Below, piece after piece: positions 1 to 64,000 of a stretch of DNA of 64,000 bases. Below the pieces are notes generated by a model. It saw nothing but the letters and a program-made list of their open reading frames with translations, did not search any database and was not told where the DNA came from. Both the position numbers and the translations under genes were made by a program. Source of the DNA: Ceratodon purpureus (Eukaryota; Streptophyta; Bryopsida; Pseudoditrichales; Ditrichaceae); contig CM026426.1 of the NCBI GenBank assembly GCA_014871385.1, positions 32,013,386 through 32,077,385 on the forward strand, read 5' to 3'. Within the stretch, counting starts at the first letter, position 1; the number at the start of each line of letters is the position of its first letter.

Positions 1-196
1 AAGACCTAACATGTCTCGAGATGGACCTCGGACTGCTCTCAATTTCATGAGGTACGAAACTTTTCTTCACTGTATGGTCACTAATTGGTATCTGTATTTG
101 CATAATTGCACAACCGAATGCCATGCCCACGCTATGTCTAATGAAAACAAAGTTCAAATCCTGCTCTCTTTGTGCCTAGGCTTTGCTCGTAGACTG

Positions 197-586
197 TAAG
201 GTGGAACCACCTATTGGCGAACAGCGTCCCATAACCGAACCCTATAAATGGCAGCATTCACAAGCAATGTATCACCTATTTCTGAACAAGCAAGATTCCA
301 TTTCTAAAACAAATCCAACACAAGGCACTCATTGATTGGCACAAGTCACCAAAAGGTGAGTTGTCTTTGTGCACGCTTTTAGAAGGTTCTATGTACACAT
401 ATAGGTGTCTAGTCATACAAAACTCTGAAAATTCATAACCTATTCATATAGAATGAGAAAAATATAATTTCACTTCCATTCTCATATCGTAGTATTTGCT
501 GATCTGTGGAAAAAAAATTCACATCATGCACAGCTTTGCATCAAGGATATTTCCTTGAGTGTTCGGAAATAGGTGGTTCCACCTTA
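197..586. mobile_element. MITE-like insertion with perfect 17-bp terminal inverted repeats
   Basis: About 390 bp inside the first intron of the MULE-1 transposase. The ends are AGGTGGAACCACCTATT (199-215) and its exact reverse complement (568-584), flanked by TA on both sides (197-198, 585-586). This fits a TA target duplication of Tc1/mariner or Stowaway type. The corresponding intron of the copy at 47.5 kb lacks it. Each terminal repeat is itself nearly palindromic and matches the dispersed palindrome of the 52.9-60.6 kb region. It has no coding capacity. A TATA-like CCTATAAATGG lies near 241. Confidence 0.75.
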
Positions 587-1484
587 GTGGTGATAATGTG
601 TTTATTTTTAGGGTTCATTGTCATACAATCCTCGACATCACACTATGCGGGACCCTAAATTGTAGAGTTACCCTGTGTGTGATGACAGAGGTACGGTCAG
701 ATGTTCACGTAACTAGCATCTCACATTCTGATGTACTCCTATGGCGACAAAGACAAATATGAGTACGGGCCGAAGTATTATTCCGGCATTGTGAAGCCTA
801 TCACAGAGGACCTACTTCCGAAGCCCAAGAAGAAGTTGCGGAAGCCTGATGTACCGCCGGAGGGGAATGTTGTAGCGTCGACTAGGAAAGGAAGGGCTCA
901 CTGTGCAAAGCCGGGCGATGGAAGAAAGCCGCCACGAAGATTTAAATCGAAGACACCAGGTGTTTCTGGCGATGCCATGGACTAGGTGGTTCAAAACTCA
1001 GTACAGTCACCGAGGAAGCGACCTGCGAGGAAGAAGAAGGGATGCTCTGCCAAGGGTTTAGGAGTAGATGATGCAAATGTGAGTTGCTGTGGTGTCATCA
1101 TCCCGGACTTGAATGAGCTCCCAATTGTGTGGGACCTTGATGTGCCACCTCCAAAGGTGGTGAAGAAACGTGGTCCAAGGAAAAAAAAATGTGCTTCAGA
1201 CATTGTCTCTGAGGTTGCTGTAGGCGGCAGTGTCACAGGAGTTGTAGAAGGTAAAAAATCCGCCAAAGGTCGCGGTTCCAGGAAGAAAAAAACCATTGTC
1301 GCTCAGGGTGGTGACATTGTCGACGGGTGTTCTGGGTTACCCCCTGCACAGGCTGGGTTGGAGATTGGCGCTGAGGATAACTCATCGCGGGATCCTTCTA
1401 CGGTTCTAACAGGAAGCATTGCAGCGGACATGGTCATCGAGGCCCATCCCCTCCCGCCTGTAATTCATGTACCGGAGTCACAGC

Positions 1485-2102
1485 TGTTAAAGGGATTTTT
1501 TGCCTTTTTACCCAGGAGCAGTAAAACAGGAGCAGGAACAGTAAACTGCCAGGAGCTGTAAAACAGTTAGTTACTGTCCACTAAGTAGTTACTGCATTTT
1601 GGATGAAGTTTTGACAATCGGATGAAAAATCGACTTGGATGAAAAACGGACAGATTGGAGGGTGGCAGCTAGGGTTTGGGGGGGGGGTAGTGAGGAGTGA
1701 GGCCTTGGCGGCTCTCACTCTCTCTCTCTCTCCCCTTGCAGATTTGCAGCTATGGAGGTTAGGATGGTAGTTGGAACGGGGGATTAGAGTTAGACTAAGG
1801 AGCAGATCTGATAGGACCAGAACGTATTGTACTTGGAAGGCATTGAATAACATAGAAAGTGATCTTTTGCTCATTGGGTTGTGTGCACATTGTATGCTAT
1901 TGCTTTGAGGTAGTTTTGCATTGTCGGTTCTTGCATTGATGGAGCAGTAGACCAGGACAGAAAGGTTAGAATCTGGTACAGTAAAGGAGCAGAATGGTGT
2001 TGATCAGAATTAGTGAGGTGGGTATCAAAATTTCATGGGTTCCTCTTTAGATCTGGACAGTAGAATAGCTTTTTAAGGGTGAAGCTAAATCACCCTTTAA
2101 CA
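1485..2102 (+). mobile_element. Solo LTR of the window's Ty3/gypsy family
   Basis: A 618-bp block beginning TGTTAAAGGG and ending CCCTTTAACA, flanked by the perfect 5-bp duplication ACAGC (1480-1484 and 2103-2107). Its reverse complement resembles the LTRs at 22,612 and 35,190 in both end sequences and internal phrases, such as the GGATGAAGTTTTGACA-like and CTAGGGTTTGGGG-like stretches, but with many differences. No internal retroelement sequence remains, so it is probably the product of LTR-LTR recombination. It interrupts the transposase coding sequence. Confidence 0.88.
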
Positions 2103-4718
2103 ACAGCCACCTCCAACGAGGAAGGGCCGCAAAAGCCGTGAATAAGAAAACCACAACAAAGAATACTAGAGCCGCTAATCCGAAGCCTCAAGTTCTGCCT
2201 GAGTGCTTCACTGATGCAAATTCACATCCTTCTGCAGCAGCCGATATCGGTCCCATGCTGTCAGCTCTCTGTGACATTGCTGGAGGTCCGAGTTTTACAG
2301 TATACTGTCCGGGAGAGGTGGTGGTCCCTAACGAAGCACCATCTTTTGACCTTTGCAATGGTAAACTGGATAGTAATGCAGGTTCCAAAACACGGCCAAA
2401 GGGTGGAAGGGACTCTAAAAAAAAATGGAGGGGGTCCATCAAGAAAGGGTGCCTCGCATAGTTTACTAGAAAGAGTTTGCTGTATTTGCCACATGTTTCT
2501 CAAATCTGTATTCTTCAGGAAAAACATGTCAACTCCGATAGGTTAGTAGTGCATGGGGGAATGAAGGTTGGAGATAGAAGTGTCTTCTTCGCACATTTGT
2601 CGCCAGAGATACGTGCTTTCGTAGAAGAGTGCCTCAGGAGAAAGGACACTGTCAGTCAGATTATGAGGAAGCATTTGGACATGCTCAAGAAATATAAAGC
2701 GGAGGGCAGAGATATCACCAGAGACTTACTGCTGAGTACCAAAGACATTCGAAACATCTCCGGTAAGCTCGCACAGGAAACCTATATGCTGCACAAGAAT
2801 GATGCCCAGAGTGTTAGAATGTGGGTGCAAGGAAACCCTGATAAGGTGTTCCTCTACACCGAGTCCAATTAACATAAACTAGTAACAGTATCGGGGAATT
2901 GAATGGGCAGAATATGCCCTTCACCATAGGAATTCAGACATAGTGGCAGAAAGAGATGATGCTAAAGCATGGACATTGTGGTGGTATCTCTGTCAACGCT
3001 ACCTTTGGCTCCAATGACAAGAAGGTACGTAAATATATTTGACGCTCTGTTCAATGAATGTAGTGAATGTTATGTAGCACAGTGACACACTTAACTATAT
3101 ACCATAAGCTATTTTCAATGGATCGGTGACATTGTGATGTTCAGAGTTTCCATTGCTTTCTGAGACTGTGACACTGTCGTAGACAGAAGCTAATGTCACA
3201 GTGTCTCCTTGTGTTGATGTAGTTTCCGTTGTATACTCTCATGGTGTTCGATGAGTGGCACAATGGCGTTCCGATTGCTTTCATCCTCACCTCAAAATGT
3301 GCGGAAGCACACTTGAAGCCATGGATGAAATCCCTGAAGGAGAGAATGATCGCCGAGCAGACCGACTGGAAACCCTCAGCTTTCATAGTGGACTATGCAC
3401 AGGGAGAAATTAATGCAATTAAGTGAGTACATCTTCGATAACCTATTTGAAAGTCCACAGATTGCAGGGTTATGCAAGAGCTTAATGTTAGCTGTGTCAC
3501 AGTATTTGTATGTCTGCATACGACGCACCTCAGACTGACCTCATCCGGTTTTAACGTCATAGTGACACCTGGCCCGAGACTGCCATTTTCCTCTGCCTTT
3601 GGTATGTGTGCAGAGCATGGCAAAAGAATGATTGCTACAAGATAGCAGATTTACCGCGTCATGCTGCCATTTTGAAGGAACTAGGGTTGTTAATGTATGA
3701 TCGGACATCTCCGGCGGGAGACGAGAGCAAGTCGTGGGCGGAAGTGAAGATTGACGAATTAGAGAAGAAGTTCCCACAGGAGTCCGAGTTCTGGGAGTAC
3801 ATGAGGACCCTATGGCTTGATAAGGTGCACATGTGGGTGGTTGGGTACAGGAACCTATCCTACTGCGAACAGGACACAAACGCTGCCATAGAAGGGTACC
3901 ATGGTTTCACGAAGTCAATTCTGAGATCAGAGCGAAGTGGAATGACAGGTCGCAGGGTGGACTGGTGTATCACGGATCTAACGGAAGACGTAGTTGACCA
4001 TTATTGGTATAAGGATTTATGGAAAGAAAAGGGTTTCATTGACAATAAAAATCGACATGACTGTATGGTTGACTCCATTCTCAAGGCACGCGCCATTCCA
4101 GATGAAGACGTGACACTGCGATTCCAGGATGGTGACATTGCTCTAGTCACATCTACCTTGCATTGACATGTGCGATATACCGTTCACAACCCTGGTTCCG
4201 AATGGGGACTGTGTACTTGTGTTTGGGCGCAGCGGAGCAACATGTGTAAACACCATGTGAAGGTTGTCATGATGATGCATCCAGATATTGCTGAAGGGAC
4301 AATAGCACGTTTCTGTGGTCGACTAGCAGGTAACATCAACGGAGGGCTGCGTCAACTTCTTACCCCTCAACGCGTGCAAGCACCAGCGCCTGCACAGACC
4401 GAAACTCCGTACTCGGCTGTGAGGCCATCACCTATGAAACCAGTGTCACGGGATCTACCGGAGTTACTCAGTCAACATGTTATAGAACTGGGCGGAGAGG
4501 TTTATGGCGACACTGTATTGATGGAGCATCTTTTTGCCAAATTCAATCATACGCTGGGAAGAATTAGAAGACTGAAGGCGGAAATTAAAGTGGGAGCTGT
4601 ACATCCTATGGAGGGTTCCCCTGTTTTTGAGCCTGTGGACGACGGACAGGGTTTTAAATTGGCTCGGAATAGAGACTTTCTTGAAAAACCACGTAAGCAT
4701 GTTGTAAGACGCCTGTAG

Positions 4719-6060
4719 TTTATTTAAATTCATGTATTAATACCGTACATACAGAAGCGGTAGCTTCAGCAGTACTCTTCCAGTTCAGGGTTAACCCTAT
4801 AAGAACTGGTCGGTTTAGTTCTTTCATTACCGGATTGAGGATCGAGCGTTATGTTCCCCGCGCATGTACTCCCTGTAAGCTCCGATGCTAAGCACTGAAG
4901 AATGTCTCCCTTCACTCTTGTCTTCTTTGTCGAGTTTCCTGAACCAGTTCTCTGGTTTCTCTTATCGCTGTCTCTTCTATGGGGCTTTTGTCTTGGAGAC
5001 GATTACGAGAAACCACCAATCATTATGTAAGAGATCAGTGTCACGGTCTAAAAAACATGTACAACAGTGATTCAGAGTTGAAGCACACGAACCCAAAGGA
5101 TGGAGATGAACAAATGCAGGATGGGTATTTGGCTAAGATGCGAACTTCTGTGACCAAAAAAAATAAGTCGGCACATAAAACTGCATGACATTATTAAAAG
5201 GATTTGAATACAAATTAAAACACAGCTATGACAAATTGTAGTTATTCTATATTACAAAGTAAATGATGTTATACACAAAATGGATAAGAATTTGGAAGTG
5301 AAATTCCTTTGAAGCAAGTAATTCCCAATCGAAAAATCAAAATACCTTGTAATACATAAAGTGAGACATAAAATTGAAAAAAATGAAAGAATAAATAAAT
5401 TTCAAACACAAGTACTAAAAACAATAATTAGTAAAAGGAACAGCTCCAAAAAAAGAAATCAAGCCAAGTGAATTTGTATAATGATAATACAAAATTTAAT
5501 ATTTATTTACGAAATATTAAATAAAAAAAACAAAGGAAACTTACCGAACCCAAAAACGCTGTAGGTAGAGATAAATTAAGTTGATAAAACTCGAAGAGGG
5601 TGAGTAAAAAATCATAAATGAATTCTAAGGTACACAACTACAAAGGAAATTCATGAACATATAAAATGAAATAATAATAAACTACATTTGAAGTTTAGGG
5701 GACCCCTAATTGGCATGTACAAACGTAAGAAAATCCAAGTACCTTTAAAAATTTGTGGAAAATTAAAATAGAGCTCTACATCTTCTTACAAGGACGCTCC
5801 AAAAATATAAGAATAGTAGGAGGCATTATATTTGAATGTGAAAATGTGAATATATCAAGACACCATACTCAAATATTATAAAAAAAAATAACTTTAATTA
5901 AAATTGGGAAATGGACAAATCTATTTCACCCTAGAAAAACAAAATAAAATGGAGATAGCACTCTAAACCACAAAAGAAATTTAAAACAATGAAATATTAG
6001 GATACGCCATTGGAGAGAGTGAACGAATGTTATAACGAGACAAAATATGAACAAAAGGAA
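4719..6060. other. 3' flank of MULE-1 transposase and AT-rich spacer
   Basis: No supported gene. The first 450 bp hold short frames (4885-5188) with no recognisable similarity, perhaps the relic of a small downstream gene. From about 5190 the sequence is strongly AT-rich, with A runs and no coherent reading frame. This is the convergent space between the plus transposase and the minus-strand Ulp1-like gene. Confidence 0.5.
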
Positions 6061-6391
6061 TTTAAATGTACACAGTAGGAACCGAAGGACTCTACACTGA
6101 CACTGGCTTAGAGGTACAATTATTACTACCATGTGGAACCCTTCTCCTTAATCAAAATAAGATCACTTATGAGCATATACAGAGTCCCAGAAAGAATACT
6201 CGCTCATTTATCCAGTACACAAACTTAAGTGGGGGTCGTGACATAAGCCCTCTAAAGACTAGTACTATTAACTAGTGAGAGTGAAGATTGATTTTCTGTT
6301 GGATGATTTTTAAATACATATTGAAACGAAAAGAGAACGTGACACTGTCCTGGAACACTGAATTGAAATGTGACATTGAAACATTTGACCT

Positions 6392-6718
6392 CTACGTCGT
6401 CCATGTGTATGGGATCTGTGACACCGAACGACCGTGACAAAGATGCTTGTGTTTGGAAATGCAAAAGATATCTGCACTTTCAGTAAGGTTCCACAGAGCT
6501 AAGTCTTCTTGACAAACAAAAAAAACAGTCCCATCTGCAGAAAGAAGTCTTAATTCGATGTTCAAAAGGGATCCAGAAATCCCGTCAATGAGGTTCGGAT
6601 ACGGAATTCCGTTACTGTTGAGGTCGTCTACTTTACGTGACACTGCGCAGTGACACTCCAGTGACACTTGCCGAACATTACAACCATGTGTTTTCTCTAT
6701 GTCATCAATCCTAACACG
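6392..6718 (-). pseudogene. Possible 3' exon or small gene, unknown
   Basis: A minus-strand frame of about 108 codons runs from a plausible acceptor (AGCACAG, near 6718) to TAG near 6392. The product has no family I recognise. It lies just downstream of the stop at 6770 that ends the Ulp1-like frame, so it could be a last exon of that gene or a separate remnant. Three GTGACAYTG motif matches lie in or next to it (6340, 6371, 6638), which ties it to the MULE. Confidence 0.3.
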
Positions 6719-6769
6719 TCTGTGCTAAAAACAGGAAGACTACGAACTTCCACAGTGTATGATATTCCT

Positions 6770-8756
6770 TTATCTAGTGTCGTTGTTGAAGCTAAGCTCA
6801 TCTTCATCTGAATTGCACGGTTTGGGCAGCTGCAGACCAGGTACACATAAGGGAGCCTTGTATCTCGCGTCACGACGGGAGGTATCGAGCTCTTTGGCCA
6901 GGAGAGACAGAATCTGAATGTTCACTTCTTTTGTCTTGAAGCACTCCAACAACTTAACCTTCAGCCACTCCTCTCTGTCATCTGCATCAAGAGCATGAAA
7001 CTACAGTATATACCGAGTTAGAAATTAAATAACATAACCACATTATTGGTGAAGATAATAAAATTGCAGAATTTAAGTCAAAGACATGCGAATGGAAGTA
7101 GAGCACCTTGAGGTAAAAGAGGGCGTTGCGGACGGTATGATGTCCACACTTGTAGTTACCAGGTTGTTGGGAGACGTCTTCCTCGACAATAGGTACCTCG
7201 TAAAAATCAACCTTGCGTAAGTACTGCCATGCCCTGCATATACTCTGAACAAACTCTGCCCCAGTATCCCTGGGAAAGTGACATTGCCCCTTGTAAGAGT
7301 CAAAGTGGATCACTCTTGAGTATTGGAAGACAAGTAGTAACCAATGGTCATCCTGTACCCACGGGACAAGGATCTCCTTCACCTGGTGGAGCTGAACCGG
7401 AGAAGGTGGCAACAAAAACGACCTCGCCCACTTCTCCAACGTAGTGCTCCCTTTCACGAGACTCTAAAGACAGGAACTCACACGAGAAGTAACAAGTTGA
7501 ATTTTGTGGCAATGGTTGCTAGGATAATGGAAGTACAACCTCGACATAACAAAGTCAACTATATCATTTCCTAATCGTGTGCTTACCCGCTTGAGGTCCT
7601 GGATGGTTGTGAACTTGACCTCCAGCTCCTTCCCTTTCTCATTAAAGAAAACCACAGACTCTACTGCGTCCTTCAGGCCTTCATATCTTGGTACCTTCAT
7701 CAGCAGGTTGTCTATGTGAAAGTAGTCGTATGCTTGCGGGATGTTCATTTGCACGGCCTCTCCAACGGGGACCAACGAACACTGCGGCCAAGGCTTTGTA
7801 ACTAATCCGCCGACCCATTTAGATGACATTAGTTCCTTTCTCCAGGATGGAACCCGGAAAACATCCGGCACCTGTGAATCGGTTGCAATGGACAGAATCT
7901 GCACGTCCGTCACAGCCTCCTCTGATCTCTCACCCTCTTCGGCGAAAATTTTGCTCAAGTTCCTGACCGTGGATACGTCGTCTTCCAGGGACCGTGACCC
8001 AGCACTGATGGATGTGACTATGGAAACTCCTTTATAAGGTGTTTGCAACGATTCTCTTGTTGTTTCCTTGACCCACTGTCCGAAACTGGGATCCTGAGAG
8101 AAGTTAGCGCTGTCCAAGGCAATGTCCTGTCTTGAGTGAGTAGTGTTCTCGAATTGGCTTAGCGTCAGCAGTGGTTTAGGAGTAGACGACTGCCCGTGGT
8201 CCATGAGTTCTTCTATCTCCGGTGACATAGGTGGGGGAGCTTCCTCATGCATACAGGGTCAATTAGCCTTTACCTCGCCCACTTTCCTAGACCCGTCCTG
8301 CGGAATTGGATCATGCTGGGCCTCCGAGTAAGTGTCTGCAATGTCACTGTCGTGAGCACAATCCATTACGAGCTCCGCTGTAGAGTTCTTCGGTTGCAAG
8401 ATGTCGTCTAAGACAGTGTCGGGATCCACGATCGCAGCAATCGTCCCCACGGGGCTTTGTTTCTCGGCTTCATGTACTGTGTCCTTCTGTAGACCTGGAG
8501 AGTCTGATTTGACTCGCATGACACTGGCGCAGTCCACCGGAGATTCTCGTTGTGGGCGGTCATCGATATCTCGTCCCGATTTTTCAGATGACGGTTGTAG
8601 CTGCTTCGTTACACAGAGCACAGACTCATGGACACATGCAGCGGTAGTGTCACGCTCCCCTGTAACATCTTCTAGGTCTAAGTCTGTTCTCAGGGGCTCC
8701 TCATCCTGAACCAGCTGGTTCTCACAGGGTTCAGTCACCAAAGCAGTGGCCTCCAA
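6770..8756 (-). pseudogene. Ulp1-type SUMO protease domain of MULE-1 (peptidase C48-like)
   Basis: One frame runs from 8756 to about 7085, then an intron (donor after the codons for ALFYLK, acceptor near 7003) leads to a last exon ending at 6770. The C48 active-site pattern is visible: His in DDHWLLLV, Asp in VIHFDSYKG, Gln and Cys in QQPGNYKCGHHT with the usual Q-x5-C spacing. Ulp1 proteases remove SUMO or process its precursor; plant MULEs of the Kaonashi type are known to carry such domains. The N-terminal 350 residues (acidic, Ser/Thr/Pro-rich) are unrecognised. Damage: in-frame TGA/TAG stops near 8259 and 7464, the second inside the protease domain. The gene converges on the transposase, and its promoter side faces the right TIR at 13.87 kb. 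Confidence 0.8.
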
Positions 8757-9133
8757 TACGTACCCAGTAGATGTAATCTCCTCCTATGCTATCACGAATA
8801 CTCCCTCCGTGACACTATTATCTTCCTGCCGTGACATACCTGGCGACGTGACGCACTCAGCAGACAGGACGCCCACTTCGAACTCAGTAGCGGGTAAGGT
8901 TTTGACGAGTTCTCCTACTAGATCATTCAGCGTTCATGATGTTGTGTTCGTGAAAGGTGGCTCCGCATCCAATACATTTGATGTTGGTTCCAAGAGTGCT
9001 GTCTTCGAACATGAAGGTCTCGCCATCTCCTTAACCCCCTCCGCTGCACACTGCCTCCAATGGTAGTCATCTTCGACCTGTATCGCGACCCCGATGTCCT
9101 GTACAAAACCTTGAATCTTAAGCTAAATAGCAG

Positions 9134-10165
9134 CTATTCTACGGGTCCAATTTGGGGTGACTGAGCTTGAAATCCACCCAATGTTGTGCTCCTCTCGGAT
9201 CTGTAGAGCGAGTGCCTCCCATGCTCTGACCAGTGGATCTGATCCACTGTCTCCCACGCCCTAATGAACTGGATTGGCTGACAGACCACAAAGTCTTGTA
9301 ACGCCCGTAGCTGAACATCGCGCACCCACTTCAACAGAGCACGAAGGACTTCCTCTCCACCTCCAATTGCCACTTTGTGGATCTGTTTACAAATAATGTC
9401 ACGCAAAGACTCACCTAGTGGAAATCCCGTATTCGCGTACTGGTAAACCCCATCTTCTATGAATTGAGTCAATGCCTTTTTCAACTTTTGAGAGGCCACG
9501 CATTCCTTGCGTATCAGTGTATCCCGTAGCCCGTAAGTAGGACATGTTAACTGTCTGAACACCCCGAACTCGTTGCGAAAGAGTGTTCGGAAAACATAGA
9601 GGAGCGGTTCCGGTGTCACAGTGTTGACCCTTGTCGACTGAAGGGCAGCCCTCACGTCCTTGGCCTCTACCACTATGGCACTAGTAATCAAAGTTAGAGA
9701 ATGCAGGAATACGAATAATGTGAAATACTACTTGTAATTTTCCACAAATAGAAATGAGATCTAATCCAAAAGAAGTCCTGTATCATCATGTTGCCACGGT
9801 AGCCGAGGTAGTCTCTGCAACATCTCCTCGTTTTCGGAACATATGCGCCACAATGGGCACCACCCCCACGCGGCCTCTTCCACCAGCCGCCCGTTTTTAC
9901 TTCGGAAGTCATGCCTTCGTCTGCGTAGTAGCTCTTCTCTCTTCTCCGTCAGAACGGCTTTGTACCGTATTAAATCGTCCTTGTAGGAAGCATAATCGAG
10001 GGTCCACTCCATGTACACACTCAAGCCCTCCAATTCTCCATAAGGCACATCGTTCTCAACGCTCTGCACCAAAGAGTCGTTACAAGAAGTGACGGCTTCA
10101 ACAAATTCCGAAGGCAGAAGATTCGCCTTGTCACCTTGCACGTCCGATACAGCTCTTCTATTCAA
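9134..10165 (-). pseudogene. Middle exons of the MULE-1 minus-strand gene, unknown domain
   Basis: Two minus-strand reading frames, 10165-9761 (134 codons) and 9691-9134 (185 codons), are separated by a short AT-rich stretch with an intron-like acceptor (GCCATAG, near 9672). The products are rich in charged residues and predicted helices, for example EKREELLRRRRHDFRSK. I recognise no family. By position they are probably internal exons of the zinc-finger/Ulp1 gene that starts at 13,183, but joining all the pieces would need a transcript. Confidence 0.4.
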
Positions 10166-10575
10166 AATACAATACCGTCACTCTACCGTAGGTACCCAAA
10201 TCCCATCACGTGACATTGACTCAAAAATCAGCGACAATGGGAAAAGAAAATAAAAATCCGTTGATAGTGGAGGATTTCTCGTAAAGGGAGGATTTACCAA
10301 TTAAACCCTAGCCTTCAGAATCCCATAATAACCCAACAAAACCCAAGAAAACCCAACTAAACTAAGTGCTCTAAACACTCATAAGTTGCTGGAAATGTTC
10401 AATACAAGTGCAGAAAGAGGTCAAAACTGCATAAAATGGGTCAAAACAGCCCCAAAACATGGTACAGCAGTTCCTAACAGCTTTCAGACCTCTCTGACTC
10501 TACCTGCTCTAGTGTAGAATGATTACAGGAAACCCTAACCTTGCCTCTTAAACCTCCTGAACTGGCGGAAGTCAT

Positions 10576-10690
10576 CTAGTCGACTAGTGACAGAGTTCAT
10601 CGAGTTGGCTCGTAACAGAGTTCATCCAGTCGGCTGGTGACAGAGTTCATCCAAGTCGGCAGCGACAGAGTTCATCCAACCGACTAGATG
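10576..10690. repeat. 25-bp tandem repeat, about 4 copies
   Basis: Four consecutive units of 25-26 bp share the core GTGACAGAGTTCATC, with variants such as CGTAACAGAGTTCATC. They lie in a presumed intron of the minus-strand gene. The GTGACA start recalls the dispersed GTGACAYTG word of this element. Confidence 0.8.
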
Positions 10691-10872
10691 ACTGTCAAAG
10701 GTAAGGATGAAAACTGAAAAGAGACTAAGGAGAACTAAGGGAAAGGGAGATTGGGGAATCTCCGATTAATAGTTTCCGTTACCTTTCTCCTCATCCAGCA
10801 GTAGGCATAGCGCATTAACTTGTCTTTTAAGTCCTCCGTCTTCACTATTGCAGGCCACTTATCCACAAAATC

Positions 10873-11814
10873 CTATCCACTGTGACACTGCCAGCTCCAC
10901 GGCAGTGTCACCTGTCCCTCGAACTGCCGCAGTAGGACCAGGTCCGGCACCGTGGGCTTGGCAGGGCAAACTAGCTCCATAAGATCTTTTCCAAGTCCCC
11001 CTGCATCTCTGCAGTAGCGTTCAACATGCGTCTTCTCTACATCAAACAACAGTTTCGCTCTATGCCTAAAACGATGCTCCATGACCGGGTGAAACGTGCA
11101 GGAATGTAGAGTACCATTCCCATCTGCCCAGAAATCATGTAGGTCAATATTCGTGCTCCAATCATCTGTTGGCACCACCATCGCCGGAAGTCTTTCTTCC
11201 ACCACCTCGCGCGACGTGGCCTGAATCTGATTGAGCCCGCAACTCTGTAGAGTAGTGTCGTCTTCCATTGCCAGGGGACTGTGACATTGCATGTACTCCT
11301 CTCCAGTGTGGCAAGGTCTCTGATAAGTGGATGTCACAGGTGTGCCACCGGCGGTTACTATATCCCCCTCTGTGTCACGAGTAACCGTCATAGAGGGAAC
11401 CTGATTAGCGAATGTTACTTGTTTAGGTTTTTTATATTTATGAGTACTACCTACCGTGACACTATCAACCTTCATCTGGAACCTATCACAAAGAAGCGAT
11501 ATGGCTCTCTCTTTACTAAGCAGAATTTCCTTTAAATTAGTACATACCTCTACATCTGTTTCGGGATTAACAATCGAGACCTCTTTCAATCGACCCATTG
11601 ACGGTTGCCTCATGGAGACATGAAAAGATTCATCTTCCGGGGGATCCTTCCACTTTTCAAGTCTGTTGATCACTGCCCTTGTAACACGTGGGCCGATAAT
11701 GTCTCCAATCACCTGTACCTCCCGCTCAGTCTTTTGTTCGCTCTTCAGATTCTTCACCGCGGCAATATGCGCACCTATGTCAGAGTGGGTTGTCTTCTTT
11801 TTTGCCGACCCCAC
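10873..11814 (-). pseudogene. 313-codon frame of the MULE-1 minus-strand gene, unknown domain
   Basis: The longest intact frame of the minus-strand gene. It begins with a basic stretch (MGSAKKKTTHSD) and ends at a stop at 10873. There are no recognisable enzyme motifs. A segment KKPKQVTFANQ fits the RVxF-type docking consensus of protein phosphatase 1, which is weak evidence because the consensus is short. Four GTGACAYTG words (10883, 10903, 11282, with a near match at 11455) are embedded in the coding sequence. It is probably one exon of the gene that starts at 13,183 and ends with the Ulp1 domain. Confidence 0.45.
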
Positions 11815-12038
11815 ATCTGTGGCTTGGACATCTTTGCGCCCTCAGTTTGTCGGTCTCGGACTCCCTTTATGCTTCAAGCTCCCATCACCCGCCTTGCTGG
11901 ATTTCTCCTATTTCCCCCCTTTCCCAGTTGAACCCTTCTTCGATGGCGCCTCCTTCCACAACATATGAGGAGGTAGGAGAATGGTCTGTAACGTTTGGCG
12001 CCCAATGGCCGGCGCTTCCACTGCGCCTCCATCTTCTT

Positions 12039-13183
12039 CTACGTCCTCCTAATCCCCTTCTTCTTCGTCCCCAACGTTGCCAGCCTCGTCCTTCGTCGTC
12101 CTCCCAAAGTCACCACCCCCAGTGTCACAAATTGCCAAGTGACTGCTAATCGACCCCCAAGAGTCCCGCCTTTCTTCTTACGTAGGATCTCCACCTTCTT
12201 CCCCTCACCTTTCTTGAAGTCTGGGTAAGAGAGTAATAGCCCTGATCTTCCATCTGGATACTTTGCCTGAGGACAACCATCAGTGAAGCAGTGATGGTTA
12301 AGCATCATTTTATTAGAGAATTGATTCTGACCACAGTGAATACATACGAATATTTTTGATTTCCATGCGGTTTCACCCCCCCCCCCCCCTCCTTGCACAT
12401 TGTCGCGAACTCCGTAGTCAGATTTTCCACGCGCTCCTCGCTGGGGTACGTGACATAATAAGAAGTCCCGTACAGAACAACCCGCAGAGTTATAGGTTCA
12501 GGCACCATTTCATGTGGTCTGTACAGATCACAGTCTGCACCACAATTGACGCAGCAACAATCTCCCCAAGTAATGAACCGCAAGCTGTTCCTCCACGTTA
12601 TAATAGAGCCGCAACCTCCGCTACAAGAAACAATTCGGAAATACCAATCCTCCTCTCCAAACGTAACCTGATCTTTAGAAGAAGACAACGACAAATACGA
12701 CAAGGTAAGATAGTCATCAACAAACATTGGGATTTCTACAGGGACGCTCAGGAACAGAATAGGTGAAAATTAATCCATAAACTCTAAAAACAAGAAGACG
12801 ACCTGAAAATCATTGAGAAATCCAAGAGATCGTTGTGGACTCTATACTCTTTAAACAAATTATTCAAACTGAACAGTGGAAGAAACCCTTTAGAACCCAT
12901 AGTGTGTGTCACGGAGTATCATGCACTAGAGCATCTTCAGGACAACAGAAACTGGAAGAGACGTGGATATGCAACACCAGAATTCAGAACCGCATTGTAA
13001 CCGCAATCAAAGAGAAACAACGACGAACACATTCACCCCAAGCACTTATACGTGCAGGAAAAAAAAAATTGTGGATGCTTACCTCGGTATGCTCGAGTAT
13101 CGGAATTCAGCTTTCACGGGTGCGGCCACGTCGCTCCTTCTGATCACTCTTATGTTAGAACCCTCGCCAAGCGGACCTTCCAT
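12039..13183 (-). pseudogene. N-terminal exons of the MULE-1 zinc-finger/Ulp1 gene
   Basis: A plausible first exon starts at ATG 13183 and ends before a GTAAGC donor at 13082 (34 codons). An acceptor near 12749 gives an in-phase join to a frame beginning SVPVEIPMFVDDYL. The second exon carries cysteine pairs (SCSGGCGS, CCCVNCGADC) and a C2H2-like finger (FVCIHCGQNQFS...NHHCF). The frame shifts by one at a run of 14 C (12376-12389), so either the tract has changed length or it is a sequencing slip. The upstream region holds the CRE palindrome at 13620. Zinc fingers on a transposon protease could target it to DNA; that is inference. Confidence 0.5.
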
Positions 13184-13619
13184 TCCCTCGACAATTGAAA
13201 CACAAGACAAGCACAGCATAAACAACAACCTAATTCAGAGGAAGGGAAATCTTACCAGAGCCCGCAAACCTGAAGCGTCAACGACGTTGCCTATCCTTCA
13301 AGAGGTCGCCGCCGCGCTCAATGGGAGGTGTTAATTTGTAGGTCCACTTTGTTGTCATAGTGCATATAATTATGCAATCGAGTGCACCCCAGATGTGCCA
13401 CATTGGACTCTTAAACACAACGGCTGCCATAAATCTGCAAGATACAGGAGAACCAACTACAGAATACGCTTAGCCTAAGCCGTATGGTAAGAAAACTGAA
13501 GTGCAGAGGATGATGCGTGCCCAACATTGCAAGACAAATCCGTGAACCCAAGCAATCCAAAACACTGCAACAAAAAACCCTAAACGACAATGCGAATGGA
13601 AGGAAGAAGCTCCGGAAAC

Positions 13620-13638
13620 TGACGTCATCATGACGTCA
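13620..13638. promoter_or_regulatory. Double TGACGTCA palindrome (bZIP/CRE-type) upstream of minus-strand gene
   Basis: TGACGTCATCATGACGTCA is two perfect TGACGTCA sites, the consensus bound by plant bZIP factors, and forms a 19-bp palindrome. It lies about 440 bp upstream of the ATG at 13183 and 210 bp inside the element end. A similar site lies at the same relative place in MULE-2 (47143). Confidence 0.55.
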
Positions 13639-13849
13639 GCTTTTTTATTACACCGGGCAATTTTGGGGGAAGTGCCAGCGTGGCAGTGTCACACAGAGGT
13701 AGTATCACACGATCAATGAGTGTCTCGGGCAGAGGACGATACAGTGTCCCGTGACGCAATAAAAAATAACCGCGCCTTGCGATCGTGGGAAAAAAGTTCT
13801 AGCGCCCAGGCCGTCCACGTGGGCTCGGGAGACGCGGGCCCCGCCACCG

Positions 13850-13872
13850 CTACATGGCATTTAGCGTTCTCC
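13850..13872. repeat. Right terminal inverted repeat of MULE-1
   Basis: The reverse complement reads GGAGAACGCTAAATGCC followed by ATGTAG. This matches the block that starts MULE-2 at 46905 (GGAGAACACTAAATGCC then GCGTAG). Farther in, both carry a GC-rich stretch, GTGACA words and TGACGTCA sites in the same order. The outer boundary at 13872 is where the similarity stops. No target duplication can be tested because the other end is outside the window. Confidence 0.65.
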
Positions 13873-15163
13873 TGCGGACTTGACACACGCGGCTTGACGG
13901 TGTTTGTTATTTCCAATCGACCACTAACAGTTCCGATCCAGATTTTCCAATCACTGACTAACACATGGTAGGTTGTAATGTTTTTCAATGAATTGTAATC
14001 AAGAAATCAAATTCGATCAAAAACCATGCGTTCCTTATCCATTTGGCACCTGTCACACATTCGCAGATCTACAATTCACAAAATTGGCCGCTGATTCATG
14101 ATATCAGGGCTTTCATTTTAATGATCCGAGGAAAACATTACTGGGAGAAATTGTAGAGAGTACTCTCCACGGACATAGAGTTCAAAATTGTGGTAACTAA
14201 ACCCTAATCTTCCTACAAAATGCAACTACTTTCAGTGTCTTGTCTGCATTACTCCGCTTTTACTTCTCCACCATGCTTCCTGCTGCAGAGAACAATTACT
14301 CACTTATTACCCTGATAATTGGTCCAGATTCACAGCTTCGGTTATGCGTACCTCATGGACGTCCTTCTTTCATAGATGTTCTCTTAGATCTGCTGTAATG
14401 AAGAGGTCAAGTGGAGACTGTATTCATTCTCGTAAGAACATCAGTCCCTTAAACTAGAGGACGCTCGAGCCCATTGCATCATTCAAATTCACTTGGTCCG
14501 CTTCTTCAACTGGCACCATCAAAGGGATATTCATTGTCACCTCTTCCTAATTCACTCTATAGTACTGTGGAGGAATCCGACGATTGTGGAATAATCCTTG
14601 TCGATCAACTCCAAGAACAGTACCATTGACTACTTGAATGTTCAAATCCAGAGTATCCGCCAGCCAAACCTTGTCGCCGGGCTTTATCTACTAATACCAT
14701 TACATTTTTCTGACGATGTAAGTATACAAAGAAATGGTTTAACATTTAATATTACAAGTATACAATCATATAGTTAGTCTTAAATAAGTGGTATAGTGTA
14801 ATGACTCGTTAACTTCTGTAATACCACATGCTTCTTATTTTGGGCGGGTATTTTAATTGATGTAGCATTTTTATCTATCTGCTGCATCTACACAAGCAAA
14901 ACCATTATTAGTCAACAAGCACACAGTAAACTAAAACTACGATTGCAATAAATGATACTGTATCTACTAGGTAAATAGTGCTGCATCCTGATATTGTATT
15001 GGTAAATCATCCTAACTGGACTAGAAAAGTGATTTTTTTAATTTCTTTTTAAAGAACGTATGATATCTTCTGAACTCTATGACTTCCACATTTAAAGAAC
15101 AGAATGTAATAAGTAAGAACCGTCATATTCAGAACTAGACAATCGAACTCATGGATGTACCTT
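13873..15163. other. Spacer between two elements, no gene seen
   Basis: AT-rich sequence with no reading frame above background and no recognised repeat. It may be host DNA between MULE-1 and the next element. Confidence 0.5.
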
Positions 15164-15324
15164 GTACGTGAGCGGAGAGCGGAGAGCACAGAATGGGGGA
15201 TTGAATCTAATAATAGCACTTTTTTAACTTAAAATATAATATAAGATTAGAATATTCGAATATTCTTTGTATATTTTTAGAAAGTTACTTATTTTAGTAT
15301 TTTAATTGACCCTATAACCGTGGA
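15164..15324. repeat. Left terminal inverted repeat of the methyltransferase element
   Basis: Begins GTACGTGAGCGGAGAGC, followed by a second GGAGAGC and ACAGAAT, and ends with CCCTATAACCGTGGA (15310-15324). The same parts occur in inverted order at 42557-42657. About 100 bp of AT-rich sequence between the two shared parts is longer here than at the right end. Confidence 0.7.
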
Positions 15325-15589
15325 CTAATTACAGTATTTTCATTGAATTTGTAGTTCGTTTTCTCTTTTCTTGGTGATTAATTTTTTGACGTGCACCAAT
15401 TACTATGCTCCACCTCCCTCTAACTAGTTCAGGCATACATTAATTCCCCTTTACCTTCACATTTATATGCATATTACTGCTTAAAATGTATTGGTATTGA
15501 AGCTCTTAGAAGGGATCAAGTAACATTTAAAATCATAACATTTTCTTAACATTGCTAGAATTCATCCATTATAGTCTACATGCCTTTCA

Positions 15590-15905
15590 ATTTTTTTATT
15601 ATTTTTTCTTTTTTATAACTGTCTTGTATTCTTTATTAATTTCCTTTATTCTATCTATCTTGTTAAAGGGGTCAAAAGAGTGCTTTCATTTAATTTTATC
15701 TTTCATTTAATTTTCTCTTTCATTTTCCTAATCTCCTTCATATTATTTTCAACCCTAATATTTATTTTTGCTTTTCTTTAAATTTTTTTTTTTTAATTTC
15801 ATTTTTAAAAAACGTTTTTTTTTTTAATATTTTTTTTATGATTTCATCTTTAATTTTTTAATTTTATATTAATAATTTTAAATATTAAATGACTCCTGTA
15901 CAACC
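15590..15905. other. T-rich low-complexity tract
   Basis: Long T runs with direct reiterations of TTTCATTTAATTTT. No coding capacity. Probably an expanded simple-sequence region inside the left arm of the element. Confidence 0.7.
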
Positions 15906-16080
15906 CTCTTCCTTTCCCACTCAGTTTAGGAGGATGACAACTTTTAAATGAATGAAAAGCCGATTTTTAAGGGCGCCAAGCATCTTCATCAGGGATATTT
16001 AAGATAAGATTATGGAATGTCTCTTCCTCTTTTGTGTTGGTGTTTTGTGAAGCTCTTTTCCGTAGTGCGGGACAGCGGTT

Positions 16081-16542
16081 ATGGAAGACGTCAGAGATAT
16101 TGTTGTTTCACTTGCTGACAATGTTTGTCCATTTCAACCATATGTTGAGGTGGACGACGAAGAAGAGGTGATGGCCAACAGCCAAGGGCGTCCTTTGACA
16201 ACGGATGTTGACGTACAATCGGATGTAAGAGCTAATCCTCCATGTTCAGGAAATTCGGATGATATCATAGTGCTGGAGGAGGACGCAGATGTGCCTTTGC
16301 AACCTCATGCATACTCCAAGGTTTGAAAGCTCCCAAGGGCAACCTATTCCAGGGAATCAGTGAATCGGAGGCGTGGAGGTGGGCCATTGCTGAAACATTC
16401 ATACCAAGGACACTTGCCAAGTGTGGGACCGAAAGTGAATGCGAATGTAGTTTGTTCTGTAGTACAGTCGGAGGCTCGCAGTCTCGCTGATAGTGTAGTG
16501 GGCAACCCTAAACGTGTTAGGTTCGAAGATTATGACATCTAA
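16081..16542 (+). pseudogene. Short acidic ORF with SIM-like and RVxF-like motifs
   Basis: A 154-codon frame from ATG 16081 with one in-frame TGA at 16324. A TATA-like TATTTAAG lies 85 bp upstream (15996), the same word as before the methyltransferase gene. The product is unrecognised. Residues near 60 read DDIIVLEEDADV, a textbook SUMO-interaction pattern (aliphatic core followed by acidic residues). Near the C-terminus KRVRFEDYD fits the PP1-docking RVxF consensus. Both are short motifs and could occur by chance. It may be a small accessory protein of the element, or a 5' exon. Confidence 0.4.
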
Positions 16543-16784
16543 TAACAAGTATATGTTTGCTGTGATAAAGGGTACATGTCAGGGGATACGAGGCATATAG
16601 TGCACTTGTTCAAGATAGAATGTTTTGAAATAGAATGCAATCAATGTGAACGACAAAGCCTTTATAATGAAAAAGTCAATACAGGTTCTGTATTGCTCAC
16701 TTACTACATGGGATATTACTTAAATCATTCACTACGTGATCAATGGCCATTGTGGAAATGGCAGATCTAAAGAAGGAGGGCTAC

Positions 16785-19700
16785 CTACTTCTTTGCCAAG
16801 GGGTGACGCAAGATTCCACTCTCTAAGAGTAGCTTGACCTCGTTGAAGCTGAAGGTAGGCGCATGGATGAAAAGCTCTGCTTCGAGATCACGGTTGCAGA
16901 CCTTCAAGAGTATGTAATACACGTGCTTACAATACGTGAACTGAGTCCTACCTCGAAACGTAGTCATCATCTTTTTGAACGCTGGGCAAGTACAACCAGG
17001 GTAAGAACTGATGGTAATCTGGTACCGTGTGATGTGTGGAGCAACGCCCGAATCCAGCCCAATGATGCAACCGTGGCCTAGCTCAGGTATCATGGTGATA
17101 GAACGGAGGCGCGCTTTGAGGGACTCCGAGGAGGCCATGGAGAGTCGCTGCGCCGGATTAGGACGAGTGGCAGTGCGCTTCACCATCTTGCCGTCTCTCT
17201 TGCCTGGATAACGGTCAACGTCTGGAGGGACTGGCACCGAGCTGAGATTTGCAGGGGGCGGGGCAAAGGAGAACAGGCGTCTTGGGAAGACAAGCTTCTT
17301 GGGCGGAAGTTGAAAACCTGCTGCTTCGAGGGCAAGAATCTCAGTGAGTTTTAGGTTTGTAGAATTAGTTTCACTGGCCAGACCTCTGGAATGGAGGGCA
17401 ATTCCTGGTCCTTTGAGTAGTGTGCTACCCATTTGCACTTACTGCCTTTCACGCAGCGCTCAATATCATCGGAGCAGAAGAAGAACTCTGTCTTCTCAAC
17501 TGTGTTCCGGCTATAGTTAGTCCAGAGCCCAGTATAGGTCGGTGCAGCCGTGCAATTGGGCCCTTGACAATTCTCTCGGTGCACTTCTTTTTCGTTTCAG
17601 CTCTTAGGGCCCAACACCATTTTGCAGAAGCTTTGTGAAGTCTCGAAATGTGCAACCCCTTCACATTGACCTTGGTTTCTTCAACCGCGTTGACATGGCG
17701 AATGCCGCCCTTGTCCAGAGGGAAGGTAAAGGGGAATCAACTTTCTGGGCAGGAGATTGGGTACCTTCTACCTCGGTGTCTTGTTCAGAGTCGTCTTCCA
17801 CAATGACGGGCATCTGCACAGGGCGGGCCCTGACGGCACGTCTTGGGCCTCTCAAGCGAGAGAATTTTGTCTTGTCCGGGCGATGAGACTCCTTCTCAGC
17901 TCCGATAAGAACGTCAGCTTTTCGCTTTTGTGAACCAAACACTTCCGCTTTTGGCATGATAGGCTGACCGGTGCGGAACTCTTGTGCTCCTGGCATATCG
18001 AGCATGGGTCTTCGAGCAGTGTAGGATTTCCCCATTTCTTTGCGTTGCGTTTCGCCATCCTGAGCTTTAGTTCCTTCTTTGTTGGTCCTGTTCCGCCGAC
18101 ATCACCTTTGAGGAACCGGTAGTAGTTAACAACCTGTAGAAAAGCTCAAACAAAAGCGTCTACTGTGGCAATGTAGAGGTTGTTACCGTTGTTTCCTCGA
18201 GCTTGGAGCCACTTGATATGAACCGTTTCGGCGAGGTTGCAGGTCGGCATCTCTGTGAGTTCTTCTTCCGTGAATTTCTGCAGTGTAGACAGTAGGAGCC
18301 GTTAGATTCAACGATTGGAGTTAAGTAGGTTAGAAATAGGAAATCAGTAAAAACAAAATCGAAAGAGAGTGCAGAAATTATAACGTGGTCATGAATCCCC
18401 CCCACAGGCGAAAGCGGTAGTGCCAGAATGACAGCCACTGATCGAGTTTGATAAGTCGGCTCTCGCATACACCCCGGTGGATGCCCACTATGCTCGCAAT
18501 GCGTGATACAGAGTGTCCGCCTCTGCCATGCTTGTCACATTCCTGTACTGAGTACACATCTTCTTGTGCTGTTCACACAATTCTTCGGGGAAGTGCTTCT
18601 CCGTATACGCCACCATGTTCTATGTCCAGTGGAACAAGAACAACCTCTCCCGGTCCACCATTGGGTCCTCTCTGTTGCCATTGCCGTATAGGATTCGCAC
18701 TGCATTCCAATTTTCCTGTGCGTTATCCGCCATGAACCCCTTGAAGTTTGGTGCTGCAACGCCATTGATCTTCATGACGAGGTTCAAGTTTTTCCAGAAG
18801 ACGAGCTGGGCCTCCGTGTCCTCGGACTGCATGTCGCAAGTGACGATTATCATCACGCGGCAGTAGGTGGCGTCGTATACATGGCAGGCCATCCTCGACT
18901 ACTCTTTCACGCGTTTTACATGGTCGAACATGATCCAGGCGTTCTCTAGATCTCCGCCAGGTTGCATTCGGCTGACCAAGTCGTCACCACTTCCCAGCCC
19001 GACCTCCGACACTTTAAAGACGAAGACTTTGTGACACATAGCTCCATGACTAGGAAACTTATTGTCCAAACGCCCACAGACTGTTTCCTCGGAGCTTGGT
19101 GATTCCTTCCATGATTCTGTACCTTCTGATTTTCTAAAATGTCGCGACTTTGTTGCGGATGTTTGGTGACGCCATGTCTTTGCATCGATCCAGAATAGGG
19201 ACCAGTTCCTCCATCGTCAGCTTCCTCGGTGGTGCATCGTCGGGCTGTAGCAGATAGCTCCCAATGAGGTGTTTGCTCGCCTCCAAGACAACGGCGCTCT
19301 TGGTTGCTTTGTTGTTCATCTCTACCTGCTCTTCAATTAAGCTACTAATCTCTGCTTTAGAGTCTCTGTAGTCTCCAACTTTCACTGGATGATCATGTGT
19401 TCCTATGTGAATACAAGCTCTAGTCTGATTTGCTTTGCCCACTACGTAATAAATCCTAGCCTCGCATGTAGCTACACATGATGGAGGTTCTTTACATACC
19501 TTGCACACTAGCGTGGAATCAGATGGAGGAGGTTGATCCATGAGAAAAGCTTGCAGGGTACACCCTTCAAACTCAGTCTCGTTAACATCGAAGATCTTGG
19601 GAACAAGCTTTTAGAAGTCACACTCCTCGTAGGTGCAGCGCAGCCATCCGACGCAGGTGGAACTTCGAAAAGACAGTCCGAAGTCGTTTTTGATGTTTGT

Positions 19701-20429
19701 TGTGATGGTCTTGGTCCACAAGTGTCCGTCGTATCGTTTGTCCATTCCCTGCATTGACTTGGCGGCGAGCTTAGAGGAACCTGCAGCAGCTGGGGGCAAC
19801 TCAAAAAGAACCGGACCATCAAACTTTGCAGGCAAGTACTCAACTCTCTCGTGTCTAATAGTGGAATAGTCTATCTTCTTCAGAGTGTTTTTGGACCCAC
19901 ACGCCTTTGCAAGCTGTTGAAGGAGCGGAATAATGCTAACTGTGACCTCGGACAATGGAGGAGAGACATTGGAAGGTGGAACATCAGCGTGGACCTTAGG
20001 CACGAACTTGATGGGACTGACTTCGTCATCAGAAGAGAGAGTTATGACGGACGTAGGAGGAGGTTTCTCTACATTTGAAGTCTCGGTATCAGGCTCGATT
20101 TTGACCTTGACATCACGAGGTAAGGGAGTCTGAATTGTGCAATTAGAAGAGCGACGGGGGGTTAGGATCTCCGTGGATGCAGCCATCAGAGAATTAGTCA
20201 GACCGTAGACTCTATAGGATCCAGGGAAAAGTCTCCATTGCAACATATTGTTCTCATGTCCCACTGAAGGTTGCCCGAGGGTGAGGGTAACCTTGGCAGT
20301 AACGTCATCAAAAATCTCTTCCTCTATACTGATGGAATCCTCACGGAAATGGAATCTGAGACTCAAGCGAAGAGAGCACATTGTAGCTAGACCAACGTCA
20401 TCTACATGAAACCTAAGAGGGATTCCCAT
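16785..20429 (-). pseudogene. SWIM-type MULE transposase pseudogene
   Basis: Starts at ATG 20429. The N-terminal region contains TSVITLSSDDEVSP, a strong SUMO-interaction-like motif. A cysteine-rich block (STLVCKVCKEPPSCVATC, around 19505) follows, then the transposase core around 19000-18600: an Asp in MACHVYDATY, FKGFMADNAQENWNAV with a second Asp, and MVDRERLFLFHWT. Further conserved pieces are QWLSFWHYRF (about 18440) and MPTCNLAETVHIKWLQ (about 18250). The C-terminal SWIM zinc finger (CTCPAF...FTYCKH) is near 16950. This order matches a family of transposon proteins I know from non-seed plants and charophyte algae. Damage includes stops at 19611, 19134, about 18905, 18620 and 18480, and at least two frameshifts. 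It is head to head with the gene at 21092. Confidence 0.8.
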
Positions 20430-21091
20430 GCGTTGGCATACAGACAGACCATCCCCATGTTCGCAGGAAACGCAGTCACTCTACGGGGAAAAGGAGAAGA
20501 GTGAGTGTAGTGCAACGGTATCGCGAGAGCAAAGTGAGAGGAATGATCCATCGCTGTTGATCATTTTATTCAATTTGGAATGTCGACGTGGACGAGTAGG
20601 TAATGATTCATTTTGTTACTTAACAAATGTATGATTTAAGAGAGACGGCGCTAACTAAATAGAATGCAACATTTTTCAGGTCTAAGTATGTAAGGTAATA
20701 TTTTTATGACTCTATTTTAATAATATGAGTTGTGGAGCAGATTCTATTTGTTATGATGTATTATAAGATTAGAATGAGCCGTCTTTTAAATTCTACATTT
20801 AAAACAATGAATATTAAAAGGAGCATGCATTGAAGTGCTTGATTCAAATCTTTTATTTTATAGTGTGCTTGGATTTCTTCCTTATATAAAAGGTTGATAT
20901 TTTAAACTTTACTTCAATATAGAATTGTTATTGGTACCTATAATATAAAGAGGGTAGAAAATGTGTCAGTGAGTAAGATTGTATATCAACTTAGGATCGT
21001 ATCAAAATAGTTGTACGTTAAAGGTATTTAAGCTGGGAGGAAGTTTTTCAGAGAGTCTTTTTGTGAGAGAGTCCTCCCAGTGGTTAGACAC
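20430..21091. promoter_or_regulatory. Divergent promoter region between transposase and methyltransferase genes
   Basis: 660 bp without coding sequence, AT-rich in the middle. On the plus side TATTTAAG at 21025 lies 60 bp before ATG 21092, a reasonable TATA box, and the same word precedes the ORF at 16081. The minus-side TATA is not clear. A shared intergenic promoter would co-express the two proteins; that is inference. Confidence 0.45.
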
Positions 21092-21535
21092 ATGAAGCAG
21101 AGTGGAGGGCCATCTCCCTCCACTTATGTTACTCCTAACTAGAGAAGGAAACCTGGCCGCACTGATTTTACGAATAGAAGAGCTAGAAGGAGGAGAGCAT
21201 CACTTAAGAAGGTAGATTTTAATGTTGACCATTTGAGTGCACCCGTGAAAAGGAGAGGAGGTCTACCTGTAGCTTTGAAGTTTTCTAGCCTTCGTAAACT
21301 CATTCAAGACTCTATAGTGGAAGAGAAGGAAGAGTTTTTAGAGAACACCGTCGTCGAGAAACACAAGCAGGAACAGGAGGTACTCTTAAGTTGAGGTGCA
21401 CGTGACTCCATGACGGAAGAATTAGTCTTTAATTGTAGTCAAAAAGTAGAGTCACCGCAACCTTCTATTACATTCAATGAGTTTTTGACAGGGGAGCCTG
21501 ATTCTCAATCAGATCTGTATTTTAATTCCGATAAG
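21092..21535 (+). pseudogene. First coding exon of the ParB/methyltransferase gene
   Basis: ATG 21092 opens a 148-codon frame ending in a consensus donor (AAG|GTAAGT at 21536). Two in-frame stops break it, TAG at 21140 and TGA at 21392. The product begins with basic clusters (RRKPGRTDFTNRRARRRRA, KRRGG), suggesting nuclear localisation or DNA contact, followed by an acidic region. Its phase-0 end agrees with the phase-0 starts of the exons at 36832 and 37013, which is why I assign it to the downstream gene. The 15-kb gap is filled by the gypsy insertion and a repeat-bearing segment. Confidence 0.5.
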
Positions 21536-21764
21536 GTAAGTATTTCTAAACCGTCTAGAACCACGCTATTGTGAATTATATGTTCTTCTGTAGTATCCTT
21601 TACTAAAGAAGAAGCAATTTAAAAAATACTATAATTGTGAAACGTTATTCATTGATTAGTTTGATTGAAGAGAGTGAGATTCGCTTTGAGGCTCTGTTAG
21701 AGGGGCCGCGACACTTGACCCATGAATTCAAATTTATGCTATTTTTGTACAGAGCTGCAAGAGG

Positions 21765-22148
21765 ATGAAAGGGGTCAAGGATCAGCCTGGAGGCGCAGCT
21801 GTTGGAGACTACATTGAACTCGAGCATATCCGAGTGGAGGCGAGGCGAGCGAGGCAAGGAATCTTGGACGCAGGAGAAGGAGGTACAGCTATGGCTGCAC
21901 GGAGAGAAGAAAATGTCGCAGGCCGCGGCCAAGGGGAAGATGAGCAGGTTGCTCCTGGAGCGCAGGTCGGTGCTGTCGATGGAGGAGTCGACCTTGGAGA
22001 CCAGCTCGAGGATCAGGTGGAGGACAAGCTAGAGAACCAGCTCAAGGACCAATTCGACGACGACGAGGTAAGCAAGCTGATTGTGGAGCTTGGGAGCTTG
22101 TTGGATGATTCGGAATTTGCTTCTTGGGAGTCATGGTTTGATGGGTAA
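21765..22148 (+). other. Acidic, low-complexity ORF, unknown
   Basis: A 127-codon frame with alternating Asp/Glu, Gln and Leu near its end (LEDQVEDKLENQLKDQF), which would form a helix. No family is recognised, and the base composition is GC-richer than its neighbours. It lies just before the 127-bp repeat and may be part of a third small inserted element that spans the gypsy site. Confidence 0.3.
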
Positions 22149-22320
22149 TGTTTGATGGGTTTGATGGGGTCGTGAGATTTGCTACTTGTTGGGTTGTTGA
22201 AGGGTGTTGGGGATTTGCTGTTGTAGAAGTGTTGGGGATTCGAGTGATGGGGATTCGAGGGATACGAGGGATGCTCGGGGACTGCTTTAGATTTGGATTC
22301 GCGAATGTTGAAGATTCGGG

Positions 22321-22447
22321 CCCTTACACCACCCCGGCCGAGGAGGGAAGCCCCTCCAAGGAAGCCGCGGGGTTTTTTTTTATGCAATTCCATTTCAGCT
22401 CATGCGGCATGGTGTCTGCTTTCGGAGCAGACACCAGTGCTGCGGCC
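22321..22447. repeat. 127-bp direct repeat, left copy, with strong hairpins
   Basis: Nearly the same sequence occurs at 36283-36412 in the same orientation. It contains two hairpins: GGAGGG around loop AAGC, and a perfect 10-bp stem GGTGTCTGCT around loop TTCGG (22411-22435). A partial third copy of its first 40 bases follows at 22448-22490. The two full copies would be about 0.8-0.9 kb apart before the gypsy insertion, which suggests the terminal repeats of a small (TRIM-like) element. Confidence 0.75.
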
Positions 22448-22611
22448 CTTCATACCACTTCGGCCGAGGAGGGAAGCCCCTCCAGGGAATGGACTAAGTT
22501 AGCCACTAGTGCAGCATCGCTCAAGTTGCCATATTGCGTGCTAGCTGAATTGTATCTCAGTGATTGATGAGTACTCGCTAGACTTTGAAGTTTGGAATAC
22601 CAGCTCGTAGC

Positions 22612-23202
22612 TGTTAAAGGGTGATTAAGCTTCACCCTTAAAAAGCTTGGTTTCTTCTACTAAGTCCAATGAAATCTCGAAAAAAAATGTAATGCTAATC
22701 CTTATCCTCTTACTAGTACTGATCTGAGCATACTACTACCAGTGGGCTACCCCCTGCTCCTGATCCTATCATCAATGCAAAGCTTCCCCATTAAATTTCC
22801 CCTAACCCTAACATTAAATGCTCAACTCAGATCTGTAGATTTAATAGACCTTTACTCATTACTTTCACACCAAGTACAATCATACTGATCCACAGTAGTA
22901 TCCTCTCCCCTCCTACCTCCTAACCCCTCCTAACACACTACCATACCTCTGAAAACTCCAAGAGGCTTAGAGAGAGTGAGAGCCGCCATGCTCTCACTCC
23001 TCACTACCCCCCAAACCCTAGCCGTCATCCTCCTATGTCCATTTTTCATCCAGTTCAGAATTACATCCGACTGTCAAAACTTCATCCAAAACGCAGTGGA
23101 CAGTAAATGGACAGTAACTAACTAGTTACTGCTCCAGGCAGTTTTACTGTTCCTGCTCCTGCAGTACTGCTCTAGTAAAAAAGGTAAAAAATCCCTTTAA
23201 CA
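22612..23202 (-). repeat. 3' LTR of the Ty3/gypsy element (left copy)
   Basis: 591 bp, TGTTAAAGGG...CCCTTTAACA, with target duplication GTAGC at 22607-22611. I find only three differences from the right LTR, all transitions (near 22677, 22796 and 22884). Confidence 0.95.
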
Positions 23203-23216
23203 TTATCCCCCTTTTA
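23203..23216 (-). promoter_or_regulatory. Polypurine tract of the gypsy element
   Basis: On the minus strand AAAAGGGGGATAA directly precedes the 3' LTR, the expected place for plus-strand DNA priming. Confidence 0.85.
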
Positions 23217-23551
23217 GTCTGCATCTGCCCTCAGATGCTCTAGTTCCTAGTTTTATGTTGTTAACCAAAAAATAAAAAGGGAATAAAAATTAAAAATGTT
23301 TTAAACAAAAAAGTCCTCTAACTGGTCCTACCAGTACTTTTTTTCTTATTCTACTCCTAGCCACTAGTCTGCACGATCTCCATGGCATCCTGGTCCTGCC
23401 CTCCTGATGTTGTCTTCAGCTCGGGGACTGCTACTGGCCCGGGCAAGGTTCGAGTCGCAATTGGTCCTACTGGGACTGGTGTCGGAACTGGTCCAAGGGC
23501 TGAGGAGGTAGGAAGCAGATCAGGTCCCAACTGAGTCGAACCTGGTCTTGG

Positions 23552-26053
23552 CTATTCCACTGCTGGTGCTGCTGTCACAGTCTGAATAGATCCCGCTTGC
23601 TGACCACCCTCATCCTCCACTACTCCCTGTTCCTCATCAGACCAATAGACGAACGAAGGATAGGCCTCGGCAAATCTAACCAAATACTTGTTTTGGCGCT
23701 CCTGGTCCTCGTTGTAGGCTCTGATTTCTTCCCCTACCTGTTTCTTGGTGGTAGCCAAGATATGTCGCTGGAGCCCCCGGCTGGCTGGTGTGGCACTGCT
23801 GTTGGCCACCTCTAGTTGGCGCTTCAGCTCCTGGTTCTCTAGGGCCAGCTGATCGAACCCTCGAAGGCGAGCACTGGTGGCCCTCTCCAACTCTATTTGA
23901 CGCTTCTTGACTTCCTCTAGTTCTCCTCCTCGGGCTGCTCGTGCGGTCTTCTCTTGCTGCTGTGCTCTAGTGAGGGCAGCTAACCGTCCTTGGGTGTCTG
24001 CCCATACGGTTTTGAGTGTCGAGAGTTCCAGGGCTGTAGACTGTAAGGTTTCCGCTAACCCCTTGATTTTCCCTTCCAGTTCCTGATTGACAACCTGCAA
24101 CGTCTCATACGATGGTTGCCTCTCCTCTTGCTCCTGCTGCTGCTGCCTGATGCTGGCTGCCTCTGCAAGGACCTGCTGCAGTTGTTCCATCACCTGTCCC
24201 AACCCTCCGGCTATCCCATTAGTATCTTCCCCAGTAGACTTAAAAGTCCTTCCAAGATTACGGGGTGTCAGTGCCGCTGCGGGTTTGCCCTGCTGCTTCT
24301 TCAGTCTCGATTCTTCCCTTGGGACCTCCTGCTCCTGTTCTTGTGATGCCTGCTTGACTCGGGTAGGTGAAGCTCGCCGGGCCTCCTGCTGTGGTGGTGC
24401 CCGTAACTTCAGTAGAGCCCTAGAGACTTCCACCGGAGTATCTCCTGGCTGTACCTGTTTTGCCGTCTTGGCCTTCTTCCTGCCCCTTGTGACGGGTGTC
24501 CTTCTGTCGTCCGAGTTGATCGCTCCTCTCTCCACTTCCTCTGCTTCCTCTGAATCTAAGGATTCTGAGGAGCAGTCCTTGTACTTGGGCCGCTGCTCCT
24601 GCCGCCTTAATCTTTTCTGAGTTGCTCCCTGCCCTCTTGGTGTTTGCTGTTGGGGCTGTTTCCTTTTCTTCTTCCCTGGTGTGGTTCTCTGCTGGCCAAA
24701 AGAGGAGGATGACTGGTGTTCGGATTCGGCTCCTGGTCTCCCTGCCTCCTTAGTTACCTTCTGGTCCAGTACCCCCTAGGCTCCTTCTCCACTGATCACG
24801 TCCGGTGGTAGGTCACCTGCTACCCTTACTAGAGTCTGGTCCGGTTCACATTCGCTATCGTCCTTCTCTTCCTCACTGACCTGGGCTGGTGGTGGCTCTA
24901 CATACAACTTGTTATCCGGGAACCAGTTCTTCAAAAGGGCGTCTATAAGTTCCGCTCCTTTAATCTACTGGGTCTCACTGGTGTGCACCCTGATCAGCAT
25001 CCTCCTCAGGCTGGATAATATCAACGGAGCCCAGTTGTGTTCCCCCCTCTTCACGGCTTGGTACATGTTCTCCATCAGTTCGTTGCTGGCGTATAAGGAC
25101 TTCTTCTTCACACACATTACCTCTACCAGGGCCTTGACTCTATCCTGATACGGCTCATCGAACCCACTGACCCTGGTCCCATCCGTCTTGTGATCTGCTT
25201 TAGTCAAGCCAAACATCTTCATGTACCTCGGGTCCAGGTCTCCACTTGCCTTCGGTACTTTAGATGTCTTGCTGCCCTCTATCCCTAAAGCCTGTGATAT
25301 TGTCTATGCCGTGATCTCGATTGGTACCTCCCTGACCGTCGCTCTGATCGATGTGTTGTAGTCGGCCTTCTCTCCTCTAAGGTACTGAAAACCTTCCACA
25401 AAGTCCGCCACCAATTCTTCTCTTGGTACTGACCATGTGTACTCGTAAAAAGCTCCCAAGCCGACCTTTTCAGCCCAGATGTCGTCCTTTAGCTCCCGCC
25501 AGCCCTTCCAAAACTCCATAGGAATGAAGGTCAGGTTGATCTTCCTTCTCCTCTTCTTCTCCACTGTGACTGTCTTCGGGGCTCGAGCTAGAATCGGGGT
25601 CTTCTTCATTCTTGTGTTTCCCCCGGTCTTCTGTACTTCCTCCCCCTCTGGTCCGGTTTGCTGCTCATCTTCTATTGTTTGCTGGGTTGGTGGGGGCGGT
25701 GCATCCTCCCCTTCCTGCTGTTCCTCCATTTACTCCGGCCCTTCTGCTGCTCCTCTTTTTATGATATAGTCGTGTAAGGTCCCCTTTACCCCTGGTCTGC
25801 TGGCTGTTGCGTCCTCCTTCTGACCAGCGCTAGTACTTGCCATTCTATCCATTCTTCCTCTTCCTCCTATCTGTTGTACCGTTTCCTCTTGTCCCCAATC
25901 CCTGAAGGTTAAGACTGACTTCTGCTGCCTATGGACTCGACTGCTCTCTTTTTTTCGTTCTTGGTTCTTCCAAATTTTCTGCCTTCTAACTCCTACTCTC
26001 CTCTCTGTTCTCTTTGGATTTTTCCTCTGATTTTTTCTATGTTCTCTTTGCAA
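23552..26053 (-). pseudogene. Extra ORF of the gypsy element, downstream of integrase
   Basis: One frame of about 830 codons with in-frame stops at 25730 (TAA, directly followed by ATG), 25304 and 24965 (both TAG). It is in the same frame as the integrase tail that ends at 26072, so it may once have been a fusion or a readthrough product. The middle part (about 25500-25000) shows a helical domain with DRVKALVEVMCVKK and KRGEHNWAPLILSSLRRML. This aligns by pattern with the ORF at 43,883-46,009 and recalls the 'putative plant transposon protein' domain. The last 300 codons are Gln/Glu-rich coiled coil (QELEGKIKGLAETLQSTALE). Function unknown; a Gag-like or structural role is possible. Confidence 0.65.
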
Positions 26054-26071
26054 AGCCCTGATTCTTCGCCA

Positions 26072-29000
26072 CTACTCTATTCTCTCCCTGGCTGAACTGT
26101 TTTGAACTAGAGATTGATCTAATTCTAATTGAAAACCCCCCCAAAAACTCTGAACCTCTAGAGTCACTTGATCGTTTTGGAGTCGCCTTGCTCTTGTCAA
26201 GTATCTCCGCCCTCCTTCCTCTTGTGACTGTTCTTCGTCCTTGTGACTTTCTCGTGGCTGTTCTGCTCTGTCCCCTTCGTTGCTCTCCACACTTCCTCTG
26301 GTTAGGGTTTCTTCTTCAGGCCGGCTCCGAAGTTCTGCCCACTGCCGTTGTTGGTCCTCGTCCAGTCGCCGCCAATGCTCCTCTTCGACTCGCCTTTGGT
26401 TTTCTTCTTCCGCTTGATCGCTCCGCTCGTCTTCGCCCTGTCTTCTTCGCTGCTCTGCTTCGGTTTGTTGTCCTTCACCTCTTCTCTGCTGCTCGGGCCG
26501 CTGCTGCTTCCCGCTTCTCTGCTCTTCCTGTGGCGCTCCAGCTGTGAGGTGCTGCTCCCGGGTTAGTCTTTGCTGCTCCTCTCGTCTCCGCCGCTCCTCA
26601 GGCCGCCGCTGTTCGCCTTCTCCTTGTGCTCGATAGATGAGTTGTTGCCGTTGCGCTCCCTCGAGCTGCTGCTGCTGCGCCCCTTCGAGCTGCTGCTGCC
26701 GCACCCCTCCGAGCTGCTGCCGCTGTCTACTGACCTCCTGCGTTGCTTCTCTTCTATCCCCCTGGTGCAATGTCTTCTCGTCTCGGCCAGTAGTGTCTTC
26801 TTGTGCTTCTCTACTCTTTCGTCCCGCTTCTCTCCAATCTCCTCTACTCTCGAGGTTCCGTTGGCGACTCAAAACAAAAGAGTTGGAATGGTTCCTTGGC
26901 TCCACCTCATGCTCTCGGTATCCCATCCTCGTTTCTCGGGTTTCATCCAGGTTGGATGAAATTCGTTGATTTGCTTCCCTTCTTCGGAACTGAATGGATG
27001 ATGGTTCTTCTTCGGATGGATTCCATCCTTCTTCCTCCTTAATGAGCCGTCCACTTACCCTTCCCATCGTCTTTACTTCTACCGGTACGACCTCCATTAC
27101 TCCACAGTTTATGACCTTCAATCCTTTGTTTATTTTTTCCTTTTCCCTTTTTTCTTTATTTTTTTCTTTTTTCTGAATTTTCTCCTTTCCATTCTTTTTT
27201 TCAATTACCTCCTTTAAGTCTCCTTCCCTTAACTGCTGCCCTTCTTGTTGCTCATTTTCATTTATTTCTTGACTTTCACTTTTTCTCTCCTTGTTTTCTT
27301 TGCCCCTCTGCTGTTTTACTGCTTCACTTTCTCCTTTTTTACAGCTTTTTCCATTCTCTATTCCTGAATTTTCTAACCCTGATCGGACACTATCCCCCTT
27401 TTGTTCGTTGACCAGTCCTCTGGTCAAATGTGATGGTGTCCTGGTTTCCACTACTCCTTTCTCATAAAACCTATACGGTTTTAACTTATTAATGTTAACC
27501 AAGACGGGGTCTAGTTCGAAATTTTTTAACTGGACCAGTAGAGCAGTATTGTTGGGAAGCCTGTACTGGACCCTATAAGGTCCAAACCATCGACTTTTGA
27601 ATTTCCCCACATGCTCCTTATGGCCCTTGGGATACCAGAGCACATAATCGCCCACTTGAAAATCCTTTTGCTTGTAGTGTTGCTGGCTCCAAAGTGCCCT
27701 GTTCCACTGCTTGGCTCCTACTGCTTCCTGGGCCTCCAGTCGTGAAGTGTCCATCTGCTCCAAATCCGCAATCCTGGCTGCCAACACCCTGGTTGGTGTA
27801 TAATCTCTTTCTGAGCTGGTCTTCCTGGTTGGGACTATGTACTCTGTCGGCATCAACGGATGTAAGCCATAGACGAGTTGAAAGGGTGTGTGACCTGTAG
27901 TAACCTTGTAAGCAGTCCTGTAGGAGAGCAGTACAGTATGAAGATGTTCATCCCAATCTGTTCTCCTATCATTGACCAGCTTGCTCAGTAGGTGACCAAT
28001 CACCTTGTTTGTTGACTCTGCCTGGCCATTACCCTGGGGGTAATAGGTTGTTGATGTACGATGCTAGAGCAGAAAATGCTCCACCAGGTGTTCTATAGCC
28101 TCATTAATAAAATGAGAACCCTGGTCACTTACAAGTGTCAAAGGACACCCGTATCTTGAAAGGATTTGCTCGTACAAAAACTTAGCGGTAACTGCTGCTG
28201 AATTGGTTTGAGCGCCCTTGCTTCCACCCACTTGGTAGCATAATCTGTAGCCACCAAGATGTACCTGTTCCCTGTTTTGGATGCTGTTGGTTTAATGGGC
28301 CCGATAAAGTCCAATCCCCATTTCATAAATGGCTCTGCTGGCATGCTGGCCACTAAAGTAGCTAAACCAGTATTTGCCATGCCTCCCACTCTCTGGCATC
28401 TGTCACACGCCTTGCAGTATTCTGAAACATCCCGATGTATCGCTGGCCACCAGTATCCGGCGTCCAGTATCTTCCTGCTGGTGATGTCTTGCGAAAAATG
28501 ACCACCTGCTACTCCATTGTGCATTTCCTTCATCACCACCTCTGCCTGCACTGGATCCAGTACCCTCCTGACCACCAGATCGTGTCCTCGCTTGTGCAGG
28601 ATGCCTTGGACCAGTGTATAGGGTAGCGACTTCAGAATCAGCTTCCGCTGCTCCTCCTTGGACAAGTCTTGTCGTACAACACCAGATTTCAGGTAAGAAC
28701 GTACATCTTCAAACCATTGTGGTTTAACATAAAACAAACTTGCATCCTTGGTCTGATCCTCAACACCAGTTGCTGGTTCTCCGTTGGGCAGTCTTGACAT
28801 CGCATCTGCCACCCGATGATTTTTCCCTGGCTTATACACCACTGTAAAATCGTACTCTTGAAACAACAGTAGCCATCTTGCTATCCTTCCTCACACCTGC
28901 GGCTTATTGACCAGATACACCAGTGCTATATGGTCAACATAGAAAACAAACTTATTACCCAGTAGATAATGCCTATACTTATTCAGAGCATAAACCATTG

Positions 29001-30885
29001 CCAAAGCCTCCCTTTCAGTGGTACTATAGTTCTTCTCAGCAGAATTCAGTAGCCTACTGGCATAAGAAATGGGCTGGTCACACTTCCCTGTTGGATTCTG
29101 GGCCAGCATCACCCCTAGTGCAATATTCGAAGCATCCGTATGCACATGGAACTCCAGGTCCCATCTTGGTGCAATGAGAATCGGCGCATTCTGGTACTGC
29201 TCCTTGATTTTCTTCCATGCCTGCTCACACTGGTCCGACCAGATGAACTCCTCGGTCTTCCTCATGAGCCTGGTGATTGGCTCCATGATATGTGCATACG
29301 ACTTAATGTAGCACCTTTTTAACTGGGCAAAACCGTTAAAAACCTATACATCTACTGGTTTTTCTGGTCTAGGCATATTCTCTACTGCTTCGATTTTCTT
29401 AGGATCAGGAAATTTCCCTTCCTTAGACACAATGTGACCCATTATAATACCAGAGAAGACCAGTAGTAAACATTTCTCAGGATTTAGACTTATCCCATAC
29501 TCCCGGCATTTCTCAAAACACTTCCGCAGCTTGACCAGATGACTAATAATATCACTGTATACACTAAAATCATCCAAAAACAATTTCATGAAATCACCAA
29601 TGAAATCACGAAAGGCTTTGTTTACTGCCCTTTGGTATGTTGGAGGTGCATTTTTTAGCCCGAAAGGCATGACTATCCACACAAATGCTCCCCAGTGCGT
29701 TACAAAAGTAGTCTTGTGTCGGTCCTCTGGTGCTATCTGGATCTGGTGGTACCCGGAGTACTCGTCCAGAAACGAATACATCTCATGCCCTGCCACTGAA
29801 TCCAACACTTCCTCAGTAAATGGCAATGGATACGGGTCCTTTTTAGTGGCAGCATTCAATTTGCGAAAATCAATACAAATTCTCAACTTCCCATTCATCT
29901 TAGGAACTATAAGAATAGGAGATAACCAGGTAGCATCCTCTACTCGTGTAATGAATCAGGCCTGAAGCATTTTATCCAAAGTCCAGCTTCACAATACTGG
30001 CATAATTTGGATTCATGCGATATCTGGCCTGATGAAATGGTGGAATATCCTTTTCCAACTCAATTCTGTGCTGTGCAATTGAGGGTGGGATACCCTTCAG
30101 GTCCTTAGGGGTCCAGGCAAAGACATCCTTGAACTCCCGGAACAGAGCTTCTGCTTCACTGGCCTGTTCTGGACTAATGGCTGCATTAATCTTCAGATAC
30201 TGGGGCTCCTCCTCTGTTCCAAGGTTAATTTTTCTCAATCGCTCCGACTCTGGTAAGGTCCAGAATGCAATCTTCAGTTTCTTCACTTTCTCCCGGGCTG
30301 GTGTCTCATCGACCTCAATGTCGCCCTCTTCATAGTTGTAAAAATGGTCTGGGTATGCTCGCTCTGATCCCCCCTCCTGTTCCTGGTCCTGACCCTGGTT
30401 CTTTGCCTTGTTCTTGTGTCGTCCTGGTCTTTGTTGTTATCCTGGTCCTTGTTCTGCTCCATTCGAGGCAGAGTGACTGTTCCAACTGCTCGTAAGTCTT
30501 GCTCACTAGCTAACCACAAGGCTTCCTCCTCATCTGTCAGTCCTTCAGTAAAATTATAGCAGACTAGGACTTCAGGTAACTTAGGCCTGGGCCCCTTCCT
30601 CTGACTGACTGAGATTGTTTTTACAGTACCATTACCTCTGATGGTAACCAGGTTATTACCCCAGTCATGGTTTACCTTAGCATCAATTAACCAGGGTCTG
30701 CCTAGCAACATACTATAGGCTTCATTAACTTCTTTATTTTTAATAACAGTCAAGGTAATAAGGTAAGGAATACCGTGGATGTGAATTTTCACATTACGAA
30801 TCATCCCCACCGGGTCAACGACTGTCTGGTCCGCCATTCTTAATCTGAAAGGAGCAGGCTGTGAGTCCTTGAGGCCCAGTCTTTT
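26072..30885 (-). pseudogene. pol region: protease end, reverse transcriptase, RNase H, integrase
   Basis: In order: the protease C-terminal part with LLGRPWL (about 30690); RT (29950-29350) with KLRICIDFRKLNAA and the active-site variant LFLDDFSVYSD; RNase H (29180-28890) with Asp/Glu/Asp in HTDASN, TEREAL and FYVDH; integrase with an HHCC finger ([11 protein letters not shown]), [17 protein letters not shown] and GQAES, so all three catalytic acids survive. A GPY/F-type module (WFGPYRV, about 27590) follows, then a 400-residue Glu/Arg/Gln-rich tail. Damage: frameshifts near 30375, 29970 and 28150, and stops at 29344, 28891 and 28064. It cannot make active enzymes as it stands. Confidence 0.92.
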
Positions 30886-33800
30886 TCACTCCTCCTCAGT
30901 TATCAGGTTCACACCTGATCCTCCGTCCAGTAGGACATTCTCCAGAGTCCCATTGCCTATCTGCACAGTTAACACCGGCAGTTCTCTGTCAACATCAATA
31001 GCCAGACTGCCTTTTAAATCGGTCTTACCTGGTTGACTGGTTGTTGGCTTCTTGCTTGGTACTGGCTCTGGATGAGTGGACTGGTCCTCTGCCATTTCTG
31101 GGAATACGTGGGCCTTCACAAATTCGGTCAAATTAGTGGCCATCTTCAGAAGCTGTCCTGGTGAGACTGTGATAGGACTGTCCAGTATTTTTCTTCCAAC
31201 CACAGTTGCATAATGCTGCTCCTGGTTGTTCTCTGTACTGATCTCACCTTCTGCCCCCAATTCCTGCTCGACGGTCTTGGAGCTGTAGGCTAGTGTATCT
31301 GAGTCTGGGAATCCTGCCCACTCATTATCCAGCACTTCACCATCTCCTTCCTTCTCTGCTGTTTTTAAAGTTGCCCTGAGTCTCTCTGCTTCTGCCTTCT
31401 TCTGCTCTTCTTGAAGCTCAACTTCCTTCAAGGTTTCTAGCATCGAATTCCTGATTTTTTCTTCCTCCTGCCAGTCCTCCTTCGTTCTAGCCTTTCTTGG
31501 TTCAGGTTCCCTTGATTCATCCTGGATAGGTAACATTCCTGCCTTCAGCCTCTGGGCTCTGGTCATGGTAGCTACCCCCACTGACTCTTCAGGTTCTTCT
31601 ATTAGCTCAATCTCCACATTACTGACATGGTGATCCTGCTTCTTGTTGGTCTTCTCTTGGTCTGCCAAAAACTGGTCCCATTGTGCCTTCTTGGGGCAGT
31701 TCCAGCTTCTGTGATCTACTCCTCCACACAAGAAACAACTTGGTGGTTGATCACCATAACTCCTTTGTTGACTGCTGCCTGCCCTGGGATTAGGTGGTCG
31801 TTGGTATCCTTGGCTGTAACTGTAAGTTCCTGCTGGTTTAGAAGCAGAGACTTCATTGACACCAACATGTTCTTCTCCTTCCTTCTTCGCACCTGACCCC
31901 CTCTGGTTAGCTGGGTTGTACCAACAGTTCTTATCATCATGGCCCAGCTTCTTACAAATACCACAGGCTTTCCTTGGAGCCTCCTGGTCTGGTTCCTTCC
32001 TGGTCACTGTGGCTGCCTTACTGCTGGTCTCCACTTTCTTCACCTCGATCTTAGTGGGTTTACCACTAGAATCCGTGCAGTTCTCCTTGCATCTCAAAGC
32101 TGCATCCACCAACTCTGTCAAACTCCTGACTGGTGCCACGCTAATAGTGATCTTGATATACTCCAACAGCCCTGCTCGAAAGTTGGTGATCCTGAACCCT
32201 TCTCCTGGATCAGATTGTAGACATTTTATCAATGTCATAAACCGATAGTAGTCCTGTACCTTCTCTCTGTCCCCCTGTTTGAAGGACTTCAATTCCCTCT
32301 TTACTGCCTCATCAGTAGTCTGGTCTCTGTACCTCCTCCTGAAAGCAGCTTTAACATCCTCCCATGAGCAGTATACATGGTTCTCCACGAAATTCTCATA
32401 CCATGCACCAACTTTGTCCAGCAAAGTGGTACCCATTAGGTTGATTATCACCTGCTCATCAGTTTCTCCATTGTGCCATAGGGTCCTCTCAAACTGCCGT
32501 ATGTGGGCATCTGGATTCGTCCCTTCCTTGTACTTCGTGTAGGTCAGCGGCTTCCTTTGTGCCACAAGGACTGGTCCTGTCACTGGGGGTACTCTGGGTC
32601 TAGCAGCTGGTGGGTAGGCTGGTGGACCATGCCTCACTGGATAACTGCTGTCCACTGTATCCCCTGGTACTCGTATTCCTGCAGGTGGCCTAGTATCATA
32701 AGGCATCCCTCTCATTATCTCCGCTGGTTTTCTGTATCTTGTTCCAGCGTCAGGAACTCCTGCTCCGACTTCTGCTCCTCCGCTTGGCCAGTATGCAGTT
32801 CTGTTGACTTCTGGTCTGTACTCATCACCTGTGAGGTGATCCACATAGGTAGAATGTACTCCTCCTCCTCCTGTTGGGCTCACCCGAGTCCTCGAGGTTG
32901 GGAAATGGTCTGTCCCTGGCCTTCTTGGTATAGCAGATGTGGTGTAGGGTGCTCCCATCAATTCTGCTTCCCTCAGCTGACCTGGTCTGTCCCCCTGGAC
33001 CACTGATTGGTCATATGCTATCCACGGATCCGCCCTTGGTTTGGCCTGGAGTTTCTGGCTCTCTTCCCTCAGTATCTCCTGCCATTTGTATAGGGTCGCC
33101 TGCCGGGCAGCTTCTTTCATCTCTTCCTCCCTCTTATTATGATCCTCCAATCTCTGTGCTTCTTGTAATAAACGCAGAGCCTCCTGTCTTAGCAGGTCCT
33201 GCTGCATTGCTTCTTTTCTCTCCGCTGCCTGCTTCATTTCCTCCCTTCTTTGAGTCTCCTGCCAGGTTTGAAGAGCCTCCTGTCTCTGCTTCTCCTGGTC
33301 CTGCTCTTCCAGTTTCTTTGTTTCCTGCCATAGTTTCATGGCTTCCTTCAGTTTGATCTCCTCCCGATTCTTCTCTTCCCAAGCCTCCATGGTTTCTCTG
33401 AACCTAGCTGCCTGGCCTAGCTCCTCCATCTGCCTCCTGTACAGGTCCTCCGTTGCCTGCTGGTTTCTTCGTTCTCTTTCTGCCTGCCTTCTAGCCTGCT
33501 GTCGAGCCTTTAACTCCTCGAGCTGTCTTCTGTCCTCCTCATCTTCCTCCAGCTCCATTCCTTGGAACTGCTCTTGTGCAAAATGTACCACTGGTCTCCT
33601 GGGATTCACCTGTGCTGGCTTACCCGTTTTGTACATCTCTGACAGTGCTGCTGCTCCTGTCTGGATTCTGTCTTTAGTGTGAGCTTCTTCCAATTTCTTT
33701 TTCAGCGTTTCCAATGTCTCCACCAAATCACCTGGTGTCTTCTCCCCTGGTTTTGGTGTGTCTGGTGTGCTGCCTCCTTTCTTCTCCTCCTCCTGGTAAT

Positions 33801-34224
33801 GGTCGTATGCTGATGCCATTCTGGTCTGGGGGTTCCAGCAATGCTGTGTGTCTCCTTCACCTGGCCTTGGAAATTCCCTTCTGCTGGTCCTAGGTGATAG
33901 TGGATGTCCCTCATACTTCCGAATTTCTTCTTCATCCTCCTGCCAATTCTTGAAGCTTGGGCCACGTTCTCCTCTTGCTGACCCTGTCCTCCTGCTTATT
34001 CCAAGTATTGTCTCCTGGCTCGAATTCTCTCCTACCAGGTCCATATCAATCAGGTCCCTGGTTCTCCCTTTTGCTATGCTTTCTTCTGAACTTAATTGTC
34101 CTCCCATTGGTTTTCCTACTTCTGCTGCTGCTCTTTGCTCTCTGAGTTCGTACCTTGCCAACCGTTCTGCTGCTTGTCTCCTGGCTATCTCTTCCTTTTC
34201 CCACCCTGGGTATTCTCTATCCAT
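30886..34224 (-). CDS. Gag (capsid/nucleocapsid) with start of aspartic protease
   Basis: 1112 codons, the longest intact frame in the window. Residues about 180-400 are Glu/Arg/Gln-rich coiled coil. The retrotransposon gag domain lies around 555-670 (YTKYKEGTNPDAHIRQFE). Two CCHC zinc knuckles, CGICKKLGHDDKNC (about 755) and CFLCGGVDHRSWNC (about 830), bind RNA. The frame ends with VLLDGGSGVNLIT, the active-site region of a retroviral-type protease with Gly where Thr/Ser is usual. The TGA at 30886 lies inside the protease and the same frame continues beyond it, so gag and pol were once one frame. The ATG at 34224 is the first good start after the leader. Confidence 0.9.
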   Translation of the reverse strand: MDREYPGWEKEEIARRQAAERLARYELREQRAAAEVGKPMGGQLSSEESIAKGRTRDLIDMDLVGENSSQETILGISRRTGSARGERGPSFKNWQEDEEEIRKYEGHPLSPRTSRREFPRPGEGDTQHCWNPQTRMASAYDHYQEEEKKGGSTPDTPKPGEKTPGDLVETLETLKKKLEEAHTKDRIQTGAAALSEMYKTGKPAQVNPRRPVVHFAQEQFQGMELEEDEEDRRQLEELKARQQARRQAERERRNQQATEDLYRRQMEELGQAARFRETMEAWEEKNREEIKLKEAMKLWQETKKLEEQDQEKQRQEALQTWQETQRREEMKQAAERKEAMQQDLLRQEALRLLQEAQRLEDHNKREEEMKEAARQATLYKWQEILREESQKLQAKPRADPWIAYDQSVVQGDRPGQLREAELMGAPYTTSAIPRRPGTDHFPTSRTRVSPTGGGGVHSTYVDHLTGDEYRPEVNRTAYWPSGGAEVGAGVPDAGTRYRKPAEIMRGMPYDTRPPAGIRVPGDTVDSSYPVRHGPPAYPPAARPRVPPVTGPVLVAQRKPLTYTKYKEGTNPDAHIRQFERTLWHNGETDEQVIINLMGTTLLDKVGAWYENFVENHVYCSWEDVKAAFRRRYRDQTTDEAVKRELKSFKQGDREKVQDYYRFMTLIKCLQSDPGEGFRITNFRAGLLEYIKITISVAPVRSLTELVDAALRCKENCTDSSGKPTKIEVKKVETSSKAATVTRKEPDQEAPRKACGICKKLGHDDKNCWYNPANQRGSGAKKEGEEHVGVNEVSASKPAGTYSYSQGYQRPPNPRAGSSQQRSYGDQPPSCFLCGGVDHRSWNCPKKAQWDQFLADQEKTNKKQDHHVSNVEIELIEEPEESVGVATMTRAQRLKAGMLPIQDESREPEPRKARTKEDWQEEEKIRNSMLETLKEVELQEEQKKAEAERLRATLKTAEKEGDGEVLDNEWAGFPDSDTLAYSSKTVEQELGAEGEISTENNQEQHYATVVGRKILDSPITVSPGQLLKMATNLTEFVKAHVFPEMAEDQSTHPEPVPSKKPTTSQPGKTDLKGSLAIDVDRELPVLTVQIGNGTLENVLLDGGSGVNLITEEE

Positions 34225-35176
34225 TGCAGTACAGTTTTGCTGCTCTTCCCTTGGTACTCCCTAGTCAGGTGTTCTACTGGTCCGGCTCGTGTCTCCAGTA
34301 ACTGAGTCTGCTTCTCCAAAACTCCCGGGTAGGTGCTGTCGGCTCCTGTCCTCAGCCCTCCTCTGATCTGTTGAATGCTAGTCCTGCTGTTTCCTGGTTT
34401 CTGCCCAGTCCATCCCTTTGCCACCTTTCCACTCCGGTTCCTTAAGGAGCTGTCAGTCTTTTACTGTCCTACTGTAGATAGTTTCATGCCCTTAGCTTTG
34501 CAAGTTCTAGCATAGTCCTAGTGTTTCCAAGCTTCCATGCATTACGGTTTTGCAAGTTTCTTCCATGGTTTTTTCCTCGTTCATTTACTGTCCATTCATT
34601 TTTGTTTTTACTTTTCCGATTTTCTGATTTTCCATTTTTCTTCTTGAGCTACTTACTGTTTTCTTAGCCCGTTTTTACTGTTTGCAGCTTTACCCTCTGT
34701 TCCCCACTGTTACCTTTACTATCCGGCCATTGGTTACTAACTTCGTAAATTTTTTATTTTTACTGCTACTTTTTTACTATTCGACTGTCTTTTACTGGAT
34801 AGTAACTTTTTAATTTTTTAACTGCTACTGTTTACTGCTGGTTTCTTCACGCAACCTACTGTTCCTTTCTCTTACTGCCTGAATGCAACAGTAGTTTGAA
34901 ACATACCTGGATACTGGCGACTATCCCCCCTCGACTGTGGAGCTGTCCTCAGCTCCTGTTGATGTTGACTGTTCTGCCATTGGTTCCTCCACCATAACTC
35001 TGGAACTGAATCTGCTCGCAGCCACGTACTGAGCTCCGGCTGCCTTGTTGAACGAATCCTTTGACTGTGATCTGTGACGTGAATCCCGTGCCTCGGCCAC
35101 TGTGCCTGTAGATCTGGTCCACCCCTGTCCTAGGTTTGTACAGAATCGCAGCCAGAGATTCTGGTCCGTTCTTAAT

Positions 35177-35188
35177 GCATGGTCGCCA
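35177..35188 (-). promoter_or_regulatory. Candidate primer-binding site of the gypsy element
   Basis: One base after the 5' LTR the minus strand reads TGGCGACCATGC, beginning with the TGG expected for pairing to a tRNA 3' end. I cannot name the tRNA. It is not the TGGTATCAGAGC of initiator tRNA-Met. Confidence 0.6.
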
Positions 35189-35189
35189 A

Positions 35190-35780
35190 TGTTAAAGGGT
35201 GATTAAGCTTCACCCTTAAAAAGCTTGGTTTCTTCTACTAAGTCCAATGAAATCTCAAAAAAAAATGTAATGCTAATCCTTATCCTCTTACTAGTACTGA
35301 TCTGAGCATACTACTACCAGTGGGCTACCCCCTGCTCCTGATCCTATCATCAATGCAAAGCTTCCCCATTAAATTCCCCCTAACCCTAACATTAAATGCT
35401 CAACTCAGATCTGTAGATTTAATAGACCTTTACTCATTACTTTCACACCAAGTACAATCATACTGATCCACAGCAGTATCCTCTCCCCTCCTACCTCCTA
35501 ACCCCTCCTAACACACTACCATACCTCTGAAAACTCCAAGAGGCTTAGAGAGAGTGAGAGCCGCCATGCTCTCACTCCTCACTACCCCCCAAACCCTAGC
35601 CGTCATCCTCCTATGTCCATTTTTCATCCAGTTCAGAATTACATCCGACTGTCAAAACTTCATCCAAAACGCAGTGGACAGTAAATGGACAGTAACTAAC
35701 TAGTTACTGCTCCAGGCAGTTTTACTGTTCCTGCTCCTGCAGTACTGCTCTAGTAAAAAAGGTAAAAAATCCCTTTAACA
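35190..35780 (-). repeat. 5' LTR of the Ty3/gypsy element (right copy)
   Basis: 591 bp with the same ends as the left LTR and target duplication GTAGC at 35781-35785. Confidence 0.95.
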
Positions 35781-35785
35781 GTAGC

Positions 35786-36831
35786 TACAGAGGAGCTGCT
35801 CTAGAAGCTGGACTGTGGAGATCAGTGGCAGCGAGCTGGCGGATGAGGATTCTGGCTCACTGTGGGTGTTGCAGGTGTGATAAGTATGTATTTTGCGGAT
35901 TTGCAAGGTGTGGACGTTCGTGAGCTGGGGGTGGGTTGGGGAATGGACGTAGGGGACGTTGTTGAAAGTTCAATTGAGCTAGTTGGGAAATTGATGGGCG
36001 TCATTGATGACTGAGGAGACGATTCTCGTGCAAGGTTATTTGGTTATTTCTTTGACGTGTCTATTGTTTGTGAATCTTTAGGTTGCAGGATTTTAGATGA
36101 TTGTGGTTGGATGAGGGTTCGTCTAGTTGAATTATCAGTGAGTGCTTGCATTTGTGTTTGGGAGAAAACACAGAGTTGTTGGTAGAAAGGCTGAAGTTGA
36201 AATGAAGTCAATGTTCCACATCTGAGGCTCTCAGTGATTCTTGCACTTTGACCATGTTGGAGGTGACGTCGAAAGTACTAAGCCCCTCACACCACCCCGG
36301 CCGAGGAGGAAAGCCCCTCCAAAGAAGCCGCAGGGATTTATTTTAATGCAATTCCATTTCAGCTCATGCAGCACGGTGTCTGCTTTCGGAGCAGACACCA
36401 GTGCCGCGGCCCCCCTTTTTTGTTTTTAAAAATTTCCAATTTATTTTTTAATTTTTTAATTTCCTCTCCTTTCTTCATCCCCCTCTTCCGTGGTCACTCC
36501 CTGTCCCTGCTCCTCTCTCTGTACCCCACTCTCCCTGTCCCTGTCCGTCTCCATTTCCCTTTGTTGTTCCCTCCCCCTGTCTTTCTCCCTCTCTCGCCCC
36601 CACTCCCTATCCCTCTCTTATTATTACCTCTCTCTTAACTAATTTTTGGTTTGAAAGCATTTCATTTTATTTATTGGGTTTATTCTACTTTATTTAGTTT
36701 GTATTAAGGTGTGAATATGTATAATCTTTCGTGCATGGATTTTCTCTATAGATGAGAACCGATCTACAGGGGAGAGTATGATTTTAATAATTGACATTAG
36801 TGCATTTTTTATGAGTTACAGGATACTTCAC
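35786..36831. other. Noncoding segment between gypsy and next methyltransferase exon
   Basis: Continues the sequence interrupted by the gypsy element. It contains the right copy of the 127-bp repeat, then a C/T-rich tract (36420-36640). No supported gene. Confidence 0.5.
36283..36412. repeat. 127-bp direct repeat, right copy
   Basis: Matches 22321-22447 with few changes. The 10-bp-stem hairpin with TTCGG loop (36375-36399) is conserved exactly. Confidence 0.75.
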
Positions 36832-37456
36832 AGCAGAACATGGGGACCGAGAGTGAAAGCAAGGGACCTGAGGAGACTAAGGTATAGTTACTGATGTTTT
36901 CATTTTTTGGATACACATGTTCTTATTATCCTAAATAATTCAAGTTGAGCATTTGAAAGTTCTTTCAAATGATTTGAAAACTCTAACTTCCTCATGTGCC
37001 ATGTACTTACAGGTAGGCTCTGATGCTCCCGACATGTCTGTCAATTCTCCAATCTATGTGATCAACCTTTCAGACCTGTCAGACCTAGAGGATGAGCGTC
37101 TTTGTACCTGTGATTTAGCCATTCCTTTAGGTGTAGATACTGGACCTTTCGAGGTCCAGTCACCCCAGGACATGCCTACGTCGCCTGTTTATGAGCCCAC
37201 CTCTCGAGTGTACATGCCCACCTCTCCAATGTACATGCCCACCTTGCCACGTCTTGGTACACCGCCGTCTTCGCCAAATCCTCCAGCTTCACCTTTGATG
37301 TTGAGGAGGCCAGCCCCTGTAGTGTTTGCCCTTCCGGCAATACTGCCCAGCGCTTGCCGTAAAACCAGGCGGTTCTGGAGGAGGCGCCATCATTGGAATA
37401 GTAGAGAGGCTAGACAGTACTATGGAAGGGCTCCTTGTAGAGTGGCACGGCCTTGA
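36832..37456 (+). pseudogene. Exons 2-3 of the methyltransferase gene: SIM-like motif and CTD-like repeats
   Basis: Exon 36832-36885 (after GAGTTACAG, before GTATAG) encodes 18 residues. The exon from 37013 reads to a stop at 37456, though its true donor is not clear. Residues YVINLSDLSDLEDERL form a SUMO-interaction-like motif. Then come repeats close to the Pol II CTD heptad (MPTSPVYEPTSRVYMPTSPM) and a proline-rich stretch (LGTPPSSPNPPASP). Both features suggest a nuclear protein with regulated contacts. Phases match exon 21092-21535 upstream and exon 37597 downstream. Confidence 0.55.
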
Positions 37457-37596
37457 TGCTTGGTGCCTTAGATGAAATTTGAGTTGTTTTTGTTCTACTC
37501 TTTCATTTATGAGAAAATCTCTAAGTGACTGGTAAATTCCATTTTTCAGTATTTGCAATGTTGAGTTTGATTGTTCATTTCTATGGCTTATGGCAG

Positions 37597-40189
37597 GTAC
37601 TTGAGTTTACTCAAACAGAGGACGTGTTGCCATCATCATCAAAGCCTCAGGATATGAAAGACGCTGTACTAGGAGAATTGCTTCATCGAACACAGCATAA
37701 AGTTGACTCGATCAACGTCATCAATGGCGTTCGTATTCAGCCCTTGAGGAAGTCTTGCATGCTTGTCCCATTGTGTAGAATGGTCGCAATGGCAAAAGTG
37801 AGACCGGTTGGCGAAATGGGCGTGCAACATCTAGAGAGGGAGTTCGTGAAGGGTTACAGAGATGGGGATTGCGTGATGTACATTTCCATGTTCAACACTA
37901 AAGAGATGTCAATGGATGTCACGGAGGAAGTGAAGGCAAAGTGGAGCCCATGCTAACTCAGGGCTAACAAAGCCTTCGAAGCCGACCTCCAAGAAGACAA
38001 TGACCTCAATCAATTCAGTGGCAAAATGTTTTTTGTATGGGAAGGTAACCATCGCCTTTCAGCTTGGTTACGACACATCAACAAGCATCATGCCGACGAC
38101 CCAGCTTAGCACATCTCCGTGCATTGCATCATATTGGACCCCCGCGGCCAAGTGGGCAATCTTCTCCATGCCATGCAGGACATCAACTGGTAAGAATTTC
38201 TGTTGTACAATGTCTCAAATTTGAGTTCAGGTCATCCTGCTCTTATGAAGTGTTTTCTAAACAGTTTCTCTTGTCCACAGGTCTACTGAGAATGACCATG
38301 TGAAGAGTAATCTTCCAGCGAAGTTATTCCGCATCCGCTCTTTCGGTGTCATGAAGTTAGAAGAATTCAAAGATCTTCTAAGCCCAGAAGAGTTTGAAAT
38401 TTGTGTGCAGAACAAACACGCAAAGGACCGATGGTTCACCTTGACAACGAAGGTTTTCATTGCGTTCCTATACCGAGTAAGAATTTATTCCATGACTCAG
38501 CTAGTACATTCGTTCTGTTCCTTACTTTAACTAATGCATTTCAAGAAGTTTGTACATTGATTTCAGTTCATTGTCGTTGTACAGAGGGAGATTGCGGTCG
38601 CCTTGGATCAAGCAGCCAGAGCATGCATAGAGAACACGCCAAAAGAGGATCAATCTGGATCTGGAGTTTGGAATGCAATGACGACTCCATCAAACAACTT
38701 TATTGATGCCGTCAAGAAGAAGGACTTCACCAAGTACTTGGCTATTGCGAATCCCAAAAATGGTGACGACTTCCTTGCTGAGGTGAATCCTTAATCACTT
38801 ATTCTTAAGCTAATTTGTTCCCATCTCCTATGTACTCCTAATTACATAATGCTAACTGTTCAGTTCTAATTGCAGATTAACCGCCACTTCAGCGATGTCA
38901 ACAAACCTGAGATGACATTGGACAAGCTGCAGAAGATTGTGCTGGCGGCAGTAGAACCCAAGTACAAAGCTCGTTGGTTGAGGTGGTGGAACTCCTCTCC
39001 GACTTCAAGGCAATCTTATAGGTTCCCACCACCAGAGTTCAAGGAAGCTGACCTCGACCATTGACTAAATAGAGCTTCATTCTGGGCAGGGGTATGCTTT
39101 TCGATTTACAAAACAGAAACTGTCGTTCTCATTTTACCACTTTCATTGTCGTTGTCTAAATCGACTGCCTGTCACTTGTAGTTGGAAGAAGCGGTCATCC
39201 AAGAGTTTAAGGACATCTGTAAGGCTGAGGAGCTCATCATCAATTGGAATGCGACCCCTGATGTTCAGCGACCAGGCGATTTCGTGGAGAGTTGGCGTAT
39301 TCTCCTTTGGGACAGAGCATTCCCGGCATTCCTTGGATCCAAGGCTAAGAAGACTTTTGATAAGAAGACGATTTTCTTGAAATTCCCTAGAACGGAAGAT
39401 GTTGTCAAGCAAGTCACCTACCGGTATGATTCTTTACTCAAACATAAGTGCATTTCAAATCCTGCCGTTCCTCTCTCCCACATACTAAGTCATTCAAAAT
39501 TGGCCCTCACTAGGTACTTCAAGAGAGAGCTTCTTCCAAAAGGCGCCATCACTGTCCAACATCTCTTGAAGTACTTTGCTTCATGGATCCAGAGAGGCTC
39601 GGACCAGTGTATCTACTCTCCTCAGCAGTTGAAGAGGTACAAAGCTCCCCACATTGAGGCAGGATGTTGGTATCTCGATTGCCTCCGTGGTTTTACAGTT
39701 GATTCTGAGGCCGATGTCAAAACATTATTTGATATTTGAGCGCCAGTCGTTGAAGACTCCAATGAAGGTTCTGAAGATGACAAAGAACATCAGAGTCAAT
39801 CATCTGCACCTCAATCGAAGAGAGGGAGAGGTCGGCGACTGCGAACTCTGGGTTCAAAGTCGCAGACCTCACAAGATACTGGGGCTGAGTCTTCCTCACC
39901 AGGGAAGGAGACACCCAACGCTTCTCCAACTATAGACGTCCCAATGCCAACTTCGACCACTGCGAATGCTTTTTCATCCATTAGTGCTTCTGCAATCACA
40001 CGAAGTCTCATTGAGCAGAGGAAGGCCAAACTATATCCTCAAACCACTTCTTCCGCTGGAGCTTCGATTTCCACATATGTTTCCGTCTTCAAGTCATGTG
40101 TGGATTCAATGTTACGGCGAAATAAGAGACTAAAGAGAAAAGGTGGCGGCAACCCAGATTGGATCAAGACTCAAGACTTCATTCGCAAG
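37597..40189 (+). pseudogene. ParB-like and middle regions of the methyltransferase gene
   Basis: Exons 37597-38189, 38281-38476, 38567-38782, 38876-39091 and 39182-40189 all join in phase with GT-AG introns. The first encodes IQPLRKSCMLVPLCRMVAMA, REFVKGYRDGD and FFVWEGNHRLSAWLRHI. The GNHRLxAW box resembles the ParB/sulfiredoxin-like nuclease fold (GNHR or GERR box) that often precedes DNA methylases in phages and bacteria. The following 500 residues are helical and unrecognised. A Ser-rich linker (QSKRGRGRRLRTLGSKSQT) precedes the methylase. Stops: TAA 37954, TAG 38107, TGA 39062, TGA 39737. The ParB call rests on one motif and position. Confidence 0.55.
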
Positions 40190-40275
40190 GTATGTTTCGT
40201 TCTTTAGACATTTCTTGGATACATCCACTTCTATTCATTATATAGTTTCTAACTCTGCTTTCTTGTTTCCTCAAG

Positions 40276-41580
40276 TTTGGAGCAGGCCGCCAAAACGAAG
40301 TTCCGGACCGATGCAAACAAGAGAACCATCTGGGACTCGACTTGATCATTGCCAACATCCCTGAGAATCTTCCCGTCCCTTCCGTTTCTGACCCCCCCAC
40401 GAGCATTCCGCCTTGGAACTCTCGCTATAAGGATGATGTGTACGACATCTTCCATTTTGCAGAACAATACTTGCAGACATATGGTGCCCTCTGCCTCATC
40501 TACAACATTAATCAAAAGTTGGCTAAGGATATCGAGGAAGAAGCTGAGGGTGGTGACTTCGTGCTTTACAAGGACTGGTGGGGCGTCAATGTTCTCAGCC
40601 TGACTTCTCCTACGAACCCCAAGAACTTGGTAATTTCATCAGTACATTTCCTTCTCTTTACTTACTGATAACCCTTCCGCTTAATTACACTCACTAGTTT
40701 TGCTTGAGTGCAGACTATTCGGTTCTGGAATCGCGTCTACGTTCGTGGTGGCAATGAGCCATCTAATTTCTCCTTCCAGACGAAGAAATCCCAGTTGATA
40801 CATGGGGTCCTCAACATTACCGAGAGTGATGCCATTTTTAACTAGACCGATGCGGAGTCGCAAAAAATCAATGGAGACATTCCGTGGAGAGTCTCAAGGG
40901 AAAAAACCCATGAGATGATGCAGAGCATAATTAGAGAGCTTTCGAAGCCCGGAGACATAGTCCTCGACTGTTTCGTTTTTCCTCTAATTTTTTCCACAGT
41001 TTCTAATTTCTTCGTTACTCTCCGAGTTTCAGGGGCCTCCATCAAGGCTTGCCAGGCTTTTGGTCGTCACATTCTAGCTTTTGAGGATGACGAAGCCATA
41101 TTCAACGCCATTCTCAAACCGTACATGGCTAGACCATCCGCCATGGGCCCTCCTAAACATCCTAGGCCGGCAGCAGCAGACGAAGCGCCTCCAAAGAGAG
41201 CAAGACCTGATCAGTGGTGTAAGTCTTCTATTGTTTTTTCAATATATCCAAGCATTGCTTCTCTTTACAACTCTACGTACTCGATCTAACCACAATCAAT
41301 TTTCTATTGTAGAGTAGTTTCGGCAACACCGCCACGTGGGCCAAGAGCAGTGTCCACTCCATCGTGGCGTCTTCATTCCAGCCCGATTCAGCCTTTTATA
41401 CTTCCGGATTACGCAGAAGGCTTAGCACAGGCGTTTCAATCTGGAGCCCTTACATATGTTTCTAGTCAGCCAACTACTTTTGATCCCAGGGCCCTTCTAT
41501 TCGTCGATGTAGAGGCTGTAGAAGGAGATTCAGAGTCATCTAGTTCTGAGAGTAGAAGTAGCGATTGTAGCATGTTCTGA
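40276..41580 (+). pseudogene. Beta-type DNA N6/N4 methyltransferase domain (C-terminal)
   Basis: Pieces appear in the order of beta-class amino-methyltransferases: first LDLIIANIPENL, in the place of motif IV (usually DPPY or similar), then WNSRYKDDVYDIFHFAEQYL and GALCLIYNIN. After an intron (40630-40713) come TIRFWNRVYVRGG, then SKPGDIVLDCF, an intron-like break (about 40975-41030), and GASIKACQAFGRHILAFEDD. The last two resemble motifs X and I, which bind S-adenosylmethionine. TAG at 40843 interrupts it, and the join near 40340 may hide a frameshift. The tail (RPDQW, then 41350-41580) is disordered. Such enzymes methylate adenine N6 or cytosine N4 in DNA. The NIPE variant may mean loss of activity. 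Confidence 0.65.
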
Positions 41581-42556
41581 GTTTGAAGGAGGCTTTGGTC
41601 TTTCATTGTTTTCATCTGATTTGATTCGATTTAATTGGAATTGATTGCATAATCAAGGGACGCTGTCTCTAACCTCTCGTTGTTAATTGGATTTGCAAGT
41701 TTCCAAGAACTTCTAAAAACACTCTAGTGTATGTTGAACTGATTAACTTCGTATTCGTCCTTCGGACTCCAATGGCAACCCTCGTACGAAAAGTAATCCC
41801 ACCTCGCTAGCCGAAGGCATGCGTATTCAGGGCTGCTGTCAATCTCACACTTCTACCTCTTTGACATAGCACGAGCGTTCTCGATGTCTTCAAACGTGAT
41901 TACCGTCGGAGGAGTCCAACCCTGCGGTGCACTACTACCTATATGATCCTAGGGGATGGGCCCATCCACCATCCGCTTAAGCAAATCCTGTAAAATCGTT
42001 TCACAGGCAACGACCTCAAATGAATCGCCCATACCTTCAAACAACTCCCTAGCAAGTACAAGCTTAAGTTCTACAAGAATTATTGAGCTAATACAACTTC
42101 AAGGACGTCTGCTAAGGTTTATATGGATCGTTGCTTAACACTTAAGCTAGGAATGGTCTTATCTTAAGCTAGGAATGGTCTTATTCTTCAACCAAGACAA
42201 GCAGTCTGACTTGGTATACATCTTGGATTCAGCAGCTCTATTATTGTTCACGAACTCCGAATTATTCCACAAAGTTTTGAGCCATTTATTTATGCTTCTT
42301 TCGCATTTTTTTTCCTCTAATTACCTACATTACCTATTCAATATTTACTGGTATGATCTAAAAACATGATGCTTGAACACTCATATCTGAATCTAATTAG
42401 GGACCAAATCTAAAGGATTGTATGCATGAAGTCATCATGACATCAGCCCTAATTTGTATCTCGGAAAACAAACGTAAGAAATTCTTACTAGAGATAACCC
42501 TGAATTCCATGGTAATATACTCTTTTCCTTAAAATCATGCCTTTTTTTAGAAATTT
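41581..42556. other. Right arm of the methyltransferase element, noncoding
   Basis: No supported gene. TGAAGTCATCATGACATCA at 42426-42444 resembles a mutated copy of the TGACGTCA palindrome found near the MULE ends. Confidence 0.45.
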
Positions 42557-42657
42557 TCCACGGTTATAGGGTATACTTTACTTTTGAAAATTTGGCTAAT
42601 TCTCAATTCTGTGCTCTCCATTCTCTGCTCTCCGCTCTCTGCTCTCCGCTCACATAC
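42557..42657. repeat. Right terminal inverted repeat of the methyltransferase element
   Basis: Read on the minus strand it starts GTATGTGAGCGGAGAGC, continues with repeated GGAGAGC/AGAGAGC units (about five against two at the left end), then ACAGAAT. It reaches CCCTATAACCGTGGA, the same landmark as at 15310-15324. Confidence 0.7.
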
Positions 42658-43882
42658 GAACTTTCCCCTCTAACTCATCATTCAAAGCGGACAACTGAAA
42701 TGCGAGAACAAGCAAAGATTGTTTGCATGTCCAATGTAGACCTTTGTGAACAAATGACATACAAGTAGATTTTTAGTCTTGTATATTTCTAACACTTTGC
42801 TAAACCCTATGATTCAAAGAATAAATGAATCACAACTCAATTGAACTGTCAATTCAGTTCTACTATATATCAATATCATGATCTTCAAATGAGTGCTTTG
42901 TGAACCAAAATTGAACCTTTACCTCATGGTCTTTCGTTTTTGTTGTCGTGTCGGAACACGGAAACGCAACTTACATCCGGATAGCACTCCAACTAAGCGT
43001 AAACTTCCGTATTGTCACTAGGTTTCGAGTATCGTCCACGGACTCAATAGTGTTTCACCAACTAATTACTCCTAATAGTTCCGAGCCTTGCCACTGCTCG
43101 GATAGTGTCTCCGGAACGTAACTCCTCGACTATCTCTCTCTCTCCTTCTCTTTCTCGTCAGGTGTTTCGTCCACAAACCCCAACGTCTCGGAACAGCTAC
43201 CGTCTCACAACTGTCCCAGAGTACTCTGGCCAGCACGTCACACAGACGACCGCTTCCGATCCGTAAGACTACAACGACAAACCAATCCGGATCTGGAAGA
43301 ACCAGGATCCGATTATCCCTAGGCGACCCGTGCCACGTTCCGAATCCCCCTCTCACAGTGTACGGAACCTCTTCAGAAGTTCAGGGAGCCCGATCAAGTA
43401 TTCCTCAATCCGCTTTGACTCTAGTGATGGCTATTCCGCGTGAGGTTGGGTTGGGGACGGAACAGTGAGGCTTCACTCCTACGACAATCCCCTAAATCTC
43501 TCCGCTCAATCCCATTACCTTTCCGGTTCGGGTCTCGTCACAACTCCCGTCACCTTCCTATCCGAGCTACAGCGGAACTCTCATATCCTTCCCGGATCAT
43601 TCACACTTAACTGGAAACCACGCACAGTACTTGCAAAACACGAATACTTTACTGATAAGGAATATAGGGAGAAAACATGCAAAACGAAGACCCGGACTGC
43701 ATCGCCTTCCCCGTTTAAGTAAGCAGGGGTTTTCACAAAAGCGGCGGTGCCGGCAGCTCAATCAAAAACCCTAATCCTTAATTATCTACCTAGAATCCTA
43801 CTTTACGAATAATCCGGATCTCCCGATCCGAAACCTACTCCTATAAATCCGGAAAGTGACTGCCAGTTGCAACGAGAGGAAT
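42658..43882. other. Flank and GC-rich 3' part of a retroelement remnant
   Basis: From about 42950 the composition changes sharply to GC-rich with many CGGAT/ATCCG words, as in the ORF that follows. No gene. It is possibly a degraded LTR, but I could not pair it with a second copy. Confidence 0.4.
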
Positions 43883-46009
43883 CTACCCCATCTTCGTCTT
43901 CTTGTGGCTCTCCTGCTCTCGGTCCTTCTCCTTCGACCTGGTCATCCGTGGCTCGGATCCTTCTATCCTCGCTGCCCGCTCCGCCTGACGCCTAGCACTC
44001 CGTTCCGCCTTTGACTCCTTCGTCTTAGTCTCCAAGGAAAGCCAGGTAACGACCCGGTTCTTCGGAGATTTGGGAGACTTCGGCAACATATGCGAGGGAG
44101 GGGTTCCAGACGTAGGGGTCCGAGTCCCAGTTCCGATTGTCCCAACCGGGGAGCTCGCATAGGTTATCGAGTCGGACCCGGAAATCGTAATGGGTCCCTT
44201 CTCCGCCGGATCCTTCCTCTTTCTCAAAACTCTCCGTGCACCGGAACTGTCAGCAGGGGAGTCCACCACTGGCGTTCCGGTGGGTGTAGGAGTCACCGTT
44301 CCGGTCTGGGCTGTGGGTGAAGGGGTAAGTGCCCCCTCTTGAGTCACTCAGGTCCGTCCGGTAGGTGAAATGGCCCTTCCCCATTCCGCTCCTGCTACCT
44401 CCCCTTGGTAAGCCGGAATGATTACCGACGCTCCGAGTGTTGGGAGAACAACCGGCTGCACGGGCCGAGTTACCTCTTCTGTAACCGTCCGCTCCTCGGA
44501 TCGCCTAACGGTGACTGTAGTCCCTGTCACCTCCGCCTGACCGGTGGCGATCGCGCAGCTTTGCTGAGCCGTGCTGGCTCCGGGTGACGCCACCTGACCT
44601 TGGTGTTCCCGGATCATATCCGCGATCGTCCGAGCCGGTTTGAAGATATCCGAGTCGACCGCCATTTGCTCCTCAAGCTGGAGGTTTTGCTCCTCAAGCT
44701 GGAGGTTGCGCTCCAATGGGGTCCTGAATGCTACACCGCGGGATTTCCCTACAATGGTCCGAGAGGGAGATCCGGGAAACCTAGTTCCAACGCTGGGACT
44801 TCGGACTCCCGGATTGAGCAGCAGCCGAACCTTCTTCAGAATCAAGTTCATCGAGTGCTCGCACTTGGAAAGGATCGTGATGATCCTCTACTTGTTCTCC
44901 AAATCTGCGGGCTGCAACACATTCTCGTCGAACAACCGGGCCTTGTTGACTATAGCACCCGGATTCCCTACCAACTTCCGAAGCTCACCCAATGTCTCCT
45001 CCTGCTCGGCATGGAACTTCCGGATCTCCTCGCTCTTCGTCGCCAGTTCCCTCGTAAGCTCCTGCAACTGAAGCTCCAACTGCTTCTTCTCACTCCGAAG
45101 CTTCGGGGCGTCCTTCAAAAGCTCCACCTCTCGGATCACCTCCTCCGGTAAACAGCCCCCGAGTGACGTGCAGACTCTCCGGAACAGCGTCTCGATCCAA
45201 TCGTAAGAGGCTTGCGCCCGATGAGTTTCCTCCCGAATTCCCCGGAACGGTTCAACCGGAAATCCCCGCTCGGAACTGACCTCCTTCCGTTCCGCATCTC
45301 CCCGGGCCGTGGAGGGCTCCACGTGCTGCGACGTAGCGCTTTCCGATCGCGACTTGGAGTGGGCCTTCGTAGCGCCGGGATTTGGAATGATCGCCGTATC
45401 ATCATCCCCTTCCGTGGACGCTGTATCCGAGGTTTCGCCGTGCGGTACGACATCCAACCCTGGCGGGATCTCCTGAAAATTGAGGAAGTTCTTCGCCACA
45501 GTATAACTCTCCTCTTCCTTATCCATCAGCAAGCTATACGTATGATAGAGGTGGTAGAGAAAAGGGGTGATTGGCGTTGGCTTCTTTCCGATCGAGGGCA
45601 CCAAATTCTGCACGGTTTCCGCCATGAGTGCAGCCCAATTCACCGGACGCTCTCCCGTGTACGCTCCGTGGATGGTGTTTCGGACCGTGATGGTGACCTG
45701 TTTCGGTTTCAACGGATACAGGATCGGAACGAGGAAGGCTAGGACCTGTCTCTGTCTCCTATCCTTACAGGCATCTATCGGGTATCCATTATTCTTATGG
45801 ATCTTTCCGTGGAACCTATCCTGTACGTACATATCCGTCCGGGTTGCCCAAAGGAGCCCGTTCTGCTCAAAACAGTAATTTTCCGCCCACTGTTCCACGC
45901 ACCATAGCGTGGGCTTGCCCCGGATCGTGTTGTCCCACCTATTGTCGGGCCCGTCCAGGATCTCCGCCACCATCGCCTCATCTTTCAGCAACCATGGCCG
46001 TGACAGCAA
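43883..46009 (-). pseudogene. Retroelement ORF related to the gypsy extra ORF
   Basis: One frame of about 700 codons with in-frame stops at 44888 and 44348. An upstream segment (ATG near 46057, MNELIDDLTRMRCKGF) is out of frame by a shift near 45985. The first 170 residues form a helical domain; LKPKQVTITVRNTIHG and ERPVNWAALMAETVQNL match the pattern of the gypsy extra ORF. A 60-residue coiled coil follows (LRSEKKQLELQLQELTRELA). No RT or integrase is visible nearby, so this is a fragment. Base composition is far GC-richer than its surroundings. Confidence 0.6.
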
Positions 46010-46262
46010 ACCCCTTGCACCTCATCCGGGTGAGGTCGTCAATCAACTCGTTCATCGCTGACTCTCTCTCCGAAGTGGCGGGGCTAAGAACTCTACACTG
46101 AACGTGCGTTGTTCCTACGTCTCACTTCTCTCCCTTTACGATCCGACAGCAAGATACCTGGCAATCCAAGTGCCAGTGAATCGGAAAAGACAAGACACCT
46201 CACCGCTCTTTCACTCTCTACTCCCAGTCCGCAAAAAGGAACTCCAAACCGTAACACTCCCG

Positions 46263-46270
46263 CTTATATA
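46263..46270 (-). promoter_or_regulatory. TATA-like box for the 43.9-46.0 kb ORF
   Basis: TATATAAG on the minus strand, about 200 bp before the probable start and at the edge of the GC-rich block. Position and sequence fit a core promoter. Direct support is lacking. Confidence 0.4.
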
Positions 46271-46904
46271 CCCAGGGTATCATAAACGCTGCGGCGGCCC
46301 GTAATTGCAGCGGCCACGGTACCGAGCTAGGCACCTATCCGAGTCATGATGAGTTCCCCGTCGTTTCGGATCCTAGACGCGGTTACAGTAACGGTCAGTT
46401 CTCGGATCGTCGATCTGTTCCGAGGTTTCTCTTCCGAGTTCCGGGATCAAGGTTCCGAGATTACTTCCTGCGTTAACTGTTTTAAGGTTCCTGGGGTATC
46501 CGGTTTGTGCTAACTCTTAATGCGGCTAGTGCCTAGCTAGTTTTTACCTAATTAACCAAAAAAAATGAAAATTAAATGAAATTCTAACTCCAGATGGGGC
46601 TCTTCCGGTTTATTTTGAGTTTCTCGGATCCCACATGTCGCTTACTTCTCTAGTACCTGCCATACAATACATGTTTTGAAATCAGTGTACATTACAAATT
46701 CTAACCTTTAGGTTGGCTGTTTATTAAAATGCAACGAACAGAGCAAATGGAGATTGAATTATAAAGTTGATACCACATACTCTTACCAGAGACAGTCAGA
46801 AGATAGTCATCCCTTGGTTTTGCAAGATATCTAATATATTGATTTAAGCCTTGTCAATGTCGAGAAATTTCAAAATTACAATGAATTTCTTAGCCACCGT
46901 TGAT

Positions 46905-46927
46905 GGAGAACACTAAATGCCGCGTAG
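46905..46927. repeat. Left terminal inverted repeat of MULE-2
   Basis: Inverted match to 13850-13872; only three or four of the 23 bases differ. Confidence 0.65.
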
Positions 46928-47142
46928 GGAAGGATAAGGCGGGACAGCGCGCCTCGGCGTCCACCGTGGATCGCCATCGTGGACGGCCCCGTTTTCCCCG
47001 CGCTTCCCTTCCCGGGTAACTCCGATTCCCGGTAACTCGTCACGATGAGTAACACTGTGACATTTGTCGACTACCCTGTGACACTAAACACTGAGAGCAG
47101 ACGTGACACTAATTTTTCCAACTGACCCTGACCCACAAAAAA

Positions 47143-47160
47143 TGACGTCACGCCACGTCA
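47143..47160. promoter_or_regulatory. TGACGTCA site pair in the MULE-2 promoter region
   Basis: TGACGTCACGCCACGTCA contains one perfect TGACGTCA and an ACGTCA half site, 350 bp before ATG 47494. It parallels the site at 13620. Confidence 0.5.
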
Positions 47161-47493
47161 TTCATCTTCCATCTCCAAGTAGCGACTAGGGTTTTCCAGT
47201 GTCTAGGGTTCCACTGTTATGTTTGTTTGGGAATCGTTTTTCTGTGTTTTTTCGAAGGTGAACGTTGACAATCTACTTCTGAAGCCATATCTTCGTAGTT
47301 CCTGTTAGGGTTAGGTCTGCCTGCTTCTCGACCTTGAGTGTATACAGATTGAAAAATGTTAATGTCACCTACGGCTTGTAGTGTTCCTGCATGATTTTTT
47401 TCGTAGGTTTTTCATGTTCGGGATTTAGATCGATGGTATTCTGTTTATGTGATTGTCCTTTGAAGTTTTGAGGAATCCAACGTTGTTGTCAAT

Positions 47494-50400
47494 ATGGAGA
47501 CCCAAAATTGGAATAATCCGCAGTCTTCCTTTGCCAACATGGACGTTGCAATGGAGACCGAGGATTGGAAGTATACGAAGTCTGCCATTGTCTATACAGA
47601 CGTTGACATAGACGTTGGTGTTTACGATATTCACAAGCTTCAAGTGCAGGCTATTGAGGAACGTGTTCAGAATCCGCCCCCTGACACTTTCGGCCCAAGT
47701 GATTTGAGATGGGAGCTGGAATATCGACCGCCTAGGGGCGAGCACAAGAAGTTGCACATCGTGCAACAATGTTTTGTCCCTACAAGTCGTGTGCATGATT
47801 TCATAGAGGGTATGCAGTGCGGTCGGGAGGGAGCACAGTGCAGATTTCGACCTAGCAAGGAGAATCGACATCCGAATCAGAGTCAAGAAGGACACAAGAC
47901 TGCTCTCGACTTCACCCGGTAAGTCAGTCATGTACTGTCACAGTGTGTTATATGTGTCTTTATCTTCTCAATTCATATGTTCTCTACAATTTAGGGGTTC
48001 TTATGGAAAGTTAATGACTTTGTAGATATAGATGCGAGTATGGGCCAAAGGATTTCTCGCACATTGTGAAGCCAATTTTGGAGGAGCTACTACCGAAGCC
48101 AAGGAAGAAGAAACGTACTCCCGATTGCGCTCCAGAAGGTAACTTTATTGCTCAAACGCGTAAAGCACGTACAAGAAGAGTTAAAGATCCAGACGCCAAA
48201 AAACCACCACAAAGATTCAAGTCGAAAATTCCTGGATGTGCTGTGGATGCGATGGACTGGATGCTGTCAGGTCCCCCTCCATTGCCAAAGAAGCGACGAG
48301 GTAAGAAAACCGTACCAGATGACGCAATTGAGCAATCTATTAGAGACACTGACCAGCCCCTTCTGCCATTAGGGATTCCAGATCTGAATGAATTACCTGC
48401 ACATGAGGAGATCCACATAAGCCCTGTACCAGCAATGCGCAAGCGAGGGCCTAGAGAGAAGAAAGACAGTGACATAGGTGTAAAGTCCAGTGTCACAAGG
48501 GAAACAACGGTTTCCAAAGTGGTCAGGAAGAGGGCTTCGAAGTCCAAAAAGACGGCTGTACAGTTGGAACCGTCCGAAGCGACTTTCGGAGGTGGGCTTT
48601 CATGTGCACAGACATCAGACTCTGGTCTAGTAATTGATCCCATGATTTCTATCAAAACACCTGCAAAGAAGCGAGCACCTAGGAAGAAGAAGGGGTCATG
48701 GCCACCAAAGCATTAGTGGCACAAGGGCACGGAGGAGAGAACTGTAGGCCGAAGAGAGGAGGCAGTTGCCACTGCTTCAGAAGGTCGCAATGTTATGGGA
48801 TCTCTCACATTATCAAGTACTCATGTGACTGTTTCACAAGAGTGCTCCAGTGTCACAGACTGCCTAATCCCACTCCTGTCTGCTTTGTGTCCACGGTGAC
48901 GATGTCTGCTCACAAGCCACTTTATCTAGAACAGCAGACGGGGGGGACAAAGAAGCAGCATTAGGGGGACAGTTGGGTGATATAGCGACGTTGGTGGAGG
49001 AGGCAAAAGCGGAGTTCCATAAGAATGGTGTACTGAAGGCTCGTGTGGGTCAGAATAGCAGGAGGGACTCAAAGAAGAAGTGGGGGGTGTCCATAAAACG
49101 TGGATGTTTAGCGCAGTTCAATGTGAAGAGTCATTCTGCACTTGGCCAAAATCATCTCCCACCCCCACACTCCGGGGTGCTACTTCGACCACCCTTGGTG
49201 CACTCTTGACTAAACACTTGGACTCCCGGGACTCCCTCCCTCTCGCTCCGGGACTAGGGACTCGCGGACGCCCCTGTGGACCTGCGGACGTGCCTCCGGA
49301 CGACCCTCCGGACGTCCCTGCGGACTCCCTGTCCTTGCTCGCGCCGGCACTCGCGACGGGACTCCCTGTCCCTCGCGCGCCACGACTCGCGATGGGACTT
49401 CCTGTCCCTTCCCCGCCGGGACTCGCGATGGGACTCGGGACTCGCGGCGAGAGTCCCTGGCAATTTCGATGTCACGAAATTTGGACATTCGTGGAGGAAT
49501 GTCTAAGACGGAAGGACTCTTCAAATCAAATAATGAAGAAGCATTTAGAGCTTCTGAATCAATATCAGGCCGAGGGGAGGGATATAACACGGGATCTCCT
49601 GCTCACGACTAAAGACATTCGCAATATCTGTGGTAAATTGGCTCAGGAGACCTATATGTTACACAAAAACGACGCATAGAGTGTTAGAATGTGGGTTCCA
49701 AAAAATTCAGATAAGATATTCTACTATACAAAATCCAATAAAGAGAAGCCAGTTCCTGTTCCAGGCAAACTTACAGGTACGAATATGCCTTTTACTGTTG
49801 GCATACAAACTGAGTGGCAACGAAAGATGATGTTAAAGCACGGTCGCAATGGAGGAATTTCAGTCGATGCAACCTTTGGTACGAACGAGAAGAAGGTAAG
49901 TACCACCTACAACTGTGACACACTACAGATTCATTTGGTGTGTAACATTGTTCCTTGCATTTGTCGTATATCAGTGACATTGACTTCTTAACCTACATAG
50001 ACGTTGCAGTTTCCCCTATATGCTCTCATGGTTTTTGACAAATGGCATAATGGCGTCCCCATAGCATTTATGTTGACATCGAAGTGTGGGGAAGTCGACC
50101 TCACCCCGAGGATGAGAGCTTTAAACGCCAGGATGGTAGATGAACAACCTGATTGGAAACCTGCGGCCTTTATTGTGGACTGTGCCCAAGGAGAAATTAA
50201 TGCCATAAAGTGAGTTCTGAACCTTATATACTTCAGTCTTCCTCCGTGTGCTTGTTATTCTAAACTGTTGTTTATTTAAGATAGTTAAATAGTTGCAGAT
50301 ACCATGAACGGTATTTCTGTAACACTCACTGTCACAGTGTTACTGTATAATTTCGTCGTCATGTGAAGTAACAATGTCACACACTCTTACATTTAGTTGA

Positions 50401-51590
50401 TATAGTGTTGTAGCGAGATGTGGCCCGAAACTGCCATATTCCTTTGCCTCTAGCACGTTCAAAGGGCATGGCAGAAAAACTCTTGCTACAAGATTTCTGA
50501 TTTGGGGAGACGAGCTGCAATTATAAAGGAACTAGGGGAGATAATGTACGATCGGAGTTTGCCACCGGGAGAAGAGGGGAAAGACTGGGCTCGAAAGGAA
50601 ATAGAGGATTTGGAGAAAAAATACCCAAAAGAAAATGAGTTCTGGTCATACATGAAAGAACAATGGGTGGAAAAAGCGCAAATGTGGGTGGTGGGTTACA
50701 AGAACTTGCATTACTTTGGTCAAGATACAAATGCTGCCATAGAAGGATACCATGGGTTTGCGAAGTCCATACTAAAGTCCGAACGAAGTAGGATGACAGG
50801 CAGGAGAGTTGATTGGTGCATTACTGCTCTAACTGTAGATGTCGTCGATCATTATTGGTACAAAGATCTCCAAAAGGAGAAAGGCTTTGTGGACAATAAG
50901 AAGATGCAGGATACCGTCGTAGATTCAATTTTGAAGGCAAGACAAATACCTGACACGGACGTCACCTTGCCGGAGAAGGATGGTGACACTGCCATGGTGA
51001 CATCTACAACCCATCGACACATGCGATACATAGTGTACAATCTGGGATCAAAGTGCGGCGTATATAATTGTATTTGGGCGCAGAGAGGAAATATGTGTAA
51101 ACATCATGTAAAAGTTGTTATGATGATGCATCTTGACATAGCAGAGGAGACGATTGCAAGATATTGTAGGAGGATGGCTGGTAATGTTAACGGAGGATTA
51201 CAACAATTGTTAACACCACGCAAGGCTCAGATCAAGGTACCTGCTGATGTGTATAATCCTTTACTTGATCATACATCAGTGCCTCAAACACCAATTACTA
51301 CTCCTCAAAGGAGGCGTGTTGTTGATCTTTCAGACACGCTGCGACAACAGTTTATCCATCTCCATGAAGTAGTAGGAGAAGATTCATTTTTGAAGGAACA
51401 TCTCGTAGCAAAATTGAATCAAGCGCTAAGTCAACTGAGGAGACTGAAAGTAGATAAAAGAGAGGGGACCCTGCACCCCATGGCTAGATCTCCTATGTTT
51501 GAGACTATCGATGACGGAAAGGGATTCAAGCTTGCTCAACGGAAGGACTTCCTCGAGCGCGGCGGACCCTCGGTTGCACGTCGTCTTTAG
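47494..51590 (+). pseudogene. Mutator-like (MULE-2) transposase pseudogene
   Basis: Exon 1 47494-47918 (ATG 47494, donor GTAAGT), a basic KKR-rich exon from about 48032, the core exon to 49895, exon 50001-50209, and a last exon from about 50472 to TAG 51588. The catalytic triad is complete: ISVDATFG (about 49865), FIVDCAQGE (about 50175), NAAIEGYHG (about 50740). SWIM finger: YNCIWAQRGNMCKHH (about 51065); its first Cys position reads Tyr-Asn-Cys, where copy 1 has Cys-Thr-Cys, so one zinc ligand may be lost. Stops: TAG at 48714 and 49677 (CAG in copy 1), plus a minisatellite insertion at about 49206-49470. It is better preserved than copy 1 but still a pseudogene. Confidence 0.88.
49206..49470. 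repeat. GC-rich minisatellite inside the MULE-2 transposase gene
   Basis: Reiterated GGGACTCGCGATGGGACT- and GGACTCCCTGTCCCTCGC-like units of roughly 12-24 bp, about 70% GC. It is absent from the corresponding place in copy 1 (near 2480-2610). Confidence 0.75.
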
Positions 51591-51778
51591 GTAATGTTAC
51601 TGTTCCATTTATTCTTGGGGGACAGAGTCCATCGAGTGCGTAGCTTCACATTCACTCTCTGTCAATGTGACACTGTTCATGAATATCAGCCTTATATTGT
51701 CGTCAACCCAGTCGATTAGAGTCCTTTTTTTTCCTCGCCTTCTTCTATCTGTCTCTGGGGTCTGAGTAGGTAGTAGAG

Positions 51779-52198
51779 ATGATCCGCATAGTGTTCTTCG
51801 TCGAGTTTGATATAGTGGAGGTTACTGTCCTTGGGTTAGGGTTACTCCTACTCCGTTTTCTCTGGAAGAGATGTGGTATCAAGAGCGGCGTAGAGGAACG
51901 GGCTCACGACAGTTTTGGAGTTGCACAGGGGTTGGAGGGTGTTGGCTGCAGTTGTCCGATGCCGCGGTCTCGAGGCACATTGAGGAAGTCGAAGCAATGG
52001 AGGGAACGTTTTCGTAGTGGCGGCCGCCGGGGAAGAAGTCGCACCCAAGCAAAAGATCGTGCTATCGAGAACTCGCAGTCGTGGTGCGAAGATTCTGTGG
52101 CGGATGATGTTGGGGAAGTGCAATGGGTTATGAGTGAGTTTTACGATGGCCTCGTGGAGCATGAGTGGGACAATCTAAGTAGTTACAATGCGAAGTAG
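51779..52198 (+). CDS. Small ORF downstream of MULE-2 transposase, unknown
   Basis: 139 codons. A hydrophobic start (GLGLLLLRFLW) is followed by an Arg-rich segment (RFRSGGRRGRSRTQAKDR) and an acidic end. No family is recognised. Copy 1 has only short unrelated frames in the same place. It could be a small element gene or chance. Confidence 0.3.
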   Translation: MIRIVFFVEFDIVEVTVLGLGLLLLRFLWKRCGIKSGVEERAHDSFGVAQGLEGVGCSCPMPRSRGTLRKSKQWRERFRSGGRRGRSRTQAKDRAIENSQSWCEDSVADDVGEVQWVMSEFYDGLVEHEWDNLSSYNAK

Positions 52199-53755
52199 AT
52201 TATTCCAGTGTCACCAATCCTTCCTTTAACACTATATTCATTAATTTGGGAATATCTCATGTCCCAATTCGTTCATCACCTTAAAATTGGAATGCTCATC
52301 TTAATTAATGGAATATCATCAAGTTTTGAAATGTCGAGAAGACATTGAATGTGTCATTGTTCAAGGAAGTTTTGGAACTGTAATTGTCGGCTTCTTGATT
52401 GGAAACCTAGTGGAAACACATTGGGAACACATTGGAAACGCAGTAGTAAATATAACTTCCAAGAAACATTACTGAGAACATTCCCGTAATACATTAATCA
52501 TTTGCTCCAACTAGTGCAGAAAGGGTTTGAGAGGTTTCTGGATTGTATTGAAAACAGTACAAGAGTACATTGGGAGATTTAAAAAAATACAATCGATAAC
52601 TTGCTTACAATGTGGTTTCTGACGCTTTCCGCATGTTCAAGACACAAATAATGAGCAAAGGGATCTTTATTTCGTTGTTTAAGATCATGTACTGAAATTG
52701 TCATAAACATGTTTCAGTATTTTGATTAAATTCTATAATTACGGGAGGTGCTTAAACTATTTATATCTTACCAAATAATTGAATAATATCTTCTACTAAA
52801 TATACCTCATATGTCAACTACTTCCATACATTGATTTTGCTAGTTTACACATTAGGAGATAAAAATGTTGAAGAGATATAATGTATTTAGAATTGGCATG
52901 CTTGCTTATTATATCTAACCAATTAAGGTGTTCACCTTAAATACATGTGATATAAAAATGTGCACCCCATAAAAGGGGTAGTGATAACTACCGCCTTTTA
53001 TTGAAGTGGTGGCAACAGCCACCGTTGTTACATCTTGTCACTGCATCTTCAAGCTCTTTCTCAGGTGCTTCGGGTGGGCCCTGCTGGTTGGTACAACATT
53101 TCCTGTCTGTGAATTTTTCCCCAGCAGCATCAAGCCATGATGTACCACAAATTTGCTCACTATGAGTCCAATGGGTTTCAAACCCGCACTGATAATATGG
53201 AACACCCTCACTCCAACCAACAGATTTTGAGCCATGGCTTGGCGACAGAACCTATATTTCACATTCTATTATTGAGATCATCACATTTCATCATCAAAAT
53301 GGCCTATTATTACATCACTTGCTACTCTTCGAATATCGTCTATTAAAATTCATTCAAAACAATGGCAAACATTACTCTACATTATATGGACTTCTATGTC
53401 TCCAGCTAACCATTTCCGAATTGTAAAGATATTTTTGCACGTATTACAAGCAATGTCCATAACTAATTATAGTTTAATGTATCCTAAAAAAACTTGCATG
53501 TGTATATTGAGGCCCTCAAATGAGGTAAAAATTAGTTGTTATCCTATTGTATAATCGTTCAATCTCAAACATAAACGAGTCATATTCAAGATTTAGGTGG
53601 CCACCTTAATTTCATGCAACAAAATAATGATATTAGACACTTTTATTTTAGCTCTCATCATCCACGGTCTATTCGAAACAAGGCCAATTTGTACTCAATA
53701 AATAGTATAGGCATTTACGTGCTAGACACATCTCTGCAGCGATCAGATAGTTTTC

Positions 53756-53828
53756 CACCTAATATTGACATTTTACCACCTAATATTGACGTCTCTCCAC
53801 CTAATATTGTCGTCTATCCACTTAATAA
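53756..53828. repeat. 22-bp tandem repeat, about 3 copies
   Basis: Units of CCACCTAATATTGACGTCT type, translated in one frame as PPNID repeats. Probably noncoding. Confidence 0.7.
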
Positions 53829-54559
53829 TGCTTCTCAGTCCATTGAAACCGTTATGGTAATTCCTTACATAGAAGACCTCAAATAATAAGTATGCTTTTT
53901 TTAATCAGAACTTGCAAAATACTTTAGAATCCAACGTGGAGGAGTACAGAAGAATGAGGTGGCCACCTTAATTATTTGAAAGTTGTTTCCAAGACAAAAT
54001 TATTGTCGTCAGTAAAAAGATTATGTCCACCTCCATCATGCATATTTGTAACTATGCAATGCCTCTGAATTGGCTACGTGTTTAGTTTTTAAAATACCGC
54101 CTCTGTACATTTATCACCGCGACAGAGAGTATCAAAGATTCAAATAAATTACGTAGAATATTTGAGTGAACACTCAAATATATAAATAATGACCCATCAA
54201 TCTCTGATCAATACAAGTCTCGTCAACACACACACGTCTAACCAAATAGCAAATTCTATGATCATTCTGTCACATACTCGTTTCATGATTCCTAGCCTCA
54301 TATTTTAGCATTACATACAATTCATATTTTATCTACTCGGTTTAGGCAACTTTGCATGATTTAAGATTACGCATTAAATAATAACCAGGTTCGGTCAAGG
54401 GAGTTGGAGTATGTGTTGCAATGCCGCCTGACTCAATGGTTTCTTATTCTCTCTTGACCATACAGAGAATTCACGATAAGTCTCACTAATCCGCAACATG
54501 AGATGAGCTTATCTTATCCCTAGATTTGAACTATGTTTCTATGATCTGTGCAAATCGAA

Positions 54560-54775
54560 TCAGAGCTCCGCTACTTCTCCCTCCAATCTTCCTTTTAAGT
54601 GCACTGCGTCGTCTCTTTCCCGACGCAGAAGAGCGGACGTCCTCTCCTCATCCAGGAGATTTTTTTTGAGTTCATTAATTGTATTTTCTAATGCCTCCCT
54701 CGCAGGGTCATAAATGTCACAATCACAGGGAGATGTACTTTGCTTTCTTGCCCTCTTTGAACTACTTCCTGACAT
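54560..54775 (-). CDS. Small coiled-coil ORF, unknown
   Basis: 71 codons from ATG 54775 to TGA 54560. A basic Ser-rich start (MSGSSSKRARKQSTSP) is followed by a strongly helical, charged region (NTINELKKNLLDEERTSALL). The ATG directly follows a plausible acceptor (GTAGAAG). It may be an exon of a second gene of the surrounding element. Confidence 0.35.
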   Translation of the reverse strand: MSGSSSKRARKQSTSPCDCDIYDPAREALENTINELKKNLLDEERTSALLRRERDDAVHLKGRLEGEVAEL

Positions 54776-55332
54776 CTTCTACGAATTTGCAAATTTGTCA
54801 ATTGAAAAATAAAAACGGTTGTAATGCATGCTAGAAACTGTAAGAAGTCCTCATGCTTCCTTGCCATGATGGGTCGCACCTTTTAAAATCACCTATCTAT
54901 ATGTGAAATGATATGGTGTAACCAGAAAAGAGAACAGAGTGGAGGCTATCCGATCCATCAGTAATTATCGGTTGGATTGAGATGACCACCTTAAACATCT
55001 ACTACATTCATCAAAACTGAAAATTAACAAACATATTATAGCCAGATCTAGTCGTTCCAGTTCTGAAACTCTACATTTCAAATAGAAACTACTATCCCTG
55101 AAAATCCAGGCCTAATTAAGGCAACCACCTCAATTCCACGGCCCCCGCTTAGTCTACTCGTCCTCTGATGCTGGGACAACCTCCGTATCATCGTCACAAC
55201 GGTCCAGGTTATCCTTTGCGATTTCAACTTGCAAGGCCGGTATACTGATGTTCTGTGATATGGACCGGGGTTTCTATGCGGTTAGAATAGAATCAGTGTG
55301 CACCCAACACGGTTGTTGCGTTGAGTCTGCTT

Positions 55333-58300
55333 TCACCTTAGTGCGGCTCTCTCGGGAACATCCCACCCCCGATAGAACTCCTGCACATCCCTGTTCTTCT
55401 TCACGGGCGAGAAGTACTGGACCAGAATGTGCTGATAATTATCACTTGTTGAAGACAGCCTTGGATCCGAAAGGGCTAGAGCCAGCCAGACAAGCTTAGG
55501 AGGTTCTTCATCGTCGCCTGGACGCAGCAACAGCATGTATCCTTCCCCACAGTCCCGAGCAACTCAAAATGATGGCTGCGGTCTTTCTCGAGCTGGGCCA
55601 ATGAAATGATCATCGTCATGAAATTCTTCTCTCACACTCCCATCAGCGTTGAAAATATTGTTGACTCTTTCATTCACACGGGTTGTAGGCCAGAATCCCT
55701 CCACAAGTGTTTCCCCAAAGGCCATTGATGAATCTGGCAGTTCCAGCACGTCCTTCACACCCTTTTAGTAGTCGATGAGCGGCCCATGCCTTCTCATATA
55801 ACTGCCCGAATCGTCTTGTGCTGCAAGCGACTCCCAATAGTTAATGAAACCTTGAAGACCCTTCACAATTTCGTCTGCATTTCGCATGGGAATAGGAATA
55901 GCTCTTCCAGGATCACCAAGTGGCAGCCTTTGCTTGCCAGCAGCATTCATAGCCCATAGCTTTATGCCTTCACTTGGTTTCCATAGGTAGTCTGAGCATT
56001 GAATTTTGAACTACATGATTGGTTCCCCGTCCCGCATGGAGAACTTGAACTGCTGACCTTTGGTATGCCCAATAAGCTTATCCCCATCCTTCGCAATGAA
56101 CGGTTCAACGTAGGCCTTGAAATCTCGAACCTCCTCAATCAAGTGAGGAATAACCTTCCCTGAATTCACGTCAATGTTCATGTATGACTCCATTAGAGAA
56201 GGCAGCGTTGGATGATCTTGCTCTCGCAATTTCATGCTCCACCTTCCAAAGGAGGCGTCAATGTCCTCGTGTGTATGACCCACAAGAAGGAACGAGACGA
56301 ACACTTTCTCAAAAATCCCCTTTGCAACTAGGAGAGACCAGAAGCAGAACACATATCTATTTTTGTTATCTTTCCAACAATTGTCAAGTTGAACGTGAAG
56401 GACAGGCGGGAGGTTACTAGGGTCAATAGACTCTCCTGATAATCCCAATGCTTCGATACATGCTTCCTTCCCCTGAAGTAGTGCACTATACAGCGGTGAC
56501 CTCCTAGAGTTCTAAAAGAGCTCGCCAGTCGCTGACACTTTCGGCTTTTCAAGATCGCATAGCAGTCTTGCAATGGATCCAACTGTGTGATTTGAGTCTG
56601 CTTTGTATAAATCCAGAGAATAGTGCGCATATCGAACATCTCCATGGCCATGGACAATCATACCAGTTACCAAAACCGGAAGTTTCATCAGTCCATCAGT
56701 GTTCTTGTTTCTTGAAGCAAAGCAAGGCAACGCTGTCTTCAAGTGATCCATCTTGTCGTGAATAATGGTCAAATCCTGATCAGGCTTCTAGATGGACAGG
56801 TACCTTGATGCGTAATACGCTTGACGATGAGCCTCCTGTTCAGCAAGGTGTCGCTCAAGTGATTTGGCATAGAATGCATAAGTTGTTGATCCTACTGGAT
56901 GAGCATCTCGAAGTTATTTCCGCTTGTCACAGGTGCCACATCTAGCAAACATATCTCCAGGGCGTCTGATGATGCATTTGCTAAATTCTATCTTCCAAAG
57001 AAAGCTCACTGTCGACGAAGAAATGGGTGGTAACCCCAAAGCTAAGTTCATCTGCAAAGTTCAGACGTGTTTCAGAGTCACAACAACTTATTGAAGAGGG
57101 TTACAAAATACGTATGAAGAACTACGCCCATGTGAATTGTAATAGAAATCGCATCCCTAGAGTGATGATGTCAATAAACCCCTCAATTGTTGTTCAACTA
57201 GGTTACGAGTACTCTGATTCAGGTGGTCACCTTAAAATATCCCCACTCTGCAAGTGTTTTACTTCATCTACATATGCATCATAGTACTTAGAGCCCGTCT
57301 ACTGTCTACCAAACATATCACTACATTCAGGTGGTCACCTTAAAATCGCATGCGGGGGTTCTGTCAATGATTATGCATGGCATGACCAATCACTGCAACA
57401 CTACTCTGTAGATCTGATCGCCGAGTCAATTGCATCCCTTATAACAAATCCTATATTCATTAAATAACGCTACATATCATTAAGGTTGTCGGATGAAGGT
57501 GGAAGACATCTGCGCGAGTGGTTGTAAGCCACATTTGGTCCAGGACCTATTTGTCTTCATAGAAATTAAGGTGATCACCTAAAACCGAGGGTCCATATGG
57601 GACAATACCCATATGGAGATAGCATGAACTCGTGTAAAACAAAACAGTAATGGATCACGTCTGTTTTTCAAGTTAATTGTCATTGACAACTTCAAAAAAC
57701 AACTACATTCACGCCTACCGTCGAAGATTAAAACAATGTGGTCAACTGTTACCATAAGAATCATGTTAGCCTTCAATATATTACGCTTCGAGATTTGTAG
57801 CTCGTTTTTAAAACAGTCGAGACTAAACACAACAATGTTATTTTAAACATTAACCTAGTTGACTCAGTATGCTCTGGTTATGAAGGAAAGCCTTACATAC
57901 CTCGTTTAGCTTTCCTCTGATGTCTTTCCACTTGGTTTTGGCAGGTAGCACACGCTCGACTACTCTCTCCCCAGTAGCGAGTGTTCGGAATCTGTGCGGC
58001 ATAAGATCTGCTGTGGTGTCGATGATGCATGCAAGCGATGCCAGAGCCTAGCTGGTTGCGGCCCTACGTTTCTTCATTCCTCGATTACCATGGTGTGTTG
58101 ACCGAACGCCAAGTCCAGCATTGGAACGTTGTCTATAGAACTCTGTCTTAGACACCGACATGATTATCATCCAACCTTTCAAGCACACTTCATCATTTTC
58201 GAGTACTACGTACTTCCAATCCCTACCTCGGCGAACATGCCTATGAACATCGAGTTTAATGTGCGATCTCAACTTGTGATCAGATGACCACATCTCATAC

Positions 58301-58860
58301 CTCAAACTTTTCACGACTTCGGGTGATATTCTTTGAGTACATCTCCTCATGCAACATGTTTTAGAAAATACTTCAAAAATGGCTTGATTGCTTATTAATC
58401 GTTCAAGCCCATCTGAGCGTTCCCACCTACGCACCCGAGTTGTATTGTATTGCCGACGATGTCCCTCACGCACATCATTTCCACGTGCCAAGCATTCCTC
58501 CTTGAAAGCCCTTCTGAGGTCAAACAACGACATGCCATCGACCCTGACGAAGCGTGTGGGCCAACGGCGAACCAAAAACCTCCAGTCCGAGGGTACAAAC
58601 TCAGACACTGCGCTCTCTAAGATGAGGACCCTGACATCTTCAGGACCTAACTGCCGGTTATCGATGCAGTCTGCTTCTTGACAGTTCCGAACTACTCCTC
58701 CACCGACCAATTTCTTGTGTACATTAAATAACGACATGTTCTGGTTTAACCTCTCTGCTCGTGGGAGCCCAGCACGGATAGGTTTTGGTATGTTGTCATC
58801 GACCTGTACATGAACCTCAGGCATAGAATCGTCGGGCTCCAAGTCCGATGGCGTCGGCTC
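55333..58860 (-). pseudogene. DUF7869-like DDE transposase pseudogene
   Basis: Two large exons: 58860-57901 (acceptor TTATAG, donor GTATGT) and 57051-55333 (acceptor TTTGCAG), both phase 0. The first ends TLATGERVVERVLPAKTKW. The second contains CGTCDKRK, IIHDKMDHLKTALP, VTGMIVHGHGD, LHVQLDNCWKDNKNR and LVGHTHEDIDASFG. These are hallmarks of a eukaryotic transposon protein group I recall as DUF7869, thought to have an RNase-H-like fold with catalytic acids in the MDH, LDN and HEDID boxes. In-frame stops: 58048, 56914, 56788, 56512, 56011, 55765, 55564. The frame is otherwise continuous, so decay is by point mutation. The palindromes sit in its intron and flanks. Confidence 0.75.
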
Positions 58861-59513
58861 CTATAATAGACAGTTTCAGAACCATTACGTCTCAAAGGAA
58901 AATGATGTCCGCCTATGAGACTGAAAATATAAAACGAGAAAGAAAGACTCAGTAAAAGATTGCTTAGAACAAAGTAGGGGCTCGGCCTAGTATTGGCGTC
59001 ATTGACCTCCCCTCTCAGTGCTGGATCTGTTGAAATATTGAACAAGGACAACGACAAGATGAAGTCATTTTAAATATCTAAAGCAGGAGAAAACTTCTCA
59101 ATTCACGATTGGAATCAAAATAATTTAATTACTCGTGGAGTAGAAACGATATGATTGAGGAACGCGTCTTCTTTGGCATTACTGTTTTAAGGTGGCCACC
59201 TTAATCCATATACTTATACCAATGTCCAAATCTATAAAGCAGCCGGAAAGTGATCAACTTCAAAAAGGCATCTACTTCCATACTGTTCAGCCGTCGGTAG
59301 TAGTGTGGATATGGATATAACCTTTGAGAATAGGAGGCACTTGAATAGCTGCTTCTTTTATTTCTCCTTCAAACAAAATCTGTATAAAAATAGTGATGGC
59401 ATGAATGTTAAATATCTAGAAATGCAAGTGTCACCGTGTGAGATAATCAATGACGTGTAATCAATAGTCAACTGACCCCGACATGCGGAGGGAGAAATAG
59501 AACGAGGAAATAC

Positions 59514-59567
59514 CTCTTCTGACAAGTCGCTAGGGTCCGCCGCCATGTTTCGGATCAGGTCTGGATT
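59514..59567 (-). pseudogene. Possible 5' coding exon of the DUF7869-like gene
   Basis: 54 bp between CTACAG and GTATTT, an open phase-0 exon (NPDLIRNMAADPSDLSEE) containing an ATG. The join to 58860 is in phase. An intervening exon cannot be excluded. Confidence 0.35.
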
Positions 59568-60554
59568 CTGTAGAACAAAAGAGTCATTATTAGGAAACAA
59601 CGGGACAAAACATTATAAGAATGCTCAGGTTCTACGGATATACAAATCTTCATCAATCATACTATAAACCAAAGGATGGTGGAGAAAATTATTGCGGAGG
59701 ATACTTTTAATATGTAATATCCACTTGTAGGTACGTCGGCAATTCCATGCAAAATCCATGCAGTCAATCGTTTTTTGGGTTTTCAATAACCATGAGAAAT
59801 TCTGTCCCAAACCTTGGAACTCATCATATGCAGTGATATTCTACTCGGTGGACGTTGGGGAAATCTTTCATGGAGTAAATTGCAAATCATACATGTTAGA
59901 AAAAATGACACTGAACTATGTCTGAAAAGGTTTCATCACGTACAAAAGGATCTGCAAGTAGAGTGTCTGCAACACAATCAGTTGGAGCCCCAGCGTATTC
60001 TCCGTATTACAGAATTAAGGGGATCACCTTAAATATTCATGATGCTTGTGATAAATAAAGATAGTATAGATGGATTGACAATGTATATAGTTTGCGACAA
60101 TGTTAATGATATTGACTATTGTAACCATCTTCCTGATGGGTATGATTTTGTTGTGAATAATGTGTATGCCCAAAACATATAAATCACCAGTCACATCTAA
60201 TGAATTAGGGGGACATTCTTAAACTCCAAATAGCAGACCACCCTTCATACTGTAATCTCTTGCATAACATCAAAGATAGGGGACATGAAATGGAGTAATC
60301 GGGAATCATTAAGCCGCACCAAATTAAGGTGGCCATCTTAAACATGAAAATAAGGATGAAGGAATTGCATCATCCAGCCATACGAATAAACATTCGAGGC
60401 AGAGTTCCCAAACAAACATGCATCATATGATAACCACCGTAAATACGTTTCAAAACAAATTTAATTTTGCCATATTCTTGATGTGTATCACAATAGTAAA
60501 TGGCTTCACACTGATTTTCTTACTAACATACAGTGATAAAGGGACTCACCTTAA

Positions 60555-62275
60555 TCTTCATGTGGGCGAAGTAAGGTTACAGTAATGAAATTAGTACACG
60601 ATTGGAGTCATATACTAGGTCGTAATGAAGTCTCATTTGTGATAATATCTATTTCACTACAAACCATCCATACGTGTTTGAAAATATGAACAATTAAACT
60701 TCTCTGACGTCAGCATATGCGACAAAGACTAGCAACTTCTAGTTTGGAAATAAACGACGTTCACGATGTCGAGATGCCACTTGTAAAGCAGAGTTCGTCA
60801 ACATTATTCAACTTGTTAAAGGAAAACTTAGAATATCATGTCAGTCACGTTCGTAAACCAAAAGATTCGAACTACGAGATAGAGATTACTGTGAGGTTTT
60901 CCGTCTACAGACTTTATAAGTAAGTTGTAAGTGTACTGTCAGATGACCAATTCCATGCAAAAATGGGAAGAGAGAGAGAATACAGTAACATGCGTCCACC
61001 TAACTCAAATTTTATCAACAAGAAGAACTATAACACAAATACGTTAAGCATAAGACGTTCACAACAATTCATTACACAGCAGGATTGACGGCAAAATGTC
61101 TCAAAAGTCTACCTTAGAGGTGAATTGCATAAGAAGCTACGTCATTCGAAGTTCACAGTTTAAACTACAAATACACTGAAGAACATGCACTTGCAACAAA
61201 ATATGCATGAAGAACTCCTATCACAATATCTAAGACTGAATGGTAGTACTTCTGAAACCAAATGTACCGTAGTGGCCAACATACTCAGTAAGAGAAGAAA
61301 AATGCAGAAATCCAAAGGAACAAAGCAGAACATTCATACCTTGAAGGTGGATTAATATCTAAAGAACTCAGAGCCCTCTGAGACCAATAAGCCAGACCGA
61401 CAGCGCTTCCGCCTCATGCAAACTTCAGAACAGAAATTATCATTTTGGGAATGGTAGTTTATGTAGAGAAAATTGACAACAAGGATTGAGCAGGAAACCA
61501 GTATACAAAACCGGGCTCTGCGAGTTAGTTTGTACGAGTGATGGACCGCGGAACTAGGCCATATTCGATTTCTGTACATTTAACAAACTACTAATTTAGA
61601 AAAGAAAATTATTCCCAAGAATGTTAGGTTGTACACTCTATTCAATGCATTAAAAACAAATAAACAAAGAATGCGATAAAGTAGAATAGACTAAAAATCG
61701 GCAGACCAGACTTTAAGCCAACATTCCCGGAGATTCTCCTTGAATTTCCAAATTATCCTCAATATTAGGGGTCTGTTAAGGTAAAGCTCAAATGGCAGAG
61801 CAATAATCATCCCCGTTAATCCATCCTATTGCTGTGAATAAATGGAAAGATGCATACAGTGAATAATCGCCACTAGATCGTCTTCAAAATATGCAGATAT
61901 TTGGAAATGGAGTAACTTCATGCATTTCAGAAAACCATAATTTTACATACCTGTCAATGCAAAAGCATATGCACTAACTGTAATGGCAACATTCCTCTAC
62001 TATATAAGCCTCCTACAAAAATGGACTTGATTTTATCCTAGCCTCAATAGACGTCGCACAGCTGAGACACACATCCTACAGAAAATTGCTCACGAGGATA
62101 GTCCAACCGGGAAGAAATTTCAGTACAAAGAAAATCGAGAGAAACCAGTGCTAGGCCGATTCAAGGTAACGGCTACAACCTCGTTGCTCTCCCTACCCAC
62201 CAATGCCTTCATTGGATCCCCAGCTTGGCGCTCACCAAATTCTTTGTTATCTTGTCTTCTTTCTCTTTCTAGCTA
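60555..62275. other. AT-rich spacer, no gene seen
   Basis: Only short frames. No recognised repeat beyond weak palindrome remnants (near 61112 and 61340). Confidence 0.5.
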
Positions 62276-62998
62276 CTAGGAGGAACTGAGTTCGACAATT
62301 TCAGGATGGCAGCAACAACCAACATGCAGAGACTGTCTCCCACCACCTGCGGGCAGGTCCATTCCTCTTAAATTCTGTGACTCTTCTAGTTGCAAAGGGC
62401 CCCACAGATTCCGTGGGGCATTCATGGTCGCAGACATCTCCTCACCTCCACTTGGCTGTCGTGCATGGGACATGCGAAGGATCCTGGCACGACGCAAATG
62501 ATAAGGGAGTCTCGCGTGGGCCAAAGTGCGCTGCCTAGGCACAGAGTTCGAGACTCGGTGAATCCAACATTTGGGTTGTCTACGGCGACGATGACGGAGA
62601 GTGTCCTCGGATCCTTCTTGGCGACGCGGTGAGCTGGGCGTAGCAGGTTGCTGATGTTCCAGCCCCACCATACCTGGATCATTCAAGGTCCTCGTTTGAA
62701 CGTAGTTAATGTCCATTAACGTGTTTATTGAGTTGAATTGCTCCTGGCACCTCTGGTTCCACTGAAGAACTGAGCTACACTGGAAGAGGCATAGAATAAT
62801 TGATTCATGATTCGGAAGGTCTACGAAATTAGCTCGTTCCTGAATTCTACGCACCGTTAGAAGCCACTCTAGGATCTGTACTGCGCTTTCGAGGTGAGAG
62901 AGTGGGACCACAGAGGTAGACATTGTACCGAAATAGCGGAATCCGTGATCAGAGAATGGTGTTGGAAGAGGACACTCGCAGGAGAACTGGAACTCCAC
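62276..62998 (-). CDS. 240-codon ORF, unknown
   Basis: Open from ATG 62998 to TAG 62276. The N-terminal half looks protein-like (HLESAVQILEWLLTVRRIQ). The C-terminal half is Arg-rich and low in order, as if read in the wrong frame: an alternative minus frame at 62682-62422 also reads plausibly (KDPRTLSVIVAVDNPNVGF). A frameshifted gene fragment is likely. No family is recognised. Confidence 0.3.
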   Translation of the reverse strand: MEFQFSCECPLPTPFSDHGFRYFGTMSTSVVPLSHLESAVQILEWLLTVRRIQERANFVDLPNHESIILCLFQCSSVLQWNQRCQEQFNSINTLMDINYVQTRTLNDPGMVGLEHQQPATPSSPRRQEGSEDTLRHRRRRQPKCWIHRVSNSVPRQRTLAHARLPYHLRRARILRMSHARQPSGGEEMSATMNAPRNLWGPLQLEESQNLRGMDLPAGGGRQSLHVGCCCHPEIVELSSS

Positions 62999-64000
62999 TC
63001 TCGCCTTTTTTGTGAGGGTTGTTAGTGGAGGAGAGGATGCATTGAATTGGACATCTGGAACGAATGAAAATCCACCACGCTATTAGAAATGACTTGTTCG
63101 AGAGCAGACAAGACATTTTGAGTTTGATCCTAATCGATTGGGTGTTTCAGTTGGCATTTCAAAGGAGGATTATGATTACATCAGGTGGCTTACTACTTCA
63201 TACAGTCATGTATCCTTATTCTAGAATTAGCACCTCAAAACGACAACTAAGTAGTACTTGAAAAACATAGGGTAATTCTGTATCAGGAAAAAATTTATAT
63301 CCGTATGTAACTGAAGAATTCATGGTGAAGAGAAATATATATTCTTAGAATCGTATAATACCCAAATGTGTAAAAACTGATCATAATATAATGAGATATC
63401 ATGAGACTCACGTCAACGAAAAGCTTAATTTTTATCATCAATTAAATATCGGCAATCATCCTTTTCGGTCTATTAACAGTTCAGATATAAAAAGCCATGT
63501 CATTTATAGTTACCAATCTTTATTTTAAATGGAAACACTTTGATAGCCTAAAAGTAGATTATTTTGTTTTTTATGGATTGACACTGTCACGAAGGATTTA
63601 TTAATCTTTACAACAACCAAACTATAATATGACCACTGTATATTATATGAATTTAGACGGTTACCATTCTATGTGGGCTATAACATTCGTCCAATAATAA
63701 TTCTTTGAATCCTCAAGAAGTAGAAGTCAATTCATTCTACACCGTTACTTTCAACCAAAAGAAATAAATAAATAAAAAAAAATCATTCGCAACTCTACGG
63801 ATAATTACTGTTTTAAGTGAATTGAAATAGTTATTCAAGTACATGTGTACTCATATGTTGTCGGAAATTGCTCTTATATATAAATTTCTTTCATGAAGTT
63901 GCTTCAGCACCAATTAAAGACAGTACGTGGATTTCATATAGAATCACATCAAATTTTTGAAATGATGGACTTGTTATAAAACATTGCAAAGGAGCCATTC
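62999..64000. other. AT-rich end of window, no gene seen
   Basis: No reading frame above background and no recognised repeat. Confidence 0.5.

Follow-up and report, generated by a model that had tools for sequence, protein, structure and literature searches.

A Ceratodon purpureus DNA Transposon with a ParB-Fold, Methyltransferase-Like Accessory Gene and Type-Matched Palindrome Arrays: a Predicted Self-Recognition Cassette

In a 64,000-nucleotide stretch of the genome of the moss Ceratodon purpureus (contig CM026426.1, positions 32,013,386 to 32,077,385; here called the window), we identified a dead copy of a DNA transposon whose accessory gene encodes a ParB-fold domain and an N6/N4 amino-methyltransferase-like domain. 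An intron of this gene holds a tandem array of palindromes, of which several types occur among the relatives of the element. Transposase and methyltransferase exons have been exchanged between these types, while the ParB exons stay with their own palindrome. The element is thus predicted, from its sequence, to carry a ParB-array self-recognition cassette, a reading that we consider about as probable as all others combined. The sequence-only reading of this DNA had proposed one gene with two prokaryote-type domains in a plant transposon, and this held for the ParB part by fold and for the methyltransferase part by sequence.

The transposon, a degenerate copy with a nested retrotransposon, occupies positions 15153 to 42668 of the window, and its ends were matched to those of the relatives c2, c9, c10, c11, and c12 (the element, its terminal repeats, and its target-site duplications are given without strand). 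The duplications, TCGAACTCAT on the left (15143 to 15152) and TCTAACTCAT on the right (42669 to 42678), are identical at 9 of 10 positions, and the terminal inverted repeat regions lie at 15153 to 15200, beginning GTACGTGAGCGGAGAGC, and at 42610 to 42668, ending GCTCTCCGCTCACATACGAACTTTCCCC. A blind blastn search around the gene gave no convincing terminal inverted repeats, and the ends were obtained from the relatives; the terminal pattern yielded nine ends across these five relatives and the window. The element c11 measures 16,677 bp and is flanked by a perfect 10-bp duplication, GACATAACAT, so that a 10-bp target duplication is present in both copies with two ends (window and c11).

The transposase-like gene (16786 to 20480, minus strand) contains stops and frame breaks in the window copy and has a weak SWIM-like zinc finger at its C-terminal end. 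It was assigned to the same element because c2 is colinear with the window on both sides of the insertion (15542 to 22072 at 86% identity and 36660 to 38861 at 90%). Open transposase frames of 752 amino acids in c2 and 739 amino acids in c11 are 95% identical (dN/dS of 0.19, dS of 0.10). Mutator-like elements make target duplications of 9 to 11 bp. Based on the 10-bp duplication and the weak SWIM match (12.1 bits, below the cut-off of 19.6), the element may be called Mutator-like only; the profile search of the transposase-like gene gave no match to the MULE transposase profile. Among the 20 ORFs scanned of the 89 in the window, no Pfam match indicative of a DIRS-type or virus-derived element was found. 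Elsewhere in the window, a DUF7869 domain (56014 to 56511, minus strand; E value of 8.5e-38) possibly belongs to another transposon, and repeats at 3570 to 4345 and 50421 to 51196, 69% identical and located in open frames, may be two members of a further transposase family.

The insertion in the window copy is a Ty3/gypsy-like LTR retrotransposon (22612 to 35780, minus strand) with a gag frame of 1,124 amino acids, LTRs of 594 bp with TG..CA ends, and a target duplication, GTAGC, at 22607 to 22611 and 35781 to 35785. Since its LTRs are 99.3% identical, it entered recently, into a transposon copy that is older and dead. At least 150 copies of the element family are present in the genome (362,488,568 bases in 151 contigs), and all 150 candidates scored, out of 1,903 from a first look, matched the ParB-like exon. 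By hand count, 46 of the 150 scored copies have stop-bearing ParB exons, 37 of them on the 110-Mb contig of the window and 9 elsewhere. According to the accessible part of a published account, the C. purpureus genome comprises 360 Mb, with U and V chromosomes of more than 100 Mb each (PMC8000587); the contig of the window, with 110,524,308 bases, is therefore probably a sex chromosome. We saw no sign of a domestication of the methylase, as suggested from sequence alone: many copies of the transposon carry the gene along, and the copy in the window is dead.

The accessory gene consists of about 14 exons on the plus strand between 21092 and 41580, opposite to the transposase-like gene; its start, previously placed at 37597, lies near 21092. 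Exon A (21092 to 21535; stops at 21140 and 21392) contains the first ATG and encodes a basic N-terminal part, and exon B (21753 to 22067) is acidic. A predicted large intron (22068 to 36821), phase 0 on both sides, harbors what is left of the array along with the nested retrotransposon and is followed by exon 3 (36822 to 36881) and exon 4 (37013 to 37436), which has proline-rich repeats and a donor, GTAGAG, present in five of five aligned type I sequences. Exon 5 (37550 to 38189; stops at 37954 and 38107) encodes the ParB/sulfiredoxin-fold domain with the sequence EGNHRLSAW, and exons 6 (38281 to 38476) and 7 (38585 to 38782) follow the palindrome type together with it. The middle region, exons 8 to 10 (38876 to 39091, 39182 to 39423, and 39514 to 40189; stops at 39062 and 39737), contains no known domain. 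The methyltransferase-like part comprises exon 11 (40276 to 40629), containing LDLIIANIPENL and NIPEN at the motif IV position, where eight of nine relatives have DIPEN; exon 12 (40714 to 40973; stop at 40843), containing SKPGDIVLDC; and exon 13 (41033 to 41219), containing GASIKACQAFGRHILAFEDD and ASIKACQAFGRHILAFEDD, that is, the rest of motif I and the following strand. Exon 14 (41313 to 41580) encodes the C-terminal tail and ends in a stop.

In the window copy, the motif-I segment of exon 12 and its splice donor are deleted, while the relatives keep both; what stands between LDC and GASIK is therefore intron sequence. The motifs named in the sequence-only reading (GNHRLSAW, at about 38044, LDLIIANIPENL, SKPGDIVLDC, and GASIKACQAFGRHILAFEDD) were all located, in exons 5, 11, 12, and 13, and its phase-matched introns were confirmed insofar as the aligned copies largely agree in exon order, splice signals, and phases. 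The phases of exons A, B, 3, and 4 and the ParB exon join, with the junction of exons 4 and 5 unplaced in c11 and c12, and from these phases we infer that exons A to 14 form one gene with one transcript. A supposed frame shift in exon 11 was ruled out, as the true acceptor lies 10 bases further upstream. Likewise, an ORF at 36935 to 37453, whose stop recurs in five type I sequences, was dismissed as a separate gene because a phase-1 donor and a matching acceptor yield a continuous frame. The whole 978-amino-acid read had no match in a protein database at an E value of 1, probably because the database entries are exon sized; pieces of it did match.

The identification of the ParB-like domain is based on its fold. 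In fold comparisons, the top rows were ParB and its relatives, with sulfiredoxin ranked first in one comparison, and the exon 5 domain matched the ParB/sulfiredoxin three-dimensional fold. No ParB sequence match was obtained in Pfam, PHROGs, NCBIfam, or PDB sequences, and neither the window exon nor any of 33 relatives matched the ParBc profile, for which the sequence may be too divergent. The ParB identity of the domain is thus supported by the fold but not proven. Relatives of the exon were found: 40 sequences share 45 to 90% identity with it, and similar exon fragments, also at 45 to 90%, are carried by public contigs from several sources. No relatives were confirmed in the viral and prokaryotic contigs searched, and a tblastn search of phages with the ParB exon gave a single match with an E value of 0.4.

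The methyltransferase-like domain is recognizable by sequence. The window read matched PF01555 (N6_N4_Mtase) with an E value of 7.6e-7 and 29.7 bits (cut-off, 26.7), mainly over the motif-I half, and three spliced relatives matched with E values of 9.2e-10, 5.8e-7, and 1.4e-9 (39.3, 30.1, and 38.6 bits). Of the two profile matches foreseen for the spliced frame, this one was obtained and that to ParBc was not. The cofactor loop of motif I, [DE]W[NKS]AGTG, is present in nine of nine aligned relatives, c10B has DWNARTG, and the loop is deleted in the window copy. The catalytic motif IV of this family reads (D/N/S)PP(Y/F/W), for example DPPY. It was absent from all 10 aligned sequences, which have DIPEN (8), DVPQN (1), or NIPEN (1, the window) and no aromatic residue at the place of that in DPPY. 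Because motif IV is DIPE rather than DPPY, methyltransferase activity is doubtful. The proposed DNA methylase therefore stands as a homologue of N6_N4_Mtase with putative activity; with NIPE in the window and DIPE or DVPQ in the relatives, catalysis cannot be assumed. A second, distant family of methyltransferase-bearing exons (L001, L004, L005, and L008) was also observed, with DQPY, DQPF, or DTPF at motif IV and DL[AS]ASTGA at motif I; L001 matches PF01555 over nearly its full length.

A tandem array of units of mostly 117 to 255 bp, most of them with a palindrome, lies in the intron that separates exons B and 3. The arrays comprise 41.9 units of 213 bp in c9, 9.1 of 224 bp in c2, 11.5 of 211 bp in c11, and 3.9 of 213 bp in c12, and c10 has units of 255 and 198 bp. 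In the window, the retrotransposon and decay have reduced the array to two unit remnants on the plus strand, 92% identical to each other: one at 22321 to 22448, with the type I palindrome core GTGTCTGCTTTCGGAGCAGACAC at 22412 to 22434, and one at 36284 to 36412, with the core at 36376 to 36398. Four palindromes were distinguished: CTGGTGTCTGC-TTTCGGA-GCAGACACCAG (type I), CCTACTGTCGT-CA-ACGACAGTAGG (type II), ACCCACATTCTGTACAGAATGTGGGT (type III), and GACACCCACC-CCAAT-GGTGGGTGTC (type IV). The 51 sequences examined represent 48 distinct loci, because L012, L009, and L011 were also read at greater length as c2, c9, and c10; 29 loci have type I only, 11 type II, 3 type III, 1 type IV, and 4 none, and no locus is mixed. 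A count of exact type I cores in c9 gave 33 for an array of about 42 units, and the arrays of c10 and c4 lack perfect dyads with arms of 9. The divergent copy c4 (L047) contains, at 7843 to 8512, an apparently coding 117-bp tandem repeat with 39-amino-acid units and no dyad of types I to IV; a member of its clade, L061, has a shorter-armed dyad that was called six times.

Across the genome, 458 occurrences of the type I core and 1,706 of the type II core were counted, and none of the reversed control of either. The 100 type I sites listed form eight clusters, each 5' of an exon 89 to 97% identical to the type I exon, and among these sites the distance from array to ParB exon is 0.8 to 1.3 kb in seven of the eight clusters. 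The type II sites listed form about 12 clusters, of which three adjoin a type II-like exon among the 150 of 1,903 candidates scored. The type IV copy has one type II cluster (G000:C1:28269636-28270549) about 5 kb away on its 5' side.

When 26 distinct ParB exons, including 22 with a type, were placed in a tree, types I, II, and III each formed one branch, with support of 100, 98, and 100, and the palindrome type changes three times on the tree, the least possible number. Near-copies inflate the locus count, and the four palindrome types amount to three switches. Throughout the sequences compared, exons 5 to 7 track the palindrome type, with identities of 93 to 96% within type II or III and of 67 to 75% between types I, II, and III. 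Neighbors in the ParB tree, types III and IV are 86% alike in exons 5 and 6 and 77% in exon 7, yet have different palindromes. Exons 8 and 9 track the type in part, with 84 to 90% identity between types II and III.

Other parts of the element cross these boundaries. Between c9 (type I) and c11 (type II), dS is at least 1.07 from exon 5 to exon 9, near saturation and in exon 6 beyond scale, 0.77 in exon 10, and 0.05 to 0.11 in exons 11 to 14. Exons 11 to 14 are 90 to 96% identical between L064 (type II) and L058 (type III), the ParB exons of which share 73%, and 94 to 96% identical between L056 (type III) and c9 (type I); c2 (type I) and c11 (type II) are 90% identical over 6.5 kb that include the transposase and exons A and B. 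The element's genes are under purifying selection, with dN/dS values between types of 0.20 to 0.24 over the exons compared and, for c9 and c11, of 0.16 to 0.67 in the methyltransferase exons, where changes are few. The value of 0.36 between the window copy and c9 is what decay of the window copy would produce. The exchanges between types point to exons 5 to 7 and the array as a specificity block, although adjacency alone could give the same pattern.

We propose that the ParB-like part (exons 5 to 7) would bind, as a dimer, the array palindromes in the intron of its own gene, and that it might load or spread there like ParB from parS and so bring the methyltransferase-like domain onto the element's own DNA. 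Marking could shield the element from host silencing or control its own transcription and transposition. Since the types swap other modules and keep ParB with its palindrome, the ParB-array block would serve as a specificity cassette and keep the lineages of the element apart. Binding of the palindrome, an active methyltransferase, and a benefit to the element are all presumed in this scheme. In its fullest form, which we regard as tentative and put below an even chance, the transposon would have made an interchangeable self-recognition cassette out of a ParB-parS pair, the putative methyltransferase would act at the array of its own type, and lineages that share transposase and methyltransferase would recognize and mark only their own kind.

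The main rival to self-recognition is physical linkage. As in ParB-parS, palindromic sites lie near the gene and match the protein type, and linkage could also explain this: arrays may turn over by unequal exchange and hitchhike with the nearest exons, while the palindrome serves as an RNA hairpin or in chromatin structure. The array adjoins the ParB exon at the 0.8 to 1.3 kb given above for seven of eight type I clusters among the sites listed, and on inspection the short spacer of type I would also allow a stable RNA stem. Against this, type I array units vary in length and sequence while the palindrome and its flanking bases persist, an observation in which only the fall-off in the flanks is informative because the core was the search anchor, and symmetric changes are seen in both arms. 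Types III and IV, 86% alike in exon 5 with differing palindromes, also speak against linkage, though they demonstrate switching and not its cause. On balance, we consider linkage rather unlikely, but a serious contender. In other DNA transposons, subterminal repeats are bound by the transposase, and a transposase-like gene lies within the same element, so the palindromes might be internal repeats bound by the transposase for transposition. The c2 and c11 transposases, however, are 95% identical (dS of 0.10) and their palindromes differ (types I and II), and the arrays are internal rather than at the element ends; this explanation appears highly improbable.

As a further rival explanation, the methyltransferase-like domain may be a dead enzyme that binds only cofactor or partners, which would make the protein a DNA-binding regulator. 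DIPEN, DVPQN, or NIPEN in 10 of 10 sequences, without the aromatic residue of DPPY, would fit such a loss. Conservation of motif I in nine relatives (altered in c10B), dN/dS values of 0.27 to 0.41 in exons 11 to 14 between c9 and c10inv, and the DQPY, DQPF, and DTPF motifs of the distant paralogues speak against the dead-enzyme alternative, which we judge possible but short of probable.

The predicted ParB-array cassette resembles bacterial ParB-parS in its ParB fold, in palindromic sites near the gene, and in type-specific matching, as far as the moss sequences alone can tell. The usual ParB box is GERRxRA. The moss protein differs from bacterial ParB in its GNHR box, in its fusion to a methyltransferase-like domain, and in having its sites, up to dozens of them, in tandem within an intron; no ParA was noticed. 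The N4CMT gene of bdelloid rotifers reportedly belongs to the host and not to a transposon. Its product, a bacterial-type amino-methyltransferase in a eukaryote, is in this respect like that of the moss gene, to judge from the text available (PMC8885841). Charophyte and dinoflagellate retrotransposons that carry DNMT likewise combine a transposon with a DNA methyltransferase, but, as described in the available part of the source, their enzymes are host-derived C5 cytosine methyltransferases and the elements are retrotransposons (PMC5890265).

The closest counterpart is the accessory protein of Sola1-1_Ec32 from Ectocarpus, which has 1,104 amino acids with a ParB-like and an N4C/N6A methyltransferase domain, is the product of a gene that runs opposite to the transposase within a giant DNA transposon, and was suggested by its authors to bind and modify its own element; similar proteins are reported from green and red algal transposons (Iyer 2011; Petroll 2025, cited by PMC12477816; accessible part of the account). 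The moss gene shares with it both domains in one protein, the DNA transposon, and the orientation opposite to the transposase. By description the two are set apart, one belonging to the Sola1 superfamily in a brown alga and the other making 10-bp duplications and occurring in many copies, and the available part of the account mentions no palindrome array, target site, or type-matched specificity (PMC12477816). Because the ParB-methyltransferase fusion was already reported in Ectocarpus and in green and red algae (same account), it is not new, and the earlier notion of an undescribed system has to be given up for the combination itself, known from the brown-alga Sola1 transposon. The open-licence literature searched contained no account of these elements in mosses, nor of palindrome arrays in such genes. 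As far as this literature shows, the array, the type matching, and the moss family are new, while the kind of gene is known.

Type-specific palindrome arrays within the same gene, of at least four types and in a cultivable moss, provide a candidate target for self-modifying transposon proteins, and binding and marking of their own DNA by such transposons becomes directly testable. If the prediction is true, specificity of the bacterial partition type would enter eukaryotic transposon biology.
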